Source: Asanoa sp. WMMD1127 (GTDB taxonomy: Bacteria > Actinomycetota > Actinomycetes > Mycobacteriales > Micromonosporaceae). Taken from it: a stretch of DNA of 64,000 bases. Within the stretch, counting starts at the first letter, position 1, and each line of letters opens with the position of its first letter. Both the position numbers and the translations under genes were made by a program. Shown one piece after another: positions 1 through 64,000 of this stretch. The stretch is from NCBI RefSeq assembly GCF_029626225.1, contig NZ_JARUBP010000001.1, forward strand, positions 3,224,001 to 3,288,000, given 5' to 3'. The notes under the pieces were generated by a model, which saw only the letters and a list, made by a program, of their open reading frames with translations, searched no databases and was not told the DNA's origin.

Positions 1-1
1 C

Positions 2-1144
2 GTGCCGGCGACCATGGCCGTGCTGTGGACCGCCCGTCGGGGCGCGCCGAGGCTCACGCTGGCCGCCGGCATCCTGCTGCTGCTCGCGTTCTCGGCCAGC
101 CTGCCCGACAGCGACCTGGCCGGCGTCGTGGCGGCCGACAAGGGGCTCGACCCGACCGCGGTCGCGACGATCGACGACGCGGTCTGGTCGTTCCCCAGCG
201 TCGGCATCCTCGCGCTGATCTTCCTGATTGGACAGACGGTCGGTTTCGTTCTGCTGGGCCTGGCGCTCTGGCGGGCCCGGGTCGTGCCGGCCTGGCTCGC
301 CGCCGTCCTGGCGTTGTCGGGGCCGGCCCACCTGCTCGCACCCGGCGGCAACGTGGGTCCGGCGATCGCCTGGGCGATGACCGCCATCGGGTACGCGGGC
401 GCGTCGGTCGCGCTCGTGCGCACCCGGGACGAGGACTTCGACCTGCCGGCCGCCGCGCCGGCCGGACCGGTGGCACGCGACGCCCGTACCGCCTGGCGTT
501 GGCTCCTGGCGCTCGCCGCCGTCCCGCTCGCCGTGTTCGTCACGGTGTTTTGCTGGTTCCTGCCCTACGACGGCGACGACTCACCCCGGGAGATCTTCGA
601 CGCGCTGGTCGCCGCCACCACCTACCAGCGGACGGCGCTGGCGGTCGGGACCGTCGTGGTGCTCACCGGGTTCGCGGGCATCCTCGCGGTCGCCTGGCAC
701 ACCCGCCGCCGCACGCCGCTGCTCACCACGATCGGCCTGTTCCTCGCGGTGCCGGGCTACACGGCCCTGTTCGCCGGCGGCTCGTACGGCGACGTCGTCG
801 CCTACCTGGTCGGCACGCGGCCCGGCCTGGACCGCGAGGTCGCCTTCCAGCTCACGTCGGGGATGGAGGCCAGCCCGCAGCCGAACCTGCTGGTGCTGGT
901 GTTCGTGGCCGGCCACCTGCTGGGCACCGTGCTGGTCGGCGCGGCGCTGTGGCGGTCGCGGCTCGCGCCGACCTGGCTGGCGATCGGCTTCACGTTGTCG
1001 CAGCCGATCCACCTGACGTCGGTGCTGACGGGCATCCGCTGGATCGACCTGATCGGCTGGGGCCTGACGGCGGCCGGCTTCGCCTGGGCGGCCTGGCGAC
1101 TGATCCGCCAACCGAACGACGAGTTCGACCTGCCGCCGGTGTGA
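2..1144 (+). CDS. Multi-spanning membrane protein, 5' end outside the window
   Basis: Hydrophobic protein with about eight predicted transmembrane helices; no family recognised. It is built from two similar halves. Each half ends in a WR-rich helix pair (GLALWRARVVPAWLA near residue 85, GAALWRSRLAPTWLA near residue 315) followed by a soluble tail (RTRDEDFDLP near 140, RQPNDEFDLP at the C terminus). The second half begins with about 60 residues that have no counterpart before the first half, so the true start probably lies upstream of base 1; the GTG at base 2 or ATG at base 14 would only be internal codons. Function is unknown. It is followed after about 70 bases by the convergent glycosyltransferase gene. 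Confidence 0.7.
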   Translation: MPATMAVLWTARRGAPRLTLAAGILLLLAFSASLPDSDLAGVVAADKGLDPTAVATIDDAVWSFPSVGILALIFLIGQTVGFVLLGLALWRARVVPAWLAAVLALSGPAHLLAPGGNVGPAIAWAMTAIGYAGASVALVRTRDEDFDLPAAAPAGPVARDARTAWRWLLALAAVPLAVFVTVFCWFLPYDGDDSPREIFDALVAATTYQRTALAVGTVVVLTGFAGILAVAWHTRRRTPLLTTIGLFLAVPGYTALFAGGSYGDVVAYLVGTRPGLDREVAFQLTSGMEASPQPNLLVLVFVAGHLLGTVLVGAALWRSRLAPTWLAIGFTLSQPIHLTSVLTGIRWIDLIGWGLTAAGFAWAAWRLIRQPNDEFDLPPV

Positions 1145-1215
1145 CGGACCGGCCGGACCGGCCGCTCGCGAGGAGCGCCGCCAGGCCCGCCGGTGTGCCG
1201 GGTCGGCCGGCCTGG

Positions 1216-2490
1216 TCAGCGCGCGATGAGCGCCGCCAGGCCGGCCGGGCCCGGCGCCGCGAGGATCTCGGCGCCGATCCGCTCCGCCGCCTTGCGGTAG
1301 TCGGGCCGGGCCAGGACCTCGCGGACCGCCGTGCCCACCGCGTCCGCCGTGGGTGTGTCGGTCTTGAGGTTGACGCCGACGCCCGACCAGGCCACCCGCG
1401 CGCTGACCTCGATCTTGTCCTCCGAGGTGCCGGCGACGACCACCGGGACGCCGTGCCGGAGCGCGAACTGCACCCCGCCGTAGCCGCCGTTGGTGACCAT
1501 CACGTCGGTCAGGGGCAGAAGCAGGTCGTACGGCAGGTAGGAGGCGACCCGCACGTTGGGCGGCAGCGGGCCTTCGAGCGACTCCACCGGTCGGCCGCCC
1601 GTGCTGACCACCACGAGCACGTCGTCGCCGGCGAGCGCCGCCATCGTCGGGCGGATCAGCGCCGAGTAGTCCTGGTTGGCGACCGTGCCCTGGGTGACGT
1701 GCACGACCGGACGGCCGGCGGACAGCTCGCCCCACCACTCGGGCAGCGTCTCGTCGCCGGCGCCGCCCCGGCTGACCGGCCCGACGAAGTGCACGAGCCG
1801 GTCACGGTCGGGCCGCGGATATTCGAAGCCGCGCACGGTGAACTGGACGATCGCGTCCGTCCACGATGGCCAGTCGAGGACGAACCCCGGCAGGGCCCGG
1901 CCGGTCGCCGTGCGGTGCACGCGCTGCGCGTACCGTTGGACGCTTCCGAAGACGACCTTCTCCAGGGCGACGTTGAGGAATCCGTTGCGCAGGCGGCCGA
2001 TCGGCCCTGGCATCGGGTGCAGGCCCAGCCCGAACGGTGCGGCGTGCCGGCTCTTGAGGCTCAGCGGGACGATGCCGAGGCTGACCAGCATCGGCCGGCT
2101 CGACCGGGGGCGCAGCGCGAGGGCGGCGGCGCCGATGAACAGCATCTCCGCCAGCACCGCGTCGGTCGGCTCGGCCGCCAGCGCCGCGTCGATCGCCGTG
2201 ACCTGGTCGGGCAGGGGGCGGAGGAAGACCTCCCGCAGGTCGTACCGCAGCTGGTCGAGGCCCTTGTGGTCCATGCGGTCCGGGAACTCCCGGTCGAGGG
2301 CGGAGTCGTCGAAGTCGGCGCCCGCCGGCAGCGGCAGGAACTCGGCGCCGGTGCGCTCGACGGCGGCGCGGTAGCGGGCGCCGGTCAGGAACCGCACGCG
2401 GTGCCCGGTGGCGGCGAGGTGGCTCGCCACACTGAGCAGTGGGGCCACGTGCCCGTGCACGGGGCTGCTGCAGAGCAGGACCGAGGACAT
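1216..2490 (-). CDS. GT1-family (MGT/YjiC-like) glycosyltransferase
   Basis: Cytoplasmic NDP-sugar-dependent glycosyltransferase of the GT-B fold, 424 residues, the usual length for bacterial macrolide/antibiotic glycosyltransferases of family GT1. The N terminus has the typical beta strand and acceptor-site start (SSPVHGHVAPLLSVA, residues 8-22). The C-terminal donor-binding half carries VTQGTVAN near residue 270 and TNGGYGGVQFALRHGVPVVV near 330-350, where families usually have HGG; here the His is replaced by Asn. Start ATG at 2490 is preceded by a strong GGAGGAGAA ribosome site. It is divergent from a TetR-type regulator 66 bases away, a common arrangement for a drug- or metabolite-inactivating glycosyltransferase under local control. 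Acceptor unknown. Confidence 0.85.
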   Translation of the reverse strand: MSSVLLCSSPVHGHVAPLLSVASHLAATGHRVRFLTGARYRAAVERTGAEFLPLPAGADFDDSALDREFPDRMDHKGLDQLRYDLREVFLRPLPDQVTAIDAALAAEPTDAVLAEMLFIGAAALALRPRSSRPMLVSLGIVPLSLKSRHAAPFGLGLHPMPGPIGRLRNGFLNVALEKVVFGSVQRYAQRVHRTATGRALPGFVLDWPSWTDAIVQFTVRGFEYPRPDRDRLVHFVGPVSRGGAGDETLPEWWGELSAGRPVVHVTQGTVANQDYSALIRPTMAALAGDDVLVVVSTGGRPVESLEGPLPPNVRVASYLPYDLLLPLTDVMVTNGGYGGVQFALRHGVPVVVAGTSEDKIEVSARVAWSGVGVNLKTDTPTADAVGTAVREVLARPDYRKAAERIGAEILAAPGPAGLAALIAR

Positions 2491-2556
2491 CGACGTTCTC
2501 CTCCGATACGATTCGGTTATGTCTCGAAGGATTCACTACGGTCGGGCCGCAATCAA

Positions 2557-3186
2557 TTGAACGCCGAAACCCGACAGCCGCGCGCCTACCGTTCACCCCT
2601 GCGCAGCCGGCAGGCCGCCGAGACCCGCGACCGGATCCTGGACGCGGCCGCGACCCGGTTCGCGGCCGACGGCTACGGGCGCACGACCCTGGCCGCCATC
2701 GCGGAGCAGGCCGGCGTGTCGGTGGAGACGGTCCAGGCCAACGGACCCAAGCGGGCGCTGCTGGTGGCGTCGTTCGAGCGGGCCTTCACAGGCGACGAGG
2801 GGTCACACCAGATCGCCGAGCGCGAGGTCGGCCGGCAGATCCTCGCGACGCCCGACCTGGCCACGATGCGGGCCGGCATCATCGGGTTCGTGGTGGCGGC
2901 CAACGAGCGCACGGCGGGGCTGTGGCGCGCCTACGTCTCGGCCGCCGACAGCGACCCGGCGGTGCGAGCGACCCTCGACGACATGTACGGCCGGCGCCGC
3001 AACGACGTCACGGCCGCGGTCGCCGGCCTGGTCTCCCGGGGCGCGCCGATCACCGACCCGGCCCGCGCCGCCGACGTGCTGTCCTTCGTGCTCTCACCGG
3101 AGGGTTACGAGCAACTGGTGCTGCGGTCCGGTTGGTCGTCCGCGGCGTACGCGGCCTGGCTGGACGAAGCCATCGCGGCCCTTTAG
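2557..3186 (+). CDS. TetR-family transcriptional regulator
   Basis: DNA-binding repressor-type protein of 209 residues. The N-terminal TetR helix-turn-helix is clear: RDRILDAAATRFAADGYG, then TLAAIAEQAGVSVETVQ, about residues 20-60. The C-terminal ligand-binding half is all-alpha and unassigned. The start is inferred to be TTG at 2557: the same frame is open far upstream but offers no ATG or GTG close to the domain, and the ATG at 2520 is out of frame and quickly stopped. No good ribosome site is visible. It is divergent from the glycosyltransferase; the 66-base shared region probably holds its operator, with a weak TTCG-N9-CGAA inverted repeat at about 2511-2527. Confidence 0.85.
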   Translation: MNAETRQPRAYRSPLRSRQAAETRDRILDAAATRFAADGYGRTTLAAIAEQAGVSVETVQANGPKRALLVASFERAFTGDEGSHQIAEREVGRQILATPDLATMRAGIIGFVVAANERTAGLWRAYVSAADSDPAVRATLDDMYGRRRNDVTAAVAGLVSRGAPITDPARAADVLSFVLSPEGYEQLVLRSGWSSAAYAAWLDEAIAAL

Positions 3187-3195
3187 GGCCGGCCG

Positions 3196-4440
3196 TCAGC
3201 CGGTGCCGAGGCGGCGGAGGAGGGATCGGGCCGCGGCGACCACGCGGCGGCGGTCGTGGGCGACGCCGAATTCGAACTCGTTGGCGCCGTCGGGGATCGT
3301 GCGCGCGAGCAGCGCCGACGCCGTGCCCGGGCTCAGCGTCACGATGGCCCAGTGGCCGTCGAGTGTGGCGTCGTGGACGCGGGAGCCGCGGACGCCAGGC
3401 GCCGGCGGGTCCGGCAGGCCGGGTCCGAGCGCGCCGGTGACGACGCCGCGCTCGGCGGCGCGGGACAGGCGGGCCCGGTCCGCGGCGGTCAGCAGGCGCG
3501 GGTCCGGCACCAGCAGGAGCGACAGCGCCGGGGCGGTCAGGTCCGCCGCCTCGTCGGCGAGGTGCCGGCTCAGCGCCGTGAGGTAGGTGAGGTTCGCGCG
3601 GCTCGTCGCCCGGTCCGCGAGCGCGTCGAACGGCGTGGCGAGGTCGGCGATCGGCGCCGACCTGATGTCGAAGGCCAGCCCGGCGACCGCGCCGGTGGCG
3701 GGCAGTGGCGCCGGGGGTCCGAGGTGGCGGCCCTGGCCGAGGACCGCGCCGGCGGAGCGGGCGAACGCCGAGTCGGCGGCCGTCTCGACGCCCTCGGCCA
3801 GGATCGTCGCGCCGGTGCGCTCGGCCTCCTCGTACGCCATGTCCATGATGTGCATCGTCTGTGGCGTGGGTCCGCCCTGGATGACCCAGTGGTCGAGCTT
3901 GATGACGTCGGCCCCGAGGACCGGCAGCATCGACAGCGCCGCGGGGCTGGCGCCCAGGTCGTCGATGGCGAGGCCGGCGGCGTCGGGGCGCTGGCGGTCG
4001 ATGCCCTCCAGCAGCGAGCGCGGGTCGCGGTCCAGGGACCGCTCGGTCACCTCCAGCACCACCCGGAACCGCGCGAAGCCCTTCTCGATGTCGGGCCACA
4101 GGTCAGGCGGGCAGTCGGTGCCGAGCGCCATGGGTTCGACGTTGAGGAACAGGAGTTGGTCCTCGGGCAGGTGTGCCGCCAGTGCTGCCTGGCAGGCGGC
4201 GGCGCGGGCCGCCCAGTCGAATTCGATCACGCGATCGCTGCGGTACGCGTACCGCAGCAGCTCTGGTGCCGTCCGCAGCGGCGAGCCGGCGGGGCCGCGG
4301 ACCAGTGCCTCGCAGCCGACCGTCTTGCCGGTGGCCAGGTGGACGATCGGCTGGAACAGGATGTCGAGGTGCCGATCGCGCAGGATCCGCAGGAACTCGG
4401 CCGCACCGTGGTCAGCCTCGTTCGGTGACATATTTGCCAC
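3196..4440 (-). CDS. EAL-domain c-di-GMP phosphodiesterase with C-terminal DICT-like domain
   Basis: Predicted cytosolic protein of 414 residues that hydrolyses cyclic di-GMP. The EAL domain spans about residues 18-245 and keeps the catalytic signature: EALVR, FLNVEP, VLEVTER, IDDLGAS, IKLDHW, ILAEGVET and a GQG motif. Metal-binding acidic residues therefore look intact, so activity is likely. The C-terminal 150 residues fit the DICT sensory module often fused to EAL or GGDEF domains; this second assignment is less certain. No GGDEF domain and no membrane segment are present. The start may be GTG 4440 or ATG 4431. It faces the TetR gene tail to tail, and a STAS protein is divergently encoded about 110 bases away, consistent with a signalling neighbourhood. 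Confidence 0.85.
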   Translation of the reverse strand: MANMSPNEADHGAAEFLRILRDRHLDILFQPIVHLATGKTVGCEALVRGPAGSPLRTAPELLRYAYRSDRVIEFDWAARAAACQAALAAHLPEDQLLFLNVEPMALGTDCPPDLWPDIEKGFARFRVVLEVTERSLDRDPRSLLEGIDRQRPDAAGLAIDDLGASPAALSMLPVLGADVIKLDHWVIQGGPTPQTMHIMDMAYEEAERTGATILAEGVETAADSAFARSAGAVLGQGRHLGPPAPLPATGAVAGLAFDIRSAPIADLATPFDALADRATSRANLTYLTALSRHLADEAADLTAPALSLLLVPDPRLLTAADRARLSRAAERGVVTGALGPGLPDPPAPGVRGSRVHDATLDGHWAIVTLSPGTASALLARTIPDGANEFEFGVAHDRRRVVAAARSLLRRLGTG

Positions 4441-4552
4441 AAATCAACGATAGTGCCCGCGCTGGATGTCCCGCTGCCCGTTTGGGCGTCCGGCCGTCGG
4501 GTAGCAATTGAGACGTTCTTGCTATATGGCAACGGACGGGCGGGAGGATCAA

Positions 4553-4879
4553 GTGGCGAACGCGCAGGTAGGCCGGCGCCTCCTCGACAACGGCACGGTC
4601 GTGTTCGACCTGAGGGGCGAGTTGGACGTCGCCGTCAACGACGCGTTGCGCGACGTCCTCGAGCAGACGATCCGGCGGCAGCGGCCGCCCATGGTGGTCG
4701 TCAACATGCGGCACGTGACCTTCGTCGACTCGACCGGCATGGGCGCACTGGTGGCCGGGCTCAACGCGGCCCGCGACCAGGAGGTCCGCTTCGTCGTGCA
4801 GGAGGTCGCGCCGTTCGTCGAGAAGCAGCTCCGGATCGCGGGCCTGTACGAGACGCTGGTGCAGGCCCAGGGCAGCTAG
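4553..4879 (+). CDS. STAS-domain anti-anti-sigma factor-like protein
   Basis: Small cytosolic protein of 108 residues made of one STAS domain, as in SpoIIAA/RsbV antagonists that bind anti-sigma kinases. The conserved phosphorylation loop is visible as VDSTGMGALVAGL near residues 62-74, so the phosphorylatable Ser is kept. GTG 4553 is chosen because GGGAGGATCAA precedes it at good spacing; an upstream in-frame ATG at 4526 lacks such a site. No cognate anti-sigma kinase is in the window. Its stop codon overlaps the stop codon of the convergent DUF4142 gene (4876-4879). Confidence 0.85.
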   Translation: MANAQVGRRLLDNGTVVFDLRGELDVAVNDALRDVLEQTIRRQRPPMVVVNMRHVTFVDSTGMGALVAGLNAARDQEVRFVVQEVAPFVEKQLRIAGLYETLVQAQGS

Positions 4880-5397
4880 ACCTGGCTCGCCGCCTGGTTG
4901 AGCAGCGCGTGGTGCTGCTCGAGCACCGGAGCGGCCGCGGTGGCGTCCTGCTTGACCGCCGGGTCCGTGCCCTGCTCGATCTCACGCTGGCCGTTCTGCA
5001 TCGCCGCCGTGTGGGCCGCCTGCTGGAGCGGGATCCACACCCGGTCGTACTGCGACGCCGGCACCCTCGCCAGCCGTTCGGTCGCCTCCCGCGCGGCGTC
5101 CGCCGGGGCCAGCGGCACCCCGAGCGATGACGCGGTCTGCTGGAGCGACTGGTCCAGCCGGGTGTGGTCGGCGACGAACCGCGCCCCGATGTCCTTCACC
5201 TGCTGGCTGCGCCCCTTCTCCTGGGCCTGGGTGCCGGTGGCGATCTCCAGCAGGTTGGACTGGTGCGCGGCCTGCAGATAGGCGACGTCCTGCGTCGACG
5301 GCGCGGCGGCCGGCGCCTCGGCCGCCCCCGCGACCCCCGCCCCGGCGCCGAGCGCGGCCACGATCGCGGCGGCCACCCCGAATGTGCGAAGTCCCAT
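4876..5397 (-). CDS. DUF4142 secreted protein
   Basis: Exported protein of 173 residues. An N-terminal signal peptide is obvious (RTFGVAAAIVAALGAGAGV ending around AGAAEA), followed by the alpha-helical DUF4142 domain with the typical YLQAAHQSNLLEIATG start, FVADHTRLDQSL and VPASQYDRVW segments. The family is a ferritin-like four-helix fold of unknown biochemical role found outside the membrane. ATG 5397 is chosen because GAGGGGG lies just upstream and the signal peptide begins there; an in-frame start at 5478 would put charged sequence before the signal. It ends overlapping the STAS gene stop codon. Confidence 0.85.
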   Translation of the reverse strand: MGLRTFGVAAAIVAALGAGAGVAGAAEAPAAAPSTQDVAYLQAAHQSNLLEIATGTQAQEKGRSQQVKDIGARFVADHTRLDQSLQQTASSLGVPLAPADAAREATERLARVPASQYDRVWIPLQQAAHTAAMQNGQREIEQGTDPAVKQDATAAAPVLEQHHALLNQAASQV

Positions 5398-5593
5398 GAC
5401 GATGCACCCCCTCGGCACCCGCCTGCCCGATGCGGCCCGACCTAACCGTGGCCAGCCGGTCTTTGACCGGATCGGCACGGTCGGCCAGGTCTGGGACGAT
5501 GCCGCTGGAGCGCATCGAGACGGAGCCGCCGGAGGACGAGCGGTAGGTCAGGCGGTACCGCGGGAGACGGCCATCGACGGGCGCGCTATGCAC

Positions 5594-5625
5594 GCGTGTC
5601 AGGTGGCGTGTCAGTGGCGTGTCAG
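5594..5625 (+). repeat. Three phased direct repeats of GCGTGTCAG
   Basis: Three exact copies of the 9-mer GCGTGTCAG lie at 5594-5602, 5606-5614 and 5617-5625, 12 and 11 bases apart, roughly one helical turn. They sit 60-90 bases before the DUF4097 start codon, a position that suits binding of a regulator in head-to-tail array. No regulator gene is adjacent, so the partner is unknown. Confidence 0.55.
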
Positions 5626-5684
5626 AGCGGTGGCGGGCCCGCCGCCGACAGTGGTCCCAGACGACGAACCGAAAGGAACCACAG

Positions 5685-6512
5685 ATGCCTACCTTCGCCA
5701 CTCCGCAGCCGATCACCGCCACCGTCGAGGTCGCCGGCGCCCAGGTCCGGGTCAACGCCACCGACCGCGCCGACACCGCCGTCACCGTCGCGCCTTTGGA
5801 CCCGAGCAGCCGCAAGGACGTCAAGGTCGCCGAGCGGACCCGCGTCGACTACGCCGCCGGGCAGCTGCGGGTCAAGACCACCGTCTCCGGCGACAAGAAC
5901 GGCTCCGTGGCCATCACCATCGACGTGCCCGCCGGGTCGCACCTGGCCGCCTACCTGGCGCACTCCGACATCCACGCCGCCGGGCCGCTCGGCTCCGGGG
6001 ACCTGCACATCGCGTCCGGCCGGGTCGCGCTCGACCGCCTCGACGCGCTCACCGCCAACCTGTCCTCGGGCAGCGTCACCGTCGGCCACGTCGCCGGCGG
6101 CGCCCAGGTCGACGGCGGCGCCTACACCCTGCGGATCGGCGAGATCACCGGCGCCGCCCGGATCGAGAACGCCGGCGGGCAGGTGTCGATCGGTCACGCC
6201 CAGGCCCGCGTCGAGCTGCGCAGCGCCAGCGGCGACCTCGACATCGAGCAGGCCGACGCCGACGTCGCGGCCCAGACCGCCAGCGGCGCCATCCGCATCG
6301 GCCGGCTGACCCGCGGCCAGGCCGAGCTGACCAACGCCTCCGGCAACATCGAGGTCGGCATCCCGACCGGCGCCACCGCCTACATCGCCGCCAAGAGCGA
6401 CCGCGGGGCGGTCAGCGACTACGTCTCGGACCAGCCCGGCGGCGGCGACGAGGTCACCGTCCACGCCCGCACCCGCCACGGCGACATCATCATCCGCCCG
6501 GCCACCCGTTGA
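5685..6512 (+). CDS. DUF4097-family beta-strand repeat protein
   Basis: Protein of 275 residues without signal peptide or membrane helix, made of repeating short strands such as GDLHIASGRVAL, GGAYTLRIGEITG, SASGDLDIEQADADV and NASGNIEVGIPTG. This is the stacked beta-solenoid pattern of DUF4097, whose members are often encoded near PadR/HTH regulators and membrane-stress genes; the biochemical role is not known. The ATG at 5685 follows GAAAGGAACC. The three phased GCGTGTCAG repeats lie upstream and a hairpin terminator follows, so it looks like a single-gene transcript with its own control. Confidence 0.85.
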   Translation: MPTFATPQPITATVEVAGAQVRVNATDRADTAVTVAPLDPSSRKDVKVAERTRVDYAAGQLRVKTTVSGDKNGSVAITIDVPAGSHLAAYLAHSDIHAAGPLGSGDLHIASGRVALDRLDALTANLSSGSVTVGHVAGGAQVDGGAYTLRIGEITGAARIENAGGQVSIGHAQARVELRSASGDLDIEQADADVAAQTASGAIRIGRLTRGQAELTNASGNIEVGIPTGATAYIAAKSDRGAVSDYVSDQPGGGDEVTVHARTRHGDIIIRPATR

Positions 6513-6525
6513 CGGGCCCGCGGCA

Positions 6526-6556
6526 CCCCGGCGAAGCGCGTACGCCTTCGCCGGGG
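6526..6556 (+). terminator. Hairpin terminator after DUF4097 gene
   Basis: Perfect 11-base stem CCCCGGCGAAG / CTTCGCCGGGG around a 9-base loop, 14 bases after the DUF4097 stop codon. There is no long T tract, as is usual in actinomycetes. Confidence 0.65.
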
Positions 6557-6913
6557 TTGATGGTCACACGCGGCTCCAGAACGCGTTGGCGGCTCTCCCG
6601 GTGCCCCGGCCGAGCCGAGGTTCGGGCCGGGACGCGTGCGTTGTCGACCTCACCTTCCGCTCGGATCCGTCACCCGGGTGGCGATGCGGATGGCCGCGCC
6701 GCCCGTTTCCGAGATCATGTGCGCCGGATCTGGTATCGAGGCGGGATGGGCTGGCAGCCACCGGCGCCCAACCCCGGCATCACCGCGGATGGCGATCAGC
6801 AGCGCTCGACGGTCTGCGCATCGTCGGCGATCACGAGATGCCGGCGGCCCAGACGGCGGACAATTGGTTCGACGGCCTGACGCCGCCGCTGAGTCGCTGG
6901 GAGGCCCCCCATC
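6557..6913. other. Intergenic stretch without a supported gene
   Basis: About 360 bases between the DUF4097 terminator and the SDR start. Reading frames are open on both strands but none has a credible start, ribosome site or recognisable product. It should contain the SDR promoter; no clear element was seen. Confidence 0.5.
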
Positions 6914-7723
6914 GTGAAGACCTGGCTGATCACGGGCGCGTCCAGAGGGATGGGCCGCGAGCTGGTCTCACAGGCCCTGGGCCGCGGCGACCGGGTCGCG
7001 GCCACGTTGCGGCGGCCCGAGCAGCTCGACGATCTCGCGGACCGGCACGGCGACCGGCTCTGGCGTCGCGCGCTCGACGTCACCGACACCACGACGCTGC
7101 GGGTGGTGGTGTCGGCGGCCTTCGCGGACCACCAACGGATCGACGTGGTCGTCTCGAACGCCGGGTACGGTGTGTTCGGCGTCGCCGAAGACCTGACCGA
7201 CGACCAGATCCAGGACATGATCGCGACGAACCTGACCGCGTCGATCCAACTGGCCCGGGCCGTCATCCCGCCGTTGCGGGCGCAGGGCGGCGGCCGGCTG
7301 ATGCAGATGTCGAGCATGGGCGGCCAGATCGCCTTCCCGGCGTTCTCGATGTACCACGTGACCAAGTGGGGGATCGAGGGCTTCTACGAGGCCCTGGCCA
7401 CCGAGGTGGCGCCGTTCGGCATCGCGACGACACTGATCGAGCCGGGCATGGTGCGCACCGGGTTCTTCGACGCCGCCACGCGGGTCCCGGTCAGCGAGCC
7501 CTACGTGGGCGGCCCGGCTGACCGACCGCCGGTCTCCGTCGAGCAGATGACCGACAGCCAGGAGAAGACGGCCGCGGCCATCATCGCCGCCGCTGACTCG
7601 GCCGACCCACCGCGGCGACTGGTGCTGGGGTCCGACGCCTGGAACCTCATGACCGACACGCTGCGCCAACGCCTCGCCGACATCGAGTCGCAACAGGAAT
7701 CGGCGGCCGTCGCCGACCTGTGA
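6914..7723 (+). CDS. Short-chain dehydrogenase/reductase (SDR)
   Basis: NAD(P)-dependent oxidoreductase of 269 residues with classical SDR layout: cofactor motif TGASRGMGRE at residues 7-16, NAG motif VVSNAGYGVFG near 80, catalytic Ser in MSSMGGQIAF near 140 and YxxxK as YHVTK near 152-156. The C-terminal part after VEPGMVRT-type sequence (IEPGMVRTGFF) resembles the retinol-dehydrogenase-like group acting on small carbonyls. Substrate unknown. Start GTG 6914 begins directly with the Rossmann strand. It stands alone and converges on the next gene. Confidence 0.88.
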   Translation: MKTWLITGASRGMGRELVSQALGRGDRVAATLRRPEQLDDLADRHGDRLWRRALDVTDTTTLRVVVSAAFADHQRIDVVVSNAGYGVFGVAEDLTDDQIQDMIATNLTASIQLARAVIPPLRAQGGGRLMQMSSMGGQIAFPAFSMYHVTKWGIEGFYEALATEVAPFGIATTLIEPGMVRTGFFDAATRVPVSEPYVGGPADRPPVSVEQMTDSQEKTAAAIIAAADSADPPRRLVLGSDAWNLMTDTLRQRLADIESQQESAAVADL

Positions 7724-7732
7724 GCGCGGGCG

Positions 7733-8626
7733 TCAGGAGTTTCCGGCGTTTTCCGCCAGGTCTGCCCAGAGGACGCGGTGATCAGCGTGTAGGTACAGGC
7801 GGCTGCCGTGTGTCGCGATTGGATGGAAGGCGTGCAGCGGGGCATCGTCCGTGTCGACGAGGACGGCGGGCGCAACGGTGTCGTCGGTCAGGCGACTGAA
7901 GGTTAGGCGCATGGGGTCGCCGTACTCCCCGATGAAGAGGACCTCGTCGCGGTGCACCAGTAGGTGTCGGGCGCCGCGCACCGGAGTCGGTGTGTGGGCG
8001 CGAGCCCGGCCGTCGGTGATCTGGACGAGCGGGAAGCCGGTGTAGTAATACGCCCAGGTGGTGCGGGCATCGACGTTGAGGGCGTAGCAGTCGGCGATGG
8101 GCTCGGCGCCCGCCGGCGGTTGGTAGGTCCACAGCCGCCGACCGTGGCCGTCGAACCGGACGAGGCCGGCGGCGCCGATCGGGTCGTCCCACCCGAGATT
8201 GCCGAAGACGCCCTCGTCGAAGTAGCCGACCCAGATCGTCCCGGCGGCGTCGACGCCGATGTGTTCGATGCCGTCACCGAGACAGAAGGACCGCACGTGT
8301 GCCCCCGCAGGGTCGAACACGTGAGCGTTGTCCTCCGCCGTGCCGTCACGGAAACGGCGGCAGCGCGAGCTGACCACCAGGATGTCGCCGTCGGGCAGCA
8401 GATCCACCAGCGGATAGGCGACCGCGGCGCCGGCCAACGGGACCCGCCGCCATCCCTGGTCGCCGTCGTACAGGTGCACCGACGCAGCCGAGTCTCGCGC
8501 CACGGCGAGGACGACCAACTGTCCGAAGACCGTGCCGGTGGCCGCGACGATCTCCTCCGCCGACTCGAGCGTCGGCAACTCGGCCACCTGCCAGCACCGC
8601 AAAGTCCGCACGCCGTCTTCTACCAT
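7733..8626 (-). CDS. Predicted beta-propeller protein, function unknown
   Basis: Protein of 297 residues without signal peptide or membrane helix. Repeated segments with aromatic/GD patterns (VHLYDGDQGWRRVPLAG, LVDLLPDGDILVVSSRCRR, VGVDAAGTIWVGYFDEGVFG, VRFDGHGRRLWTYQPP) look like blades of a propeller of the NHL/WD type. No enzyme motif is recognised. The start ATG is 32 bases from the divergent small gene at 8659. It may act as a binding or scaffold protein, but that is only a fold-level guess. Confidence 0.65.
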   Translation of the reverse strand: MVEDGVRTLRCWQVAELPTLESAEEIVAATGTVFGQLVVLAVARDSAASVHLYDGDQGWRRVPLAGAAVAYPLVDLLPDGDILVVSSRCRRFRDGTAEDNAHVFDPAGAHVRSFCLGDGIEHIGVDAAGTIWVGYFDEGVFGNLGWDDPIGAAGLVRFDGHGRRLWTYQPPAGAEPIADCYALNVDARTTWAYYYTGFPLVQITDGRARAHTPTPVRGARHLLVHRDEVLFIGEYGDPMRLTFSRLTDDTVAPAVLVDTDDAPLHAFHPIATHGSRLYLHADHRVLWADLAENAGNS

Positions 8627-8658
8627 TCCGGAAGGACAGCCGCAGGGGAGGCCCGGAC

Positions 8659-8922
8659 GTGCATGGGGTGTTCACCGACGACGAACGCCGCGTCGTGGGC
8701 GCCGCGCAGCATCTTGGCCTGATCCTCAGCAGCGATTGGCCGGACGTGGCCGCTCATCTGCTCGCTCAGGGCGCAGAGGGCGACGCGGTCGCCGAGCTCG
8801 CGGGTCGACCTCAGCCTGTTCCACGCCGGCGCCCGCCACGATCCGTGACAGCGCCCATCGGTCAATCTTCGTTCGTCACCCGTATCCGCGGCAATCGCGG
8901 CGGTCGTCACCGGGACCGATAG
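8659..8922 (+). CDS. Small hypothetical protein, possibly 3'-degenerate
   Basis: Encodes up to 87 residues from GTG 8659, which has GGGGAGG about six bases before it. The first 50 residues (VFTDDERRVVGAAQHLGL, then DWPDVAAHLLAQGAEG and AVAELAG) look like genuine helical protein. After ELAG the frame becomes Arg/Pro-rich and looks like non-coding frame, while a shifted frame gives VDLSLFHAG before a stop. The gene is therefore probably a short or frameshifted remnant. Family not recognised. It is divergent from the propeller gene and lies 9 bases before the HIT-like gene. Confidence 0.4.
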   Translation: MHGVFTDDERRVVGAAQHLGLILSSDWPDVAAHLLAQGAEGDAVAELAGRPQPVPRRRPPRSVTAPIGQSSFVTRIRGNRGGRHRDR

Positions 8923-8931
8923 TCTCGCGCC

Positions 8932-9540
8932 ATGGCTTTGGATCCGGAGCAGTTCTTCGCGCATGCGACGGCCGTTGCCGACGGTGAGCGGCGGCTTCCG
9001 TTGGCGCGTATGACCGGGTGGGACATCAGCCCCTTCGAACAGGACGGATTGCGGGTCGCTCCGCTGCGGCCGCCGGTCCTGCCCGAGCCGGCCCGCCACG
9101 GCGAGGACCCGGCGGAGTGCCGCAACTGTCAGCAGCGCGACGAGGGCATCTGGTTCAACGATCACTGGCGGCTGGCGCGCGTACCAGGCGTGGGTGTGCC
9201 GTTGGTGTTGATGCTCTATCCGCGCGACCACTACGACATGGCGGATCTGCCCGACGAACTCGCCGCGGAGCTCGGGCTGTTGACGACGCGGATCGTTCGC
9301 CACATGCAGGCGCTGCCGCACATCTCCCGCGCCCACGTCTATCGCATCGGTGACGGCGCCGCTCATCTGCACGTCTGGTTCTTCGCCCGGCCGGAGGGTC
9401 AAACTCAGCTCTACGGATCCTGGCTGGTCGTCTGGGACGACCTCCTGCCCGAGTATCCCGCCGACGTCGCCGACGCGGACGCCGCGCTCGTCGCGGACGC
9501 GTTGGTCGCCTCGCACGGTGGCCGTCGGTCGGCGACCTGA
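8932..9540 (+). CDS. HIT-like (histidine triad) protein
   Basis: Cytosolic protein of 202 residues. The C-terminal half carries AHLHVWFFARP near residues 145-155, a histidine-triad-type HxHxx motif as found in nucleotide hydrolases/transferases of the HIT fold, preceded by LMLYPRDHYDMADLPDEL, the usual strand-turn before it. The N-terminal part has CRNCQ (residues 64-68), a possible metal-binding Cys pair. Substrate is unknown. The start ATG at 8932 lacks a strong ribosome site, but the sequence is coding from there. Confidence 0.7.
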   Translation: MALDPEQFFAHATAVADGERRLPLARMTGWDISPFEQDGLRVAPLRPPVLPEPARHGEDPAECRNCQQRDEGIWFNDHWRLARVPGVGVPLVLMLYPRDHYDMADLPDELAAELGLLTTRIVRHMQALPHISRAHVYRIGDGAAHLHVWFFARPEGQTQLYGSWLVVWDDLLPEYPADVADADAALVADALVASHGGRRSAT

Positions 9541-10083
9541 CTAGAGCAGTCCCGCGAGCCGGTACAGCACCAACGATCCGGCGACGGCGACGTTGAGGCT
9601 CGACCCGGTGCCGACCATCGGGATCTCGACCGCGCCGTCGAGCAGGTCCAGGGCCTCCGGCGGGATGCCGGTGGCTTCATGCCCGAGGACCATGACGGTA
9701 CGGCGTCGCGCGGGGGACAGGTCGGCGAGCCGGACCGCCTCGTCCGCGAGCTCCACGCCGAGGATCATCGTCCCCGCGTGGCGTTCGTCGGCCAGCCACC
9801 GCAGGGGATTGCCGACCCGGTGCACGCAGGCGGGCTGCCGCAACGTGTTGCCGCGGGCGAGTGCCTCGGCCACCCAGCCGAAGGGCGGCACCGCGAGGCA
9901 TGCGCCGACGGCATCGCAGGTACGCAGCAGCGTGCCCAGGTTGGCCCCGTGCATCGGCCACAGCGGCGCCGCGACGAGATGTCCCCAGCAACGGTGCCGT
10001 CGAGGACGCCGCGCCGACCGGATCTCCTTCGGGGTCCGGACCCGGATCGCGGGCGTCACCACGCGGGAGCGAACGCGCTCCAA
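9541..10083 (-). CDS. SpoU/TrmH-family RNA 2'-O-methyltransferase
   Basis: SAM-dependent RNA ribose methyltransferase of the SPOUT superfamily, 180 residues, so a catalytic domain with little extra. The three SpoU motifs are clear: NLGTLLRTCDA near residues 48-58, VLGHEATGIPPEAL near 132-145, and IPMVGTGSSLNVAVAGSLVLY near 153-173, which forms the trefoil knot. The RNA target (tRNA or rRNA) cannot be told from sequence. The N-terminal start is uncertain: TTG 10083 or a GTG about 24 bases further in. It converges on the HIT-like gene with no gap. Confidence 0.85.
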   Translation of the reverse strand: MERVRSRVVTPAIRVRTPKEIRSARRPRRHRCWGHLVAAPLWPMHGANLGTLLRTCDAVGACLAVPPFGWVAEALARGNTLRQPACVHRVGNPLRWLADERHAGTMILGVELADEAVRLADLSPARRRTVMVLGHEATGIPPEALDLLDGAVEIPMVGTGSSLNVAVAGSLVLYRLAGLL

Positions 10084-10180
10084 CCTTCAAGAATCATGAG
10101 AGACGTGCTTCTCGGCGCACGCGAACCATCGACGATCGACTGATGCTGACCAACAGGATACCGTGCCCGGAGGTGATCGG

Positions 10181-10738
10181 ATGACGGCCATCGAAGGAGA
10201 CCGGCTGCTGCTGGTCCGCCACGCGATGCCGGAGGTGGACCCTGCGGTGGCGGCCGAGCAGTGGCATCTCGGCCCGTCCGGCCGGGCCGCCGCCCGCGCC
10301 CTCCAACCGCTGGTGCCCGGCCCGGCCTATCACGTGGCCAGCAGCGAACCCAAAGCCGTGCAGACCGTGCAGGAGCTCGCCGGACGCGCCGACGTCACTA
10401 CCGACCCCGCGCTGGTCGAGGTGCGCCGCCCGCAGACCTGGTCGGACCAGTACCGCGCTGTCGCTCGCTCCTATGTGGAGGGCGCTAGCCCGGCCGGGTG
10501 GGAACCACATGACCAGGTCGTCCGCCGCTTCGACCAAGCCGTTGTACGCCATGCGGCCGCCGCGGCGCAGAAGGGCAGAACGCTGGTGGTCGGCACGCAC
10601 GGCATGGCCATGACCACCTGGCTGGCCAGCAGATACCGCCTCCAGCCCGATCCAGCCGAGTTCTGGGCGGCCCTACGCTTCCCGGACCTCATCGAGATCG
10701 ACCTTAGGAACTGTGTCGTACGGCGCCTCGGCGACTGA
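10181..10738 (+). CDS. Histidine phosphatase (phosphoglycerate-mutase-like)
   Basis: Protein of 185 residues of the histidine phosphatase superfamily. The catalytic motif is LLLVRHAMPEVD at residues 9-20 (RHG replaced by RHA, His kept), and the second His is in VVGTHGMAMTTW near 145. ATG 10181 is chosen because GGAGGTGA precedes it by five bases; a GTG at 10163 is in frame but lies before that site. Substrate could be a phosphosugar, nucleotide or phosphoprotein. Its last 66 bases overlap the 3' end of the convergent gene at 10673. Confidence 0.82.
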   Translation: MTAIEGDRLLLVRHAMPEVDPAVAAEQWHLGPSGRAAARALQPLVPGPAYHVASSEPKAVQTVQELAGRADVTTDPALVEVRRPQTWSDQYRAVARSYVEGASPAGWEPHDQVVRRFDQAVVRHAAAAAQKGRTLVVGTHGMAMTTWLASRYRLQPDPAEFWAALRFPDLIEIDLRNCVVRRLGD

Positions 10739-11350
10739 CAAGAGCCGATAGGTGTTCCAACCGCCGACGGCGAGCATGATGACGCCGGCTGACTGCAGCC
10801 GCAGCGCCTCGTCTGTGTATCGGTGGCTCGGAAGGACCATCGACGCCTGAGTCACGGGGTTCGTGACGACAGCGCCTCGTCGCATCGACCGTCGCGCCCT
10901 GGAAATCAGTCGGCGCCACAGCGCGAAATCGGCGGGGTCGTCGGCTACGGCGCCCAATGAGGACTCCCGCAGACCTTCGTCGGCAAGTCGACCGAGCAGC
11001 AGAATCAGCGAGCCGGGGTTGGCCAGTGCGAGCCGAGAGAGGTTCATTCCGGGACCAGTCTGCAACGGCCGGCGGTTGAGCAGCACGAAGTCGGGGTTAG
11101 GCAGCGCCGCCAGCGCGGGCTCGAAGTCGCCGTGTCGGGCCGGGACGAGACGGTCGTCGAACAGCCGCCCCAGCACGGCCTCCAGGCCGAGCTCCGCGGC
11201 CCAGCCCGCGACCATGGCGACCGCTTCCGGGCCGGCCGCATGAAACTGCAGGCCCACCTGCCGCCCTTGCCGCGTCGGTCTGACCGCCCCTTCGCCAGCC
11301 ACCGCATGATCATTGCACGGGGCGCGTGTCAGGCCGGAGCACTCGATCAT
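10673..11350 (-). CDS. Hypothetical protein, family not recognised
   Basis: Predicted cytosolic protein of 225 residues. Sequence is well ordered (LGLEAVLGRLFDDRLV, LNRRPLQTGPGMNLSRLALA, SLILLLGRLADEGL, LRLQSAGVIMLAVGGWN) but matches no family I know. The start ATG is preceded by GAGGGG at good spacing, supporting a real gene. It is divergent from the P450 gene, 68 bases away, and overlaps the tail of the histidine phosphatase gene by 66 bases in the opposite orientation. Confidence 0.65.
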   Translation of the reverse strand: MIECSGLTRAPCNDHAVAGEGAVRPTRQGRQVGLQFHAAGPEAVAMVAGWAAELGLEAVLGRLFDDRLVPARHGDFEPALAALPNPDFVLLNRRPLQTGPGMNLSRLALANPGSLILLLGRLADEGLRESSLGAVADDPADFALWRRLISRARRSMRRGAVVTNPVTQASMVLPSHRYTDEALRLQSAGVIMLAVGGWNTYRLLSVAEAPYDTVPKVDLDEVREA

Positions 11351-11418
11351 CGCGTACCCCTCGTATTGATGTTTGTCTTCGTCTAGATTGGTGTCGTCCA
11401 GCCATCGGGGAGGTTGAG

Positions 11419-12621
11419 ATGACCCAGCACGACGACACGTTGGTGCTTCCGTTGCCGCCGGCGCCGAGCATCTACCATCCGACTCCGCGGCTTGCCGAGC
11501 TGCGCGCCGAGCGGCCTGTCGCCGAGGTCGCCTTTCCGGACGGATCGAAAGGCTGGCTGGTCACCAGGTACGCGGACGTGCGCCAGGTGCTGATCGACCC
11601 GCGGTTCAGCCGGGCCGCCGCGGCCGGGTCGGGTGGGTCCGACACCGGGATCGCGCTCGTGGCCACCGACTCGATCCTCGGCATGGACCCGCCTGAGCAC
11701 ACGCGACTGCGGCGCCTCGTGGCCGGCGCGTTCACCGCGCGCCGGGTCGAGGAGCTGCGGCCGCGGGTCACGGCGCTCGTCGACGAGCTGTTGCAAGGCG
11801 TGGCCGCGCGGCCGCGGCCGGTCGACCTCGTCGAGCACTTCTCGTTGCCGCTGCCGGTGCGGGTCATCTGCGAGCTGCTCGGCGTGCCGCCCGAGGACCA
11901 GCACATCTTCCACGCCTGGTCCGACACGATCATGTCGGACGCCGGCGGTGATCCGGCCGAGATCCGGGCGGCGATGGGCAACCTGGGCGCCTACTTCGGC
12001 AAGCTGATCGCCGACAAGCGGGCCGCGCCGGCCAACGACCTCATGACCGCCCTGATCGCGGCGCGCGACAACCAGGACCGGCTGTCCGAGCAGGAGCTGG
12101 TCAACCTGTGCTTCGGCCTGCTCATCGCCGGCCACGAGACCACCGCCAACCAGATCAACATGTTCCTGTTGACGCTGCTGCACTTCCCGGAGGAATACGA
12201 ACGGCTCGCCAAGTCACCCGAACTCGTCCCGCAGGCCGTCGAGGAGCTCATGCGCTTCGTCCAGCTCGGCGAGGGCGCCGGCCTGCCGCGGGTGACCACC
12301 GAGGCCGTGGAGCTCAGCGGCGTCACGATCCCGGCCGGCTCGGTGGTGGTTATGTCCATGGCGGCGGCCAACCGCGACGAGTCCGTCTTCGCCGACGCCG
12401 ACCGGCTCGACCTGACCCGCGAGATCTCGTCGCACCTCGGCTTCGGCGCGGGCGCGCACCACTGCCTGGGCGCTCAGCTGGCGCGCATGGAGCTGCAGGA
12501 GGCGCTGCGCGGCCTGCTGCGCCACCTACCGGGGCTGCACATCGCGGTGCCCGACGACCAACTGCGGTTCAAGACCGGGATGATCGTCCGGAGCCTGCAG
12601 AGCCTCCCCGTGACGTGGTGA
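11419..12621 (+). CDS. Cytochrome P450 (CYP105/107-like bacterial type)
   Basis: Soluble heme monooxygenase of 400 residues, normal length. Diagnostic motifs are present: I-helix oxygen-binding AGHETTANQ near residue 235, ExxR in EELMRF near 275, and the heme loop FGAGAHHCLGAQLAR near 340 with the axial Cys. It uses electrons from a ferredoxin, and the next gene encodes one with overlapping stop/start. Start ATG 11419 follows a GGGGAGG site. Substrate unknown; no biosynthetic gene cluster is visible nearby, so a stand-alone xenobiotic or metabolite hydroxylation role is possible. Confidence 0.95.
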   Translation: MTQHDDTLVLPLPPAPSIYHPTPRLAELRAERPVAEVAFPDGSKGWLVTRYADVRQVLIDPRFSRAAAAGSGGSDTGIALVATDSILGMDPPEHTRLRRLVAGAFTARRVEELRPRVTALVDELLQGVAARPRPVDLVEHFSLPLPVRVICELLGVPPEDQHIFHAWSDTIMSDAGGDPAEIRAAMGNLGAYFGKLIADKRAAPANDLMTALIAARDNQDRLSEQELVNLCFGLLIAGHETTANQINMFLLTLLHFPEEYERLAKSPELVPQAVEELMRFVQLGEGAGLPRVTTEAVELSGVTIPAGSVVVMSMAAANRDESVFADADRLDLTREISSHLGFGAGAHHCLGAQLARMELQEALRGLLRHLPGLHIAVPDDQLRFKTGMIVRSLQSLPVTW

Positions 12622-12839
12622 GTCCCATGTGGAACGTCGAGGTGTCGCCCGAGTGCATCGGGTCCGGCGTGTGTGCCGGCACCGCGCCACGGCACTTCAC
12701 GCTCGGACCCGACGGCCGATCCCGACCACTCGCCACGCCGACCGCCCCTGACGAAGCAATTCTCGACGCGGCCGTCTCGTGCCCCATGGAGGCGATCGCC
12801 GTGACCGACTCCGACACCGGCGCGCCCGTCGAGACGTGA
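12618..12839 (+). CDS. [3Fe-4S]-type ferredoxin
   Basis: Small electron carrier of 73 residues. It starts with the pattern VSPECIGSGVCAGTAPRHF and ends with VSCPMEAIAV, giving three cluster cysteines (CIGSGVC and CP), as in ferredoxins that serve actinomycete P450 enzymes. GTG 12618 overlaps the P450 stop codon (GTGA), showing translational coupling; ATG 12627 is the alternative start. It should pass electrons from a ferredoxin reductase, which is not in the window, to the P450. Confidence 0.9.
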   Translation: MSPMWNVEVSPECIGSGVCAGTAPRHFTLGPDGRSRPLATPTAPDEAILDAAVSCPMEAIAVTDSDTGAPVET

Positions 12840-12843
12840 CGGA

Positions 12844-15801
12844 TCAGGTGGGGAGGTCGATCCAGGCCCGTACGGCCTCGTGGATGTCCGGTGTCGCCGG
12901 GTCCAGCGAGGTGTCGTCGACCACCTGCGTCCCGGTGGTGCCATAGGTGACCGCCACCGAGCGGTTGGTGGTGCCGGTGATCTGGCCCCAGCGCTCGACG
13001 GTCTCCCACGAGCCGCGGGTGTACTTGTACTGGACGACCGTACCCTCGAGCACCGACAGCGTGGCCTCCCAGATGCCGGGCTCGACCTCCGTCATGGCCA
13101 CCTTCCCCGGATCCCATGGCCCCATCTCCGGCAGCGCCCCAGGCAGGTGAACCGTGTCCCCGGCGGGCGTGTTGGCCGGCACGCGCACCCGCCACGTCAC
13201 CCGCACGGGCTGCGGAATCGTCTGCTGCACGACCTCGTTCGACGGGATGGACGTACGCCCGCCCACCACCGCCCTGACCACGTAGGCATAGGTGTTGTCG
13301 ACGGCCACATCCGTATCCACATAGGACGGCGACGGAACGGTCGCCAGCGGCGCACCATAGACACCGTCCACCGGCCGCCGGAACACCTGGTAAGCCGCGC
13401 CGGGAACCGGATCCCACGACAGCGCCACCAACGCCCCGGCGAACCCGGTGACCCTCAGGTTCGCCGGCGCCGGCACCGCGTCGTCGGGTTCCTCGAGCCG
13501 GACCACGGCCCGCAGCCCGTCGACGGTGACCACCGCCCGCTCACCGGTCAGCCGCGCCTGGAACACCACGGTGGCCGACGACCGGGGATCGACGCGGACA
13601 TACCGGGTCTGCCGGATGTCGGTGCCGCCCACCGTCATGACGACGTCCTTGCCGCCAGGAACGGAACCCCGGTTGGTCACGGTGGCCCGAATCGTCACGA
13701 TGTCACCGGGCGCGGCCGTGGCCGGCGCCGCCACCGCGGTCACCCGAGGCCGCGGCTCCACATAGCGGGGCACCGAGGCCAGATCCGCCGCCGTCGCGGG
13801 CCGGAACCGCACCGCCTGGCCACCGCTCTTCTCGAGCGCCGCGACGAACGTGTCGTGCCGCGTCACCAGCGACCGGTTGACCGCGAGCGGTGTCGGGTCG
13901 GTCTCGTAGTCGGTCGCCGCCGCGTCCCCCAATGACTCGGCGACCCAGAAACCCCGCCCCAGGAAGTCCAGCCGATAGCGCAAGGCTTGGGCACGCTCAC
14001 CGGTCATCGCACCCACGTACCACCGGGACCCGGACCGCCGCGCCGTCACCAGATGATCCGCGACCCGCGCCGACAACACCCGACTCTCGTCCCACCGGGC
14101 CGGCACGTCCGCGATGAAGGCCAGCCCGGGCGCGCCGGCATAGTGCTCCGGCAGATCCGCGGCCATCTGCACGCCGGAGAAGTAGTTGACGTAGTACGAA
14201 AGCTGCTTGCCCACCGTGGTGTGCACCCGCCGGCCCTGGCCCTGCGGGTCCCAGAGGATGTTCATGATGCCCGGCGTGTAGTCCATCGGCCCCGACAGCA
14301 TGCGGGTGAACGGAATCGTCAACGTGTGCGCCGGCGAATTGCCCGCCGAGAAGGCGTCGTACTCCTGCCCCCGCACGGCCTCCCGGGCGATCGCGTTGGG
14401 GAACGTGCGCACCTCGCCCGTCGCGTGCACGCACTCGTGGCACAGCACGTTGATCTTGTGCGCCGCCGCCTTCTCCAGCACGAGCCGGAAATGATTGACC
14501 GAGCGCTGGGAGTACGCGTACTGCCCGGGAATCTGCCCCACGTAGCCGGTCTTCAGGTAATGGATGCCGAGCCGCTCATAGAGCGCGAACGCCTCGTCGA
14601 TCTGCGCCTCGTAGTTGTCGATGTCGGCGCCGGTCTCGTTGTGCGCGACGAACTCCACGCCCTTGCTCTTGCCGTAGGCGACGACCGCCTCGAGGTCGAA
14701 GTCGTCCGCGGGAGTGGTGAAGTCCTGATCCGCCCAGGAACCTTCCCAACCCTTGTTCCACCCCTCGGCCAGCAACCCGCCGATGCCGTTCGCGGCCGCG
14801 AAGTCGATGTAGCTCTTGGCCCGCTCGGTAGTGGCGCCGTGCCGCGGGCCCTCTTCCCACGTGTACTGCTGGTGCTGCAACGCCCACCAGATCCCCACGT
14901 ACTTCGTCGGCTTCATCCACGACGTGTCCTGGTCGCAGATGGCGCACGGCGGGTTGAGGTTCTCCAGCAGGTGCGAGTCGACGAGCCCCGCGGCGTCCTT
15001 GGTGATGGTCAACGCCCGCCACGGTGTCGCCCGACCGGTGGTCGTCACGACCGCCGCCGCCCGGTCGGGAGTCGGTGTCAATGCCGCACGCAGGCGCCCC
15101 GACTCGCGTACCAGCGTCATCGCCGCGTAGTCGACCAGGTCCGCCTCGTGGATCGACAGGTGCGTGCCGTCGGCCCACCGGAACGTGGCCGGCGTCATCG
15201 TGTCACCCATGGCGCTGTAGGCCGTCTCCTGCCACAGCTGCTCGTCGCCGTCGTACGCCAGGCTTCTGGGTGTCCACCAGGCAGTCGGATCGCCCGCCAG
15301 CGCGAACTCGGTCGCCTCGTCCACAATGTCCAGACTGGACAGCGCGTCCTGGCGCGGCACCGAGTAGCGGATCGCCACACCGTCGTCGTAGGCGCGGACG
15401 ACCAGGTCGAACACGCGCCCGTCGGCCTGCCGCAACCTGACCGTCAGCTCGCGGTGCCGGTCGCGGACCACGGCGTCGGCGCCCCAGACCGGCCGCCAGG
15501 TGGTGTCGCGGGCCCGGGTCGCCGACCGGGAGATCGTGACGCCGGCGCCCAGCGTCGAGCCGTCGGTCAACCGCAGGCCAAGGGCCGAGGGGAGCACCAG
15601 CGTACGGTTGTCCCGCCGCACCGCATATCGCAGCTGACCGCCGTCCGCGGAGACGGCGACCGTCAACCGGCCGTCCGGCGAGGACACCTTCGTGGCCGCC
15701 GCCCCGGCCCGCCCGGCCGCCGGCGCGACACCGGGCGCGACGAGCGTCATCACTAGTGCGAGCCCGGCGGCCGCGGCCGCTCGTGCGCTGGCGCGTCTCA
15801 T
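12844..15801 (-). CDS. Secreted GH97 glycoside hydrolase with NEW, FN3 and CBM20 domains
   Basis: Exported enzyme of 985 residues acting on alpha-linked glucans or galactosides. It has a signal peptide (about residues 1-30), a GH97 N-terminal beta domain starting at SSPDGRLTVAV, and a GH97 barrel with KYVGIWWALQ, AEGWNKGWEG, HNETGADIDNYE, YLKTGYVG and CHECVHATGE segments near 305-460. After about residue 685 come a NEW-type beta domain (VTAVAAPATAAPGD), a fibronectin III domain from about 777, and a CBM20 starch-binding domain from about 865 (VHLPGALPEMGPWDPGKV). The CBM20 suggests starch or glycogen as substrate; GH97 includes both inverting alpha-glucosidases and retaining alpha-galactosidases. 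The gene is divergent from a LacI regulator, with a palindromic operator 47 bases before its start. Confidence 0.92.
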   Translation of the reverse strand: MRRASARAAAAAGLALVMTLVAPGVAPAAGRAGAAATKVSSPDGRLTVAVSADGGQLRYAVRRDNRTLVLPSALGLRLTDGSTLGAGVTISRSATRARDTTWRPVWGADAVVRDRHRELTVRLRQADGRVFDLVVRAYDDGVAIRYSVPRQDALSSLDIVDEATEFALAGDPTAWWTPRSLAYDGDEQLWQETAYSAMGDTMTPATFRWADGTHLSIHEADLVDYAAMTLVRESGRLRAALTPTPDRAAAVVTTTGRATPWRALTITKDAAGLVDSHLLENLNPPCAICDQDTSWMKPTKYVGIWWALQHQQYTWEEGPRHGATTERAKSYIDFAAANGIGGLLAEGWNKGWEGSWADQDFTTPADDFDLEAVVAYGKSKGVEFVAHNETGADIDNYEAQIDEAFALYERLGIHYLKTGYVGQIPGQYAYSQRSVNHFRLVLEKAAAHKINVLCHECVHATGEVRTFPNAIAREAVRGQEYDAFSAGNSPAHTLTIPFTRMLSGPMDYTPGIMNILWDPQGQGRRVHTTVGKQLSYYVNYFSGVQMAADLPEHYAGAPGLAFIADVPARWDESRVLSARVADHLVTARRSGSRWYVGAMTGERAQALRYRLDFLGRGFWVAESLGDAAATDYETDPTPLAVNRSLVTRHDTFVAALEKSGGQAVRFRPATAADLASVPRYVEPRPRVTAVAAPATAAPGDIVTIRATVTNRGSVPGGKDVVMTVGGTDIRQTRYVRVDPRSSATVVFQARLTGERAVVTVDGLRAVVRLEEPDDAVPAPANLRVTGFAGALVALSWDPVPGAAYQVFRRPVDGVYGAPLATVPSPSYVDTDVAVDNTYAYVVRAVVGGRTSIPSNEVVQQTIPQPVRVTWRVRVPANTPAGDTVHLPGALPEMGPWDPGKVAMTEVEPGIWEATLSVLEGTVVQYKYTRGSWETVERWGQITGTTNRSVAVTYGTTGTQVVDDTSLDPATPDIHEAVRAWIDLPT

Positions 15802-15847
15802 GGGCGTCCATCCGTTCCTGCTGGTGCGGGCGGGTGCGGAGACATCG

Positions 15848-15863
15848 ACGTAACCGGTTACGT
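15848..15863. promoter_or_regulatory. LacI-type operator 1
   Basis: Perfect 16-base palindrome ACGTAACCGGTTACGT, 47 bases upstream of the GH97 start. The central CG step with symmetrical arms is the hallmark of LacI-family operators, and the lacI-type gene is next door. Confidence 0.8.
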
Positions 15864-15928
15864 TGGCGAGTCTCCGCGCCCTGGCGCGCCGAAGTCAAGA
15901 CAACCAGCCACATCGATCCAATCGATCT

Positions 15929-15943
15929 GGAACCGGTTACGCT
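15929..15943 (+). promoter_or_regulatory. LacI-type operator 2 overlapping a leaderless promoter
   Basis: GGAACCGGTTACGC (15929-15942) shares the AACCGGTTACG core with operator 1. Its right end overlaps TACGCT (15938-15943), a TANNNT -10 element six bases before the GTG start of the regulator, the spacing of a leaderless transcript. Binding here would block the regulator's own promoter. Confidence 0.65.
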
Positions 15944-15949
15944 GTCCCC

Positions 15950-16966
15950 GTGGGCCCGGCGACCCGACGACTGACCATGGCGGACGTCGCCACGCTGGCC
16001 GGCGTCTCCAAGGCGACCGTCTCGCGGGTGCTCAACGGCGAGCCCGGGGTCTCCGCGGAAACCCGGATGCGGATCAAGGCGCTGGTCGACGAACTGTCCT
16101 ATGTCGTCTCGCCCGACGCCGCCCGCCTCAGCCGCGGCCGGACCGGCCGGGTCGCGGTGGTCATGCCGCAGACCACGACGTGGTTCTACGCCGCGGTGCT
16201 CGCCGGTGTGCTGTCGGTGCTGCGCCCCGAGGGCTTCGACGCGCTGGTCTACCAGGTCGCCGACGACACCGAGAGCCGCCGGTTCTTCGCCGACCTTCCG
16301 GCGAAACGTCAGGTCGACGCGGCCATCGTCGTCGCCTTCCCGGTCAGCGACTACGAGCGGCGGCAACTCGACCTGCTCGGCGTGCCGGTGGTCATCGCCG
16401 GGGGCGCGCTGCCGGACCACCCGCACGTGCGCGTCGACGACGTGGCCGCGGCCCGGCAGGCGGTCACCCACCTGACGCTGGCGGGACACGAGCGGATCGC
16501 GATGATCAATTCTGCGGTGCCGCCCGACCGGCCGTACGCGCCGCCGGTCGACCGGTTACGTGGCTACCGGACCGCTCTGGACGATGCCGGCCTTCGCTAT
16601 GACGCCGGCCTTGTCGTCGAGCTGCCGTGGAGCGCCACGATGGGCGCCGAGGGCATGGACCGGCTGCTGAGCGCCGACCGGCCACCGACGGCGGTCTTCG
16701 CGTTCTCCGACGAGGTGGCCATCGGCGCCCTGCGGAGCCTGCGCCGGGCCGGCATCGCGGTGCCCCGGCAACTGTCGCTCGTGGGGATCGACGACCATCC
16801 GCTGGCGGAGCTGTCCGACCTGACCACGGTGCGCCAACCGGTGGAGCTCCAGGGCGTCCACGCCGCCCGGATGGCGCTCGCGCTGCTGGGCGGCGGCTCG
16901 GTCGCCGACGCGCACGTGACGATCCCGACGCATCTGGTCATCCGGGGCACGACCGCCGCGCCGTGA
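15950..16966 (+). CDS. LacI-family transcriptional regulator
   Basis: Repressor of 338 residues. The N-terminal LacI helix-turn-helix is complete (MADVATLAGVSKATVSRVLN, residues 10-29), followed by the periplasmic-binding-protein-like sensor domain with VVMPQTTTWFYAAVLAGVL and the C-terminal GIDDHPLAELSDLTTVRQP signature. It most likely senses a sugar released by the GH97 enzyme and represses that gene and itself through the two AACCGGTTACG sites. GTG 15950 is chosen because a -10-like element lies six bases upstream; ATG 15977 is the alternative. Confidence 0.92.
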   Translation: MGPATRRLTMADVATLAGVSKATVSRVLNGEPGVSAETRMRIKALVDELSYVVSPDAARLSRGRTGRVAVVMPQTTTWFYAAVLAGVLSVLRPEGFDALVYQVADDTESRRFFADLPAKRQVDAAIVVAFPVSDYERRQLDLLGVPVVIAGGALPDHPHVRVDDVAAARQAVTHLTLAGHERIAMINSAVPPDRPYAPPVDRLRGYRTALDDAGLRYDAGLVVELPWSATMGAEGMDRLLSADRPPTAVFAFSDEVAIGALRSLRRAGIAVPRQLSLVGIDDHPLAELSDLTTVRQPVELQGVHAARMALALLGGGSVADAHVTIPTHLVIRGTTAAP

Positions 16967-17085
16967 CTGGTGCTCTCGGCCGGTAGGTCCGGGTTTGCGG
17001 GCGGAGGGTGGCGCGGCAGTTCGTGGATCATCTATGGTCTGCCGGCTTGATCAAAGACTTTCTTAACCTCCTCATAAGGATCACC

Positions 17086-18597
17086 ATGCCGATGGTCACT
17101 GCTCGCCGGCTCTTCGCCGGGCTCGCGGTCGCCGGCGCGTTCGTGGCCGCGACCGCGCCGGCCGCTCATGCCGCGCCCAACCTTCGCGTCGAGGCGATGG
17201 GGACCCTCGTGGCCCCGGACAGCTCGTCCCCCGCCTACATGTTCGTCGGCAGCGACGAGGGGCTGACCGGCACGGTGACCGTCACGGTCGACTCGTCCGC
17301 GCTCGACGGCGCCTATGTCTCGGTCGAGAACTCGGGCTGGCGGTGCGACACCACCACCGGCGCGCTGATCCACTGCGAGCTGCCGGCCGGCGAGGACAGC
17401 TACGGCGAGATCCTCGACTATCAGGTCCACGGCAAGGGCGACGCCAAGCCCGGCGACGAAGGCAGCATCACCTTCACCGTCGAGGCCGGGGGCGCCAAGG
17501 CGTTCGGGAAGACGGTCGTCACCGTCGCCGAGCCCAGCGACCTCGCCGTGGCCGAGACCGTGACCGTGCCGGGCCTGCCGGGCGGTGTCGCGCACGCCAA
17601 CCAGCCGCTCGCCAACATCGGGCAGTCCACGGTGGAGGGCACCGTCCTGCTGCTGCAGCCCGAGTACCGCACGCTGTACGACGGCAACTTCGAGAACTGC
17701 ACGAGCTACGCGGAGTACTTCGCCGTCTGCACGTTCGACGAGCCGCTCGCGCCGGGCACCAACTACCGGCTCTCCGAGGACCTGCCGTTCCGCGTCGACA
17801 AGGCGGCCCGCACGGGGGCGGTGTTCCACTCCTTCGCCGTGTGGCTGACCGAGGCCGAGTGGGCCCTCATCGAGGACGCCTGGATCACCGACGACGTCGA
17901 CCCCAAGCCGGGCACCGGCGACCCGCTGCGGCTGGAGAAGGTGGCCAACAGCCAGCGCGTCCCGCAGGTCGACGTCGACGGCTACAACAACTTCTCGTCC
18001 ATCGACATCAAGGTCGGCGGCGACAACCGGGCCGACCTGGCCGCGGTCGGCGCCACCGCCGCCGGTGCGGCCGGCGCGACCGTCGCCGTGCAGCCCTCGG
18101 TCAAGAACCTCGGCCCGGCCGCGCTCGAGCTGCTCGCCAACGAGCACATCGACCCGGTCATCCGGATCACGATCCCCGAGGGTACGACCGCGGTGGAGGC
18201 CTCCGGCGACTGCGCACCGTACGGCGCGGGCGACGAGTGGCTCGACTGGGAGAAGCTCGGCACTCCGGGCGCCAAGGAGTACGGCTGCCTGGCGTACGAG
18301 CTGAACCCGGGCGACACCTGGCAGTACTTCTTCACTCTCAAGATCGACAAGGTGGTCCCCGACGCGACTGGCGCCATCACCGTCAAGGTCGACGGCGACC
18401 CGAACGCCGCCAACGACACCGCCGCGATCGTCGTCAACGGCACCGACGCCGGCGGCGGCACCGGCGGCGGCGACGGTGGCCTGCCGGTCACCGGCCCGCA
18501 GGCCACGCTGATCGCCAGCCTGGGCGCCCTGCTGGTCGGTGGGGGCGTCGCCGGCTTCGTGCTGTTCCGGCGCCGCCGGATGCGCTTCATCGCCTGA
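17086..18597 (+). CDS. LPXTG-anchored secreted surface protein
   Basis: Exported protein of 503 residues. A signal peptide at the N terminus (RRLFAGLAVAGAFVAATAPAA, cleavage near AHAA) is followed by several CARDB/DUF11-like beta domains (GLTGTVTVTVDSS; VTVPGLPGG; SVKNLGPAALELL; ITVKVDGDPNAANDTA). The C terminus is a full sorting signal: a Gly-rich linker, LPVTG at about 475, a hydrophobic helix, then RRRRMRF. A sortase, not in the window, should attach it to the cell wall. ATG 17086 follows AAGGATCACC. Ligand or role unknown. A strong hairpin terminator follows. Confidence 0.88.
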   Translation: MPMVTARRLFAGLAVAGAFVAATAPAAHAAPNLRVEAMGTLVAPDSSSPAYMFVGSDEGLTGTVTVTVDSSALDGAYVSVENSGWRCDTTTGALIHCELPAGEDSYGEILDYQVHGKGDAKPGDEGSITFTVEAGGAKAFGKTVVTVAEPSDLAVAETVTVPGLPGGVAHANQPLANIGQSTVEGTVLLLQPEYRTLYDGNFENCTSYAEYFAVCTFDEPLAPGTNYRLSEDLPFRVDKAARTGAVFHSFAVWLTEAEWALIEDAWITDDVDPKPGTGDPLRLEKVANSQRVPQVDVDGYNNFSSIDIKVGGDNRADLAAVGATAAGAAGATVAVQPSVKNLGPAALELLANEHIDPVIRITIPEGTTAVEASGDCAPYGAGDEWLDWEKLGTPGAKEYGCLAYELNPGDTWQYFFTLKIDKVVPDATGAITVKVDGDPNAANDTAAIVVNGTDAGGGTGGGDGGLPVTGPQATLIASLGALLVGGGVAGFVLFRRRRMRFIA

Positions 18598-18609
18598 CCG
18601 TTGCGCGAA

Positions 18610-18644
18610 ACGACGGAGCCCGCCGAGCCGGCGGGCTCCGTCGT
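18610..18644 (+). terminator. Strong hairpin terminator
   Basis: Perfect inverted repeat: GACGGAGCCCGCCG, a 3-base loop, then the exact complement, with two more pairs outside (16 base pairs in all). It begins 12 bases after the LPVTG gene stop codon. No T tract. Confidence 0.75.
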
Positions 18645-18702
18645 CGCAACGGCGCGCCCTCGACCGGCTGGCGCTGTGTCGCTGCGGTGGCAAGCTGGAC
18701 CC

Positions 18703-19164
18703 ATGGAGTCGGTTTGGGACTACCCGCGTCCGCCCCGCTTGGAACGCACCGCGTCCCGGGTGACGGTCATGCACGCGGGGCTGACGATCGCTGACACCGA
18801 CCGCTGTTGGCGCGTTCTCGAGACCTCACACCCGCCGGTCTACTACGTGCCCCGCGACGCCATCGCCGCTGGCGTGCTCGAACCCGGTCCGGGCCGGTCC
18901 TTCTGCGAGTTCAAGGGCGAAGCCAGTTACTGGGACGTCGTCGTGGGGGAGACCCGCGTGCGGCAGGCGGGCTGGTCCTACGAGCACCCCTCGCCCGGGT
19001 ACGCGGAGATCGCCGGAGCGGTCGCTTTCTATCCAGGCCGGGTCGACGAGTGCCGGGTGGCCGGCGAACTGGTCCGGCCGCAGGAGGGTGACTTCTACGG
19101 CGGCTGGATCACCCCGGACATCACCGGCCCGTTCAAGGGCGGCCCCGGCACCACGGGCTGGTGA
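18703..19164 (+). CDS. DUF427 domain protein
   Basis: Cytosolic protein of 153 residues formed by one DUF427 domain: the core VYYVPRDAIAAGVLEP, FCEFKGEASYWDV, AGWSYEHPSP and GAVAFYPGRVDECRV segments match the family well. DUF427 proteins are small beta-barrel folds, widespread in actinobacteria, with no proven biochemical role. The ATG at 18703 gives the usual family length; a TTG further upstream in frame would run through the terminator hairpin and is rejected. Confidence 0.85.
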   Translation: MESVWDYPRPPRLERTASRVTVMHAGLTIADTDRCWRVLETSHPPVYYVPRDAIAAGVLEPGPGRSFCEFKGEASYWDVVVGETRVRQAGWSYEHPSPGYAEIAGAVAFYPGRVDECRVAGELVRPQEGDFYGGWITPDITGPFKGGPGTTGW

Positions 19165-19192
19165 TATCTCGAGGCGCGAGTGCGCCTCGCTG

Positions 19193-19405
19193 TCATCGCC
19201 AGTAGCGAAGCAAGTTCAGCGCCACGGTCACCACAGCGGTGACGCTCATCCCGACGGCGACGGCCCAGCCGATCCCGCGTCCCAGGTCGTCGATGACGAA
19301 GCCCAGGACGAGGCCGGCGGCGAGACTGACCAGTAGGCCGATGCCGAGCGCGGCCAGCGTCAGCCGGGCGATGTTCGCGGTGGTCCTCTTGGCGTCGTCG
19401 GTCAC
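19193..19405 (-). CDS. Small two-helix membrane protein
   Basis: Seventy-residue protein with two hydrophobic segments (TLAALGIGLLVSLAAGLVLG and IGWAVAVGMSVTAVVTVAL) joined by a short DDLGRG loop, ending LLRYWR. The start GTG 19405 (VTDDAKRT) avoids overlap with the upstream deacetylase; the frame is open to 19465. No family recognised. Confidence 0.55.
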   Translation of the reverse strand: MTDDAKRTTANIARLTLAALGIGLLVSLAAGLVLGFVIDDLGRGIGWAVAVGMSVTAVVTVALNLLRYWR

Positions 19406-19451
19406 GACCCAGGAATACCCCACGAGGGCCGGCTCGTAACGAACGATGCGA

Positions 19452-20153
19452 TCATCCCTCCACAAAGCACTCCTGCGCGTTGAGCGAGCAGTAGGCGTCG
19501 CCCAGCATCGTGATGGCGGAGGCGGTCTGGGTGTGCATGGCGGCCAGCGCCGCGATCTTCTGGTCCAGCGCGGGCCCGTCCAACATGAGGTGCAGAGCCA
19601 AATCCTCGACGGGTACGCCGGTCGGCCGCTCGTCGGACATGAAGACCTGCCAGTCCTCGTACGTCGGGCCCCACTCCTTGAGGTGCTCGCTTGACATGAC
19701 GGCGTGCAGGATCCGCCCCGGCCGGCCCGCGGCGGTCCAGGCGGCGCCGACCCAGCGCGAGACGGCCTGGTGGTCCGGGTGGAACGTCATGCCGTCCGGG
19801 CCGAACGTCAGGATCGTGTCGGGCCGGACGTCAGCCAGCAGCGCCGTCAGGGTCTCGACCGGCGCGGCCGGGTCGAGACCGGCCAGCTCACCATCCGGGT
19901 AGCCGAGCCAGTGATGCTCTCGTACGCCCAGCACCGCCATCGCGGCGGCGGCCTCCCAGCGCCGCACCTGACCGAGCCGCTCCGGCGGCCACCGCACGGG
20001 GTCATCCGTGCCCCGCTCGCCCGCGGTCGCGGAAACACACACCACGCGGCTGCCGGCGGCGACCGCGGCCGCCATCACACCCCCGGCGAGATAGCTCTCG
20101 TCGTCCGGATGCGCCCAGATCGACACGATCGTGCCCAGGTCGTCAACGTCCAT
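19452..20153 (-). CDS. PIG-L/LmbE-family deacetylase
   Basis: Zinc-dependent N-acetyl (or related) deacetylase of 233 residues. The metal-binding AHPDDE motif is at residues 14-19, and the second zinc His lies in MTFHPDHQAVSRW near 118. In actinomycetes this family includes MshB and Mca of mycothiol metabolism as well as sugar deacetylases in natural-product pathways; the sequence alone does not choose among them. It is followed by the small membrane protein gene on the same strand and is divergent from the AfsR-like regulator. Confidence 0.9.
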   Translation of the reverse strand: MDVDDLGTIVSIWAHPDDESYLAGGVMAAAVAAGSRVVCVSATAGERGTDDPVRWPPERLGQVRRWEAAAAMAVLGVREHHWLGYPDGELAGLDPAAPVETLTALLADVRPDTILTFGPDGMTFHPDHQAVSRWVGAAWTAAGRPGRILHAVMSSEHLKEWGPTYEDWQVFMSDERPTGVPVEDLALHLMLDGPALDQKIAALAAMHTQTASAITMLGDAYCSLNAQECFVEG

Positions 20154-20218
20154 GCGTACAGCTAAGCGCCACCCCCTTGCCCGGCGCTGTCACCTCGCGG
20201 TCCGTTCACAATGAACGA

Positions 20219-23038
20219 GTGACGGCGCGCCTGGAGATCAGCCTCCTCGGCCCGGTGACCCTTCGCCGCGACGGGGCCGAGGTGCCGCTGGCGAGCGTCC
20301 CGCAGCGGGTCGTGCTGGCCCGGCTCGCGCTGTCGGCCGGGCGGCTAGCGTCACCCGCCGCCCTGTTCGAGGCGTTGTGGCCCGACGAGCCGCCGCGGAA
20401 CGCGACCGGGAACCTGCACACGTACGTGTCGCGCCTGCGGCAGGTGCTGGGCTCTGACCGGATCGTGCGGGAGCCGGGCGGCTACCGGTTGGCCGGAGAC
20501 GTCTCGTTGGACATTGACCGGGTCTCAGAGCTGCTGGCTGCGGCCCGGCGGCCGGACGAGCCGGATCCGGCCGGGCGGCTCGGAGCGGCGCTCGCGCTGT
20601 GGCGGGGTGAGCCGCTCTCGGATCTGCCTGATCCGGCCGCGTTCGCGCCGGACCTGGCCCGGCTGGCGGCGTGGCGGCGCCAGCTGGAGTCGGAGTGGTT
20701 CACCGCCCGGCTGGCCGCTGGTGGTGCGGCCGAGGCGCTGCCGGACCTGGAGCGGGCGGCGGCGGCCGATCCGCTGCGCGAGGACGTCCAGGTGTTGTTG
20801 GCGACGGCGTTGTACCAGGTCGGGCGGGGGGCAGATGCGCTGTCCGCCGTTGCGGCCTACCGTCGCCGGCTGGCCGACGAGCACGGGCTGGACCCCGGGC
20901 CTTTGCTCAGCGAGTTGGCCGGCCGGTTGCTGCGGGAGGATCCGACGCTGCGCCCGCCGGCCTCCCGGCGTCGAACCTTCGCCCCGGGCGACCGGTTCGT
21001 GGGCCGGGGCGACGAGCTGGCCGCGACCGAAGCGGCGCTGGCTGCCCATCGGGCCGTGACGCTGGTCGGGCCGGGCGGGGTGGGCAAAACGCGGCTCAGC
21101 CTGGAGCTGGTCGACCGGCTCGGCGGGCCCGGCCCGGTCACGGTGGTCGAGCTGCACCAGGTGTCCCGGCCCGACGACGTCGCGGTTGCCGTGGCCACCG
21201 CTGTCGGGCTGCAGGGGTCGACCGGCGCTGTCCAGCGTCCGGTCGAGGCGGTGGCCGACCTCATCGGTTCCTCGCCGACCCTGCTGGTGCTGGACAACTG
21301 CGAGCATGTGCGACCGGCGGCCCGCGACGTCGCGGCCGAGCTGCTGGCCCGCTGTCCCGAGCTGCGGGTGCTGGCCACGTCGCGGCAGCGGCTGTCGTTG
21401 GCGGGGGAGAAGGTGCTCCGGCTCGGTCCGCTGCCTGGTGCGGACCAGGTGGAGCTGTTCTGTGACCGGGCGGCGTTGCTGCGGGACGACTTCGCGGCGA
21501 CGGCATCGGTGCGGGCGGTGGCGGCGCAGATCTGCGCCACGCTCGACGGCCTGCCGCTGGCGGTGGAGCTGGCGGCGAGCCGGGAGGCGGTGTTCGGCGT
21601 CACCCAGTTGCTGGAGCGGCTGACTTTGGGGCTGGAGGTGTTGGAGCCCGTCCGGGACGCCGATCGGGCCAGCGCCGTGACCGCGACGGTCGAATGGTCG
21701 TACCGGCTGCTCGATCCGGACGCCCAGTTGCTGTTCGACCGGCTGTCGGTGTGCCAGGGCTTACCGCTGGAGGCGGTCGGCTATTTCGCTTCCGGCCCGG
21801 CCGCGTTGGCCGAGCTGGTCGAGGCGTCCCTCGTGGTCCGCGACGGCGACCGCTACCGGCTCCTGGAGACGATGCGGCGGGTCGGCAACAGCCACCTCGA
21901 TGTGGGCGGCGTCCGGGCCGCGCAGGAGATGCGGGTGGCGTGGATGACCGCGTACGCCGATCGGTTCCATGCCCTGCAGCACTCACGCGCGCCGTCGGCG
22001 GCCGGGGTCCTTCAGGCTGAGCTCGTCAACTTGCGTGACGTTCTGGGTTGGACTGTCGACAGTGGATGCTGGGCGGCCGCGGGTCGGCTGGGTGCGACCG
22101 TGGCGTTCGGGTTGATCGACCATCCGGAGCTCGGGCTGATCGCGCAGCTGGCGCGGTTGGCGGGAGTGCCGGACGATGTCGAGCCGGCTGTCCGGGGTCG
22201 CTGTCTGCTGGCCGCGGGGGCGGCGTACTGGCTGCAGGGTGATGTTCGCACGGCCGAGCGAGTTCTTACCGAGGCGTTCGAGCTGGTGCCGGACGATGAC
22301 CCGCAGCGTTGGGTGGCCCGGTATTTCCTGGTCGTCACGCACATGTTCGCGGGCGCGCCGGACGCGGTGCACGCTGACGCTCGGGCGCTGGTCGCGGATC
22401 CGGCCACTCCGCGCGGTGCTGCTGCCGGGGCGCTGTGCTGTTCGGTGCTCACCCACATCTTCACCGGTCAGCTTTCCGCGGCGGAGTCGTTGTTGGCTTC
22501 GGAGGCCGATCTGGTCGGTCAGATCGAGGATCGGGACGGAATCGTGGCCTACACCCGGGGCGAGCTGGCGGCGGCGAGCGATCCCGCCCGCGCGTTGGCG
22601 GAGTTCACACGGTCTTACGAGCTGTCGGACGGTCAGGGGCACCGGTACATGCGGGAGGTCGCCCTGATCGGTCGGACCGCTGTGCTGATCCGGCTCGGGC
22701 GGAGTGCGGAGGCCGCGTCGAGCTGTCGTCGGTCGCTGTCGAGCCTGCGGTCCAGCGGGATGTGGCCGCAGTTGTGGACGATGTTGCGCTTGTCGGCGGA
22801 GTTGCTGGTGTCGTCGGGTTCGGCGGAGGTGGCGGCTGTGTTGTTGGCGGCGGGGGAGCGGGATCCGTTGGCGCCGGCTGTCCATCCGCCCGAGCAGCGG
22901 CGGCACGACGAGCTGTGGTCGGTCATCGCGGCCGGGCTCGGCGTCGACGGGGTGGCGGCGGCCCGGGCGGCGGCGGCCCGCATCGACCGGCCGGGAGCGG
23001 TTGACCAGGCGATCAAGGCGCTGGCAAGCGTGGAGTGA
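20219..23038 (+). CDS. AfsR/SARP-type regulator with BTAD and NB-ARC ATPase domains
   Basis: Large cytosolic regulator of 939 residues. An OmpR-type winged-helix domain (LEISLLGPVTLRRDGAEV, then LWPDEPPRNATGNLHTYVSRLR) covers about residues 1-95. A BTAD helical domain follows to about 245. An NB-ARC STAND ATPase has Walker A GPGGVGKTRLS near 283 and Walker B LLVLDNCEHV near 356. The C-terminal third is helical, TPR-like. Such proteins integrate a signal and activate secondary-metabolite or metabolic genes. GTG 20219 begins exactly at the DNA-binding domain. Targets are unknown; the next gene, a methyltransferase, begins 35 bases downstream and may be co-transcribed. Confidence 0.9.
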   Translation: MTARLEISLLGPVTLRRDGAEVPLASVPQRVVLARLALSAGRLASPAALFEALWPDEPPRNATGNLHTYVSRLRQVLGSDRIVREPGGYRLAGDVSLDIDRVSELLAAARRPDEPDPAGRLGAALALWRGEPLSDLPDPAAFAPDLARLAAWRRQLESEWFTARLAAGGAAEALPDLERAAAADPLREDVQVLLATALYQVGRGADALSAVAAYRRRLADEHGLDPGPLLSELAGRLLREDPTLRPPASRRRTFAPGDRFVGRGDELAATEAALAAHRAVTLVGPGGVGKTRLSLELVDRLGGPGPVTVVELHQVSRPDDVAVAVATAVGLQGSTGAVQRPVEAVADLIGSSPTLLVLDNCEHVRPAARDVAAELLARCPELRVLATSRQRLSLAGEKVLRLGPLPGADQVELFCDRAALLRDDFAATASVRAVAAQICATLDGLPLAVELAASREAVFGVTQLLERLTLGLEVLEPVRDADRASAVTATVEWSYRLLDPDAQLLFDRLSVCQGLPLEAVGYFASGPAALAELVEASLVVRDGDRYRLLETMRRVGNSHLDVGGVRAAQEMRVAWMTAYADRFHALQHSRAPSAAGVLQAELVNLRDVLGWTVDSGCWAAAGRLGATVAFGLIDHPELGLIAQLARLAGVPDDVEPAVRGRCLLAAGAAYWLQGDVRTAERVLTEAFELVPDDDPQRWVARYFLVVTHMFAGAPDAVHADARALVADPATPRGAAAGALCCSVLTHIFTGQLSAAESLLASEADLVGQIEDRDGIVAYTRGELAAASDPARALAEFTRSYELSDGQGHRYMREVALIGRTAVLIRLGRSAEAASSCRRSLSSLRSSGMWPQLWTMLRLSAELLVSSGSAEVAAVLLAAGERDPLAPAVHPPEQRRHDELWSVIAAGLGVDGVAAARAAAARIDRPGAVDQAIKALASVE

Positions 23039-23073
23039 GCCGCCAGCAAGGCCGGCCCGGCACCGTTGCGGTC

Positions 23074-24135
23074 ATGACTGACTCCCAGATCGCAGTTGAA
23101 GATTTCGTCGGCCGGGTGCTCACCGACTTCGCCGGCGCGACCACCACGGCCGCGACCGTGCTCGGCGACCGGGCGGGCCTCTACAAGGCCATGGCCGGCC
23201 TCGGCTGGACGACCGCCGACAAACTCGCGGCGACCACGGGCCTGAATCCGCGGCTCGTACGCGAATGGCTCGCCGTCCAGGTCGTCTCGGGCTACGTGAC
23301 CTACGACGCGGCGACCGGGGCGTACGAGCTGCCGGTGGAACACGCGATGGTGCTCGCGGTGGAGGACTCGCCCGCCTACATCATCGGCGCGGCCGACATC
23401 ATCGCGGGTGAGTTCGAGATGCTGTCCCGGCTGGAGGCCGCGCTGCGCTCGGACGGCGGCGTCGCCTACCGCGACTATCCGTCCACTGTGCACACAGGCA
23501 TCGAACGCTTCTTCCGGACGGCGTACGTGCATCAGCTCGCCCAGGTCTGGTTCCCGTCGGTGCCGGGCCTGGTCTCCCGCCTCGAGGCCGGCGCGCGGGT
23601 CGCGGACTTCGGCTGCGGCCATGGCGTGGCGACGCTGCTGATGGCGTCGCTGTGGCCGGCGTCGACGTTCGACGGCTTCGACAGCCACGAGGCGTCGGTG
23701 GTCACCGCTCGGGCGCGCGCCGTCGAGGCGGGCAGCCCGTCGAACGTGGCGTTCCACGTCGCCGCGGGCGACGCCGTGACTGACGGCCCGTACGACGTGG
23801 TGGTCTTCTTCGACGCCCTGCACGACATGGGCGACCCGCCGGCGGTCCTGCGCCGGGCCTACGACGTGCTGGCACCGGGCGGTGTGGTGGTCGCGGTCGA
23901 GCCGTGGTCGGTCGACAACCTCGCGGACGGCATCGGGAATCCGATCGTGCGCCTGAACTACGCGGCCTCGACGCTGCTCTGCACGCCGAACTCGCTGTCG
24001 CAGCCGGGCGCTTACGGCCTGGGCACGGCCGGCGGTCCCACCCACCGGGTCCAGCTGCTGGCCGACGCCGGCTTCCGCGACGCGGCCGTGGTGGCCGACA
24101 CGGGCCACAACCTCGTTGTCGCCGGGGTGCGGTAG
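23074..24135 (+). CDS. SAM-dependent methyltransferase with N-terminal winged helix
   Basis: Class I methyltransferase of 353 residues. The N-terminal domain is a winged helix that in O-methyltransferase-like proteins mediates dimer formation (LYKAMAGLGWTTADKLAATTG, LNPRLVREWLAVQVVSG). The Rossmann domain has motif I VADFGCGHGVATLL near 180, acidic loop FDGFDSHEAS, and VVVFFDALHDMGDPPAVLRRA near 245-265. This type (often annotated UbiE/small-molecule methyltransferase) acts on small metabolites; substrate unknown. ATG 23074 gives the full winged helix. A strong terminator follows. Confidence 0.88.
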   Translation: MTDSQIAVEDFVGRVLTDFAGATTTAATVLGDRAGLYKAMAGLGWTTADKLAATTGLNPRLVREWLAVQVVSGYVTYDAATGAYELPVEHAMVLAVEDSPAYIIGAADIIAGEFEMLSRLEAALRSDGGVAYRDYPSTVHTGIERFFRTAYVHQLAQVWFPSVPGLVSRLEAGARVADFGCGHGVATLLMASLWPASTFDGFDSHEASVVTARARAVEAGSPSNVAFHVAAGDAVTDGPYDVVVFFDALHDMGDPPAVLRRAYDVLAPGGVVVAVEPWSVDNLADGIGNPIVRLNYAASTLLCTPNSLSQPGAYGLGTAGGPTHRVQLLADAGFRDAAVVADTGHNLVVAGVR

Positions 24136-24140
24136 CTAAC

Positions 24141-24187
24141 GCGGTGCGGCCGCGGGCTGGGTTGCCTGCGGGCCGCACCGCATTTTC
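24141..24187 (+). terminator. Rho-independent terminator
   Basis: Stem GCGGTGCGGCC (24141-24151) pairs perfectly with GGCCGCACCGC (24171-24181), followed by ATTTTC. It starts six bases after the methyltransferase stop codon and may also stop transcripts of the convergent lipoprotein gene. Confidence 0.8.
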
Positions 24188-24199
24188 CTGAGGTCTGAG

Positions 24200-24973
24200 T
24201 CAGATCTGGTCGTAGAAGCTGGCCGGGGCGGGAACGATCTCGCCGGCTGCCGGGGCCGCCTCCGGCGTCACCTGACCGTAGTCGCTGTAGTTCAGCTCGA
24301 TCGGGTAGAGCCGACCCGCGCTGGGTGCGACGAGGTCGAGCACCAGCTTCGTCAAGCGGCCCTGGTCGTCCACGGTGGCGACGAACGGGACCCGGTGGAC
24401 CGAGTTCGCGATCGCGGCGAGCGTGTTCTCGTCGAGCGCCGGAACCCCCTGCGGCTTGGCCAGGTCGACCATCCCGGTCAGGTCGCCCCGGGTCTCCACC
24501 ACATCGGTCGCGGTGGCCAGAATCTCCGCGGCGCCGGGGGTGTCGGCGTCGCCGATGTACGCCAGCAGTTCGCTCTCGGCGGTCTTGGCCGGATCGAGCT
24601 TCAGCCACTTGCCGTCGCCCGCAACCGGCTTGTCGTCGACGACGATCCGGGCCAGCGTCGCGTCGGCGGCTTTCCGCAGCTGCGCGGAGACGTTCCCGTC
24701 GGGCCCCTTGTAGGCCAGGTCCAGGGTGCTGCCCTGGCTCGGCTTGTGCACGTAGCCGGTGCCCGTCACCAGGTCACTCTTGAACGTGAAGCGGTAATTC
24801 CCGGCCTCGATCTCGGTTGTCGACGCCTTGAGCCGCTGGGCGGGATCCGCCGGTGCGGTGGTGGTGGCGGCCGCGGTGGGCGCGCTGGCGGCGGTGTCGC
24901 CCGAGCTCTCGCCGCAGCCCGCCAGACCGAGCAGGAGGATGGCCGGAACGACCGCCAGTTTCGCCGTACGCAC
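24200..24973 (-). CDS. Lipoprotein, LppX/LprG-like
   Basis: Membrane-anchored exported protein of 257 residues. The lipobox LLGLAGC gives Cys near residue 22, followed by a Ser/Ala/Thr-rich linker and a folded domain with repeated strands (NYRFTFKSDLVTGTGYV, STLDLAYKGPDGNVSAQLRK, KWLKLDP, VPFVATVDDQGRLTKLVLDL). Layout resembles LppX/LprAFG-type lipid carriers of actinobacteria, but the match is by pattern only. GTG 24973 is chosen because GGAGGATCCCTC precedes it. Confidence 0.7.
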   Translation of the reverse strand: MRTAKLAVVPAILLLGLAGCGESSGDTAASAPTAAATTTAPADPAQRLKASTTEIEAGNYRFTFKSDLVTGTGYVHKPSQGSTLDLAYKGPDGNVSAQLRKAADATLARIVVDDKPVAGDGKWLKLDPAKTAESELLAYIGDADTPGAAEILATATDVVETRGDLTGMVDLAKPQGVPALDENTLAAIANSVHRVPFVATVDDQGRLTKLVLDLVAPSAGRLYPIELNYSDYGQVTPEAAPAAGEIVPAPASFYDQI

Positions 24974-25043
24974 GAGGGATCCTCCAAAGATCATGATCGA
25001 AGTCGCCGTAGCGTACCTGGATCATGGATTGTCGGGGATCCCG

Positions 25044-25805
25044 CTATGCGCTGCCGTCCGCAAGGCCTGGTGCGACGGTGCGGTCGGTGACCCACGCGGC
25101 CACCATGTCGCTGAACAGGTCGGGATGCTCGGCATTCCAGGCGTGATGGGCGTTCGGGGCGACGGCGACGGTTGCCCCCGCCGCCGCGAACGCGTTCAGG
25201 CCGCGCCGGATCAGGGCGGCGTCGTGGCTGGCCGCCACGGCGAGGACGCGCTCCAAGCGGGACGGCGCGCGAAACGGGACGATTTCGTCGTAGATCCGCC
25301 TGGTGGTCGCCGCGGACAGCACGCGCGCGTCGGCCGCCATGGCCGCACGCGCGTCCGACGGCATCCGCAGGGCGACGCCGTACGCCCGGCACAGGGTTGG
25401 TCGGCGCATGATGACCGCCCCGGCCCGGGTCGCCAGCCGGTAGCTCCAGGCCGGCGTCATCGGCGTGGCCGTCACCCCGCTGACGACGACGTTCCCGACG
25501 AGCTCGGGGTGGCGGGCGGTGAGCGTGAGTGCGACGTAGCCGCCGAGGGAGAGCCCGACGACGTGGGCCCGACCGCTTGGCGTGCCGGCGACAACGTCCG
25601 CGACCGCCGCGGCGGTGTCGCCGAACGACCGCCAGGGCACGCCGTGGCTCGCGCCGTTGCCGGGCAGGTCAACGGTGACGCAGAAGAAGCGGCCGGAGAG
25701 CTGCTCCACCTGTTGTGTCCACATCCAACTGCTCACACCGAGCCCGTGCAGGAACACGATGGCGGGGTCGCGTTTGTCGCCGGTCGCGTAGACGTGCAAC
25801 GACAT
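25044..25805 (-). CDS. Alpha/beta-fold hydrolase
   Basis: Hydrolase of 253 residues. The oxyanion-hole motif VFLHGLGVSSWMW is at residues 18-30, nucleophile elbow VVGLSLGGYVAL near 93, and a likely catalytic His in NAHHAWNAEH near 218-227. Substrate could be an ester, lactone or amide. Its ATG (25803-25805) is immediately after the stop codon of the HTH regulator at 25806, so the two form an operon under the palindromic operator that covers the regulator's start codon. Confidence 0.88.
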   Translation of the reverse strand: MSLHVYATGDKRDPAIVFLHGLGVSSWMWTQQVEQLSGRFFCVTVDLPGNGASHGVPWRSFGDTAAAVADVVAGTPSGRAHVVGLSLGGYVALTLTARHPELVGNVVVSGVTATPMTPAWSYRLATRAGAVIMRRPTLCRAYGVALRMPSDARAAMAADARVLSAATTRRIYDEIVPFRAPSRLERVLAVAASHDAALIRRGLNAFAAAGATVAVAPNAHHAWNAEHPDLFSDMVAAWVTDRTVAPGLADGSA

Positions 25806-26336
25806 CTAGCTCACCGCCGGGATGACGCAGGACGCCAGGTGGTATCGGCGGCGGTGCCGCGCCGGCGGGATCGCAAGCACCTCGGCGACCAGCGCGCCGA
25901 ACCGCTTCCCGAAGGCGTCCATCTCCTTGGTCGAAAGATTGACCACGGCGCGGTTGTACGAGAGCCCGTCGGCGCTGGGCACCGCCTTGCCGGAGTCGAC
26001 GTACGCCGCGAAGGAGTCGACCAGCGAGGCGGCGAAGACGGAGAACACCCGGCGGTGCTCGGCGGCTGACAGGGAGTCGACCTCTTCGGCGGGTATGCGG
26101 TCGGCGCCCTGTGCGACCCGGTAGATGCGCTCGCTCGGGCCACGGGCGGCGCGCTCACCCACCTGCTGGAGGACGCCGCCCTCCAGCAGCGCGGCGACGT
26201 GTCGGTAGAGCGTCGCCTGCGGGACGTCGGGCAACGCCTCGGCCAGCTCCCGAACCGTCCGCTGCCCACCGGTGAACTCGCTGACGATCCGCAGCCGTAC
26301 GGGATGGAGCAACGTCCGGGCGGTATTCTCATTCAT
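25806..26336 (-). CDS. ArsR/PadR-like winged-helix regulator, probably autoregulated
   Basis: DNA-binding protein of 176 residues. The N-terminal winged helix is plain: LHPVRLRIVSEFTGGQRTVRELAEALPDVPQATLYRHVAALLEGGVL, shown here in parts as HPVRLRIVSEF, TVRELAEAL and QATLYRHVAALLEGG. The C-terminal half is helical and would bind ligand or dimerise. The ATG sits inside a near-perfect 26-base palindrome and TATTCT lies only a few bases upstream, so the mRNA is probably leaderless and self-repressed. The hydrolase gene follows without a gap; it is likely the regulated function. Confidence 0.82.
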   Translation of the reverse strand: MNENTARTLLHPVRLRIVSEFTGGQRTVRELAEALPDVPQATLYRHVAALLEGGVLQQVGERAARGPSERIYRVAQGADRIPAEEVDSLSAAEHRRVFSVFAASLVDSFAAYVDSGKAVPSADGLSYNRAVVNLSTKEMDAFGKRFGALVAEVLAIPPARHRRRYHLASCVIPAVS

Positions 26337-26346
26337 GAGAATACCG
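26321..26346 (-). promoter_or_regulatory. Palindromic operator over the regulator's start codon
   Basis: CGGTATTCTCAT pairs perfectly with its mirror ATGAGAATACCG around a 2-base centre (26321-26346). The start codon (26334-26336) lies within it, and TATTCT on the minus strand can serve as -10 box. Binding of the encoded regulator here would block initiation. Confidence 0.75.
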
Positions 26347-26358
26347 TAGTAGCTCAGC

Positions 26359-27183
26359 TCACCGATAGAACGAGATGCGTCGATCGAGGGCGATCGCCAA
26401 CACCTGCTCGACGGTCAACACCGCGCCAGCCGGACTGTCCACGTTGATGCTCACCATGGATCCATCCGGCTTGTCGACCCGCATGTCGATGACGACGCGT
26501 CCCGGTGCCGGCCCGACGAGCGTGGTCGTCACGACGCGTACACCCCCGGGTCCTGCTGTCTCCACGCACGACCGCTCGGGCGCGGCGACGGGCGAGGGCG
26601 GCAGCCATTGCGTGCCGCGGTCCTCGCCGTTCGGCTCGCAGAAGGAGTCCTCGATCAGGCGCTCCGTGGAGACGCCGATGCTGCCCTGCTTGCCCGCTAC
26701 CTCGACGGTCAGCGGCTTCGGCATGTCGTAGAAGAACCTCGCCGGATAGGTGCCGCCGGTCCCGGTCGGGGTGGACGGCACGTTCCGGCGAATGACCGTG
26801 GGCATGCCGTCGATCCGCACACCCGGCACGGCGTCGCGGATCGCTCGCGGAACAGCGGCCTGCAGGCGCGCGATGGCCTGCGCGGCGCTCTCCTTGGAGT
26901 CGACCCCCCGCAACGTCGAGGGAACCGGGGGCCGCGGGCTGCGCGCCGCTTCGGTCGTCGGCGTCGGCGTCGCGATCGCCACCGGCCCCGACGAAGGCGG
27001 TGGCTTGGAAGCGACCGCGAAGCCGCCCGCCGACGCGGCGGCGACGACGGCGATCCCACCGGCGGTCGCCCCGATCCGCTGGAGCGCGAGCTTTCGCCGC
27101 GCCCGCCCGATCAAGGCGTCCACCGTGTCCTGCGGCGGCGGCTCGGGCGGAATGGTGGCGTCGAATAGAGTCCGGTAGCTCAT
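26359..27183 (-). CDS. Sigma-factor-associated membrane protein (anti-sigma-like)
   Basis: Protein of 274 residues with a short cytosolic N terminus (MSYRTLFDATIPPEPPP), one transmembrane helix (GGIAVVAAASAGGFAVA, about residues 42-58), a Pro/Thr linker and an extracytoplasmic domain (RFFYDMPKPLTVEV and ISINVDSPAGAV-type segments). This is the layout of CU044_5270-type proteins encoded after SigE-like sigma factors. Its ATG overlaps the sigma gene stop codon (ATGA), so they are co-translated; an anti-sigma or signal-receiving role is inferred. No classical zinc anti-sigma motif is seen. Confidence 0.72.
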   Translation of the reverse strand: MSYRTLFDATIPPEPPPQDTVDALIGRARRKLALQRIGATAGGIAVVAAASAGGFAVASKPPPSSGPVAIATPTPTTEAARSPRPPVPSTLRGVDSKESAAQAIARLQAAVPRAIRDAVPGVRIDGMPTVIRRNVPSTPTGTGGTYPARFFYDMPKPLTVEVAGKQGSIGVSTERLIEDSFCEPNGEDRGTQWLPPSPVAAPERSCVETAGPGGVRVVTTTLVGPAPGRVVIDMRVDKPDGSMVSINVDSPAGAVLTVEQVLAIALDRRISFYR

Positions 27184-27692
27184 GGGATCCGCCTCATCTC
27201 GTGGTGTGTCGACGACAGCGCGCGCAGGGTCTCGAGCCCGCGCGCGGTCTGGCTCTTGACCGTGCCGAGCGATACGCCGAGCACGTCGGCGGTCTCCTCG
27301 ACGGACAGGTCGCAATAGAACCGAAGGACGAGCACGGCCCGCCGGCGCGGCCCAAGCCGGGCGAGGTAGGAGTCCAGCGTGAGCCGGTCGACACTGTTCG
27401 CGTCGGCGGCATCGACTGTGCCGTCCGCCGGGAACTCGTCAACCAGACGCTCGCGGCGCCAGGGCCGACGCGTCTCGTCGATCACCGCCCGGGCCAGCAT
27501 CCCGTTCACGTAGGCGTCGACGTCGTTGATCTCCGAACGGCGGCGCCAACGACGGTACAGCTTGCCCAACACCGTCCCCACTAGGTCGTCGGCCAGGTGC
27601 CAGTCGCGACACATCAGGTAGGCGGTCCGTCGCCAGGCTGCCATCCGCGCACCCACGTAGTCGCGGAACGCCGCCTCGTCCGAGGTCGTCAT
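27180..27692 (-). CDS. SigE-family (ECF-like) RNA polymerase sigma factor
   Basis: Sigma-70 family factor of 170 residues with region 2 (AYLMCRDWHLADDLVGTVLGKLYRRW, i.e. the DDLV core-binding segment near residues 34-40) and region 4 (LGPRRRAVLVLRFYCDLS, then VEETADVLGVSLGTVKSQTARG near 125-155). It directs polymerase to a small regulon, often envelope stress genes. ATG 27692 places the N terminus at MTTSDEAAFRDYV, typical of the family; the ribosome site is weak. The downstream anti-sigma-like gene overlaps by four bases. Confidence 0.9.
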   Translation of the reverse strand: MTTSDEAAFRDYVGARMAAWRRTAYLMCRDWHLADDLVGTVLGKLYRRWRRRSEINDVDAYVNGMLARAVIDETRRPWRRERLVDEFPADGTVDAADANSVDRLTLDSYLARLGPRRRAVLVLRFYCDLSVEETADVLGVSLGTVKSQTARGLETLRALSSTHHEMRRIP

Positions 27693-28590
27693 GCGGTTCA
27701 CTTGCGCCTCATGCTCAAGGGACGGACGCGATGGCGGCCGAGGTTGCCGTTGACAAGGAGTCGCAAGCCGCGCACTCAGAGAACCGAACTGATCACTTTG
27801 CGTTTGCATCGGATATGCCCAGCACAAGGCCGCGCGAATCGCGCCCGCCGAGGCGCCGTACCTAGTGGAAGGCAAGGCGGCCACCCGACTTGCTCGAACG
27901 CAAGCCCTGTGGATTGAAAGTCCCCTGACCGCCGCTTTCCGACTCTTCCCGAAGATGAGTCCGGGCATGACCAGGGAACGTAGCTGAGCATCCGAACGTG
28001 TCCGCGCTGGTCGCGCTGCCCTTCCTCGGGATGCTTGTGGGCGAACTAAGCCACACCTGTGAAAGCCGTCTGCCAGCGTGCCACGCTGTCCGCCTCAACC
28101 TGTCGACATCCGAGCCACCACGGAGCAACCAGGCTGTGATGCTCAAGGGGATAGGGGGACCGGCAACGACGTCGAACCACCGCCCAGATCAGCGATGAGG
28201 GTCGTCTTCGGGATTACGCGAGTTGCGAACGCCCGAGCGCCATCGGAGCAACACGCGATCCACGAGAACTGGAGCGCTCTTAATTCCCACGACTGGCAAA
28301 CTGACATGCCGACCGAGTTCTGCGATGGATCGCGTGATGGCCGCCGTTCGAATGGGAAGCGGCGCGTCGTGCCCTTCCCCTACTAGGGCCGCTCGCCAGG
28401 CCCCGGCCGGTCCGAACCATCGCGGGGTAGGAATCTCCACAGCGAACCGGTCCACAATGTGGAACATGCCGTCGGTCTCAGCGCGGCGCGACCAGCTTGG
28501 TGACCACCTGCAGGGGCCGCGAGCTTCTGTATTACGGGGTTGCCCAGGACCGCTGGGATGCCGCGTCAGTGATACACGACGACCTTCTAG
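27693..28590. other. Left junction of the accessory region, no supported gene
   Basis: About 900 bases. The first 250 resemble backbone composition; from about 28000 the sequence becomes less GC-rich. Short open frames exist on both strands (for example 28189-28467 minus and 28223-28612 plus) but none has a convincing start, domain or coding pattern. It probably contains the sigma-factor promoter and the left boundary of the island. No direct repeat of the tRNA-Arg 3' end was found by eye. Confidence 0.5.
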
Positions 28591-29130
28591 CTACGGGACG
28601 CGTTCGGTGTAGTCAATACGCAGGGCTCTGAACATTGCCCTGACACGCTTCAAGACCATGAAAATTGTAAGCAGCATGTGGATGCCCACCATGATGATCA
28701 GCGCGGTAAGCGTCCGGTCCAGCGGTTTGTCAGTGTCTGCAAACATGACTAGTCCACCGAGGTAAGTCGTGAACAGAATACCGACAAACACTGCATAGCT
28801 GACCTTCGCACGGAGCTCGTCAGCCAGCTGATCGACAATCTCCCGAGCGTGCATCGGGAGACGATCCGTTGCCCTAGCCGTCAGATCGAAGAGAAGGACG
28901 AACACGTTGAAGATCAGGCCGGTGAAGATTGCGACCGCAGCGAGGACATCTGGGATGTTTCGAGCACGCCCCTCAAACCACCACGTAACGGCCGCAATGA
29001 GCACCGGTGAGCCCAAATAAACCAGGTAGTCGGTCGGGCGAGGTTGCTTGGTATCGAAGTTCCGCAGTGTGTCGAAGTGGTCGCGGACGAGCACAACGGC
29101 AGAGAACTTGCTGTTGTTCGTGCCTCGCAT
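28591..29130 (-). CDS. Four-helix membrane protein in putative defence island
   Basis: Protein of 179 residues with four hydrophobic helices: LVYLGSPVLIAAVTWWF (about 37-53), VLAAVAIFTGLIFNVFVLLF (about 63-82), AVFVGILFTTYLGGLVMF (about 115-132) and LTALIIMVGIHMLLTIFMVL (about 142-161), with short charged loops. Start ATG at 29130 has GAGGAG upstream. It follows the 303-residue unknown gene by 61 bases on the same strand, so the two probably form one unit: a membrane effector or channel paired with a cytosolic sensor would fit the island, but this is inference only. Confidence 0.7.
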   Translation of the reverse strand: MRGTNNSKFSAVVLVRDHFDTLRNFDTKQPRPTDYLVYLGSPVLIAAVTWWFEGRARNIPDVLAAVAIFTGLIFNVFVLLFDLTARATDRLPMHAREIVDQLADELRAKVSYAVFVGILFTTYLGGLVMFADTDKPLDRTLTALIIMVGIHMLLTIFMVLKRVRAMFRALRIDYTERVP

Positions 29131-29191
29131 CAGTTGGCTCCTCGGGCGTGAGCTGGAGTGCGAGCGTCTCGTCCGACCAATCTCCAGTGTC

Positions 29192-30103
29192 CTACCCGGG
29201 TACGACAGTCATGCCAACGGCTCGGGACACCTCCTCGACATTCGCGTGGACCTCCTTGTAGAAGGTCTCGTCGTCAGGTCGCAAGTGACCAGGCAGGTCG
29301 TACACGAAGGAAGGCACACGATCCGAGGTGATACTGAGGGTGGTGCTCCTCTGACCTACGGTCATCGCTACGTTCAGCTCGTCAAACTCGATCCCAGAGA
29401 GGTGCAACAACCGCATCCGCGCGGAGCTATCGTCGCCGCGCAACTTGGCGATCAGCCTTCGCTGAAACTGCTTGACCTTGCCCGGCGTGATCTTGAGTTC
29501 GAGGCGCCCGGTCTCGGCGTCTTCATCGGACAAGTCGACGGCGTCCGCGATGTCTGCCGGGAGACCATGTCGCCTAAGCGTGATTTGATGGGCATTCGCC
29601 TCCTCTAGCAACCTGGCGAGACCGGCTTCGTCGACCACCGCAGCAACGTCCAGGATGTAGTTTCCGCTGAACTCCTTGAAGCGTCGCGACAACGCTGGCG
29701 CCAGCAGAGATTTGGCGCCCGCCCTGCCCTGTACCTCGAGAACAAGCAGTCCGGTCGTCGACTGCGTAGGGGCGAGCACGAGGCACCTCAGTGTCGTGTG
29801 TTCAATGTGATGGTCGTCGCGGACGAAGAGGACGGTCTCCTCGTCGTCCTGATGATAGAACTCCGACGTCTGCCCGCTGGCTCCGACATAGATCGAGAAG
29901 CGCACCGAGCGCCCAGCCGGCGTGACCTGCTTCAGTCTCAGATGCCGCTGCTTGTCGGTCACCGGGTGGGTCGAGAGGCCACGAAGGATGCCGTAGAGCA
30001 GCGGAAGCGCGTCCTGCTCGCCGTCGAACTTGCCCAGTGGGGCAGGGCTGCCCCCGTGCGAGTGCACGCGGAACGCGTACAGCGAGTACCCGTGTCTAAG
30101 CAT
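29192..30103 (-). CDS. Uncharacterised island protein paired with membrane protein
   Basis: Protein of 303 residues with no membrane segment. No family recognised with confidence. It has a beta-rich N-terminal half (SLYAFRVHSHGG, VRFSIYVGASG, ETVLFVRDDHH, TGLLVLEVQGRAG) and a C-terminal helical/strand region (RLELKITPGKVKQFQRRLIAKL, FDELNVAMTVG). The pattern of a central LLVLE strand and a DUF-like C-terminal is reminiscent of phage-defence sensor proteins such as KwaB, but no specific motif supports this. It is divergent from the ParB-like gene with about 450 bases between. Confidence 0.6.
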   Translation of the reverse strand: MLRHGYSLYAFRVHSHGGSPAPLGKFDGEQDALPLLYGILRGLSTHPVTDKQRHLRLKQVTPAGRSVRFSIYVGASGQTSEFYHQDDEETVLFVRDDHHIEHTTLRCLVLAPTQSTTGLLVLEVQGRAGAKSLLAPALSRRFKEFSGNYILDVAAVVDEAGLARLLEEANAHQITLRRHGLPADIADAVDLSDEDAETGRLELKITPGKVKQFQRRLIAKLRGDDSSARMRLLHLSGIEFDELNVAMTVGQRSTTLSITSDRVPSFVYDLPGHLRPDDETFYKEVHANVEEVSRAVGMTVVPG

Positions 30104-30557
30104 CCGGCGACTTCCTCGAGGATCACCAAAACTTGTCTCGACATGCGAAAGTTGGTTCTACCAGCCATAGATGATCTCCCGCCGGCGGCCTCACCTTCCA
30201 AAGGAGATGGTCGCAAGCATGTTGAGCACGGCCGCGCGGGCGGGCCAGACGTGCCTCCACGGTCTTCTGGCTGCGCTCTACTGCAGGCGGCTTGACCACC
30301 GCCACCACCAGGTCGGTCCCCGTCAGCGGCACCTGCTTCGGTCGGAGCCAGAGGGTCCGTTGCTAGGGGCGGGTCGGCTAGTGACGCCAGTTTGACTGCG
30401 TGGTGTGCCGAGGCCCCGGGGCCTGCACATCCATCGTCCTTTCGCCTCAGGCCGCCCATTCGAGGGCGTGAAGTGTCAGGAGCAGCGTGCAGAATGGACC
30501 CATACAGCTGTGAGGGCAGCACAACACGAGAGCGTCCATCCCCAACTTGGAGAAGCG
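30104..30557. other. Divergent intergenic region of the island
   Basis: About 450 bases between two divergently transcribed units, so it should hold promoters for both. The frame of the ParB-like gene stays open back to 30405, but that upstream part has no ribosome site and looks non-coding. No palindrome or repeat stood out. Confidence 0.5.
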
Positions 30558-32033
30558 GTGACGGAGAGTAACCGTAAACAGTACCTCCTACGAGCGTTGT
30601 CCGATCACAACCACGAAAGCGATCCTGAGACCGTAAGGATCCCCCTCCGAAACACGAAAGTGCTTCCAGTAATCGAGGTGCCTCTTGGCCTTCCCCTCCT
30701 CAACGCTGACAGCTTTCGCATCGCGCCACAGCTGGCGGAACACCCCGACCGCGATCTCGTCCTCGCCGATCCTAGTTCGCAAGAGGCGCAGCAGATCGTC
30801 GCAGAACTTGTTCGAACCTCTCATCGTAAGGCCGAAGAGCTAAAGGCAAACCTGCTCGCAGAAGGCGGGCAAACGCAGCCCGGTGTGATCACACGCGAAG
30901 GAAAGCTGATCAACGCAAACACGCGCTGCGTTCTGTTGAGAGAGCTCCAGAGTGAGGGCCGCGGGCCCACGGGGACACTGCGCGTAGCTGTATTGCCGAG
31001 CGGCGTCACAGACGCTGAACTACTTGAACTCGAAATGGTGCTTCAACAGCAGATTGAGCTCAAGGACAAATACCGCCTTGTCAGCGAATTAATGATGATT
31101 CAACGCCTCTACGGCGAGGGGTTCACCGACGAGCAGATCGCTCGCAAGCTCCGAAAGAAGGGCAAGGATGTTCGGGAAAGTCGAGAGATCCTTGCGCTCA
31201 TGCATCGCGCACGAAGTTTGGTCGAGAATGTCCTTCCGTTGACTTCATTCGACGACACAGAGGATCGCCGCCAAAACTGGGCCGAGCTACTACGTGACAC
31301 GAAAGCCCTAGACAACAGCGACGGCTACCCGGCCGGCGACATGCACATTAAGCGCTGGCTGATTGCCTACTTCTCGCAAGTTGGGTCTGTCCACAAGCTC
31401 CGGGGAGCCCAGGACGACTGGGTGGAGCGCGACGGCGTGGTAGAAACGCTCAAGAGCCACGAACAACTGCGATCTCTTCTCCCTTCTAATCAAAGTGAAG
31501 CCAATGACCCAGACGCGGCGATCCAAACCGCGAGCGGCAATGGCGTTAATCAAGTCGTGCCGGGGCAAAGGGACGTTGGCAGCGGTGATGATCTGGGACT
31601 TGACGTCCTCGGAGATGAGCCCGACGCCCCCGAGACAGTCGCGACCGCTCAAGTTGACGCAATCCTGAATCTTGTTGTAGCTGCGAATGAGGCTGGCGAC
31701 AAAGACGTTCAACTGCCCGACGGTTCAACTATTGTCGGCACAGAAGTCCTTGGCGTCGTGCGGCAAAGTGTAGAGCTGGCCCTCGATTCCGCAAAACGTA
31801 GGAAGCGTTCGGGCGGGCGGTTCAATCGGCCAGTCGCTGAGCTCGATCGTGCCCGTCTGGCATTGAAGTCAGCATCGGACGCTTTAGAGGAGGTGAGTAA
31901 TGACCCCGGCTTCAGGCCGCTACTCACCCGCGCCGCGCAGACGGCCGAAGAGCTATCCGGTCTACTCAGCCAGATTCGAGCCCAGCTTGACCGACAGGTG
32001 TCGAACACGATTCTCGTAGGTGAGGAGGCGTGA
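30558..32033 (+). CDS. ParB/sulfiredoxin-fold protein, first gene of a candidate defence cassette
   Basis: Protein of 491 residues. A ParB-like N-terminal domain is visible: AEELKANLLAEGG, then QPGVITREGKLINANTRCVL near 105-125, the site that in this fold binds or cleaves nucleotides/DNA. A ParB-type helix-turn-helix follows (EMVLQQQIELKDKYRLVSEL, YGEGFTDEQIARKLRKKG near 175-205). The remaining 250 residues are helical and acidic in the middle. GTG 30558 has GGAG at five-base spacing; the frame upstream to 30405 lacks one. Stop overlaps the next gene's start (GTGA). Role in recognising or marking DNA is inferred from neighbours. Confidence 0.8.
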   Translation: MTESNRKQYLLRALSDHNHESDPETVRIPLRNTKVLPVIEVPLGLPLLNADSFRIAPQLAEHPDRDLVLADPSSQEAQQIVAELVRTSHRKAEELKANLLAEGGQTQPGVITREGKLINANTRCVLLRELQSEGRGPTGTLRVAVLPSGVTDAELLELEMVLQQQIELKDKYRLVSELMMIQRLYGEGFTDEQIARKLRKKGKDVRESREILALMHRARSLVENVLPLTSFDDTEDRRQNWAELLRDTKALDNSDGYPAGDMHIKRWLIAYFSQVGSVHKLRGAQDDWVERDGVVETLKSHEQLRSLLPSNQSEANDPDAAIQTASGNGVNQVVPGQRDVGSGDDLGLDVLGDEPDAPETVATAQVDAILNLVVAANEAGDKDVQLPDGSTIVGTEVLGVVRQSVELALDSAKRRKRSGGRFNRPVAELDRARLALKSASDALEEVSNDPGFRPLLTRAAQTAEELSGLLSQIRAQLDRQVSNTILVGEEA

Positions 32034-33955
32034 CAGACACCTCGGGACCACGCCTAAGCATGACCTTGTCGGGCACTCCCGTCCGTATCTATTTTGAACG
32101 GCACAATCTTACCGACGACCAATGGGCGGAACTCGGACTCCTTATCGCGGAAGAGCAGCCGCGGCCTGGTCAGCGAATGAAGGTACGTCCAGAGACGCTT
32201 CTTGCGCGCCGAGGCGGGCTGCGGGGTCTGCTGGGTAGACATCAAATCCGCCTAGACCCTGACCAGGCGGTCCGGCGTCTTCTCGAACAGACCAAGGCGG
32301 ACGACCAACTCGCGCTGACGTCGCTCGACTCCAGCCGGGCAGACTCGGAGCTACCTGCAGCGCCGTTCGTGGGACTACAGCGGGTCCAGTCGAGGCGGCT
32401 ACGCCGCGAGCTTCGCCGGTTCCAGCAGCGTGACCTTGAGAAGCTTCAAGGGCTAGCGCACGGCGCCAACTTTTCCGTTCCTGGAGCGGGCAAGACCACT
32501 GTCGCCATCGCCCTACACCTCCATGCCCAAGAACAAGGTCGCGTCGACCGGCTCTTGGTGGTGGCGCCTCTCTCAGCCTTTGACGCGTGGGAGGAGGAGG
32601 CACAAGGCATCGTCGACCCACCCTTGTCAATCGGCCGCTGGCGTGGTGGCGCACTCCCAGCGACCGACGTCGTCTTGGTCAACTACCAACGGCTACCAAA
32701 CTCAACAGACCGTCTTACGGAGTGGATGACTCGCGAGCGAGTGCACCTTGTCGTTGACGAAGCGCACCGAGCGAAGCGTGGTGCGGCCGGCGGGTGGGGC
32801 AGAGCGCTACTGGACCTTGCACCGTTGGCGGCACGCAGAGACATACTCACCGGTACGCCTGCGCCTAACCATCCGCGGGACCTGAGGGCGCTCCTGGACA
32901 TCCTGTGGCCAGGCGGAAGGGTGTCGGCGCGGCTACCTCGGCAGGCGATGCAACAAGAGCCTCCAATGACCGCCATGGCCTCGGTTGCTGAAGCGATTCG
33001 CCCGATCTATGTCCGGACCAATAAGCGCGAGCTTGAGCTTCCCGACGTAGTCGTTGGCCGCATACGCGTAGCGATGAGTCCGCTGCAACGTCAAATCTAC
33101 GACGCGATGTTAAGCCAATATGCCGGTATGTTCGATCTCGACCGTCGAGATCGCACAATGTTCGCGCAGATGGGCGACGTCGTCATGTACCTATTACAAG
33201 CCGCATCTAGCCCCCAGCTTTTGGCACGAGGCGCGGGTCAAAGCCAGAGTTATCGCTATCCCCCGCTCGCTATCCCGGCCGGAAGTCGGCTTGCGAGGCT
33301 GGTTGAAACGTATGCGGCGCACGAGGTTCCGGCCAAGGTTCAGCGCGCCTGTGCGATCGTCTACGAGAATTCTATGGCGGGTAGAAAAACGCTTGTATGG
33401 TCCAATTTCCCCGACAACCTTCTCGCATTGGAGGTACAACTTGCGGGACTCTACCCTTCCGTCATTTATGGTGCGATTCCGAGTGACGAGACAGCGCAGC
33501 CAGGGGTTCGGACTAGAGAACGTGAGCTCGAACGCTTCCGCAGCGATCCCAGATGTATGGTGCTTCTGGCAAATCCCGCAGCGATGTCAGAAGGCGTGAG
33601 CCTTCACAGGACGTGTCACGACGCCATCTACCTGGATCGAACGTTCAATGCCGGCCAGTATCTTCAATCCCTTGATCGAATTCACCGCTTGGGCCTCTCT
33701 CCCGACGTTCAAACGAACGTGACACTATTGCTGGCCGATGGAACGATCGACGACCGTGTCGATAGGAGGGTCGCAGAGAAGACGAGACGGCTGTCGCAGA
33801 TGCTCGACGACCCAGGGCTAGTGCAAATGGCTCTCCCGGACGACGACGATTCGGGAGACTTGGTCGACGATCCGGAAGACTTGGAGGAGATTCTTGAGCA
33901 TTTGGGTGGCGCTCGAACGGATGTATCGGAGCGATGGGAGGTCCAACCCGCATGA
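32030..33955 (+). CDS. SNF2-family DNA-dependent ATPase/helicase
   Basis: Superfamily 2 ATPase of 641 residues. Motif I is SVPGAGKTTVA near 149-158, motif II VVDEAHRAKRG near 240-250 (DEAH), motif III ILTGTPAPN near 271-279, motif V NPAAMSEGVSLH near 520-531, and motif VI QSLDRIHRLGLS near 545-556. Both RecA lobes are complete, so it should translocate on DNA with ATP. A 130-residue N-terminal extension (IYFERHNLTDDQW start) is unassigned. It is translationally coupled on both sides: GTGA with the ParB-like gene, ATGA with the nuclease gene. Expected to be the motor of the cassette. Confidence 0.9.
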   Translation: MTDTSGPRLSMTLSGTPVRIYFERHNLTDDQWAELGLLIAEEQPRPGQRMKVRPETLLARRGGLRGLLGRHQIRLDPDQAVRRLLEQTKADDQLALTSLDSSRADSELPAAPFVGLQRVQSRRLRRELRRFQQRDLEKLQGLAHGANFSVPGAGKTTVAIALHLHAQEQGRVDRLLVVAPLSAFDAWEEEAQGIVDPPLSIGRWRGGALPATDVVLVNYQRLPNSTDRLTEWMTRERVHLVVDEAHRAKRGAAGGWGRALLDLAPLAARRDILTGTPAPNHPRDLRALLDILWPGGRVSARLPRQAMQQEPPMTAMASVAEAIRPIYVRTNKRELELPDVVVGRIRVAMSPLQRQIYDAMLSQYAGMFDLDRRDRTMFAQMGDVVMYLLQAASSPQLLARGAGQSQSYRYPPLAIPAGSRLARLVETYAAHEVPAKVQRACAIVYENSMAGRKTLVWSNFPDNLLALEVQLAGLYPSVIYGAIPSDETAQPGVRTRERELERFRSDPRCMVLLANPAAMSEGVSLHRTCHDAIYLDRTFNAGQYLQSLDRIHRLGLSPDVQTNVTLLLADGTIDDRVDRRVAEKTRRLSQMLDDPGLVQMALPDDDDSGDLVDDPEDLEEILEHLGGARTDVSERWEVQPA

Positions 33956-34728
33956 GGCAGCAACTCCGTGCTGCGCTCTATGTCGCGAGGACCATAGACA
34001 CAAATGGAAGCCACATAACTGCCGTCGCTCGAGCGTACGCAAATGCCACGACAGGCGGCGTCCACCGGTCCGAGGAACTGAGAGAAAGCGAACGGGCACT
34101 TTTGTCGGCTGGACTGCTTCGGCGACTAGGCGAGCGCATCGTGCCGGTCCCCTTGCTTTGCGCCATATCGGAAATGGCGGATGACGACGCTGTTACCGTA
34201 CTCGCGCCACTCCTCTATGCCGAGTTTGAAGGTCGCCGTGCCACGGCATCACTAGGCGCAGAGGGGCCGGTCGAAGCGGGGCTTTTCGATGATCGTAAAG
34301 CCGAGGTCGGTGCGGCGGCAGAAGTTGTCGTCCTCGAGTATTGCCGTTCACAGTTGTCAGGACTTGGGCGTGACGACCTCGCGCAGAGGACTCAGCGGGT
34401 CAGTCTCATATCGGATTCGCTAGGTTTTGATGTTCTTGCCCCAACCATCTCTGGGCCAGCTCGACAACTCGAGGTTAAAGGCCAAAGCGCCCTTCCAGGT
34501 CCCACGGCCCGCTTCTTTATCAGCAGAAACGAGTATGAAGTCGGCAAGCGTACCGAGCACTGGGCACTCGTCTGCTGTGCCTTAACAATCGGCGCCGCGT
34601 CCTTGGCCTGGTGCCGCGCCAGAGTCCTGGGGCCATACCTGCCAGTAGACCGAAATGGCATATGGACAGAGGCGTTAGTTACGCTCCCACGGGGCGCCCT
34701 GACGGCAGGGGTGCCTGATCCACTGTGA
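33952..34728 (+). CDS. DUF3883 / PD-(D/E)xK nuclease-like protein
   Basis: Protein of 258 residues. The C-terminal half is a DUF3883 restriction-like fold: GFDVLAP near 158-164, QLEVKGQ near 172-178 (the catalytic D...ExK), FFISRNEYEVGKR near 189-201, and WALVCCAL. The N-terminal half has winged-helix-like helices (RQQLRAALYVART, ERALLSAGLLRRLGERI). It is therefore a good candidate for the DNA-cutting subunit. ATG 33952 overlaps the SNF2 gene stop codon (ATGA), which fixes the start and shows tight coupling. Confidence 0.82.
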   Translation: MRQQLRAALYVARTIDTNGSHITAVARAYANATTGGVHRSEELRESERALLSAGLLRRLGERIVPVPLLCAISEMADDDAVTVLAPLLYAEFEGRRATASLGAEGPVEAGLFDDRKAEVGAAAEVVVLEYCRSQLSGLGRDDLAQRTQRVSLISDSLGFDVLAPTISGPARQLEVKGQSALPGPTARFFISRNEYEVGKRTEHWALVCCALTIGAASLAWCRARVLGPYLPVDRNGIWTEALVTLPRGALTAGVPDPL

Positions 34729-34821
34729 CACAAACATTCTTGATCCATGTCGCTCGGACCCGTACAATGCAGCGCTGTATGACCAAATGCGCTGTTGCGG
34801 ACAGAAAGAGTCGCCTTTCGG

Positions 34822-36717
34822 ATGGCGCCTCCAGGAAAGAGCAAGTTCGAGCAAAGGAAAAGGCCTGTGTCGCCGCAGTATCCTGAACAACTCACGATTA
34901 TCGACGCCGATGATGTCGGCGACGTGCGCTCAGAGAGGAGAGTGCGCGTCTGGCCCAAGTCGGTATCGGATATTGCGGCATGGTGCAGGAAGCAGAAGCT
35001 CGAACCAATTTCGCATAAAGAGGTCCCAGGAGCCAACCATTTCGAACGTCAGCAGCTAGCCGCGCTGGGAGGCGTCGCGGCAGCTTTGGCCAAGCGCCGT
35101 CCGGGACGTCAGTCGATTCGCCAATTTCCCGAGGCTGTCCGGCAATGGCTCAAGGCCTCGGAAGAGCCGCCGCCTCAGCTTGTCGATGCCATCTGCGAAG
35201 ACATTGCAGCCGGCGCAGACCCACTCGCCTTGATCTATGAACGGATCGTGTCTGGGCCGCGCCGGCGGTTGCTTGGCACCTTCTTTACGCCGACTCCGGT
35301 GCTCGACTACATGCACCACGTCCTTAGGAATCTGCCCGAACCTGCCGCCGTGGCCGATCCAGGAGCGGGCGTTGGTGCTTTTACGATCGCGGCCCTTAAG
35401 TGGTGGCGAGAAAGCGAGGTTCATGCTGTAGACGTAAATCTCGTCACGCTCGGCTTGCTCGCTGCCCGTCCGGATCTCGATCGTCGCCCGTCAGACGGTT
35501 TGAATAGATCTCGGCTTCGGTTGCGGCACGAAGACTTTTTAGAGTGGCTCATAACCCGCTGGCCAGAACTCGATGGGGCGCGCTTGTTATTGGGAAACCC
35601 GCCCTACACCCGCCATCAACAGCTCACTGCTTCGGAAAAGTCCGCGGCGCGGGCGGCAGTTGGAAGCCTTGCTCCCGGACTTCGGTCCGGCCTGTCGACG
35701 TACTTCCTGGCAGCTTCGCTCGCGGCCCTCAAGCCTAAGGACGCCCTTTGCCTCCTACTCCCCGCTAATTGGCTCGAGGCAGATTATGCGAAGTCTGTTC
35801 GACAGCGACTTTGGTCGGTTGGGACGCGGCCCACAGAGTTGCATCTGTTTCCCAATGACTTGAACGTATTCCCCGGAGCCCAGGTCGCGGCCATGGTGTT
35901 GTACGTAGGGCCCGAGCGGAGCCGTCGACAGAAGTTGAAAGTTGTGCGGGTCGCCGGCGACTTGGAGTCTGGTTTCCGGGCATCTGTAGTGAACGACATC
36001 GAGCGGGTGGGTGTCACCCCTCCTAGCTTCAGTCCCCGGAAGCTGCTTGCCTCTCACGTTGCCAATCGCCGCGCTTCTGAGGCCACGCCGCTGGGAGTAC
36101 TTGCGAATATAAGAAGGGGCGTGGCGACGGGAGCCAACTCCTTTTTCCTTCGCACCAGATCGGAGGCAGATGAGTTGCCTCGCCACGCATATCTGCCGGC
36201 TATAAGCAGGCTACGGGACTTGATTGGCGACGACCTTGATGAGAAGGAGCACCTTGAGCTGAGCTCCAAAGGTGTTAGGTGCTGGATGTTGAATCTCCAG
36301 ACTGGAGACGCAAGTGACCCACGGATTCAAAGGATCATCGACGAAGGGGTTGCGTTGTCGCTTCATAAGAGGCATCTCTGCAAAATTCGCGATCCTTGGT
36401 ATTCACTTGAGACCGTCCCCACGCCCGACATTCTTGTGGGGCCGATGGGCAAGGAGAAGTTCCGGGTCGTCGTAAACTCTGTCGGCGCTACTCCCACAAA
36501 CACGCTCTATGGAATTCAGTTGAAGCGAAGGTCGGACGACGTGCTACCGGGAGCGATTAGCGAACTTACGAATTGGCTTCGAAGCGACATAGGGCAAGAC
36601 GCACTGAGGTCTGCGGCGCGGGGTCATCACGGCGATGGCCTTGTAAAGCTCGAGCCCGGAGCGCTGAAACAGGTTCAGGTGCCCGCACACATCGCGAAGT
36701 TCCTGGAGGACGGCTGA
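34822..36717 (+). CDS. N6-adenine DNA methyltransferase, Eco57I-like
   Basis: Protein of 631 residues. Motif X-like FFTPTPVLDYM near 156, SAM-binding motif I DPGAGVGAF near 178-186 and catalytic motif IV NPPY near 259-262 identify a gamma-class N6-adenine methyltransferase. The C-terminal 280 residues contain LGVLANIRRGVATGANSFF near 425, the usual start of a target-recognition domain. No nuclease motif was seen inside it, so restriction would have to come from the neighbouring DUF3883 protein. ATG 34822 is the best start; TTG 34795 is an in-frame alternative. It begins about 90 bases after the nuclease gene on the same strand and probably belongs to the same operon. Confidence 0.88.
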   Translation: MAPPGKSKFEQRKRPVSPQYPEQLTIIDADDVGDVRSERRVRVWPKSVSDIAAWCRKQKLEPISHKEVPGANHFERQQLAALGGVAAALAKRRPGRQSIRQFPEAVRQWLKASEEPPPQLVDAICEDIAAGADPLALIYERIVSGPRRRLLGTFFTPTPVLDYMHHVLRNLPEPAAVADPGAGVGAFTIAALKWWRESEVHAVDVNLVTLGLLAARPDLDRRPSDGLNRSRLRLRHEDFLEWLITRWPELDGARLLLGNPPYTRHQQLTASEKSAARAAVGSLAPGLRSGLSTYFLAASLAALKPKDALCLLLPANWLEADYAKSVRQRLWSVGTRPTELHLFPNDLNVFPGAQVAAMVLYVGPERSRRQKLKVVRVAGDLESGFRASVVNDIERVGVTPPSFSPRKLLASHVANRRASEATPLGVLANIRRGVATGANSFFLRTRSEADELPRHAYLPAISRLRDLIGDDLDEKEHLELSSKGVRCWMLNLQTGDASDPRIQRIIDEGVALSLHKRHLCKIRDPWYSLETVPTPDILVGPMGKEKFRVVVNSVGATPTNTLYGIQLKRRSDDVLPGAISELTNWLRSDIGQDALRSAARGHHGDGLVKLEPGALKQVQVPAHIAKFLEDG

Positions 36718-37364
36718 TCCTCATACGTCCAATTCCGTTTATGGACCAGGACGCTTTTGGTCGATTACCTTGTCATAGCGGCCGCCGGGCTGCGCCAGGC
36801 CCTAAGTCAGTTGACGGCGCCGTCCGATGTGGGCGTCGGTGCCAGGGCGAGCTCCAACGCCTTGGTCTATCACGTCGATGCCCCCTCGCGATTGGCGACC
36901 CAGCCGCGAGGTGAGTAATCGCTAGGTGTGATGGTCGAATCCGCAATGAGTCGATGGTCCAAGCCGACTGGGTCTCAGCGACCGTCCACTGAGTGTTCAC
37001 GTCAACAGCATCTGACCCGTCCGCGACGGCGCATAGGACCCGGCAGCGCTGCCATACCCTGGATGTCAACGGCCTGGGCGCTTATGATCTGCAGGCCGGG
37101 CCAGGTCACGACCGCTGTCGTGGTATTGATTTTGTGGTCCGATCACTCCGGCACGCATCGACCGCATGACTAGTGCGTCGGCACCGTCCTGGACTGCGCT
37201 GGGACGAGTCCGCGAACCTCCACCCACTGTGCCCGCTGCGCCGACGATGTTGGTGTTACCCACCGAGCCAAGCGAGACGCGAGCATGGCGTACAGGGCAG
37301 CGTGTCGCTGAAGTCTTGAGTGCGAGGAGCGCGGTGAGCACCTCTACAGGCGTAGTCTGCAACG
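36718..37364. other. Intergenic stretch without a supported gene
   Basis: About 650 bases after the methyltransferase. Small open frames occur (36928-37173 plus, 37066-37362 minus) but their sequences show no domain, no good ribosome site and no coding-like pattern. It should contain the promoter of the PIN-domain gene. This may be decayed remnant DNA. Confidence 0.45.
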
Positions 37365-38879
37365 ATGCCTGGCCTCTTCGACGGCTTCGAAGGTTACTTC
37401 ATCCATGGGAGCCCGGACGTGGACCGAGCGTTGACGTCGGCTTTGATAGCCGTGGACGCCAACGTGCTGCTAAACCTCTACCGGTACAACGAGCGCACGA
37501 CTGAGGACCTGCTGACGATCTTTGACAAGATCGGCCATCGACTGGTCATTCCTCACCAGGCGATGCGGGAGTTCCATCGCAACCGGCTGGCGGCAATCGG
37601 GAACCCGGCCGGGGCGGCACAAGACCTGCGCAACACGCTCGACAGGAATCAGCGATCGGCAAGCGACGCGCTCGCCAGGTGGGCGAAGCAGGTGGCGCTC
37701 GACGACCAAGAACTGAGCCGCTTGCAGGACGGCGTCGGCGAGGCATTCGACCGACTTCGCGAAGCAGTCGACCGTGGCGAACCGAACCGTGTACGTGCCG
37801 ACTCTCCCGCCGCCGAAGACCGCGTGCTCCGCAGGCTTGAGGTCTTGCTGGACGGCCGGGTGTTGTCCTGTCCTTCAGACGAGGCGGACCTTATCGTCGA
37901 GGGGAACCGACGGGTCGAGGCTCAGGTGCCGCCCGGGTATCTCGATGCCGACAAGGGCGACGTTAACGCAGAGGGGGCCGCCGGCGATTTCCTTGTGTAC
38001 CGACAGGCCTGCGACGAGGCCACCCAACGGGGTCTTGACCTGGTGATCATCACGGGAGATGAGAAGGAGGACTGGTGGTGGCGTCATCGAAACGTCGCCA
38101 TCGGGCCTCGTCACGAGATGGTCAAGGAGTTCTTCGACCGTAGCAACGGTCGACGACTCTTCCTGCTAACTCCGCGCAGTCTGCTGCAGCGCTCTGGGGT
38201 TCTCGACGTTGAAGTCAGTCCTATCTCCGTGGAAGACGCAGCCCGCCCACTCGAAGACCTCCAGCAAGACCACGGGTGGACGACCGAAGGTATCCGTGAG
38301 CTCCTCCGGCGCCTCGAGATGCAGGGCTTCCCGCACGCCGCTGTCATTTGGTCCGCGGCTGACCTCGGTGGCATTATCGATCGCGACACGGTTTATGACA
38401 TCTGTGGCTATGAAGAATCAAGAACACTGCGGGGGTTCACTACCCCGGTCGCACGCATTACTTCAGAGCTCCAAGGCGAAGGCCTAGTAGCCGAGCGCGT
38501 GACACCGATGCTCGTTGCTGTCTACCCTAACGATGAGAAGGCCGCTGGATTCCGCATTCCAGACGAAGTGGTCAGCGTTCTCTCCAACATGCAGTCCAAC
38601 GCGTCGAGCGAGGCGACATCGATGGTCGGTGTGACGAGCTGGGGGAAATACCTGCCCTTGACGGCCTGGTTGCGGGCACAGTCCGCGGACGACCTTCCGC
38701 TCAGCTTTGGAGAAATCGAGGAGATTCTCGGCGCCGACCTTGCAGGCTCAGCGAGGAAACATCCGCCATATTGGCGGTCCTCCACAAATTCTCTCGGCAA
38801 GGCGATCACGGCAGCAGGCTTTAAGGCCAGCCGAGTTGACTTAGACAACGAGACAGTCCGATTTGTTAGACGAGCATAG
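37365..38879 (+). CDS. PIN_8 (DUF4935) nuclease-like protein fused to wHTH-like and DUF7662 domains
   Basis: Protein of 504 residues with three parts. N-terminal PIN-like domain of the DUF4935/PIN_8 type: AVDANVLLNLYRYNE near 29-43, VIPHQAMREFHRNRL, and the distal acidic site VIITGDEKEDWWWRHRN near 225-241. The middle (YDICGYEESRTLRGFTTPVARI, in parts, near 340-380) looks like a small winged-helix module. The C terminus (LPLSFGEIEEILGADL, SARKHPPYWR, VDLDNETVRFVRR) matches DUF7662. PIN domains cut RNA, or less often DNA, with divalent metals; target unknown. Fusion suggests nucleic-acid sensing coupled to cleavage. No antitoxin gene is adjacent. Confidence 0.8.
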   Translation: MPGLFDGFEGYFIHGSPDVDRALTSALIAVDANVLLNLYRYNERTTEDLLTIFDKIGHRLVIPHQAMREFHRNRLAAIGNPAGAAQDLRNTLDRNQRSASDALARWAKQVALDDQELSRLQDGVGEAFDRLREAVDRGEPNRVRADSPAAEDRVLRRLEVLLDGRVLSCPSDEADLIVEGNRRVEAQVPPGYLDADKGDVNAEGAAGDFLVYRQACDEATQRGLDLVIITGDEKEDWWWRHRNVAIGPRHEMVKEFFDRSNGRRLFLLTPRSLLQRSGVLDVEVSPISVEDAARPLEDLQQDHGWTTEGIRELLRRLEMQGFPHAAVIWSAADLGGIIDRDTVYDICGYEESRTLRGFTTPVARITSELQGEGLVAERVTPMLVAVYPNDEKAAGFRIPDEVVSVLSNMQSNASSEATSMVGVTSWGKYLPLTAWLRAQSADDLPLSFGEIEEILGADLAGSARKHPPYWRSSTNSLGKAITAAGFKASRVDLDNETVRFVRRA

Positions 38880-39337
38880 GTTCTGGACAGCGATCGCCGT
38901 TAGGCCGAAGCCGTATCCGACTCCCGCACTCTGTTTCGCAGGCTCCCGTCTCGCCAGTCGTCGGGATTTCTGCCGGGTAGGAACACACTGCCGAGAACGA
39001 TGTGCGGGCGTTTGATGGCCAAACGGCGAGTTCGTCGCAGGGTGGCTACACCATAAGAACGATTATGGGCGGTTGTCGAGCTGCGCCGCCTGCCAACGAT
39101 TTCCTTAACCTCTTCGCTGACCCTCCTGGCGCAACGCCGACAACCGGCTTGATGGTCAGCCACGAACTCCGTAGCGGGGACCGACTTCGGCTACCGTGCA
39201 AGGTTGCGAGCACGGCCGTGCTTGTTTTGGAGGTTTGTCGGTCTTCGCGAGGCGGCAGCCAACCTCCAGGCGATCCGTAAGCCAACGGCTACGATCGCTT
39301 GTCTCCACCTCTGACTCGATTGCAAGGAGCACGGTCC
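38880..39337. other. Intergenic region containing repeat copy A
   Basis: About 460 bases before the KAP NTPase. It includes an inverted repeat at 39051-39068 listed separately. No supported gene: open frames such as 38900-39163 minus lack ribosome sites and domains. Confidence 0.5.
39051..39068. repeat. Dispersed inverted repeat, copy A
   Basis: CCATAA-GAACGA-TTATGG, a perfect 6-base inverted repeat around a 6-base spacer, preceded by TACA and followed by GCGGTTGTCGA. Copy B at 48545 shares TACACCATAAG, TTATG and a nearby TCGA; copy C lies at 41684. Confidence 0.6.
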
Positions 39338-41551
39338 ATGGGGTTGTTCCGCCGAACAGGCAAGGGCAGTGACCCTGTCAGCGAAACTAGGAATCGGCGG
39401 ATGCTTCCCCGCAACCGCGGCAATCTCTATGCCGACGATCCAGTGGATGAGGTAAATGACCAGCTGGACCGCGGTCGGCTGGCAGCGCAGTTGACCCGAT
39501 CCATCGAGGCTGTATCAAACCAGTCTGACAGTGCCGTCGTCGCGCTCGTCGGCCCCTGGGGTAGCGGCAAGTCGAGCCTGCTTATCGGCATAGAGGCGAA
39601 TCTGCGAGAGGAGGGCTGGTACCTTGCGCGGCACAACCCCTGGGCATACTCGTCGTACGAGAGGTCGGTCGCAGGCTTCTTTGCGGAAATCCGGGATGTG
39701 GTGCCCGACGCGGTCATGGGACCGGACCGACGGAGAGCACTCGGCGAATGGGTCGAGCGCCTGGCACCGGCCGGCACACTTGGCACTGCGGTCGGTGTCA
39801 ACGCCACGGGTGCGATGACATCAGCCGCGTCGCTCATTATGGGCGATCGAAGCCCAGAACGGCTTCGCAAAATATTCGCGGAGGCGTTAGAAGGTCTGGA
39901 TCATCCAGTCCTTGTAATTCTAGACGATCTAGATCGGCTCCAACCCGACGAGTTATTGCTTACCTTCAAGCTGGTCCGATTGATCGGTCGGCTGCCTAAC
40001 GTCTACTACCTGCTCGCATACGACGAGGCGACGCTCGCCGAAGTACTACAACACACTCAGCTTATCGGTTCGGGTCCCGGAAGAGCACGACAATACCTGG
40101 AGAAAATGGTTCAGGTCCGCCTCGATATTCCGCCGCTACTCGAGGACCAACAGATCAACCTTGTCAATGAGGGAATCGATGCGTTTTGTGCAGCGCATGG
40201 CGTTGAACTCGCCCCCGATGCTCGTGCTCGTCTCCAATCGGCGTGGTCTGAATGCCTAGTTCGGTATCTCGATCAGCCGCGGGCCGTCAAACGACTGTTC
40301 ACACAGGTTGACGCGTTGTGGCCAGAGGTGCATGGTGAAGTCGATTTTGTTGACTTCCTCCTCATGACGTTTCTTCGAACCTTCGAGCGTGACGTACATG
40401 AGCTGGTGATCAACCATAAGTCTGAACTGCTCCAAAGCTCGTTCGCTTTCGGGCGGCATAGCGAAACAAACCCCGAACGGTGGGAACGTTGGAAGAATCG
40501 CATCGCCGAGGAAGGAAAGCCGCGACACGTTGAATCGATCGCCGCTCTGATGTCCGAACTTTTCCTCTATCTGCGAGGTGCGCGAGAAAACACCTCGTAT
40601 GCTGCCTCTTATCGGGAGGATGTGCGGCGCCGCCGCGGAGTGGACAGTGATGAGTTCTTCGACCGATACACCCAGGTCGGCGTGCCTGCCAGCGATCTCG
40701 CAGAGAAACTTGTTGCCGACGCCGTTAACGAGATGCGAGCAGGAGCCTTTGGGCCTTCGATCGAGCGACTTCAGAGCTGGTTCGACAAGGATGCCGGCAA
40801 GGTAGCCCGAAAGCTGTATCGCGTCGATGAGCAATCCCCGCTGCCAACGGGCCTGGCACTTAGCTTGTTAGGAAGAAACTACCTCCCGTCCAGCGACCAG
40901 CGGTCAGGCATACTTGGACTACGGGGCGATCGGGAGATTCTTCGGGTCGCGACGAGGATTGTCCTCCGCCTAGATGGCGATGACGCCCTGACGACCCTTC
41001 ACGCCTTGGCCGTCCGTGGAACTTCAGAATTGGCGATGGCGGCTGATGTCGTCAGAATGGCGAAGCGTGCTGATTCCGGTCCGCCGCCGACTTGGCTATT
41101 CGATGGAGTGCAGGCTGTCTCGTCCCTGGTGGAGAAGCATTTGCGGGCGGCCTCGCAGGAGGCACTCACCGAAGCGCCGGATTTACCACGATTCCTTTAT
41201 ACATTCCTTGAGCTGCAAGGATCGGCGGCTACCCAAGCGCTGTTGTGGGGGGTGCTTGAGTCATCGTCGTGGCAGCTAGAGGATCTGCTCGCGTCTCTCG
41301 TGCCGGTTGGTCAGACAAGTAATGGTCGACGGACCTGGCAGTCCTTGGGCGAGCTGCGGGTCGGGGACGTCGATGAGCTACTTAACATCGCCCGAGTACT
41401 CGCTGCGCTGCCGTCGACCGCCGGCGAGCAGCCCATAGATGAAGACGACGAAGTCGACGTGACATTCGAGGGGCGCAGAAGGTATGCACTACGGGTCATG
41501 GAGCGCGTTCGTGCCGAGCGCAGCACCGCCGAGCCCGAAGCCGCACCTTAA
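39338..41551 (+). CDS. KAP-family P-loop NTPase
   Basis: Large STAND-like ATPase of 737 residues. The KAP signature is clear: LVGPWGSGKSSLL near 70-82 (Walker A with the WG variant), RHNPWAYSS near 99-107, and LVILDDLDRLQPDEL near 190-204 (Walker B with paired Asp), followed by VKRLFT-type sensor region (PRAVKRLFTQVDAL near 315-328). Unlike many KAP NTPases it shows no convincing transmembrane insertion. Family members include PifA, which excludes phage T7, so a defence role is plausible in this island. ATG 39338 is chosen for its AAGGAG site eight bases upstream; the frame is open to 39299. Confidence 0.88.
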   Translation: MGLFRRTGKGSDPVSETRNRRMLPRNRGNLYADDPVDEVNDQLDRGRLAAQLTRSIEAVSNQSDSAVVALVGPWGSGKSSLLIGIEANLREEGWYLARHNPWAYSSYERSVAGFFAEIRDVVPDAVMGPDRRRALGEWVERLAPAGTLGTAVGVNATGAMTSAASLIMGDRSPERLRKIFAEALEGLDHPVLVILDDLDRLQPDELLLTFKLVRLIGRLPNVYYLLAYDEATLAEVLQHTQLIGSGPGRARQYLEKMVQVRLDIPPLLEDQQINLVNEGIDAFCAAHGVELAPDARARLQSAWSECLVRYLDQPRAVKRLFTQVDALWPEVHGEVDFVDFLLMTFLRTFERDVHELVINHKSELLQSSFAFGRHSETNPERWERWKNRIAEEGKPRHVESIAALMSELFLYLRGARENTSYAASYREDVRRRRGVDSDEFFDRYTQVGVPASDLAEKLVADAVNEMRAGAFGPSIERLQSWFDKDAGKVARKLYRVDEQSPLPTGLALSLLGRNYLPSSDQRSGILGLRGDREILRVATRIVLRLDGDDALTTLHALAVRGTSELAMAADVVRMAKRADSGPPPTWLFDGVQAVSSLVEKHLRAASQEALTEAPDLPRFLYTFLELQGSAATQALLWGVLESSSWQLEDLLASLVPVGQTSNGRRTWQSLGELRVGDVDELLNIARVLAALPSTAGEQPIDEDDEVDVTFEGRRRYALRVMERVRAERSTAEPEAAP

Positions 41552-41683
41552 CCGGCGTCGTTCCCGGCGGGTCTCCCTATCCAGGGAACGCGCTCGGTCG
41601 ACGCACCGCGGGGAGGCCATACAGCAACCCAGTGTTACACGACTGTGTCGGCGGGGGCGACCAGTCGAACCTACGGCGACGCA

Positions 41684-41701
41684 CCATAAGGCCAATTGTG
41701 T
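41684..41701. repeat. Dispersed inverted repeat, copy C (degenerate)
   Basis: CCATAA-GGCCAA-TTGTGT; left arm identical to copies A and B, right arm diverged. It lies about 35 bases beyond the stop codon of the serine-recombinase remnant. Confidence 0.5.
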
Positions 41702-41736
41702 GGGGGTTCCTCGCGTTCACCGCAGCCCGGCTGCGG

Positions 41737-42186
41737 TCAGCCGACGACGAACTCGGCCTGCTTCATCGCCGGCCCGTCGGCCTCACCGGAGACCGCCTGC
41801 GGGACCAGGACTTGAAAGACCACCGTGTCCCGGTCCCAGTGGTAGGTCAGGGGCAGCCCGCAGCGCGCGTATGCCTCCGCCTGGCGGGCCGCCGCGAGCT
41901 CTGTCTCGCCGTCCGGAGAGTTCGCCTCGTTAGCCGCGGTTCGGTCGACCGCCGCGTCGACGGGGCGCCCGGTCCGGCGCAGGAACGCGTTAACACGGGC
42001 GGTCAGTGCGTCCTGCCGCAGGTAGACGGTGGGCGGGTGGTCCGCAGGCGGATCGGTCAGGTCGGCGGCGACGCAGCGGTAGTAGATGTGGCCGTGGTGG
42101 ACGCCGGCGTTCATTCGGCGCTGGCACAGACCGCAGGTGAGCAGGCCGCGGAATAGGTAGGGCCGGAATCGCTCGTCGCTCGACGG
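41737..42186 (-). pseudogene. Serine recombinase remnant (zinc-ribbon and C-terminal part)
   Basis: Only the distal part of a large serine recombinase survives. It begins inside the segment before the recombinase zinc ribbon (YLFRGLLTCGLCQRRMNAG, HIYYRCVA: two Cys pairs), continues with PPTVYLRQDALTARVNAFL, and ends with AEAYARCGLPLTYHWDR, all typical of the C-terminal half of actinomycete integrases. The catalytic Ser domain and the recombinase domain are absent; the frame upstream hits the stop codon of the neighbouring pseudogene. It is evidence that the island once moved by site-specific recombination or was hit by a deletion. Confidence 0.75.
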
Positions 42187-42703
42187 TCAGCCAACAATTG
42201 GAATCGCTAACCAGCGAAAGTCACCGTTGCGACCACCCAGCTGGGAGTAGGGCTGCCACACGATCGGGTAGGTACCACGTAGGGACCTGTTGTTTGACGG
42301 GAAGTCTCCTTCGCCCCACACCAAGGTTCCCGTCAAGGTTCGGCCTTCGTGTATGCGAAAGTTCCGGTCGCGGGTCCGCCGGTCGCCGGCTGGCAGGTTC
42401 CACATCGCCCTGGCGTTGGTCAGCATGATGGCCAAGCCATTGGTCCGCGACTGCTCAGCAGCGCAGATCTGTTCAAGGCGGGCGATGTCGGCAACGAAGT
42501 GGTGCCGTGCCAGGTCATCGGCGCCGTGGTGTCGCAGTCGGACAGGCTCTCCGGTGACGGGGTCGCCGCCATCCCACGAAGCCCTGATGTACTTCAACTC
42601 CACAGCTGTGCGCCCATGATCGCCCCCAACAGAGGAGATCAATGGCGCGCCGCCTCCCATCCGGCGCGGGCCTGGGCCTCCAGACGAATGTTGACAGACG
42701 GCG

Positions 42704-43605
42704 CTAGGCCGTGTTCCGTAGGGCTCGGAGCCATTGGTTGATGGCCGCGATGGTCAGGGTGGCTTCGTAGCGCACGGCGAGTTTGTCGTACCTGGTGGCC
42801 ATGGCGCGGTGGTGTTTGAGCTGGTTGATGCCGCACTCGACGGCGTGATGCGCCCGGTAGAGGTTGGGGTCGAAGGCGGGCGGACGCCCGCCTCGGGAGC
42901 CCTTGGCCTTACGGTGTTCGTCTTGGTCGGTCTTGCTCGGGATGCAGGCTCGGATGCCGCGGCGGGGTTGGCTGCGGAGGTGTACGCCTTGTCTGCCAGG
43001 ACGGTGTCCGGGCGGGTCCGGGGCCGGCCGCCATCGGCGCGCGTGACACGCACTTTGGCCAGCACGGGGATGAACTGAGGGCTGTCGCCGCGTTGGCCGG
43101 CGGTGACTATCGCGGCCATCAGTTTGCGGCCCTGCTCGCAGGCCAGATGGGTCTTGGTGGTCCAGCCGCCCCGGGACCGGCCGAGCGCGTGATCTGCCGG
43201 CTCGCTCTGCGTTCCGCCGGGCGGCTCCTTCTGCCCGTCACCGTCGCGGCGGGCGCCCGCGGCGTGCTGATGGGCGCGGCTGATGGTGGAGTCCACGCTC
43301 ACCGTCCAGCCGATCAACCCGGCCGCGTCCGCCCGGGCCTGCAACACCGCCAGAATCTGCGCCCAGACCCCGTCGCGCTGCCAACGGCGGAACCATCGAT
43401 ACAGCGTCTGCCACGGCGGATACACCGCCGGAACCTCTCGCCACGGCGAGCCGGTCCGGACCCGCCACCGGATCCCGTCGATGATCATCCTCATGGTCCA
43501 TTTGCGGGGCTGATCACGACCGGTTCCCGCCGGCAACGGCGGCTCGAGCACCGCCCACTGCACGTCGGTCAGGTCATGTCGCCTCACTGCCGCTACGCTC
43601 GGCAC
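42704..43605 (-). pseudogene. IS5-family DDE transposase, frameshifted
   Basis: Typical IS5/IS427-group transposase: HDLTDVQWAVLEPPLP near the N terminus, GIRWRVRTGSPWREVP, first Asp in SVDSTISRAHQH, second Asp in [12 protein letters not shown]. After this, near 42960-42968, the frame changes: continuation in another frame reads [16 protein letters not shown], then [24 protein letters not shown] with the catalytic Glu, ending LRALRNTA. A few residues usual between SAAN and RRRGI are missing, so a small deletion is likelier than programmed frameshifting. The final TAG stop codon (42704-42706) is provided by the CTAG target duplication. Transposition activity from this copy is therefore unlikely. 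Confidence 0.85.
42708..42724 (+). repeat. IS left terminal inverted repeat
   Basis: GCCGTGTTCCGTAGGGC, adjacent to the CTAG duplication at 42704-42707; pairs with 43697-43713. Confidence 0.88.
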
Positions 43606-43696
43606 GAGGTCTCCGGTGTGAAGTTCTAGCTTGGTCGCTGAACCAACTACCGGAGACCTCTTCAGTTATCGATCACCGACACGCCGCAGCATCGAC

Positions 43697-43713
43697 GCCC
43701 TACGAAACACGAC
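43697..43713 (-). repeat. IS right terminal inverted repeat
   Basis: Complement reads GTCGTGTTTCGTAGGGC, two mismatches to the left end; followed by CTAG at 43714-43717. Confidence 0.88.
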
Positions 43714-43965
43714 CTAGTCGCTGGACTGACCAGGCGAACGCGTGCTGCAGGTCGGCCTCGGAGTGGAAGACCCTCCGACGGTCATGGAGCTCGGCGAAGA
43801 CCTCTGAAACCTCGACGACGCCCGCAATGTGGGTCATCGGCACACCTTGGCCGTCCACTCGGGCGCTGCCCATCAGCCGACGGGCCGAACCCTGGCGGGG
43901 AACAGGTCGCCTGTTGCCGCCTAAGGGGCTGTTGCCGCTGGCATCGACGCGACTAGCGTTCGTCC

Positions 43966-44741
43966 ATGTCCTCGCTGCTCCAAGAAATCGCAGATTTTTG
44001 GGACCACCATGTCGCCGACTGGCTCGCAGGCGCAGATCCGATGGCGGCGCCGTTGCCGGCCTGGTACAGCAGCTACACAGGAAGCGGTCCGGGCACGCCC
44101 AGCCGCGACGGCTTCCCCGAGCCCTACATCGGAGATCTGCGCGGGACCAGCACGCGGCCGCGGATGGTCGTGCTCGGCCTCAACCCCGGCGCCTACCAGC
44201 CGCCGTTCCAATCCCGTGACGGAATCTTCGCCAAGCACATCCAACGGCTCGGCTCGTACAGCGCCTGGAGTAGCACCGGGCCGTACACGGCGGCGAGTGG
44301 GACGCGACGATGGGACCTAACCTCTTCCACCGTTCCCGCGTCCGCTTCGCGCGCAACTGGCTCGGCGATCCCCGAGTGAGCTTCGCAGACCTGCTCATCA
44401 TGGAGCTTTACCCGTGGCACTCCACCTCGATCACTGCGCCGATGGCACCGCCACCTGAAGTGATCGACCGCTTCGTATGGCAGCCGATCGCGGACATCAA
44501 CGTCACCGACGTGTTCGCGTTCGGTCGGCCATGGCAGGCAGTCGCGGAACGACTCGGCCTGCCGTTGACCGCCTCGCTGGGCGCGGGAGGTCACCCGTAT
44601 GGATCAGGTGTAGCCAGCCGAGCCGTACGTACCTACGCCCTGCCGTCAGACCAAAGGCTCGTCATTGAGTGGCACGCTGGCAGCGCCGGCCCGCCCAGCG
44701 CTGCGGAGACCACACTCTTGCGGCGAGCACTCGACCCCTAG
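43966..44741 (+). pseudogene. Frameshifted gene for a GLNPG-motif protein (uracil-DNA-glycosylase-like?)
   Basis: Two frames together encode one protein of about 258 residues. Part 1 (from ATG 43966) reads SSLLQEIADFWDHHVADWL to VVLGLNPGAYQPPFQ and ends in frame near TGPYT; part 2 continues as GGEWDATMGPNLFHRSR through ELYPWHSTSIT and FGRPWQAVAERLGL to 44741. One base missing at about 44287-44290 within ACGGCGGCG explains the break. The GLNPG near residue 72 and the distal Pro/His-containing ELYPWHS resemble motifs of the uracil-DNA-glycosylase superfamily, but this is tentative. Either a real pseudogene or a base-calling error. Confidence 0.6.
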
Positions 44742-44822
44742 CTGTCCAACACCGAATAGCTTAGGTATGGCTGCCGGTCGGCAGCGGGATAGCGAGCGCG
44801 CCCCGGTGTGGCCAGATGACCG

Positions 44823-45764
44823 TCAGGCCGGGCGCCACTGCCCGCAGCCCTCGGCGTGGAAGGCGAAGTCGGTTGATTTGATGGTCACCTCGACGCGTCG
44901 GGCGCTGGTCACGAACCTATTGGCAATGATGTCGCTGGTCTTGGTCTGCCGCTCCCAGTAGCAACCCTTCACGTCCGTGACGACGTAGGTGCCTGGCTTG
45001 ATGTCTTCTCCGACGAGGAAGGTGCCGTCGTTAAATATCCGTCCGTCGTTGGCTAGCTGCGCGTCCGCCCGGCTTCGCTTGACGGCTTGACGCCACTCTC
45101 CGGCCTGCGGGTGTGTGGGGCACAGGGTGAGCGCGCCGTTGATCTCTGGGATCTGTTCGTTGCTGGCGGTGAAGCCGGGTGAGGCGTAGACCTCGTCAGG
45201 ATCGTTGGCGGCGCAGATGGTGTAAAGCGTTGCGACGTCGCCGTCCCTGTACTTGGCGGTCTTGTAGGCGGCTTTCTCCAGGGCCGTGGTTGGGACGACG
45301 GTGGCATGGGCTTCGCAGGAACGTGCTCTGGCTGACCATGGCGCAGCGAAGCTCGGTCTACCTGCGTTGTCTGTCGCGATGGTGTAGCTACCACCCTGCA
45401 GGAAGTCGTCGTCCGTGTAGCACTCGATGTAGATGGGAGCTCTCGCCGGCGCCAGAGCGGCCGAGGTTGGTGTCGGGGGCGAGGTGACAGTCGCCTTGCA
45501 CGCCTCCCCGTCTTCGTCTAAGTCGAGGCCGCGACGGTAACCGGGTGCTCCGCTGCGGAGTGGCACGGCACCGGCCTTCTCGGCTTCGTCGCAGCTATCG
45601 AAATACACGGCAGATGGGCCCGACTCGGCTGTGTCTGCCTCAGGCAGCGTGACCACCACGACGCCAGCGACCGCGAGAGCGAGGACTATTGCACCTGTGA
45701 TGGACCATAGCCGTGGGGCACGTCGGACAGCCGCTAACAGCTGGTCGAGCCAGGGCAAGAACAT
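44823..45764 (-). CDS. Membrane-anchored protein with Excalibur domain
   Basis: Protein of 313 residues. One N-terminal transmembrane or signal-anchor helix (SITGAIVLALAVAGVVVVTL, about 21-40) is followed by an Excalibur calcium-binding-like domain (YFDSCDEAEKAGAVPLR, then GYRRGLDLDEDGEAC, residues 55-90), a Pro/Thr linker, and an extracytoplasmic part with several Cys (IECYTDDDF, TICAAND, LTLCPTH) and a C-terminal domain with GTFLVGEDIKPGTYVV and GCYWERQ, a pattern common in actinomycete secreted proteins. Role unknown; extracellular. Start at 45764 has no strong ribosome site. Confidence 0.72.
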   Translation of the reverse strand: MFLPWLDQLLAAVRRAPRLWSITGAIVLALAVAGVVVVTLPEADTAESGPSAVYFDSCDEAEKAGAVPLRSGAPGYRRGLDLDEDGEACKATVTSPPTPTSAALAPARAPIYIECYTDDDFLQGGSYTIATDNAGRPSFAAPWSARARSCEAHATVVPTTALEKAAYKTAKYRDGDVATLYTICAANDPDEVYASPGFTASNEQIPEINGALTLCPTHPQAGEWRQAVKRSRADAQLANDGRIFNDGTFLVGEDIKPGTYVVTDVKGCYWERQTKTSDIIANRFVTSARRVEVTIKSTDFAFHAEGCGQWRPA

Positions 45765-46018
45765 GAGAACAAACCTCGAAACATCGCAGCAGGTGATGAG
45801 CTCAAAGCGTTCAGCTGGTTCCCGAGTATTTCCGAACCGACAGCCAGACCGCAGGCACTCACCCGTTAGCGCGACGTCACGGACGTCCGAGCCCTAGTCC
45901 GGCACGGTGCCATGATCGCCGGCACATCGTGTTTCTAGGTCCAGTGCCAGGATTCGGACAGACGCCGGCCGGACGCCAGCTAAATCTACATGATGCCGTC
46001 GGGTCGCATGCCCAAACG

Positions 46019-46720
46019 TTATCTAGGCACGAGTTGCCAAGCACGTACAATTGCGTTCGACCCGCGAAGGCTCATGACGCACGCAACACAAAAAAGTACG
46101 CCAACTGCCGCGGCTGTTCCGGCGACTTGCAAATAATATTTATCCGCGGCGTCAATGTCGTCGGAAACTAACGTCCCGGCTATCCCCAATAGAGCTATCA
46201 TGGTGAACCCGATGACCGGGAGGGTCAGAACCAGACCGGCGGCCCAAAGTCCACGGTAACTCAGAAAGATAAACAACGCTGCGAGCGCGACATATACCCC
46301 TGAAACCCAGTCCATTGACAGTGCGCTTTGAGGAGACCCCACCTCCAACACCTCGAACCGGTTCGTCACAATCAGTTGGTCTATGCGCGCTTTGCGTTCG
46401 GCGTCGTCGTCAAACAGAACCGAGAAGAAGTTTCCGATCACGTACGTCATGTAGACGACGAGCAGTTGGGCAAGAACGACCAGGGTGGTTATGGCAATGG
46501 AAGCGGCCACACGTGCTGGCCCGTTCCGTTTGGCAGCGGCGGTCGCTCTAGACCAACCAGCTGGGACCGTTCGAGCTACCACTGCAGCTTGACGCAATGG
46601 CCCAATCCAGGATTGGATCATGAATGCCAGCGCGACCATGAAGATAATCGCGCTATTGACGCCTAGATACTCAAGCACCTTCTTGAGCACCGCATCAAAC
46701 TGCAGCTCACCCGGATCCAT
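46019..46720 (-). CDS. Multi-spanning membrane protein, unknown function
   Basis: Protein of 233 residues with about five hydrophobic helices: NSAIIFMVALAFMIQSWIG, ITTLVVLAQLLVVYMTYVI, VYVALAALFIFLSY, LVLTLPVIGFTMIALLGIAG, and AGTAAAVGVLFCVACVMSL. A charged loop (DDDAERKARIDQL) lies between the second and third. No family recognised. Start ATG at 46720. It lies in lower-GC island DNA and has no close co-directional partner. Confidence 0.65.
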   Translation of the reverse strand: MDPGELQFDAVLKKVLEYLGVNSAIIFMVALAFMIQSWIGPLRQAAVVARTVPAGWSRATAAAKRNGPARVAASIAITTLVVLAQLLVVYMTYVIGNFFSVLFDDDAERKARIDQLIVTNRFEVLEVGSPQSALSMDWVSGVYVALAALFIFLSYRGLWAAGLVLTLPVIGFTMIALLGIAGTLVSDDIDAADKYYLQVAGTAAAVGVLFCVACVMSLRGSNAIVRAWQLVPR

Positions 46721-47335
46721 GGAAGCCCAAGCGTTGTCGGAGCGGACGGCATAGCTACGCCGGCGAACCGTACCACCATCGGAAGCTGGTCGGTCTATCT
46801 CATTACTGACAGCACGCCGATCGTGTCACACGCTGTCCCCAAGACTTCCGTTGCCGGTAATCCCTGGGAGATCAACGCGCGCAGGTGCCATCACGCCGCG
46901 CTACGGCGGTTTGCGCCCTGGCCGAATGCCGGTCGCAAGCTTGGGATTAGTGGCCGACGGTTCGTTCCTGCGCCTTGATCGCGTTACGGCTGAGGATTTG
47001 ACGGGCGGCGTGGTTGCGAGGGACCTTACTGCAACGACTCAGGCGCTCTCGTTACGGAGACCGTGCCCGCCACCACTGTCGAGGGGCCACGGCCGGACAG
47101 CTGATGGAGACTTGGCTAGTCGGCCCTCTTGACCTTGGACATCAAACTTCACACTGGCAGAGGCTGCTCGCAAATCTGGCCCAGGGGCTTCACCCTAGCC
47201 CCACGTCGTGAGTACTGCAGCCTTGGCCGGGAGTCAGGTCGAGGTCGATGGGTTGCCGGCCTGGCGATTGAGGCGAACACCCGCACAAATCGGGTAGGCA
47301 TAAAGAGGCGTTTTTGGCGAGTGAGAGGCGATCGC
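46721..47335. other. Intergenic stretch without a supported gene
   Basis: About 615 bases between divergent genes. The frame of the downstream gene remains open back to 47129, but that part has a basic, low-complexity composition and no start signal. No other supported features. Confidence 0.5.
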
Positions 47336-48235
47336 ATGGCATGCGCTTGGTGCGGCACTCTACTAAGAGCACAGATCGTCCCGGGCTACTACCAATGCCT
47401 CGGCACTATCATGCGACCCGTGCCGACGATGACCGGCGTGGGCGTTGCAATGATTCACCAGCCCACGCCCTGCGGAAATCGATACCACCTAGACATTCCT
47501 GGGGTCAAGTCTGCAATTTGCGGCTGCGGCAATCGCGCTGTCGCAGCGTGCGCCGAATGCACAAAATGGACGTGCCAATCATGCAGGGACGCTGGGGTGG
47601 ATGGAAAGTGTTCTTCGTGCCTCCGAGAGGCAGAGCGGGTAGCTGCAAGCGCGGCACTCGAAGAGCGGAAACGAACCCTTGCGTCGCTCTCACAGGTAGT
47701 CGATCCGATCGAGAGGCTGTTGCGGACTGCGGCGTATCTTCATCCTCCGATCTACGTTCCGATGGGCCGAGGTGAAATCATTGATTCAACCTCCCCCGAT
47801 GTATACCGGGATCTTGCAACTGTATGCCCCGATATCCCGCGTCCGGTAGCCCTTGCATATCAGTCTCCATACGAACGTATTCGAGGAGACCATCCTGATA
47901 AGGTGCCGTGGAACTCCGAGCGCGTGGCACGTTGGTTCGCCGGGCGTGCTGGATCTGGCGGAATTGTGCCAAAGTCGTACCTGGTTCGAGGTCGCGTCCT
48001 CAAGACACGCTTGCCGTGTTGGGAAATCAGTCGAGGTAGCACCCATCGCGAGAAGGGATACTCGGTGACCGCCTACATTCTTCCTGATGGAAACGTCCTA
48101 CGGGTCACCAAGGGCAAGACCGTTCACAGGGTGGTCAGAGGAAGGCCAATTATCGAGCACGTGGCGATAGAGGTGGGCACGACCGCCCTGAATCTAGTAG
48201 CACTCTCGTTTATGGCACGCATCCTCAAGTTCTGA
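47336..48235 (+). CDS. Cysteine-rich zinc-ribbon protein, unknown function
   Basis: Protein of 299 residues. The N-terminal 105 residues hold several CxxC pairs: CAWCGTLL, CGNRYH, CGCGNRAVAACAECTKWTCQSC and CSSCLRE, so two or three zinc sites of B-box or ribbon type. A helical segment follows (RLLRTAAYLHP), then a beta-rich C-terminal domain (VPKSYLVRGRVLKTRLPCWEI, YSVTAYILPDGNVLRVTKG). ATG 47336 is chosen for GAGAGG upstream and because coding-like sequence begins there. Possible nucleic-acid or protein binding; no family assigned. A hairpin follows the stop codon. Confidence 0.65.
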   Translation: MACAWCGTLLRAQIVPGYYQCLGTIMRPVPTMTGVGVAMIHQPTPCGNRYHLDIPGVKSAICGCGNRAVAACAECTKWTCQSCRDAGVDGKCSSCLREAERVAASAALEERKRTLASLSQVVDPIERLLRTAAYLHPPIYVPMGRGEIIDSTSPDVYRDLATVCPDIPRPVALAYQSPYERIRGDHPDKVPWNSERVARWFAGRAGSGGIVPKSYLVRGRVLKTRLPCWEISRGSTHREKGYSVTAYILPDGNVLRVTKGKTVHRVVRGRPIIEHVAIEVGTTALNLVALSFMARILKF

Positions 48236-48255
48236 CTCTGCGAGATTGCCTGGGG

Positions 48256-48288
48256 CCGAGCTGCTGAGCTGTGAGCTGAACAGCTCGG
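48256..48288 (+). terminator. Hairpin after zinc-ribbon gene
   Basis: CCGAGCTG (48256-48263) pairs with CAGCTCGG (48281-48288) across a 17-base loop, 21 bases after the stop codon. A moderate terminator candidate without T tract. Confidence 0.45.
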
Positions 48289-48792
48289 CGCCACCGGTGG
48301 ACCGGTCGTATAGCTGGTGGCGACTTCGCCGTCCTCCAGAAAAACATTGCAACGCGCTGTTGAGCGAACTGCTGGCCGGCGTAGCGCGGGTCGCTCGGAT
48401 GTGCCGCCCTGTCAGGATTCTTGGAGCGGACGTCCACGCTCTTGAACGGCACCGAGCATGCCCGTCCTCAAGACTGTCGTCGGTGAAGCGGTCCCATCGG
48501 GTTAGCAGCGCGCTCGCCCCACGTTGGCTACTTCGGTTGGTACACCATAAGGACAGTTATGCGTGCGTCGACCGACCTCCTAGGTGGTGTTGATCGACTA
48601 CCGCCGTGGCTTCCCGAAGGTGCGCTTGCCATGTGCGGGCAAGGTCACCAAATGCGAGGGTGCTTGCTTGGTTGAACTGCCCAGGAGCAAGCGCCCGGCG
48701 CAGCTTGCGCTGGCGAGTGCTAGGCGACCCGAGGTGAACGGCGGGAGTGACCACCGGCGTGGGGTCTGGGGCTCGGTCCCAGGGAGGAATCA
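48289..48792. other. Right edge of the accessory region, no supported gene
   Basis: About 500 bases between the last island gene and tRNA-Arg. It holds repeat copy B (48545-48562). An open frame at 48246-48593 plus has no start signal or domain. The expected attachment site next to the tRNA 3' end could not be defined. Confidence 0.5.
48545..48562. repeat. Dispersed inverted repeat, copy B
   Basis: CCATAA-GGACAG-TTATGC, preceded by TACA as in copy A, with TCGA shortly after. Five of six arm positions pair. Confidence 0.58.
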
Positions 48793-48830
48793 GCACAACT
48801 TCTTGCTCGCTCGCGAGGAAGAAGTTGTGC
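48793..48830 (-). terminator. Terminator hairpin fused to the tRNA-Arg 3' end
   Basis: GCACAACTTCTT (48793-48804) pairs perfectly with AAGAAGTTGTGC (48819-48830), a 12-base stem. The first three bases of the hairpin on the minus strand (GCA) are the last three of the tRNA, so stem and tRNA acceptor share sequence. Confidence 0.7.
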
Positions 48831-48899
48831 CCCCGGCAGGATTCGAACCTGCGCTCCCGCCTCCGGAGGGCGGTGCTCTATCCCCTGAGCTACGGGGGC
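48828..48899 (-). tRNA. tRNA-Arg (anticodon CCG)
   Basis: Seventy-two bases folding as a full cloverleaf: 7-base acceptor stem GCCCCCG/CGGGGGC with discriminator A, D arm GCTC/GAGC, anticodon stem CCGCC/GGCGG with loop CTCCGGA (anticodon CCG, reads CGG), a 4-base variable loop and T arm GCAGG-TTCGAAT-CCTGC. CCA is not encoded. It lies on the minus strand with its 3' end toward the accessory region, as at tRNA-targeted integration sites, and about 3 kb from argS. Confidence 0.95.
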
Positions 48900-49070
48900 T
48901 CAGCGACCGAGAAAGAGTAGCAGGGATCCCACCCGTGGCGTGCGGGGCACCCGGGTCGGGTCGTGACATGGGGTCCGAGCTGCGGGGGAAGCTGTCCCTT
49001 CAGCGGATGCGCCGGGTATCAGCCGCCGAGAAGCATGTGTCGTCCGGGCACGTAAGGAGGCTGGAGGATC

Positions 49071-49418
49071 ATGCGTTGGCGGCCAACCCTGGCACTCGCT
49101 GTGGCGGCGAGCGGGTCTGCGCTGCTGTCCGGGCCTGCGCTGGCCTCGTCCGCGGAGTCTCCGGCGCACGCCGCGGTCGTGCGGCAGGTTGAGCCGCGTC
49201 AGGCGGTGCCGGTCTCCGTGGTGAGGCGCCGCGACGGTGTTCTGCCGACGGCCACCGCGGTTGTGCCAGCGTCCGCTCCGGGGACCGGTGGTGGCGACGG
49301 TGGCGGCGGGGACGCCGGCATGGCGGTCGGCGTCGTGCTCTTGATCGGGGTCGGCCTGATCGCCGCCGCGGTGGCCCTCATCGGTCTTCGTGGCCGACGC
49401 GACACGGCAGACCTTTAG
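49071..49418 (+). CDS. Small secreted/membrane protein
   Basis: Protein of 115 residues with an N-terminal signal peptide (RPTLALAVAASGSALLSGPALA), a variable Pro/Gly-rich middle, one C-terminal transmembrane helix (AVGVVLLIGVGLIAAAVALIGL) and a short basic tail (RGRRD). No sortase motif. ATG 49071 has an excellent GGAGG site upstream. No family recognised; such proteins are common in actinomycete envelopes. Confidence 0.75.
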   Translation: MRWRPTLALAVAASGSALLSGPALASSAESPAHAAVVRQVEPRQAVPVSVVRRRDGVLPTATAVVPASAPGTGGGDGGGGDAGMAVGVVLLIGVGLIAAAVALIGLRGRRDTADL

Positions 49419-49551
49419 GGCCTGCCCGGGAAGCCGGGCCAGAACTTCGTCGGGTCGGGCGGCGACCGAACGCGTCCTGCGGGGGCGCTGGGTCCTCGAC
49501 CAACACGCAGGAGCTGCGTCCTCGCACGCCATAGCGCCGCCCCGATAGCGC

Positions 49552-50202
49552 TCAACGGCGCTCGCAGCTGGGCATCGGGTGCAGCACCACCCGGGGCGGG
49601 AGCCGGCGGGGGAGCTGCCAGCTCGCCCATGATCCGTCCACGATGGCGTGGGTCGTTCGGCCTGAGCCGACGAGAGCCAGGAAATCCCAGGGGAGCGTCG
49701 CCGACGGGCCGCCGGGGGCGATCATGAAGGCTACCCGCTGACGGCCCTCCGGGCCCGAGACCGCCGTCACCACGTCGGCCGCGGGAGAGATCCCGCACAG
49801 CCGCGTCCGACCGACGAAAGCCACCTCAGCCCGATGCGCCGCCGCCTTCCCGGCGATCACCGGATAGGTCGTCTCCAGCCAGTCGGCCACCGCCCCCGCG
49901 CACATCCGGCAGGCCCGGTCCGCGGGCGCACGCACACCAGCACCCCAACTGGCCAGCAACCGTGTCACCCGCAGCGGGGGCAGCGCCACGTCCAAGAGGC
50001 TGAGCGCCAACGCCCGCACCGACCGCCGCGTCCATAGCTCCCCAGGGAAACCGCCCCGGATGGCGTCGATAAGGGCGACTTCCTGGGCACGGCTGAGAAT
50101 GGCGAGCCGTCGCGGGCCGGCGGCCAGAGCCCCGTCACCGCCGATGCGCTCGCGGCGGCACCAGCTCAGCGCCGAGCTACGCGGGTCGAGAAGGGCCCCC
50201 AT
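49552..50202 (-). CDS. Degenerate IS630-transposase-like protein
   Basis: Protein of 216 residues. The N-terminal part resembles the helix-turn-helix region of IS630 transposases: LSRAQEVALIDAIRGG, LWTRRSVRALALSLLDVAL, RVTRLLASWG, then VADWLETTYPVIAGKAAAHRAEV. Where IS630 enzymes have the first catalytic Asp (WGDET) this has VAFVGRTRLCG, so Asp is lost. A later VDG (AIVDGSWASW) aligns with the second Asp, and the protein ends before the expected Glu. No terminal repeats surround it. It may be a domesticated protein or an old remnant with one frame still open. Start at ATG 50202 is not supported by a strong ribosome site. Confidence 0.55.
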   Translation of the reverse strand: MGALLDPRSSALSWCRRERIGGDGALAAGPRRLAILSRAQEVALIDAIRGGFPGELWTRRSVRALALSLLDVALPPLRVTRLLASWGAGVRAPADRACRMCAGAVADWLETTYPVIAGKAAAHRAEVAFVGRTRLCGISPAADVVTAVSGPEGRQRVAFMIAPGGPSATLPWDFLALVGSGRTTHAIVDGSWASWQLPRRLPPRVVLHPMPSCERR

Positions 50203-50248
50203 GCCAACTCAACGACGCACCACCACGGAAAGTAACCAACAAACTACG

Positions 50249-50899
50249 CTAAGCACCGATCTTGGTGATGATCTGCTGGATGAACTCCAGCTCCGCCTTC
50301 TGGTTGTTGACCATCGACTGGGCGAGCCACGACACGTCCGGCTCGCTGGTCTCGGCCAGCACGCCCTCGGCCATGTGGATGCCGCCCAGGTGGTGCTGCT
50401 GCATCAGCTTCATATAGAGGGTGTCGAACTCGTGCCCGGAGAGCGCCCGCAGCCGCGTCATGTCGGCCGCGCTGGCCATGCCCGGCATCCGGCCGTCCTG
50501 CAGCAGCGCCGCGCCGTCCTTCATCCAGCTCATCGGCGGCCGGTGCCCCGTCGGATCCAGGCCCCACTCGCGCAGCCAGGTCTGCATCATGCCGATCTGG
50601 GCCTGCTGGGCCTGGACGATCTCGCCGGCCAGCAGCCGTAGCTCCGGATCGACACCCTTGTCGAGCGCCAGCATCGACATCTCGACGGCCTGCGCGTGGT
50701 GCGACGACATGTCGCGGGCGAAGCCCGCCTCCACCGAATCCTCGCCGGGGTGGCTGCGCGAGTGCGCGAACCACCCCGCACCGAAGACCGCTACGAGCAC
50801 CAGCACGGCGGCCACCGCGGCTACCGCGAACGTCAGCGGCGAACGCCGCCGCGACTCCGGCGGCGCCACATCAAGGGAGGCGTCGTACGTGGTGCTCAT
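50249..50899 (-). CDS. DUF305 membrane-anchored protein
   Basis: Protein of 216 residues. After a cytosolic N terminus and one transmembrane helix (LTFAVAAVAAVLVLVAVFGAGWF, in part, about residues 22-44) comes a DUF305 domain: GFARDMSSHHAQAVEMSMLAL with the conserved HH near 70, IVQAQQAQIGMM, and the second copy of the motif as LMQQHHLGGIHMAEG near 168. DUF305 is a ferritin-like helical fold, often linked to metal or copper handling, function not proven. ATG 50899 lies 4 bases after the DUF3105 gene stop codon, so the two are one operon. Confidence 0.9.
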   Translation of the reverse strand: MSTTYDASLDVAPPESRRRSPLTFAVAAVAAVLVLVAVFGAGWFAHSRSHPGEDSVEAGFARDMSSHHAQAVEMSMLALDKGVDPELRLLAGEIVQAQQAQIGMMQTWLREWGLDPTGHRPPMSWMKDGAALLQDGRMPGMASAADMTRLRALSGHEFDTLYMKLMQQHHLGGIHMAEGVLAETSEPDVSWLAQSMVNNQKAELEFIQQIITKIGA

Positions 50900-50903
50900 G
50901 AAA

Positions 50904-51722
50904 TCACTGCCCCTGGGGCTGCTGCTGAAGCTCCCGGGGGGTCGTCCCGGTCGCGGTGACGCCGCCGGAGCAGCCGACACCCGGCTCCTGCGTGGCGTTG
51001 ACCCGAAGCGCGCGGATGAACTCGTCGATCCGCTCGTCGCTCGCGTTGTCGACCTTGAGCTGGTAGCCCCAGGCCTGCAGCGAGATCGGCTTGTCGAGAC
51101 CCGGGAAGGGGCTCATCATCGTGAACTCCTGGCCCTGGATCTTGGAGGCCAGCGCGTCGACCTGGTCCTTGGGCAGATCTGGCTTGTACGTGATCCAGAC
51201 CGCGCCGTGCTCGAGGCTGTGCACCGCGTTCTCGTTGGCGATCTGCGCGTCGTAGACGTTGCCCATGCAGTTCTGCCAGCTCACGTTGTGGTCGCCGGCG
51301 ACCGGGGGCGTCACCGAATATTGGATCGAGCCGCTCTTGTGCGAGCGGGTGTTGACTAGCGTCGGGTCGCTCTTGTGGAAGTCGGAGATCCCCGAGATGC
51401 CCTCGGCCCGGTCCTTCCAGTCCTTGGGGCCGGCCGCGACGGCGTAGATGCCGTAGCCGATGATCGCCGCGGCGATCACACCGACCGCCACGAACAGCCC
51501 GATCGGGCCCCAGTTGCGGCCCTGGCTGACCTTGACCGGCGTGATCGGCTTGCGGGGCCGGCCGCCACCGCCGCCCTTGCCCCCACCGGATGGGCGGCCA
51601 CCGCCACCACCGGGCCGGGAGCCGCGCGCGGCGGGAGGACGGCCGGCGCCGGCCGTGGCCTTCTTGGCGGCGGGCGGCGCGGTCTGACGGCTCGAGTCGC
51701 CGGCCGGAGTGCTGATGCTCAT
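50904..51722 (-). CDS. DUF3105 membrane-anchored protein
   Basis: Protein of 272 residues. A long cytosolic Gly/Pro/Arg-rich N terminus (residues 20-65) precedes one transmembrane helix (IGLFVAVGVIAAAIIGYGIYAV, in part, about 73-94) and an extracellular DUF3105 domain with PPVAGDHNVSWQNCMG near 135, YDAQIANENAVHSLEHGAVWI near 153-173 and MSPFPGLDKPISLQAWG near 200. The conserved His residues suggest metal binding. It is co-transcribed with DUF305, and this pair before argS is a familiar arrangement in Micromonosporaceae and related actinomycetes. Confidence 0.9.
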   Translation of the reverse strand: MSISTPAGDSSRQTAPPAAKKATAGAGRPPAARGSRPGGGGGRPSGGGKGGGGGRPRKPITPVKVSQGRNWGPIGLFVAVGVIAAAIIGYGIYAVAAGPKDWKDRAEGISGISDFHKSDPTLVNTRSHKSGSIQYSVTPPVAGDHNVSWQNCMGNVYDAQIANENAVHSLEHGAVWITYKPDLPKDQVDALASKIQGQEFTMMSPFPGLDKPISLQAWGYQLKVDNASDERIDEFIRALRVNATQEPGVGCSGGVTATGTTPRELQQQPQGQ

Positions 51723-51818
51723 GGTGCCTCGTCAGTTCGGTCGGTGATGGGGGGATGCATCATCGGGCGCGCAGGGTCGCCACCGAGTGACAGAGTCTAC
51801 CCCCGCTAGCATGGATCA

Positions 51819-53483
51819 GTGACTCCCGCCAACCTCGCCGAGGTCGTGCTCGCCGCCGCCCGTGCCGTCTTCACCGCGCGCGGCCTCGACCCGACCGTTC
51901 TCCCCGCGAGCACGGCGGTCGAGCGTCCCCGCAACCCCGAGCACGGCGACTACGCCTCCACGCTGGCACTACAGCTCGCCAAGAAGATCGGCGTGGCGCC
52001 CCGCGAGCTGGCCGCGGAGCTCGCCGACGAACTCAGCCGATTCACAGGTATCAAATCGGTAGAGATCGCGGGTCCGGGCTTCCTCAACATCCGGCTCGAC
52101 GCCGCCGCGGCGGGGCAGCTCGCCCGTGTGGTGGTCGAGGCCGGTGAGGCCTACGGGCACAGTGACCGGTTCGCCGGCGAGCGGGTCAACCTCGAGTTCG
52201 TCTCGGCCAACCCGACCGGTCCCGTGCACATCGGCGGCGTCCGCTGGGCCGCCGTTGGCGACGCGCTCAGCCGCCTGCTGCGCGCCACCGGGGCCGACGT
52301 CACCACCGAGTACTACTTCAACGACGCCGGCTCGCAGATCAACCGGTTCGCCCGGTCGCTGCGCGCCGCCGCCCGCGACGAGCCGACGCCGGAGGACGGC
52401 TACCCCGGCGACTACATCCGCGAGATCGCCGACGCGGTCGTCAAGGAGCACCCCGACGCGCCGAACGAGCCCGAGGCGCAGAGCCTGGAGACCTTCCGGG
52501 TGGCCGGCGTCAACATCATGTTCGACGAGATCAAGTCGTCGCTGGCGGACTTCGGCGTGCACTTCGACGTCTACCTCAACGAGAAGCAGCTCCACGACGC
52601 GGGCGAGCTCGACCTGGCGCTGGAGCGGCTGCGGGCGGTGGGGCACGTCTTCGAGGCCGACGGCGCGGTGTGGCTGCGCACCACCGACTTCGGTGACGAC
52701 AAGGACCGGGTGCTGCGCAAGTCCGACGGCGACTGGACCTATTTCGCCGGCGACTGCGCCTACTACCTCGACAAGCGCGAGCGTGGCTTCGACCGGGTGG
52801 TCATCATGCTCGGCGCCGACCACCACGGTTACGTCGGCCGCATGCGGGCGATGGCCGCGTGCTTCGGCGACGACCCCGACGCCACCCTCGAGATCCTCAT
52901 CGGACAGTTGGTCAACCTCGTCGAGAACGGCGAGCCCGTACGCATGGCCAAGCGCGCCGGCAACGTCCTGACGCTGGAGGACCTCGTCGACCGGATCGGC
53001 GTCGACGCCGCCCGCTATGCGCTGGCCCGCTATTCCAGCGACTCGCCCATCGACATCGACGTCGACGTCTGGACGCGGTCCACAAGGGACAACCCCGTCT
53101 ACTACGTCCAATATGTCGCCGCCCGCACCGCCAGCGTCAACCGCAACGCGGCCGACGTCGGGCTGACCCGCGGCGACAGCGAGGCGTTCCACCCCGAGCT
53201 GCTCGACCACGAGAAGGAGCTCGAGCTGCTCAAGTCGTTGGGCGACTACCCGGCCGTGGTCACCACCGCGGCCGAGCTGCGCGAACCCCACCGGGTGGCG
53301 CGCTACCTCGAGGACCTGGCCGGCGACTACCACCGGTTCTATGACAACTGCCGGATCCTGCCCCGTGGCGACGAGGAGATCACCGACACGCACCGCGCGC
53401 GGCTGTGGCTCAACGACGCCACCCGCACGGTCATCGCCAACGGGCTGGGGCTGCTCGGCGTCACCGCACCTGAACGGATGTAA
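51819..53483 (+). CDS. argS: Arginyl-tRNA synthetase
   Basis: Class I aminoacyl-tRNA synthetase of 554 residues that charges tRNA-Arg. An Arg-tRNA additional domain at the N terminus precedes the signature [20 protein letters not shown] near 130-149 with the HIGG form of HIGH. The KMSKS region is replaced by MAKRAGN (around residue 377), as in many ArgRS. The DALR anticodon-binding domain closes the protein. GTG 51819 is the only suitable start; TAGCAT (51807-51812) six bases before it suggests a leaderless transcript. lysA begins eight bases after its stop codon. Confidence 0.97.
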
Positions 53484-53491
53484 CAGGAACC

Positions 53492-54877
53492 ATGAGGGCG
53501 CACGAAGCCGGCGCGCTGCACGGCGAGCTCGGCAATCGGGGACCGGCCTGGCTGCGTACCCCTGACGATGTCAACGCGTTGGTGCCGCAGCTCTGGCCGC
53601 GTGGGGTGAGCCGCGACGCCGCCGGCGCGCTGACGGTCGCGGGGCTCGGCATCGAGGAGATCCGAGGCGAATACGGCACACCGGCGTACGTGCTGGACGA
53701 GGACGACCTCCGGGCCAGGGCGCGCGAGTTCCGGGCGGCGTTCGCCGGCCACGACGTCTACTACGCCGGCAAGGCGTTCCTGTGCCGGGCCGTGGTGCGG
53801 GCGATCGCCGAGGAGGGCCTGTTCCTCGACGTCTGCACGGGTGGCGAGCTCGCGACCGCGCTCTCGGCCGGGATGCCGCCGGAGCGGATCGGCTTCCACG
53901 GCAACAACAAGTCCCCGGCCGAGCTCGAGCGGGCGGTCGACGCGCGGGTCGGCCGGATCATCGTCGACTCGTTCGACGAGATCGACCGGCTCACCGCGCT
54001 GGCCCGCGACAAGCAGATCCGCCAACCGGTGCTCGTACGGGTGACCGTCGGCGTCGAGGCGCACACCCACGAGTTCATCGCCACCGCGCACGAGGACCAG
54101 AAGTTCGGCTTCTCGGTCGGCGGGGGAGCGGCGTTCAAAGCGGTCTGCAAGATCCTCGACGACGACGTGCTCGACCTGCGCGGCCTGCACTCCCACATCG
54201 GCTCGCAGATCTTCGACGCCAGCGGCTTCGAGGTGGCCGCGCGGCGCGTGCTGGCCCTGCAGGCCCAGATCCGCGACGCGCGCGGCATCGAGCTGCCCGA
54301 GATCGACCTCGGTGGCGGCTTCGGCATCGCGTACACCACGCAGGACGATCCGGCCGCGCCCGCCGACCTGGCCGAGCGCATGATCAAGATCGTCGACGAC
54401 GAGTGTGCGGCGCGCGACCTGGCGACGCCCAAGCTGTCGGTCGAGCCCGGCCGGGCCATCGTCGGTCCCGCCATGTTCACGCTGTACGAGGTCGGCACCG
54501 TCAAGGACGTCGACGGCCTGCGCACCTACGTCAGCGTCGACGGCGGGATGAGCGACAACATCCGGACCGCGTTGTACGACGCGTCCTACTCGGCGACGGT
54601 CGCTGGCCGCGCCTCCACCGCCGACCCGATCCTTGCCCGGGTGGTGGGAAAACATTGTGAGTCCGGGGACATCGTGGTGAAGGATGAATTCCTGCCCGCT
54701 GACGTGCAGCCCGGAGATCTTCTCGCAGTGCCCGGCACCGGCGCCTACTGCCGGAGCATGGCGAGCAACTACAACCACGTGCCCCGGCCGCCGGTGATCG
54801 CGGTCCGCGACGGCCAGGCACGGGTGATCGTCCGGCGGGAGACCGAAGCCGACCTCCTGGCATTGGATGTGGGATGA
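53492..54877 (+). CDS. lysA: Diaminopimelate decarboxylase
   Basis: PLP enzyme of 461 residues converting meso-diaminopimelate to lysine, the last step of lysine synthesis. The PLP-lysine region is VYYAGKAFLCRA near 87-98 with Lys at about 92; GLHSHIGSQIFD near 231, DLGGGFGIAY near 271 and VEPGRAIVG near 318 build the barrel sites. The C-terminal domain has CESGDIV near 389, with the Cys from the partner active site, and GAYCRSMASNYN. ATG 53492 follows AGGAACC. It overlaps hom by four bases (ATGA), so aspartate-family genes are coupled. Confidence 0.96.
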   Translation: MRAHEAGALHGELGNRGPAWLRTPDDVNALVPQLWPRGVSRDAAGALTVAGLGIEEIRGEYGTPAYVLDEDDLRARAREFRAAFAGHDVYYAGKAFLCRAVVRAIAEEGLFLDVCTGGELATALSAGMPPERIGFHGNNKSPAELERAVDARVGRIIVDSFDEIDRLTALARDKQIRQPVLVRVTVGVEAHTHEFIATAHEDQKFGFSVGGGAAFKAVCKILDDDVLDLRGLHSHIGSQIFDASGFEVAARRVLALQAQIRDARGIELPEIDLGGGFGIAYTTQDDPAAPADLAERMIKIVDDECAARDLATPKLSVEPGRAIVGPAMFTLYEVGTVKDVDGLRTYVSVDGGMSDNIRTALYDASYSATVAGRASTADPILARVVGKHCESGDIVVKDEFLPADVQPGDLLAVPGTGAYCRSMASNYNHVPRPPVIAVRDGQARVIVRRETEADLLALDVG

Positions 54878-56178
54878 GTAAGAGCGTGCGTCTGGCTTTG
54901 CTCGGTTGCGGCACCGTCGGCTCGGAGGTCGTACGCCTGCTGCACGAGCAGGCCCCCGACCTGACCGCGCGGGTCGGCGCGCCGCTGGAGATCGCCGGCA
55001 TCGCCGTGCGCCGCCCGGGCCGTGACCGCGGCGACCTGCCCGTCGACCCGGGGCTGTTCACCACCGACGCGCTGGGCCTGGTCAAGCGCGAAGACGTCGA
55101 CGTGGTGGTCGAGGTGGTCGGCGGCATCGAGCCGGCCCGCACCTGGCTGGTCGAGGCGCTGCGCGCCGGCAAGAGCGTGGTCACCGCCAACAAGGCGCTG
55201 CTGGCCGAGGACGGCGGCACGCTGCACGACGCGGCCACCGACGGCGGCGCCGACCTCTACTACGAGGCCGCGGTCGCCGGCGCGATCCCGCTGCTGCGGC
55301 CGCTGCGCGAGTCGCTGCAGGGCGACACGATCAACCGCGTCACCGGCATCGTCAACGGCACGACCAACTTCATCCTCTCGGCCATGGACACCAGTGGCGC
55401 CGGCTTCGAGGAGGCCCTGGAGGAGGCGACCGCGCTCGGCTACGCCGAGGCCGACCCGACCGCCGACGTCGAGGGCTTCGACGCCGCGGCCAAGGCCTCG
55501 ATCCTGGCCTCGCTGGCCTTCCACACCCGGGTCGGCGCGGCCGACGTCTATCGGGAGGGCATCACCGCGGTGACCGCCCGCGACGTGGCCAGCGCCAAGC
55601 AGATGGGCTGCACGATCAAGCTCCTCTGCATCGCCACCCGGGCTGTCGACGGCGACGGGAAGTCGTCGGTCAGCGTCCGCGTGCACCCCGCGATGATCCC
55701 GCGCAGCCACCCGCTGGCCAGCGTCGGCGACGCGTTCAACGCGGTCTTCGTCGAGGCCGAGGCGGCCGGCCAGCTGATGTTCTACGGCCGGGGCGCGGGC
55801 GGCGCGCCGACGGCCAGCGCGGTGCTCGGCGACATCGTCGCGGTGGCCCGCAACCACCTGGCCGGCACCCGCGCGGCCAGCGAGTCGAACTACGCGGCGC
55901 TGCCGATCCGCCCGATGGGCGAGGCGGTCACCCGCTACCACGTCAGCCTCGATGTCGCCGACCGCGCCGGCGTGCTGGCCACGGTCGCCGGCATCTTCGC
56001 CAAACACGACGTCTCGATCGCGACGGTCCGCCAGTCCGGCCGCGGCGACGACGCGGTCCTGGTGATCGTCACCCACGGCGCGCCGGACGCGGCGCTGGCG
56101 GCCACGGTCGACGAGCTCCGCGGCTTGGACATCGTCCGCGCCATCGCCAGCGTCCTGCGCGTCGAGGGCGCCGTCTAA
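54874..56178 (+). CDS. hom: Homoserine dehydrogenase
   Basis: NAD(P)H-dependent enzyme of 434 residues reducing aspartate semialdehyde to homoserine, the branch to threonine and methionine. The cofactor-binding start LALLGCGTVGSEVVRLL is at residues 7-23; VVTANKALLAEDG near 104-116 has the catalytic Lys; VNGTTNFILSAM near 160 and EADPTADVEGFDAAAKA near 196-212 shape the substrate site. A C-terminal ACT domain (VSLDVADRAGVLATVAGIF near 358) permits feedback control by threonine. The stop codon overlaps that of the convergent TPR gene (56175-56178). thrC lies 1.7 kb downstream; thrB is not in the window. Confidence 0.97.
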   Translation: MSKSVRLALLGCGTVGSEVVRLLHEQAPDLTARVGAPLEIAGIAVRRPGRDRGDLPVDPGLFTTDALGLVKREDVDVVVEVVGGIEPARTWLVEALRAGKSVVTANKALLAEDGGTLHDAATDGGADLYYEAAVAGAIPLLRPLRESLQGDTINRVTGIVNGTTNFILSAMDTSGAGFEEALEEATALGYAEADPTADVEGFDAAAKASILASLAFHTRVGAADVYREGITAVTARDVASAKQMGCTIKLLCIATRAVDGDGKSSVSVRVHPAMIPRSHPLASVGDAFNAVFVEAEAAGQLMFYGRGAGGAPTASAVLGDIVAVARNHLAGTRAASESNYAALPIRPMGEAVTRYHVSLDVADRAGVLATVAGIFAKHDVSIATVRQSGRGDDAVLVIVTHGAPDAALAATVDELRGLDIVRAIASVLRVEGAV

Positions 56179-56657
56179 GCGACCAGGGTTTGGGCGTAGT
56201 TGCCCAGCGACCGCTGATACCGCGGCAGGTGCGGAGCCAGCGCGGCGAGGGCGAGGGAGGCGGCCTCCCGCTCCCGGCCTGCCTCGACCAGCGCGAGGGC
56301 CAGGAACCCGGCGACCGCGTCGTCGAGCTCGTCGCTGCCGGCGTCGCGTTCGGCGGTGAGCAGCGCGACGCTCTCCTCGACCCGCCCGACGTTGCGCAGC
56401 GAGCTGGCGAGCTGGATCACCGCGCGCCGGCGCCGGATCCCGGTCAGGCCGACCGCGAGCGCCTCCCGGTAGAGCGGCACCGCCCGGTCGGAGTGCCCGG
56501 TCGAGTCCCAGGCGCAGGCCCGCTCGAACAGCCCGACCGCGCTGCCCGACGGCAGCTCGTCGGCGAGGGCGCCGATCAGGCGTACGAACTCGTCCTCGGT
56601 GTGGTCGTCCAGCTCGGCCCAGGCGGCGGCGACGCGGCGTTCCCAGTCTTTGTGCAT
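56175..56657 (-). CDS. Tetratricopeptide-repeat protein
   Basis: Cytosolic protein of 160 residues made of helix pairs with TPR character: SAVGLFERACAWDSTGHSD, AVPLYREALAVGLTG, RAVIQLASSLRNVGRVEES, AVAGFLALALVEAGREREAA. It resembles the short TPR proteins found singly in actinomycetes (often named tetratricopeptide repeat protein of DUF6584-like type), which bind protein partners. ATG 56657 (MHKDWERRVAAAWAELD) is a natural family start. It is divergent from the ArsR-type regulator, 73 bases away. Confidence 0.8.
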   Translation of the reverse strand: MHKDWERRVAAAWAELDDHTEDEFVRLIGALADELPSGSAVGLFERACAWDSTGHSDRAVPLYREALAVGLTGIRRRRAVIQLASSLRNVGRVEESVALLTAERDAGSDELDDAVAGFLALALVEAGREREAASLALAALAPHLPRYQRSLGNYAQTLVA

Positions 56658-56730
56658 GGGGCACACGGTGCGCTGCTCGCTAGACTGGGCGCCACTGATT
56701 CGGCCGAAGCCGAATCTTCGAAAGGACACC

Positions 56731-57714
56731 ATGGCGGCCACCCTGCGGTTCAGCGCCGCCGACCTGCTGCGGTGCCGCTTCGCGATCTCGCCCGCGTTCG
56801 AGACCCTGTCGGCGATCCGCCTGACGCTGCCGGCCGAGTCCCCCGGCCAGCACCAGCCGTGGCTGGCCGGCCTCACCGACAGGCTCGACCTGCGGCCGAT
56901 CACGCTGCTGCAGCCCCGGCGCGGCTACACGCCGGACTTCCTGTCGCCGCCGCCGACCGGCCCGCACGCCACCTTCGACGACGACCTGGCCCGGATCGCC
57001 GCCACCCCGCCCGACCGGGTGGCGGCGGAGATCGCCCGATCGCTGGCCGACACGCCCGGCGCGGCGGACTCCGCGACGGGCCGTCTCCTGCGCGGCGACC
57101 CGGCCGAGGTCCTGGCCACGCTGACCGATTTGATCCGCGCCGCCTGGCACGAACTGGTCGAGCCCGTGTGGCCGCGGGTCCGGGCGCTGCTCGACGCCGA
57201 CGTGGGCTTCCAGACTCGGCGGCTCGCCGAGGGCGGGCTGGACCGGCTGTTCGCGGAACTGCATCCGAGCCTGCGCTGGCACGACCACACGCTGATCAGG
57301 GCGCACGGCGACGACGACCACCGCGACCTCGCCGGCGCCGGGCTCGTGCTGATGCCCAGCGCGTTCAAGTGGGACCAGGTGGTCGTCGTGCTCGACGAGC
57401 CGTGGCAGCCGACCGTGATCTATCCGGCCCGCGGCACCGGCGGCCTGTGGCAGCCGGCGCCCGGCCCGGCCGACGCCGCCCTGGGCCGCCTGATCGGGCG
57501 TACCCGGGCGGCGTTGTTGATCGGCCTGACCGAGCCCGCCACCACGACCACGCTCGCCCACCGGCACGCCCTGGCCCCGGCCACGGTCTCGGAACACCTC
57601 ACGGTCCTGCGCGACGCGGGTTTCGTGGTGGGCGAACGTCACCGCCACGAGATCCGCTACCGCCGCACAGACCTGGGCGCCGCCGTCGTCAACGGGACCG
57701 GCGCACGAAGGTGA
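56731..57714 (+). CDS. ArsR-type regulator with DUF5937-like N-terminal domain
   Basis: Regulator of 327 residues. The C-terminal 70 residues form a winged helix (TTTLAHRHALAPATVSEHLTV, then LRDAGFVVGERHRHEIRYRRT). The preceding part (ADLLRCRFAISPAFETLSAIR at the start, LVLMPSAFKWDQVVVVLDEPW near 210) is the DUF5937-type domain common in actinomycete HTH proteins with the DNA-binding domain at the end. Targets unknown. Start ATG 56731 has GAAAGGACACC upstream. Its stop codon overlaps a possible 22-residue gene. Confidence 0.85.
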   Translation: MAATLRFSAADLLRCRFAISPAFETLSAIRLTLPAESPGQHQPWLAGLTDRLDLRPITLLQPRRGYTPDFLSPPPTGPHATFDDDLARIAATPPDRVAAEIARSLADTPGAADSATGRLLRGDPAEVLATLTDLIRAAWHELVEPVWPRVRALLDADVGFQTRRLAEGGLDRLFAELHPSLRWHDHTLIRAHGDDDHRDLAGAGLVLMPSAFKWDQVVVVLDEPWQPTVIYPARGTGGLWQPAPGPADAALGRLIGRTRAALLIGLTEPATTTTLAHRHALAPATVSEHLTVLRDAGFVVGERHRHEIRYRRTDLGAAVVNGTGARR

Positions 57715-57779
57715 GAAGCAAGGCATTCAAACGGGAGTACGGCCTGTCGCCCCGCGAGCGGCGGGCCCAGCGCGGCTGA
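57711..57779 (+). CDS. Possible 22-residue basic peptide gene
   Basis: GTG 57711 overlaps the regulator's stop codon (GTGA) and opens a 23-codon frame encoding a very basic peptide (about [21 protein letters not shown]). Lys/Arg composition and coupling make it worth noting, but a frame this short can arise by chance. No function assigned. Confidence 0.3.
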
Positions 57780-57876
57780 ACCGCGATCCCGAGCGGTGGA
57801 AATCGGCGGCCCGGCGGATGAAGATCACTTAGCGTGTGCCTACGCTGGCGGTGACGGATCTGACGAGGAGATCGCC

Positions 57877-58926
57877 ATGTGGCGGGGACTGATCGACGCC
57901 TACCGGGACCGGTTGCCGGTCACCGACGCGACCCCGGTGGTCACCCTCTATGAGGGCAACACGCCGCTGCTGCCCGCGCCGGTGCTCTCCGCGCGGATCG
58001 GGGCCGAGGTCTTCCTCAAGGTCGAGGGGGCCAACCCGACCGGCTCCTTCAAGGACCGCGGCATGACGGTCGCGGTGTCCAAGGCGGTCGAGGCCGGCAA
58101 CAAGGCGATCATCTGCGCCTCGACGGGCAACACCAGCGCTTCCGCGGCCGCGTATGCCGCCCGGGCCGGGATCACCTGTGCCGTGCTCGTGCCGCAGGGC
58201 AAGATCGCGCTGGGCAAGTTGGCGCAGGCGCTGGTGCACGGGGCCAAGCTGCTCCAGGTCGCCGGCAACTTCGACGACTGCCTCGGGCTCGCCTCGAAGC
58301 TGGCGGTCGAATACCCGGTCGCGCTGGTCAACTCGGTCAACGTCGACCGGCTGCAGGGGCAGAAGACGGCCGCGTTCGAGGTGGTCGAGGGTCTCGGCGA
58401 CGCGCCCGACATCCACTGCCTGCCCGTCGGCAACGCCGGCAACATCGCCGCCTACTGGCTCGGTTACCAGGAGGACAAGGACGCCGGGCGGGCGACGCGT
58501 ACGCCGAAGATGTTCGGTTTCCAGGCCTCCGGCGCCGCGCCGATCGTGACCGGCAGCGTGGTCCGCGAGCCGTCGACGATCGCCACCGCGATCCGGATCG
58601 GCAACCCGGCGAGCTGGACCAAGGCGGTCGACGCCCGCGACGAGTCGGGGGGCCTGATCCACGCCGTCACCGACCGGGAGATCCTGGCCGCCTACCGGAT
58701 GCTGGCCCGCGAGGTCGGCGTCTTCGTCGAGCTCGGCAGCGCCGCCAGCGTGGCCGGCCTGCTGCAGAGCGCCGACGCCGGCCTGATCCCGCGCGGCTCC
58801 ACCGTCGTCTGCACCGTGACGGGCCACGGCCTCAAGGACCCGGAGTGGGCGATCTCGACGGCGCCGTCGCCGACGACGATCCGCAACGACGTCCTCGTCG
58901 CCGCCCGCGCCCTCGACCTCGGCTGA
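57877..58926 (+). CDS. thrC: Threonine synthase
   Basis: PLP-dependent enzyme of 349 residues forming threonine from O-phosphohomoserine; this is the compact bacterial type (family II fold). The PLP-lysine motif [10 protein letters not shown] is near 52-61, the Ser/Thr loop [16 protein letters not shown] near 80-95, and [13 protein letters not shown] near 186 binds the cofactor phosphate. ATG 57877 ([14 protein letters not shown]) has GAGGAGATC before it; the open frame upstream to 57796 is unlike the family. It completes the hom-thrC branch but is separated from hom by a TPR gene and a regulator. Confidence 0.95.
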
Positions 58927-58938
58927 GCGCCGCGGGTT

Positions 58939-58955
58939 AGGAACGGACCGTTCCT
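58939..58955. promoter_or_regulatory. Palindromic operator upstream of RND pump
   Basis: AGGAACGGACCGTTCCT is perfectly symmetrical around a central A, typical of a TetR-type operator. It lies 81 bases before the pump start. Confidence 0.7.
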
Positions 58956-58970
58956 ATGCGGAAACCGTTA

Positions 58971-58985
58971 ATAACGGGCCGTTCC
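58971..58985. promoter_or_regulatory. Second operator-like copy upstream of RND pump
   Basis: ATAACGGGCCGTTCC repeats the AACGGNCCGTTCC part of the first palindrome. The two centres are 31 bases apart, about three helical turns, suiting cooperative binding. No TetR gene is next to the pump within the window. Confidence 0.6.
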
Positions 58986-59035
58986 TTTGCACCCCGCGCG
59001 GCGGGGGCGCAACACGCTAGGCCAAAATCTTCCGC

Positions 59036-62000
59036 ATGTCGCTACTCGCCCGGCTCAGTCTTGCCAACCGGGGCCTCGTCGCGCTGATCGCGGTGGTCGC
59101 CACCCTGTTCGGCGTTTTCACCCTGCCCCAGCTCAAGCAGCAGCTCCTGCCCTCGCTGGAGTTTCCGGGCGCGTTCGTCATCGCCGCCTACCCGGGCGCC
59201 TCGCCCGAGGTGGTCGAGCAGCAGGTCACCGAGCCGCTGGAGAACAGCATCCAGGGCATCGACGGCCTGAAGAAGGTCACGTCGAGCAGCCGTGAAGGCT
59301 CCACGACCGTCCAGGTCGAGTACGAGTTCGGCACCGACCTCGACAACGCCGTCAACCAGATGCAGACGGCGATCAACCGGATCCGCCCGCAGCTGCCCGA
59401 CGACGTCGACCCGACGGTCTTCGCCGGCAGCACCGACGACCTGCCGGTGCTGGTGCTGGCCGCGACGATCCGCGACGACGAGCGGGCGTTGGCGGATCGG
59501 CTGCGCACCCAGGTCGTACCCGAGCTCGAAGGGGTCGACGGCGTCCGCACCGTCAACGTCTCCGGCGCCCGTGAGCAGATCGTGAAGATCACGCCGAACC
59601 CGGCCAAGCTCGCCGCGGCCAAGGTCGGCCCGACCGCGATCCCGACCGCGCTCCAGGTCAACGGCGTCACGGTGCCGGGCGGCACGATCAGCGACGCCGA
59701 CCAGACGTACGCCGTGCAGACCGGCGGCCAGATCGACTCGCTCGACGACCTCAAGGGCATCTATCTCCAGGCCGCGCCCGGCAGCCCGCCGGCGAAGCTG
59801 GGCGACGTCGCCGACGTGGTCGAGGACCTCGCCCCCGCGACGTCGTTCACCCGCACCAACGGCACGGCCAGCCTGGGCATCGAGATCTTCGGCACGCCCG
59901 ACAGCAACGCCGTCGAGATCTCCCACGAGGTACGCGACCAGCTGGTCGACCTCGGCAACGCGACCAACACCGAGATCTCCGTGGTGTTCGACCAGGCGCC
60001 GTTCGTCGAGAAGTCGATCGACAGCCTGACCACCGAAGGCCTGCTCGGCCTGCTGATGGCCGTGATCGTCATCCTGGTCTTCCTGCTCTCGGTGCGCTCC
60101 ACGCTGGTCACCGCGGTCTCGATCCCGCTGTCCGTGCTGGTCGCGCTGATCGTGCTGTACCTCGGCGACTACTCGCTCAACCTGCTCACGCTCGGCGCGC
60201 TGACCATCGCCGTCGGCCGGGTCGTCGACGACTCGATCGTCGTGCTGGAAAACATCAAACGACATCTCGGGTACGGCGAGAGCAAGCGCACCGCGATCCT
60301 CACCGGCGTACGCGAGGTCGCCGGCGCCGTGACCGCGTCGACGCTGACCACCGTGGCCGTCTTCGCGCCGATCGCGCTGGTCGGCGGCTTCGTCGGGCAG
60401 CTGTTCGCCCCGTTCGCGATCACCGTGACGGTGGCCCTGCTGGCCTCGCTGCTCGTCTCGCTCACCGTGATCCCGGTGCTGGCCTACTGGTTCCTCAAGC
60501 CGGCCGGCGCCGGCGCCGACGAGGAGCGCGTGCGGGTGGAGGCCGAGGCCAAGGAGCGCGACAACCCGCTGCAGAAGGCCTACCTGCCGGTGATCCGGTT
60601 CGCCACCGTGCGGCGCTGGACCACGGTCGCCATCGGCCTGCTGGTGCTGATCGGCACGTTCGCGCTGGGCACCAGGCTGGAGACCAACTTCCTCGACGAC
60701 AGCGGCGGCAACACCCTGTCGATGCAGCAGGAGCTGCCGATCGGCAGCGGCCTGGCGCAGACCGACGCGGCCGCCAAGCAGGTCGAGGGGATCGTGGGCC
60801 GCATCGACGGCGTGGAGTCCTACCAGGTCACGGCCGGCGGTTCCGGGCTGCCGTGGGAGGGCGCGGCCGGCGGCCGGACGGCCACCTACTCGCTGACGCT
60901 GCGCGAGGGGGTCGAGTCCGAGGACGTCGAGGCGACGCTGCGCGACGAGGTCGCCAAGCTGAGCGACGCCGGCGAGTTCACCTTCGGCAACGGCGGGGCG
61001 GCCGAGGCAAACCAGCTCGCTGTCGTGGTCCGGGCCGCCGACCAGGGCACCCTGGCGACCGCGGCCGAGCAGGTGCGGGCCGCGCTGGCCGAGACGCCGG
61101 GCGTGGTCGACGTGCAGAGCGGGCTGGCCGACAGCTCGACCCGCTACGACATCACGCTCAACCGGGCGGTGGCCACCTCGTACGGCCTGACCGACGCGTC
61201 GGTGGGTCAGCTCGTCGCGGCCGCGATGCGCGGCGCGCCGGCCGGCCAGATCAGCGTCGACGGTCAGCGGGTCGACGTGGTCGTGCAGGCCGGGGTCGCG
61301 CCGACCACGGTCGACGAGCTGCGCGCCCTGCCGGTGGGTCCGGTCCGCTGGAACGGCCGCCCGGTGACGCTCGGGATGGTGGCCACGGTGGAGCCCGTCC
61401 AGGGCCCGGTGGCGATCGACCGGATCGACGGCGACCGCAGCGTGACCGTCACCGGCACCGCGACCGGCTCCAACCTCGGCAAGACCACCGCCGACCTGAC
61501 CAAGCGGCTCGACGGGCTGACCCTGCAGGGCGGCGCGAGCTGGGAGATCGGTGGCGTCAGCGCCGACCAGGCCGACGCGTTCCGCCAGCTGATCCTCGCG
61601 ATGCTGGTCGCGATCGCGATCGTCTTCGTGATCATGGTGGCCACGTTCCGCAGCCTCGTGCAGCCACTGATCCTGCTGGTCTCCGTGCCGTTCGCGGCCA
61701 CCGGCGCGATCGGGCTGCTGCTGCTGACCGGCACCCCGCTGGGCGTACCGGCGCTGATCGGCATGTTGATGCTCGTCGGCATCGTCGTCACCAACGCGAT
61801 CGTGCTGATGGACCTGATCAACCAGTACCGCGAGCAGGGCATGAGCGTGCGCGACGCGGTGGTCGAGGGCGGCCGGCGCCGGCTGCGGCCGATCCTGATG
61901 ACCGCCGTGGCGACGATCTTCGCGCTGCTGCCGATGGCGCTCGGCCTGACCGGCGAGGGCGGCTTCATCTCGCAGCCGCTCGCGGTGGTGGTGATCGGCG

Positions 62001-62314
62001 GCCTGATCAGCTCGACGCTGCTGACGCTGGTGCTCGTGCCGACGCTCTACACGATGGTCGAGGGCACCAAGGAGCGCCGTCGGCTGCGCAAGGCGGGAGC
62101 GGCCGCGAGCCCGGACCCGGCGACCAACGGGCACGCGCCGAAGACCTTCGACGACGTGGCGCCCAACCAGGTCGCCACGCCGGCCGGGTCGCCGCTGCAG
62201 CGCACCTCCGACGCGGAGCCCAGCCGGCCGTCGCCGGCGCTGTTCGAGGGCACCGACCAGTTCGAGGTGCTGCGCCTGCCGCGTAACCGGCCCCGGCCGC
62301 CGAGCGAGGACTGA
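59036..62314 (+). CDS. RND-family efflux transporter (HAE1-like permease)
   Basis: Inner-membrane pump of 1092 residues with two related halves and 12 transmembrane helices. The first helix is followed by a large extracytoplasmic loop, then the block with LTLGALTIAVGRVVDDSIVVLENIKRH (in parts, near 385-410) containing the paired Asp of the proton relay; the second half repeats this with LIGMLMLVGIVVTNAIVLMDLI near 905-925. A 90-residue polar C-terminal tail is extra. Unlike Gram-negative RND pumps no periplasmic adaptor gene is beside it, which is normal in actinobacteria. Substrate unknown, likely lipophilic compounds. Two operator palindromes precede it, so expression is probably inducible. 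Confidence 0.93.
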   Translation: MSLLARLSLANRGLVALIAVVATLFGVFTLPQLKQQLLPSLEFPGAFVIAAYPGASPEVVEQQVTEPLENSIQGIDGLKKVTSSSREGSTTVQVEYEFGTDLDNAVNQMQTAINRIRPQLPDDVDPTVFAGSTDDLPVLVLAATIRDDERALADRLRTQVVPELEGVDGVRTVNVSGAREQIVKITPNPAKLAAAKVGPTAIPTALQVNGVTVPGGTISDADQTYAVQTGGQIDSLDDLKGIYLQAAPGSPPAKLGDVADVVEDLAPATSFTRTNGTASLGIEIFGTPDSNAVEISHEVRDQLVDLGNATNTEISVVFDQAPFVEKSIDSLTTEGLLGLLMAVIVILVFLLSVRSTLVTAVSIPLSVLVALIVLYLGDYSLNLLTLGALTIAVGRVVDDSIVVLENIKRHLGYGESKRTAILTGVREVAGAVTASTLTTVAVFAPIALVGGFVGQLFAPFAITVTVALLASLLVSLTVIPVLAYWFLKPAGAGADEERVRVEAEAKERDNPLQKAYLPVIRFATVRRWTTVAIGLLVLIGTFALGTRLETNFLDDSGGNTLSMQQELPIGSGLAQTDAAAKQVEGIVGRIDGVESYQVTAGGSGLPWEGAAGGRTATYSLTLREGVESEDVEATLRDEVAKLSDAGEFTFGNGGAAEANQLAVVVRAADQGTLATAAEQVRAALAETPGVVDVQSGLADSSTRYDITLNRAVATSYGLTDASVGQLVAAAMRGAPAGQISVDGQRVDVVVQAGVAPTTVDELRALPVGPVRWNGRPVTLGMVATVEPVQGPVAIDRIDGDRSVTVTGTATGSNLGKTTADLTKRLDGLTLQGGASWEIGGVSADQADAFRQLILAMLVAIAIVFVIMVATFRSLVQPLILLVSVPFAATGAIGLLLLTGTPLGVPALIGMLMLVGIVVTNAIVLMDLINQYREQGMSVRDAVVEGGRRRLRPILMTAVATIFALLPMALGLTGEGGFISQPLAVVVIGGLISSTLLTLVLVPTLYTMVEGTKERRRLRKAGAAASPDPATNGHAPKTFDDVAPNQVATPAGSPLQRTSDAEPSRPSPALFEGTDQFEVLRLPRNRPRPPSED

Positions 62315-62346
62315 GCCGTTCGTAGGTGCGGGGGTAACTTCCTTGA

Positions 62347-63573
62347 GTGCCCCCGCTCCTTTCCCTTCTGGCCCGCCAGCCCGACTTCCGTCGGCTGTTC
62401 GTCGCCGAGCTCGTGGTCTTCGGCTCCGACTGGTTCGTCATGGTGCCGTTGCTGGTGCTGCTGCCGGAGCTGACCGGCAGCGGCACCTGGGGCGCGTTCG
62501 TGCTGGCCGCCGACACCGGCGTGACCGCCCTGGTGCTGCCGTACGCCGGGACCATCGCCGACCGGCTCGACCGCCGCAAGGTGATGATCGGGTCCAACCT
62601 GGCCTGCCTCGGCGTGCTGCTGCTCCTGCTGTTCGTGCGCACCCCCGGCACCGCCTGGTTGGCCATCGCGGTGGTCGGCGGGATGGCGGTGGCCAAGGGC
62701 TTCTACTCGCCGGCTGCTTCCGCGGCACTGCCCAATGTGGTCCCCGCCGACCAGTTGGGCCTCGCGACCACGCTGGGTGGTTCGGCCTGGGGCACGATGG
62801 CAGTGCTCGGCGCGTCGCTGGGCGGCATCCTGTCCGCGGTGCTCAGCCCGTACGCCTGCTTCTGGATCGCCGCCGCCGCGCTGGCCGGCGCGGCGCTGCT
62901 GGCCGGGCGGATCCGCGGGCCGCTGCAGGCGCCGCGGGACGCGGGGGAGCCGGTGACCCGCGCGTTCACGGCGATCGGCGAGGCGCTGCGCTACATCGCC
63001 GGGCGACCGACCGTGCGGGCCCTGGTCACGGTGAAGTCGGCGGTCGGCCTGGGCAACGGGGTGCTGACCGTCTTCCCGCTGCTGGCCGCGGTCTACGGCG
63101 CCGGGCCGATCGGGGCGGGGCTGCTGTTCGCGCTGCGCGGGCTCGGCGCGCTGGTCGGCCCGTTCGCGCTGCGGCCGGTGCTGACCCGGCGCGCGCTGTT
63201 GCTGCCGGGGCTGGCGTTGTCGATGTCGACCTACGGGCTCGCGTACCTCGGTGTCGCCGTTCTGACCTGGTTCCCGCTCGTGCTCCTGCTGGTCTTCCTG
63301 GCCCACTTCGCGGCCGGCAGCAACTGGACGATGTCCAACTACGCGCTGCAGACCGAGGTGCCGGACCGGCTGCGCGGCCGGGTCTTCGCCACCGACCTGA
63401 TGCTGGCGACGCTGGCGATCTCGATCAGCCAACTCGGCGTGGCCGCCGTCGTGGACACCCTCGACGAGCGGGTCATCCTGGCCGGCTGCGGCGCGGTCAC
63501 CCTGCTGTACGCGGTCGGCTGGTGGCTGGCGACCCGGCGGCTGTCGCTGACGAGCGCTCCTGCGGTATCGTAG
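62347..63573 (+). CDS. MFS transporter (EntS/MFS_3-like)
   Basis: Major facilitator protein of 408 residues with 12 transmembrane segments. The loop 2-3 motif is GTIADRLDRRKVMIGSN near 77-93, the classic GxxADRxxRR pattern; the second half begins around RALVTVKSAVGLGNGVLTVF. This branch (MFS_3) includes siderophore and drug exporters. GTG 62347 (PPLLSLLARQPDFRRLFVAEL) is typical of the family start. It lies 32 bases after the RND gene and may share its transcript. Its stop codon abuts the palindrome in front of the SPFH gene. Confidence 0.9.
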   Translation: MPPLLSLLARQPDFRRLFVAELVVFGSDWFVMVPLLVLLPELTGSGTWGAFVLAADTGVTALVLPYAGTIADRLDRRKVMIGSNLACLGVLLLLLFVRTPGTAWLAIAVVGGMAVAKGFYSPAASAALPNVVPADQLGLATTLGGSAWGTMAVLGASLGGILSAVLSPYACFWIAAAALAGAALLAGRIRGPLQAPRDAGEPVTRAFTAIGEALRYIAGRPTVRALVTVKSAVGLGNGVLTVFPLLAAVYGAGPIGAGLLFALRGLGALVGPFALRPVLTRRALLLPGLALSMSTYGLAYLGVAVLTWFPLVLLLVFLAHFAAGSNWTMSNYALQTEVPDRLRGRVFATDLMLATLAISISQLGVAAVVDTLDERVILAGCGAVTLLYAVGWWLATRRLSLTSAPAVS

Positions 63574-63583
63574 TGATATCACT
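63572..63583. promoter_or_regulatory. Palindrome before the SPFH gene
   Basis: AGTGATATCACT is a perfect 12-base palindrome, nested inside an outer GTATC (63565-63569) / GATAC (63586-63590) pair. It begins on the last base pairs of the MFS gene and lies 20 bases before the SPFH start, a likely operator/promoter position. Confidence 0.6.
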
Positions 63584-63603
63584 CTGATACTGGGAGGGTA
63601 TCG

Positions 63604-64000
63604 ATGGAGAAGCGCGCCTTCCGGCTACCCGGTTTCGCCGCCCTGCTCTTGCTCCTCGTGCTGGCCGCCGTCGCGGTGGTCGTCATCGTCGTGGCGCCCG
63701 GGCCGGCCACCATCACCGTGACCAGCGTCCTCGGCTTCGTCGTGCTCGTCGGCGCGACCGGGTTCATCGTGGTCAACCCCAACGACGCCCAGGTCGTGCA
63801 GTTCTTCGGGCGCTACGTCGGCTCGATCCGCGACGCCGGCTTCCACTGGACCTGGCCGCTGACCGACCGGCGCCGGATCACCCTGCGCGTGCGTAACTTC
63901 GAGACCCAGAAGCTCAAGGTCTCGGACGCCGACGGCAACCCGGTGGAGATCGGCGCCGTGGTGGTGTGGCGGGTGGTCGACTCGGCCAATGCGGCGTTCG
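63604..64000 (+). CDS. SPFH/Band 7 domain protein, 3' end outside the window
   Basis: The first 132 residues are visible. Two N-terminal hydrophobic helices (ALLLLLVLAAVAVVVIVVA and VLGFVVLVGATGFIVV) anchor the protein; the SPFH domain then begins with NPNDAQVVQFFGRYVG, FHWTWPLTDRRRITLRVRNF and VWRVVDSANAAF. Band 7 proteins form membrane microdomain scaffolds (flotillin/stomatin-like). ATG 63604 has GGGAGG upstream. The rest of the gene is beyond base 64000. Confidence 0.92.
   Translation, partial: MEKRAFRLPGFAALLLLLVLAAVAVVVIVVAPGPATITVTSVLGFVVLVGATGFIVVNPNDAQVVQFFGRYVGSIRDAGFHWTWPLTDRRRITLRVRNFETQKLKVSDADGNPVEIGAVVVWRVVDSANAAF

Follow-up and report, generated by a model that had tools for sequence, protein, structure and literature searches.

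A recurring ParB-like/SNF2 gene module, often with a predicted nuclease, adjoins exchangeable DNA methyltransferase genes

The ParB fold is an NTP-switched sliding clamp, and the ParB clamp is familiar from chromosome segregation. What, then, is a ParB-like gene doing in front of genes for an SNF2-type ATPase, a NOV_C (DUF3883) protein and a DNA methyltransferase? We found this arrangement in Asanoa sp. WMMD1127, in a stretch of 64,000 nucleotides (the window) of a 7.97-Mb genome. All four genes lie on the plus strand: the ParB-like gene (30558..32033, 491 aa from GTG 30558), the SNF2 gene (32030..33955, 641 aa), the NOV_C gene (33952..34728, from ATG 33952; longest ORF from 33934) and an Eco57I-like methyltransferase gene (34822..36717, from ATG 34822; longest ORF from TTG 34795). 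At its longest, the ParB-like ORF opens at 30405; its relatives align only from GTG 30558. A preliminary description had the first three genes overlapping by four bases at each junction and the methyltransferase following after about 90 bases. Read directly, the junctions are indeed a GTGA overlap (32030-32033) and an ATGA overlap (33952-33955), and the spacing is 93 bases to the ATG start or 66 bases to the TTG start.

The G+C content is 60-61% between 28 and 42 kb of the window versus 69-75% across the first 28 kb. Together with a tRNA-Arg gene at 48827-48899, this dip fits an imported island. Divergent from the ParB gene is a gene for a 303-aa protein (29192-30103, minus strand) that matches no Pfam, PADLOC or NCBIfam family. 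Downstream are a PIN_8 + DUF7662 protein (37365-38879, plus strand) and a KAP-family NTPase (39299-41551, plus strand), whose match to the PADLOC PifA model (8.2e-54) makes it a further candidate for phage exclusion within the island. Upstream of the module in locus L005 (5793-6407) there seems, by eye, to be a stretch similar to the C-terminal part of the PIN_8/DUF7662 protein. An IS4/5-type transposase gene (DUF4096, DDE_Tnp_1; 42754-43605, minus strand) also lies inside the island.

The ParB-like protein has a ParB nucleotide-binding fold, an HTH and long C-terminal helices. The Pfam scan of the window protein alone detected no family and no ParB domain, and among 58 relatives the best-supported family was ddrB-ParB, in 4. 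However, the profile of the 58 relatives matches Spo0J (1vz0, E 0.0012) over the nucleotide-box and HTH region. The AlphaFold2 model (mean pLDDT 89) retrieved only ParB, Spo0J or KorB structures at Foldseek ranks 1-17 (best E 9e-4; TM about 0.3-0.5 on the target). The ParB-like member of the preliminary description is thus borne out despite the silence of Pfam, and the weakness of the profile E, Foldseek E and TM values marks the protein as a remote ParB relative. Residues Q105, N121, R123, E159, Q163 and Y172 are kept in 58 of 58 rows of the alignment (A4), from which about half of the Streptomyces-type loci were left out; A4 and a further alignment, A5, omit L011, L077, L003 and L004. The fold and the conserved nucleotide-box residues, assigned to boxes by inspection, place the protein in the ParB superfamily. 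By such inspection R123 would be the Box II arginine, which, according to the available text of PMC12704722, other proteins with a ParB fold need in order to bind NTP. No ParA family is among the Pfam matches of the window proteins scanned. A search for palindromes 5' of ParB at 84 loci gave no convincing ParB-binding site. The top 5-base half-site occurs in 6 loci, against a shuffle maximum of 3, and these are all from Streptomyces or its close relatives, so shared ancestry or a G+C-rich sequence could account for it.

The SNF2 protein of the window matches SNF2-rel_dom (5.6e-18) with intact motor motifs, and of 84 relatives among the matches listed, 83 show the Walker A pattern, 77 DEAH, 74 TGTP and 81 motif VI. 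The NOV_C protein matches its Pfam family with 3.9e-5 (24.1 bits, cut-off 22.1) and combines a winged helix with a PD-(D/E)xK-like fold containing GFD...EVK. Its AlphaFold2 model (mean pLDDT 90, pTM 0.62) drew Foldseek matches to the SPARDA nuclease, D212, Hjc, DpnI, winged-helix regulators and some O-methyltransferases, all weak (best E 5e-3, none reaching E 0.001). The putative catalytic residues D166, E180 and K182 are present in 41, 40 and 39 of 42 rows. The SNF2 ATPase and the DUF3883 PD-(D/E)xK-like subunit named earlier are therefore upheld by the Pfam matches, these residues and the weak fold matches, and the fold and catalytic residues suggest that the NOV_C protein is a nuclease.

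The window methyltransferase matches Eco57I (1.2e-6, 29.2 bits, cut-off 25.3) and, in its C-terminal region, M_Eco57I_C (2e-6, 27.9 bits, cut-off 27). It carries the motifs NPPY and DPGAGVG, with N268 P269 P270 Y271 invariant in five rows including the window, and its top PADLOC models are type II methyltransferases. It is thus probably active, with adenine as its likely target. A restriction-modification system needs a DNA methyltransferase with intact motifs, a linked nuclease gene, and cleavage of unmarked DNA with protection of marked DNA; the window holds the first, and the predicted nuclease NOV_C, in an operon with ParB-SNF2, provides the second. We also considered a type IIG enzyme with a fused nuclease and rejected it, as no conserved D...ExK was seen by eye N-terminal of the methyltransferase domain in a five-row alignment (one row with a partial N-terminus, L077 left out).

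We then asked how far the gene order recurs. With the SNF2 alignment as bait against one-genome-per-species contigs, we kept 80 loci from the best 100 relatives listed. Among these matches, ParB is present in 79 of 80 loci, the exception being L012, which has a split SNF2 ORF, and a NOV_C gene is recognised in 40 of 80, although in some NOV_C-less loci (for example, L021) the contig stops right after SNF2. ParB and SNF2 lie on the same strand in 83 of 83 pairs among the matches listed, with a 4-base overlap in 35. The bacterial loci listed belong to Actinomycetota, Pseudomonadota, Acidobacteriota, Bacteroidota, Ignavibacteriota, Planctomycetota and Chloroflexota; two more come from archaeal MAGs, L071 (Methanosarcina, a 4-kb contig) and L074 (Thermoplasmata), whose contigs may be misbinned. 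A gene order that recurs in other phyla is more than chance.

Searches with the ParB protein gave a similar picture. Across 61 genomes (the window's own and relatives), only its own and G028, from the same family, matched, and G028 has the same four genes. Of genomes sampled from the phylum, 7 of 396 matched, as did 11 of 394 sampled from the class; each figure counts the window genome itself and two weak matches. Beyond the window's own, 14 distinct genomes matched, 10 of them more strongly (E <= 3.1e-8). In these 10 regions SNF2 always adjoins ParB, NOV_C is present in 4, and a methyltransferase in 9 (8 C5, 1 of the HmaB-like family); in the tenth (L233), GmrSD adjoins SNF2 and an Eco57I-domain protein lies about 5-6 kb away. 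One region (G550) is the contig of L025, so the regions overlap in part with the loci found by SNF2 and do not form a wholly independent test. At the four weakest matches (L171, L172, L222 and L223) SNF2 is absent within stretches of 2.9-3.6 kb, and these may be other ParB proteins. Only 2 of 72,556 plasmid records matched (Azospirillum TSH58 and Streptomyces albidoflavus), both with the order ParB, SNF2, NOV_C. The viral collection yielded no relatives with ParB as bait; of 80 viral loci, L086-L091 were analysed and L092-L165 (21-34% identity) were left out, with L088 and L090 dropped as copies of L080.

The recurrence asked for in the preliminary description thus holds for the ParB-SNF2 layout, whereas the exact set with an Eco57I-like methyltransferase occurs in only five other loci among the matches listed (L006, L007, L008, L011 and L077, the last with genes broken by frame breaks), where the position and orientation of the methyltransferase vary. 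In L006, short ORFs at 15082-15801 and about 15660 resemble the window-type methyltransferase (48 and 31 bits); lying beside an intact methyltransferase gene, they look like a decayed copy.

The methyltransferase partners are diverse. Among the matches listed, 71 of the 80 SNF2-baited loci have a methyltransferase and 9 lack one. For counting we used the 52 loci that have 7 kb of flanking sequence at each end, leaving out 28. Among the matches listed, 49 of these 52 hold a methyltransferase: C5 alone in 38, short N6_N4 alone in 4, Eco57I-like in 3, large HmaB/DUF1156-like in 2 and two families in 2. Since the short N6_N4 and the large HmaB/DUF1156-like families share a match to Pfam N6_N4_Mtase, the four families fall into three Pfam classes. 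With HMMs derived from the loci, no methyltransferase was found within 7 kb in L012, L042 and L057. In L057, an AspBHI-like, Mrr-type enzyme (6531-7886, minus strand) adjoins the ParB-SNF2-NOV_C set; we take this to be a modification-dependent family. Separate endonucleases also occur near the module. Each family label was derived from one representative: C5 from L053, Vsr from L049, NaeI-like from L050 (2.9e-31), BglII-like from L078 (26.4 bits, cut-off 26) and a third endonuclease family from L016 (PADLOC 2.5e-18). The constant unit is therefore ParB-SNF2, joined by NOV_C in half of the loci, by exchangeable methyltransferases and sometimes by a type II endonuclease.

Among the matches listed, pairwise distances correlate at 0.976 for ParB-SNF2 (83 loci) and 0.937 for NOV_C-SNF2 (42 loci), and in 47 C5 loci ParB-SNF2 reaches 0.909 versus 0.322 for C5-SNF2; none of 999 permutations matched or exceeded any of the four values. 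An SNF2 tree (66 rows) implies at least 5 switches of methyltransferase family and 8 changes in the presence of NOV_C; it comes from a short search under a simple model, with 18 of 63 inner branches weakly supported and about half of the Streptomyces-type loci omitted.

We suggest, with a probability of roughly 55%, that this is a restriction-modification-like system built on an exchangeable NTP-driven module of clamp, motor and nuclease, directed against DNA without the mark of the partner methyltransferase. The methyltransferase would mark host DNA. The ParB-like clamp, with its own HTH, would load on unmarked DNA, the SNF2 ATPase would, judging from its motifs, move or reshape the clamp-DNA complex, and the NOV_C protein, given its fold and catalytic residues, would cut the clamp-bound unmarked DNA and so serve defence. 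None of the window proteins scanned was recognised as a separate restriction enzyme, and ParB-SNF2-NOV_C would then be the sole restriction activity there; elsewhere, beside a type II methyltransferase-endonuclease pair, the module would add to the restriction by that pair. Type III enzymes, according to the available literature, start sliding on DNA through ATP hydrolysis, and a motor that sends a clamp sliding could be comparable. Several points speak against this reading. For a module that serves several methyltransferase families, one fixed complex is hard to picture. Among the matches listed, 40 of 80 loci lack a recognised NOV_C gene, and 7 of the 52 fully flanked loci have neither NOV_C nor a recognised endonuclease. 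The lack of a convincing ParB-binding palindrome, the weak fold matches of NOV_C and the four weakest ParB matches without SNF2 count against it as well. A more tentative version is that a ParB sliding clamp, rather than a methyltransferase-bound recognition subunit, searches for unmarked DNA while SNF2 and NOV_C execute, as a portable cassette that has repeatedly taken up different methyltransferase families as partners in Bacteria and possibly also in Archaea; it might then be a new restriction class.

The weak correlation of the C5 methyltransferase with the module (r 0.32) would be unexpected if ParB read the methyltransferase's site. This, and the pairing with four methyltransferase and three endonuclease families, would also suit a second-line role, in which a type II or other nuclease cuts first and ParB-SNF2-NOV_C degrades the broken invader DNA, whatever sequence is methylated. 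Across the 52 fully flanked loci, NOV_C and a separate endonuclease show some mutual exclusion (Fisher p 0.048), which is not borne out by five tree-independent pairs (median p 0.5). We consider the second-line role rather unlikely, since the window-type loci share no separate endonuclease family: neighbour clustering found no further gene family in common, and seven neighbours from L007, L008, L011 and L077 gave Sir2, AbiE (two genes), PIN, GmrSD, an integrase and one without a match in Pfam.

It is improbable that the module merely tunes a restriction system, with the ParB-like protein as a KorB-like repressor and SNF2 as a remodeller and no part in restriction itself. The resemblance to the repressor KorB and the 40 of 80 listed loci in which NOV_C was not seen would agree with such control, but NOV_C retains its catalytic residues and correlates with SNF2, and the NaeI-like gene of L050 (Paractinoplanes) has a neighbour of its own with a weak HTH match, so that a separate regulator may exist.

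Against the 49 of 52 loci among the matches listed, no methyltransferase was found in 40 control regions of 20 kb taken from 15 genomes (the window's genus to its class), using HMMs built from the loci themselves at 80 bits in the loci and E 1e-5 in the controls; the controls are ordinary chromosome without defence islands, so this contrast shows linkage and not specific pairing. ORF cluster c3, parts of which look antisense, was left out. Operon packing is better evidence for the tie. In at least 10 loci, the gap is -4 to 8 bases between the methyltransferase and BglII-like genes and -56 to 14 bases between the BglII-like gene and ParB, and the four genes from methyltransferase to SNF2 resemble a single operon. 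In at least 8 loci another endonuclease gene lies directly 5' of ParB. The ParB ORF used for L003 is over-long; the annotated genes there are 2 bases apart. That a separate anti-phage set merely sits near restriction genes by chance, as unrelated defence-like genes do in islands and as ordinary-chromosome controls would permit, is very improbable given this packing.

Finally, we compared the module with known systems. As the preliminary description required, no named system matches: PADLOC and NCBIfam models gave no system-level match, only domain-level matches or scores far below cut-offs. DISARM is represented by DrmD at 34.9 bits (cut-off 610), with no DUF1998 in the 8 window proteins scanned; DpdE of Dpd scores 28.7 (cut-off 500), ZorD of Zorya 25.3 (cut-off 1500) and the MAD2 methyltransferase of MADS 16.8 (cut-off 720). 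HmaA of Hma reaches 26.2 bits over profile positions 506-613 of 1176 only, short of a full-length match. We found no description of the ParB-SNF2-NOV_C set in the published literature, preprints aside, and it is absent from the available text of PMC12839542, PMC10853773, PMC5512222 and PMC10952713. ParBc is listed among nuclease domains near type II restriction-modification genes in PMC8011034, which places ParB in such neighbourhoods as here, whereas SNF2 and DUF3883 are absent from its accessible parts. A HEPN survey (PMC3710099) describes an SNF2 helicase-DUF3883 fusion, with DUF3883 as a novel REase domain, in restriction-modification operons and, for a separate HEPN family, an operon with ParB nuclease and DNA methylase genes; the contexts in its accessible text do not unite ParB, SNF2 and DUF3883 in one set. 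The orphan ParB-CTPase-fold proteins of PMC12704722 likewise have a ParB fold outside parAB operons and conserved NTP-binding boxes, but the parts available mention neither SNF2 nor a ParB-SNF2-nuclease operon.

Judging from its sequences, the module appears to be restriction machinery of a kind not described so far, and we file it among restriction-modification systems in the broad sense. If our reading is true, it ties the ParB clamp of chromosome segregation to restriction and gives a function to the ParB-like/SNF2 pair adjoining methyltransferase genes in many actinomycetes. The module would also allow a simple check on whether a single motor-nuclease unit can serve several methyltransferase families. 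As far as the available accounts go, it shares an ATP-driven helicase-like motor, a nuclease and a methyltransferase with type I, type III and ISP enzymes and CglI, but here motor and nuclease are not part of one protein, and the motor is accompanied by a ParB-like protein. Closest in concept, by analogy, are the MORC-SNF2 restriction operons. In the available text of Iyer et al. 2008 (PMC2292703), MORC/paraMORC and SFII-helicase operons place a SWI2/SNF2 helicase near methyltransferases, Vsr and restriction-fold nucleases, and a further ATPase is proposed to handle DNA; there, the partner is a GHKL ATPase and the word ParB does not appear, whereas here it is a ParB-fold protein.
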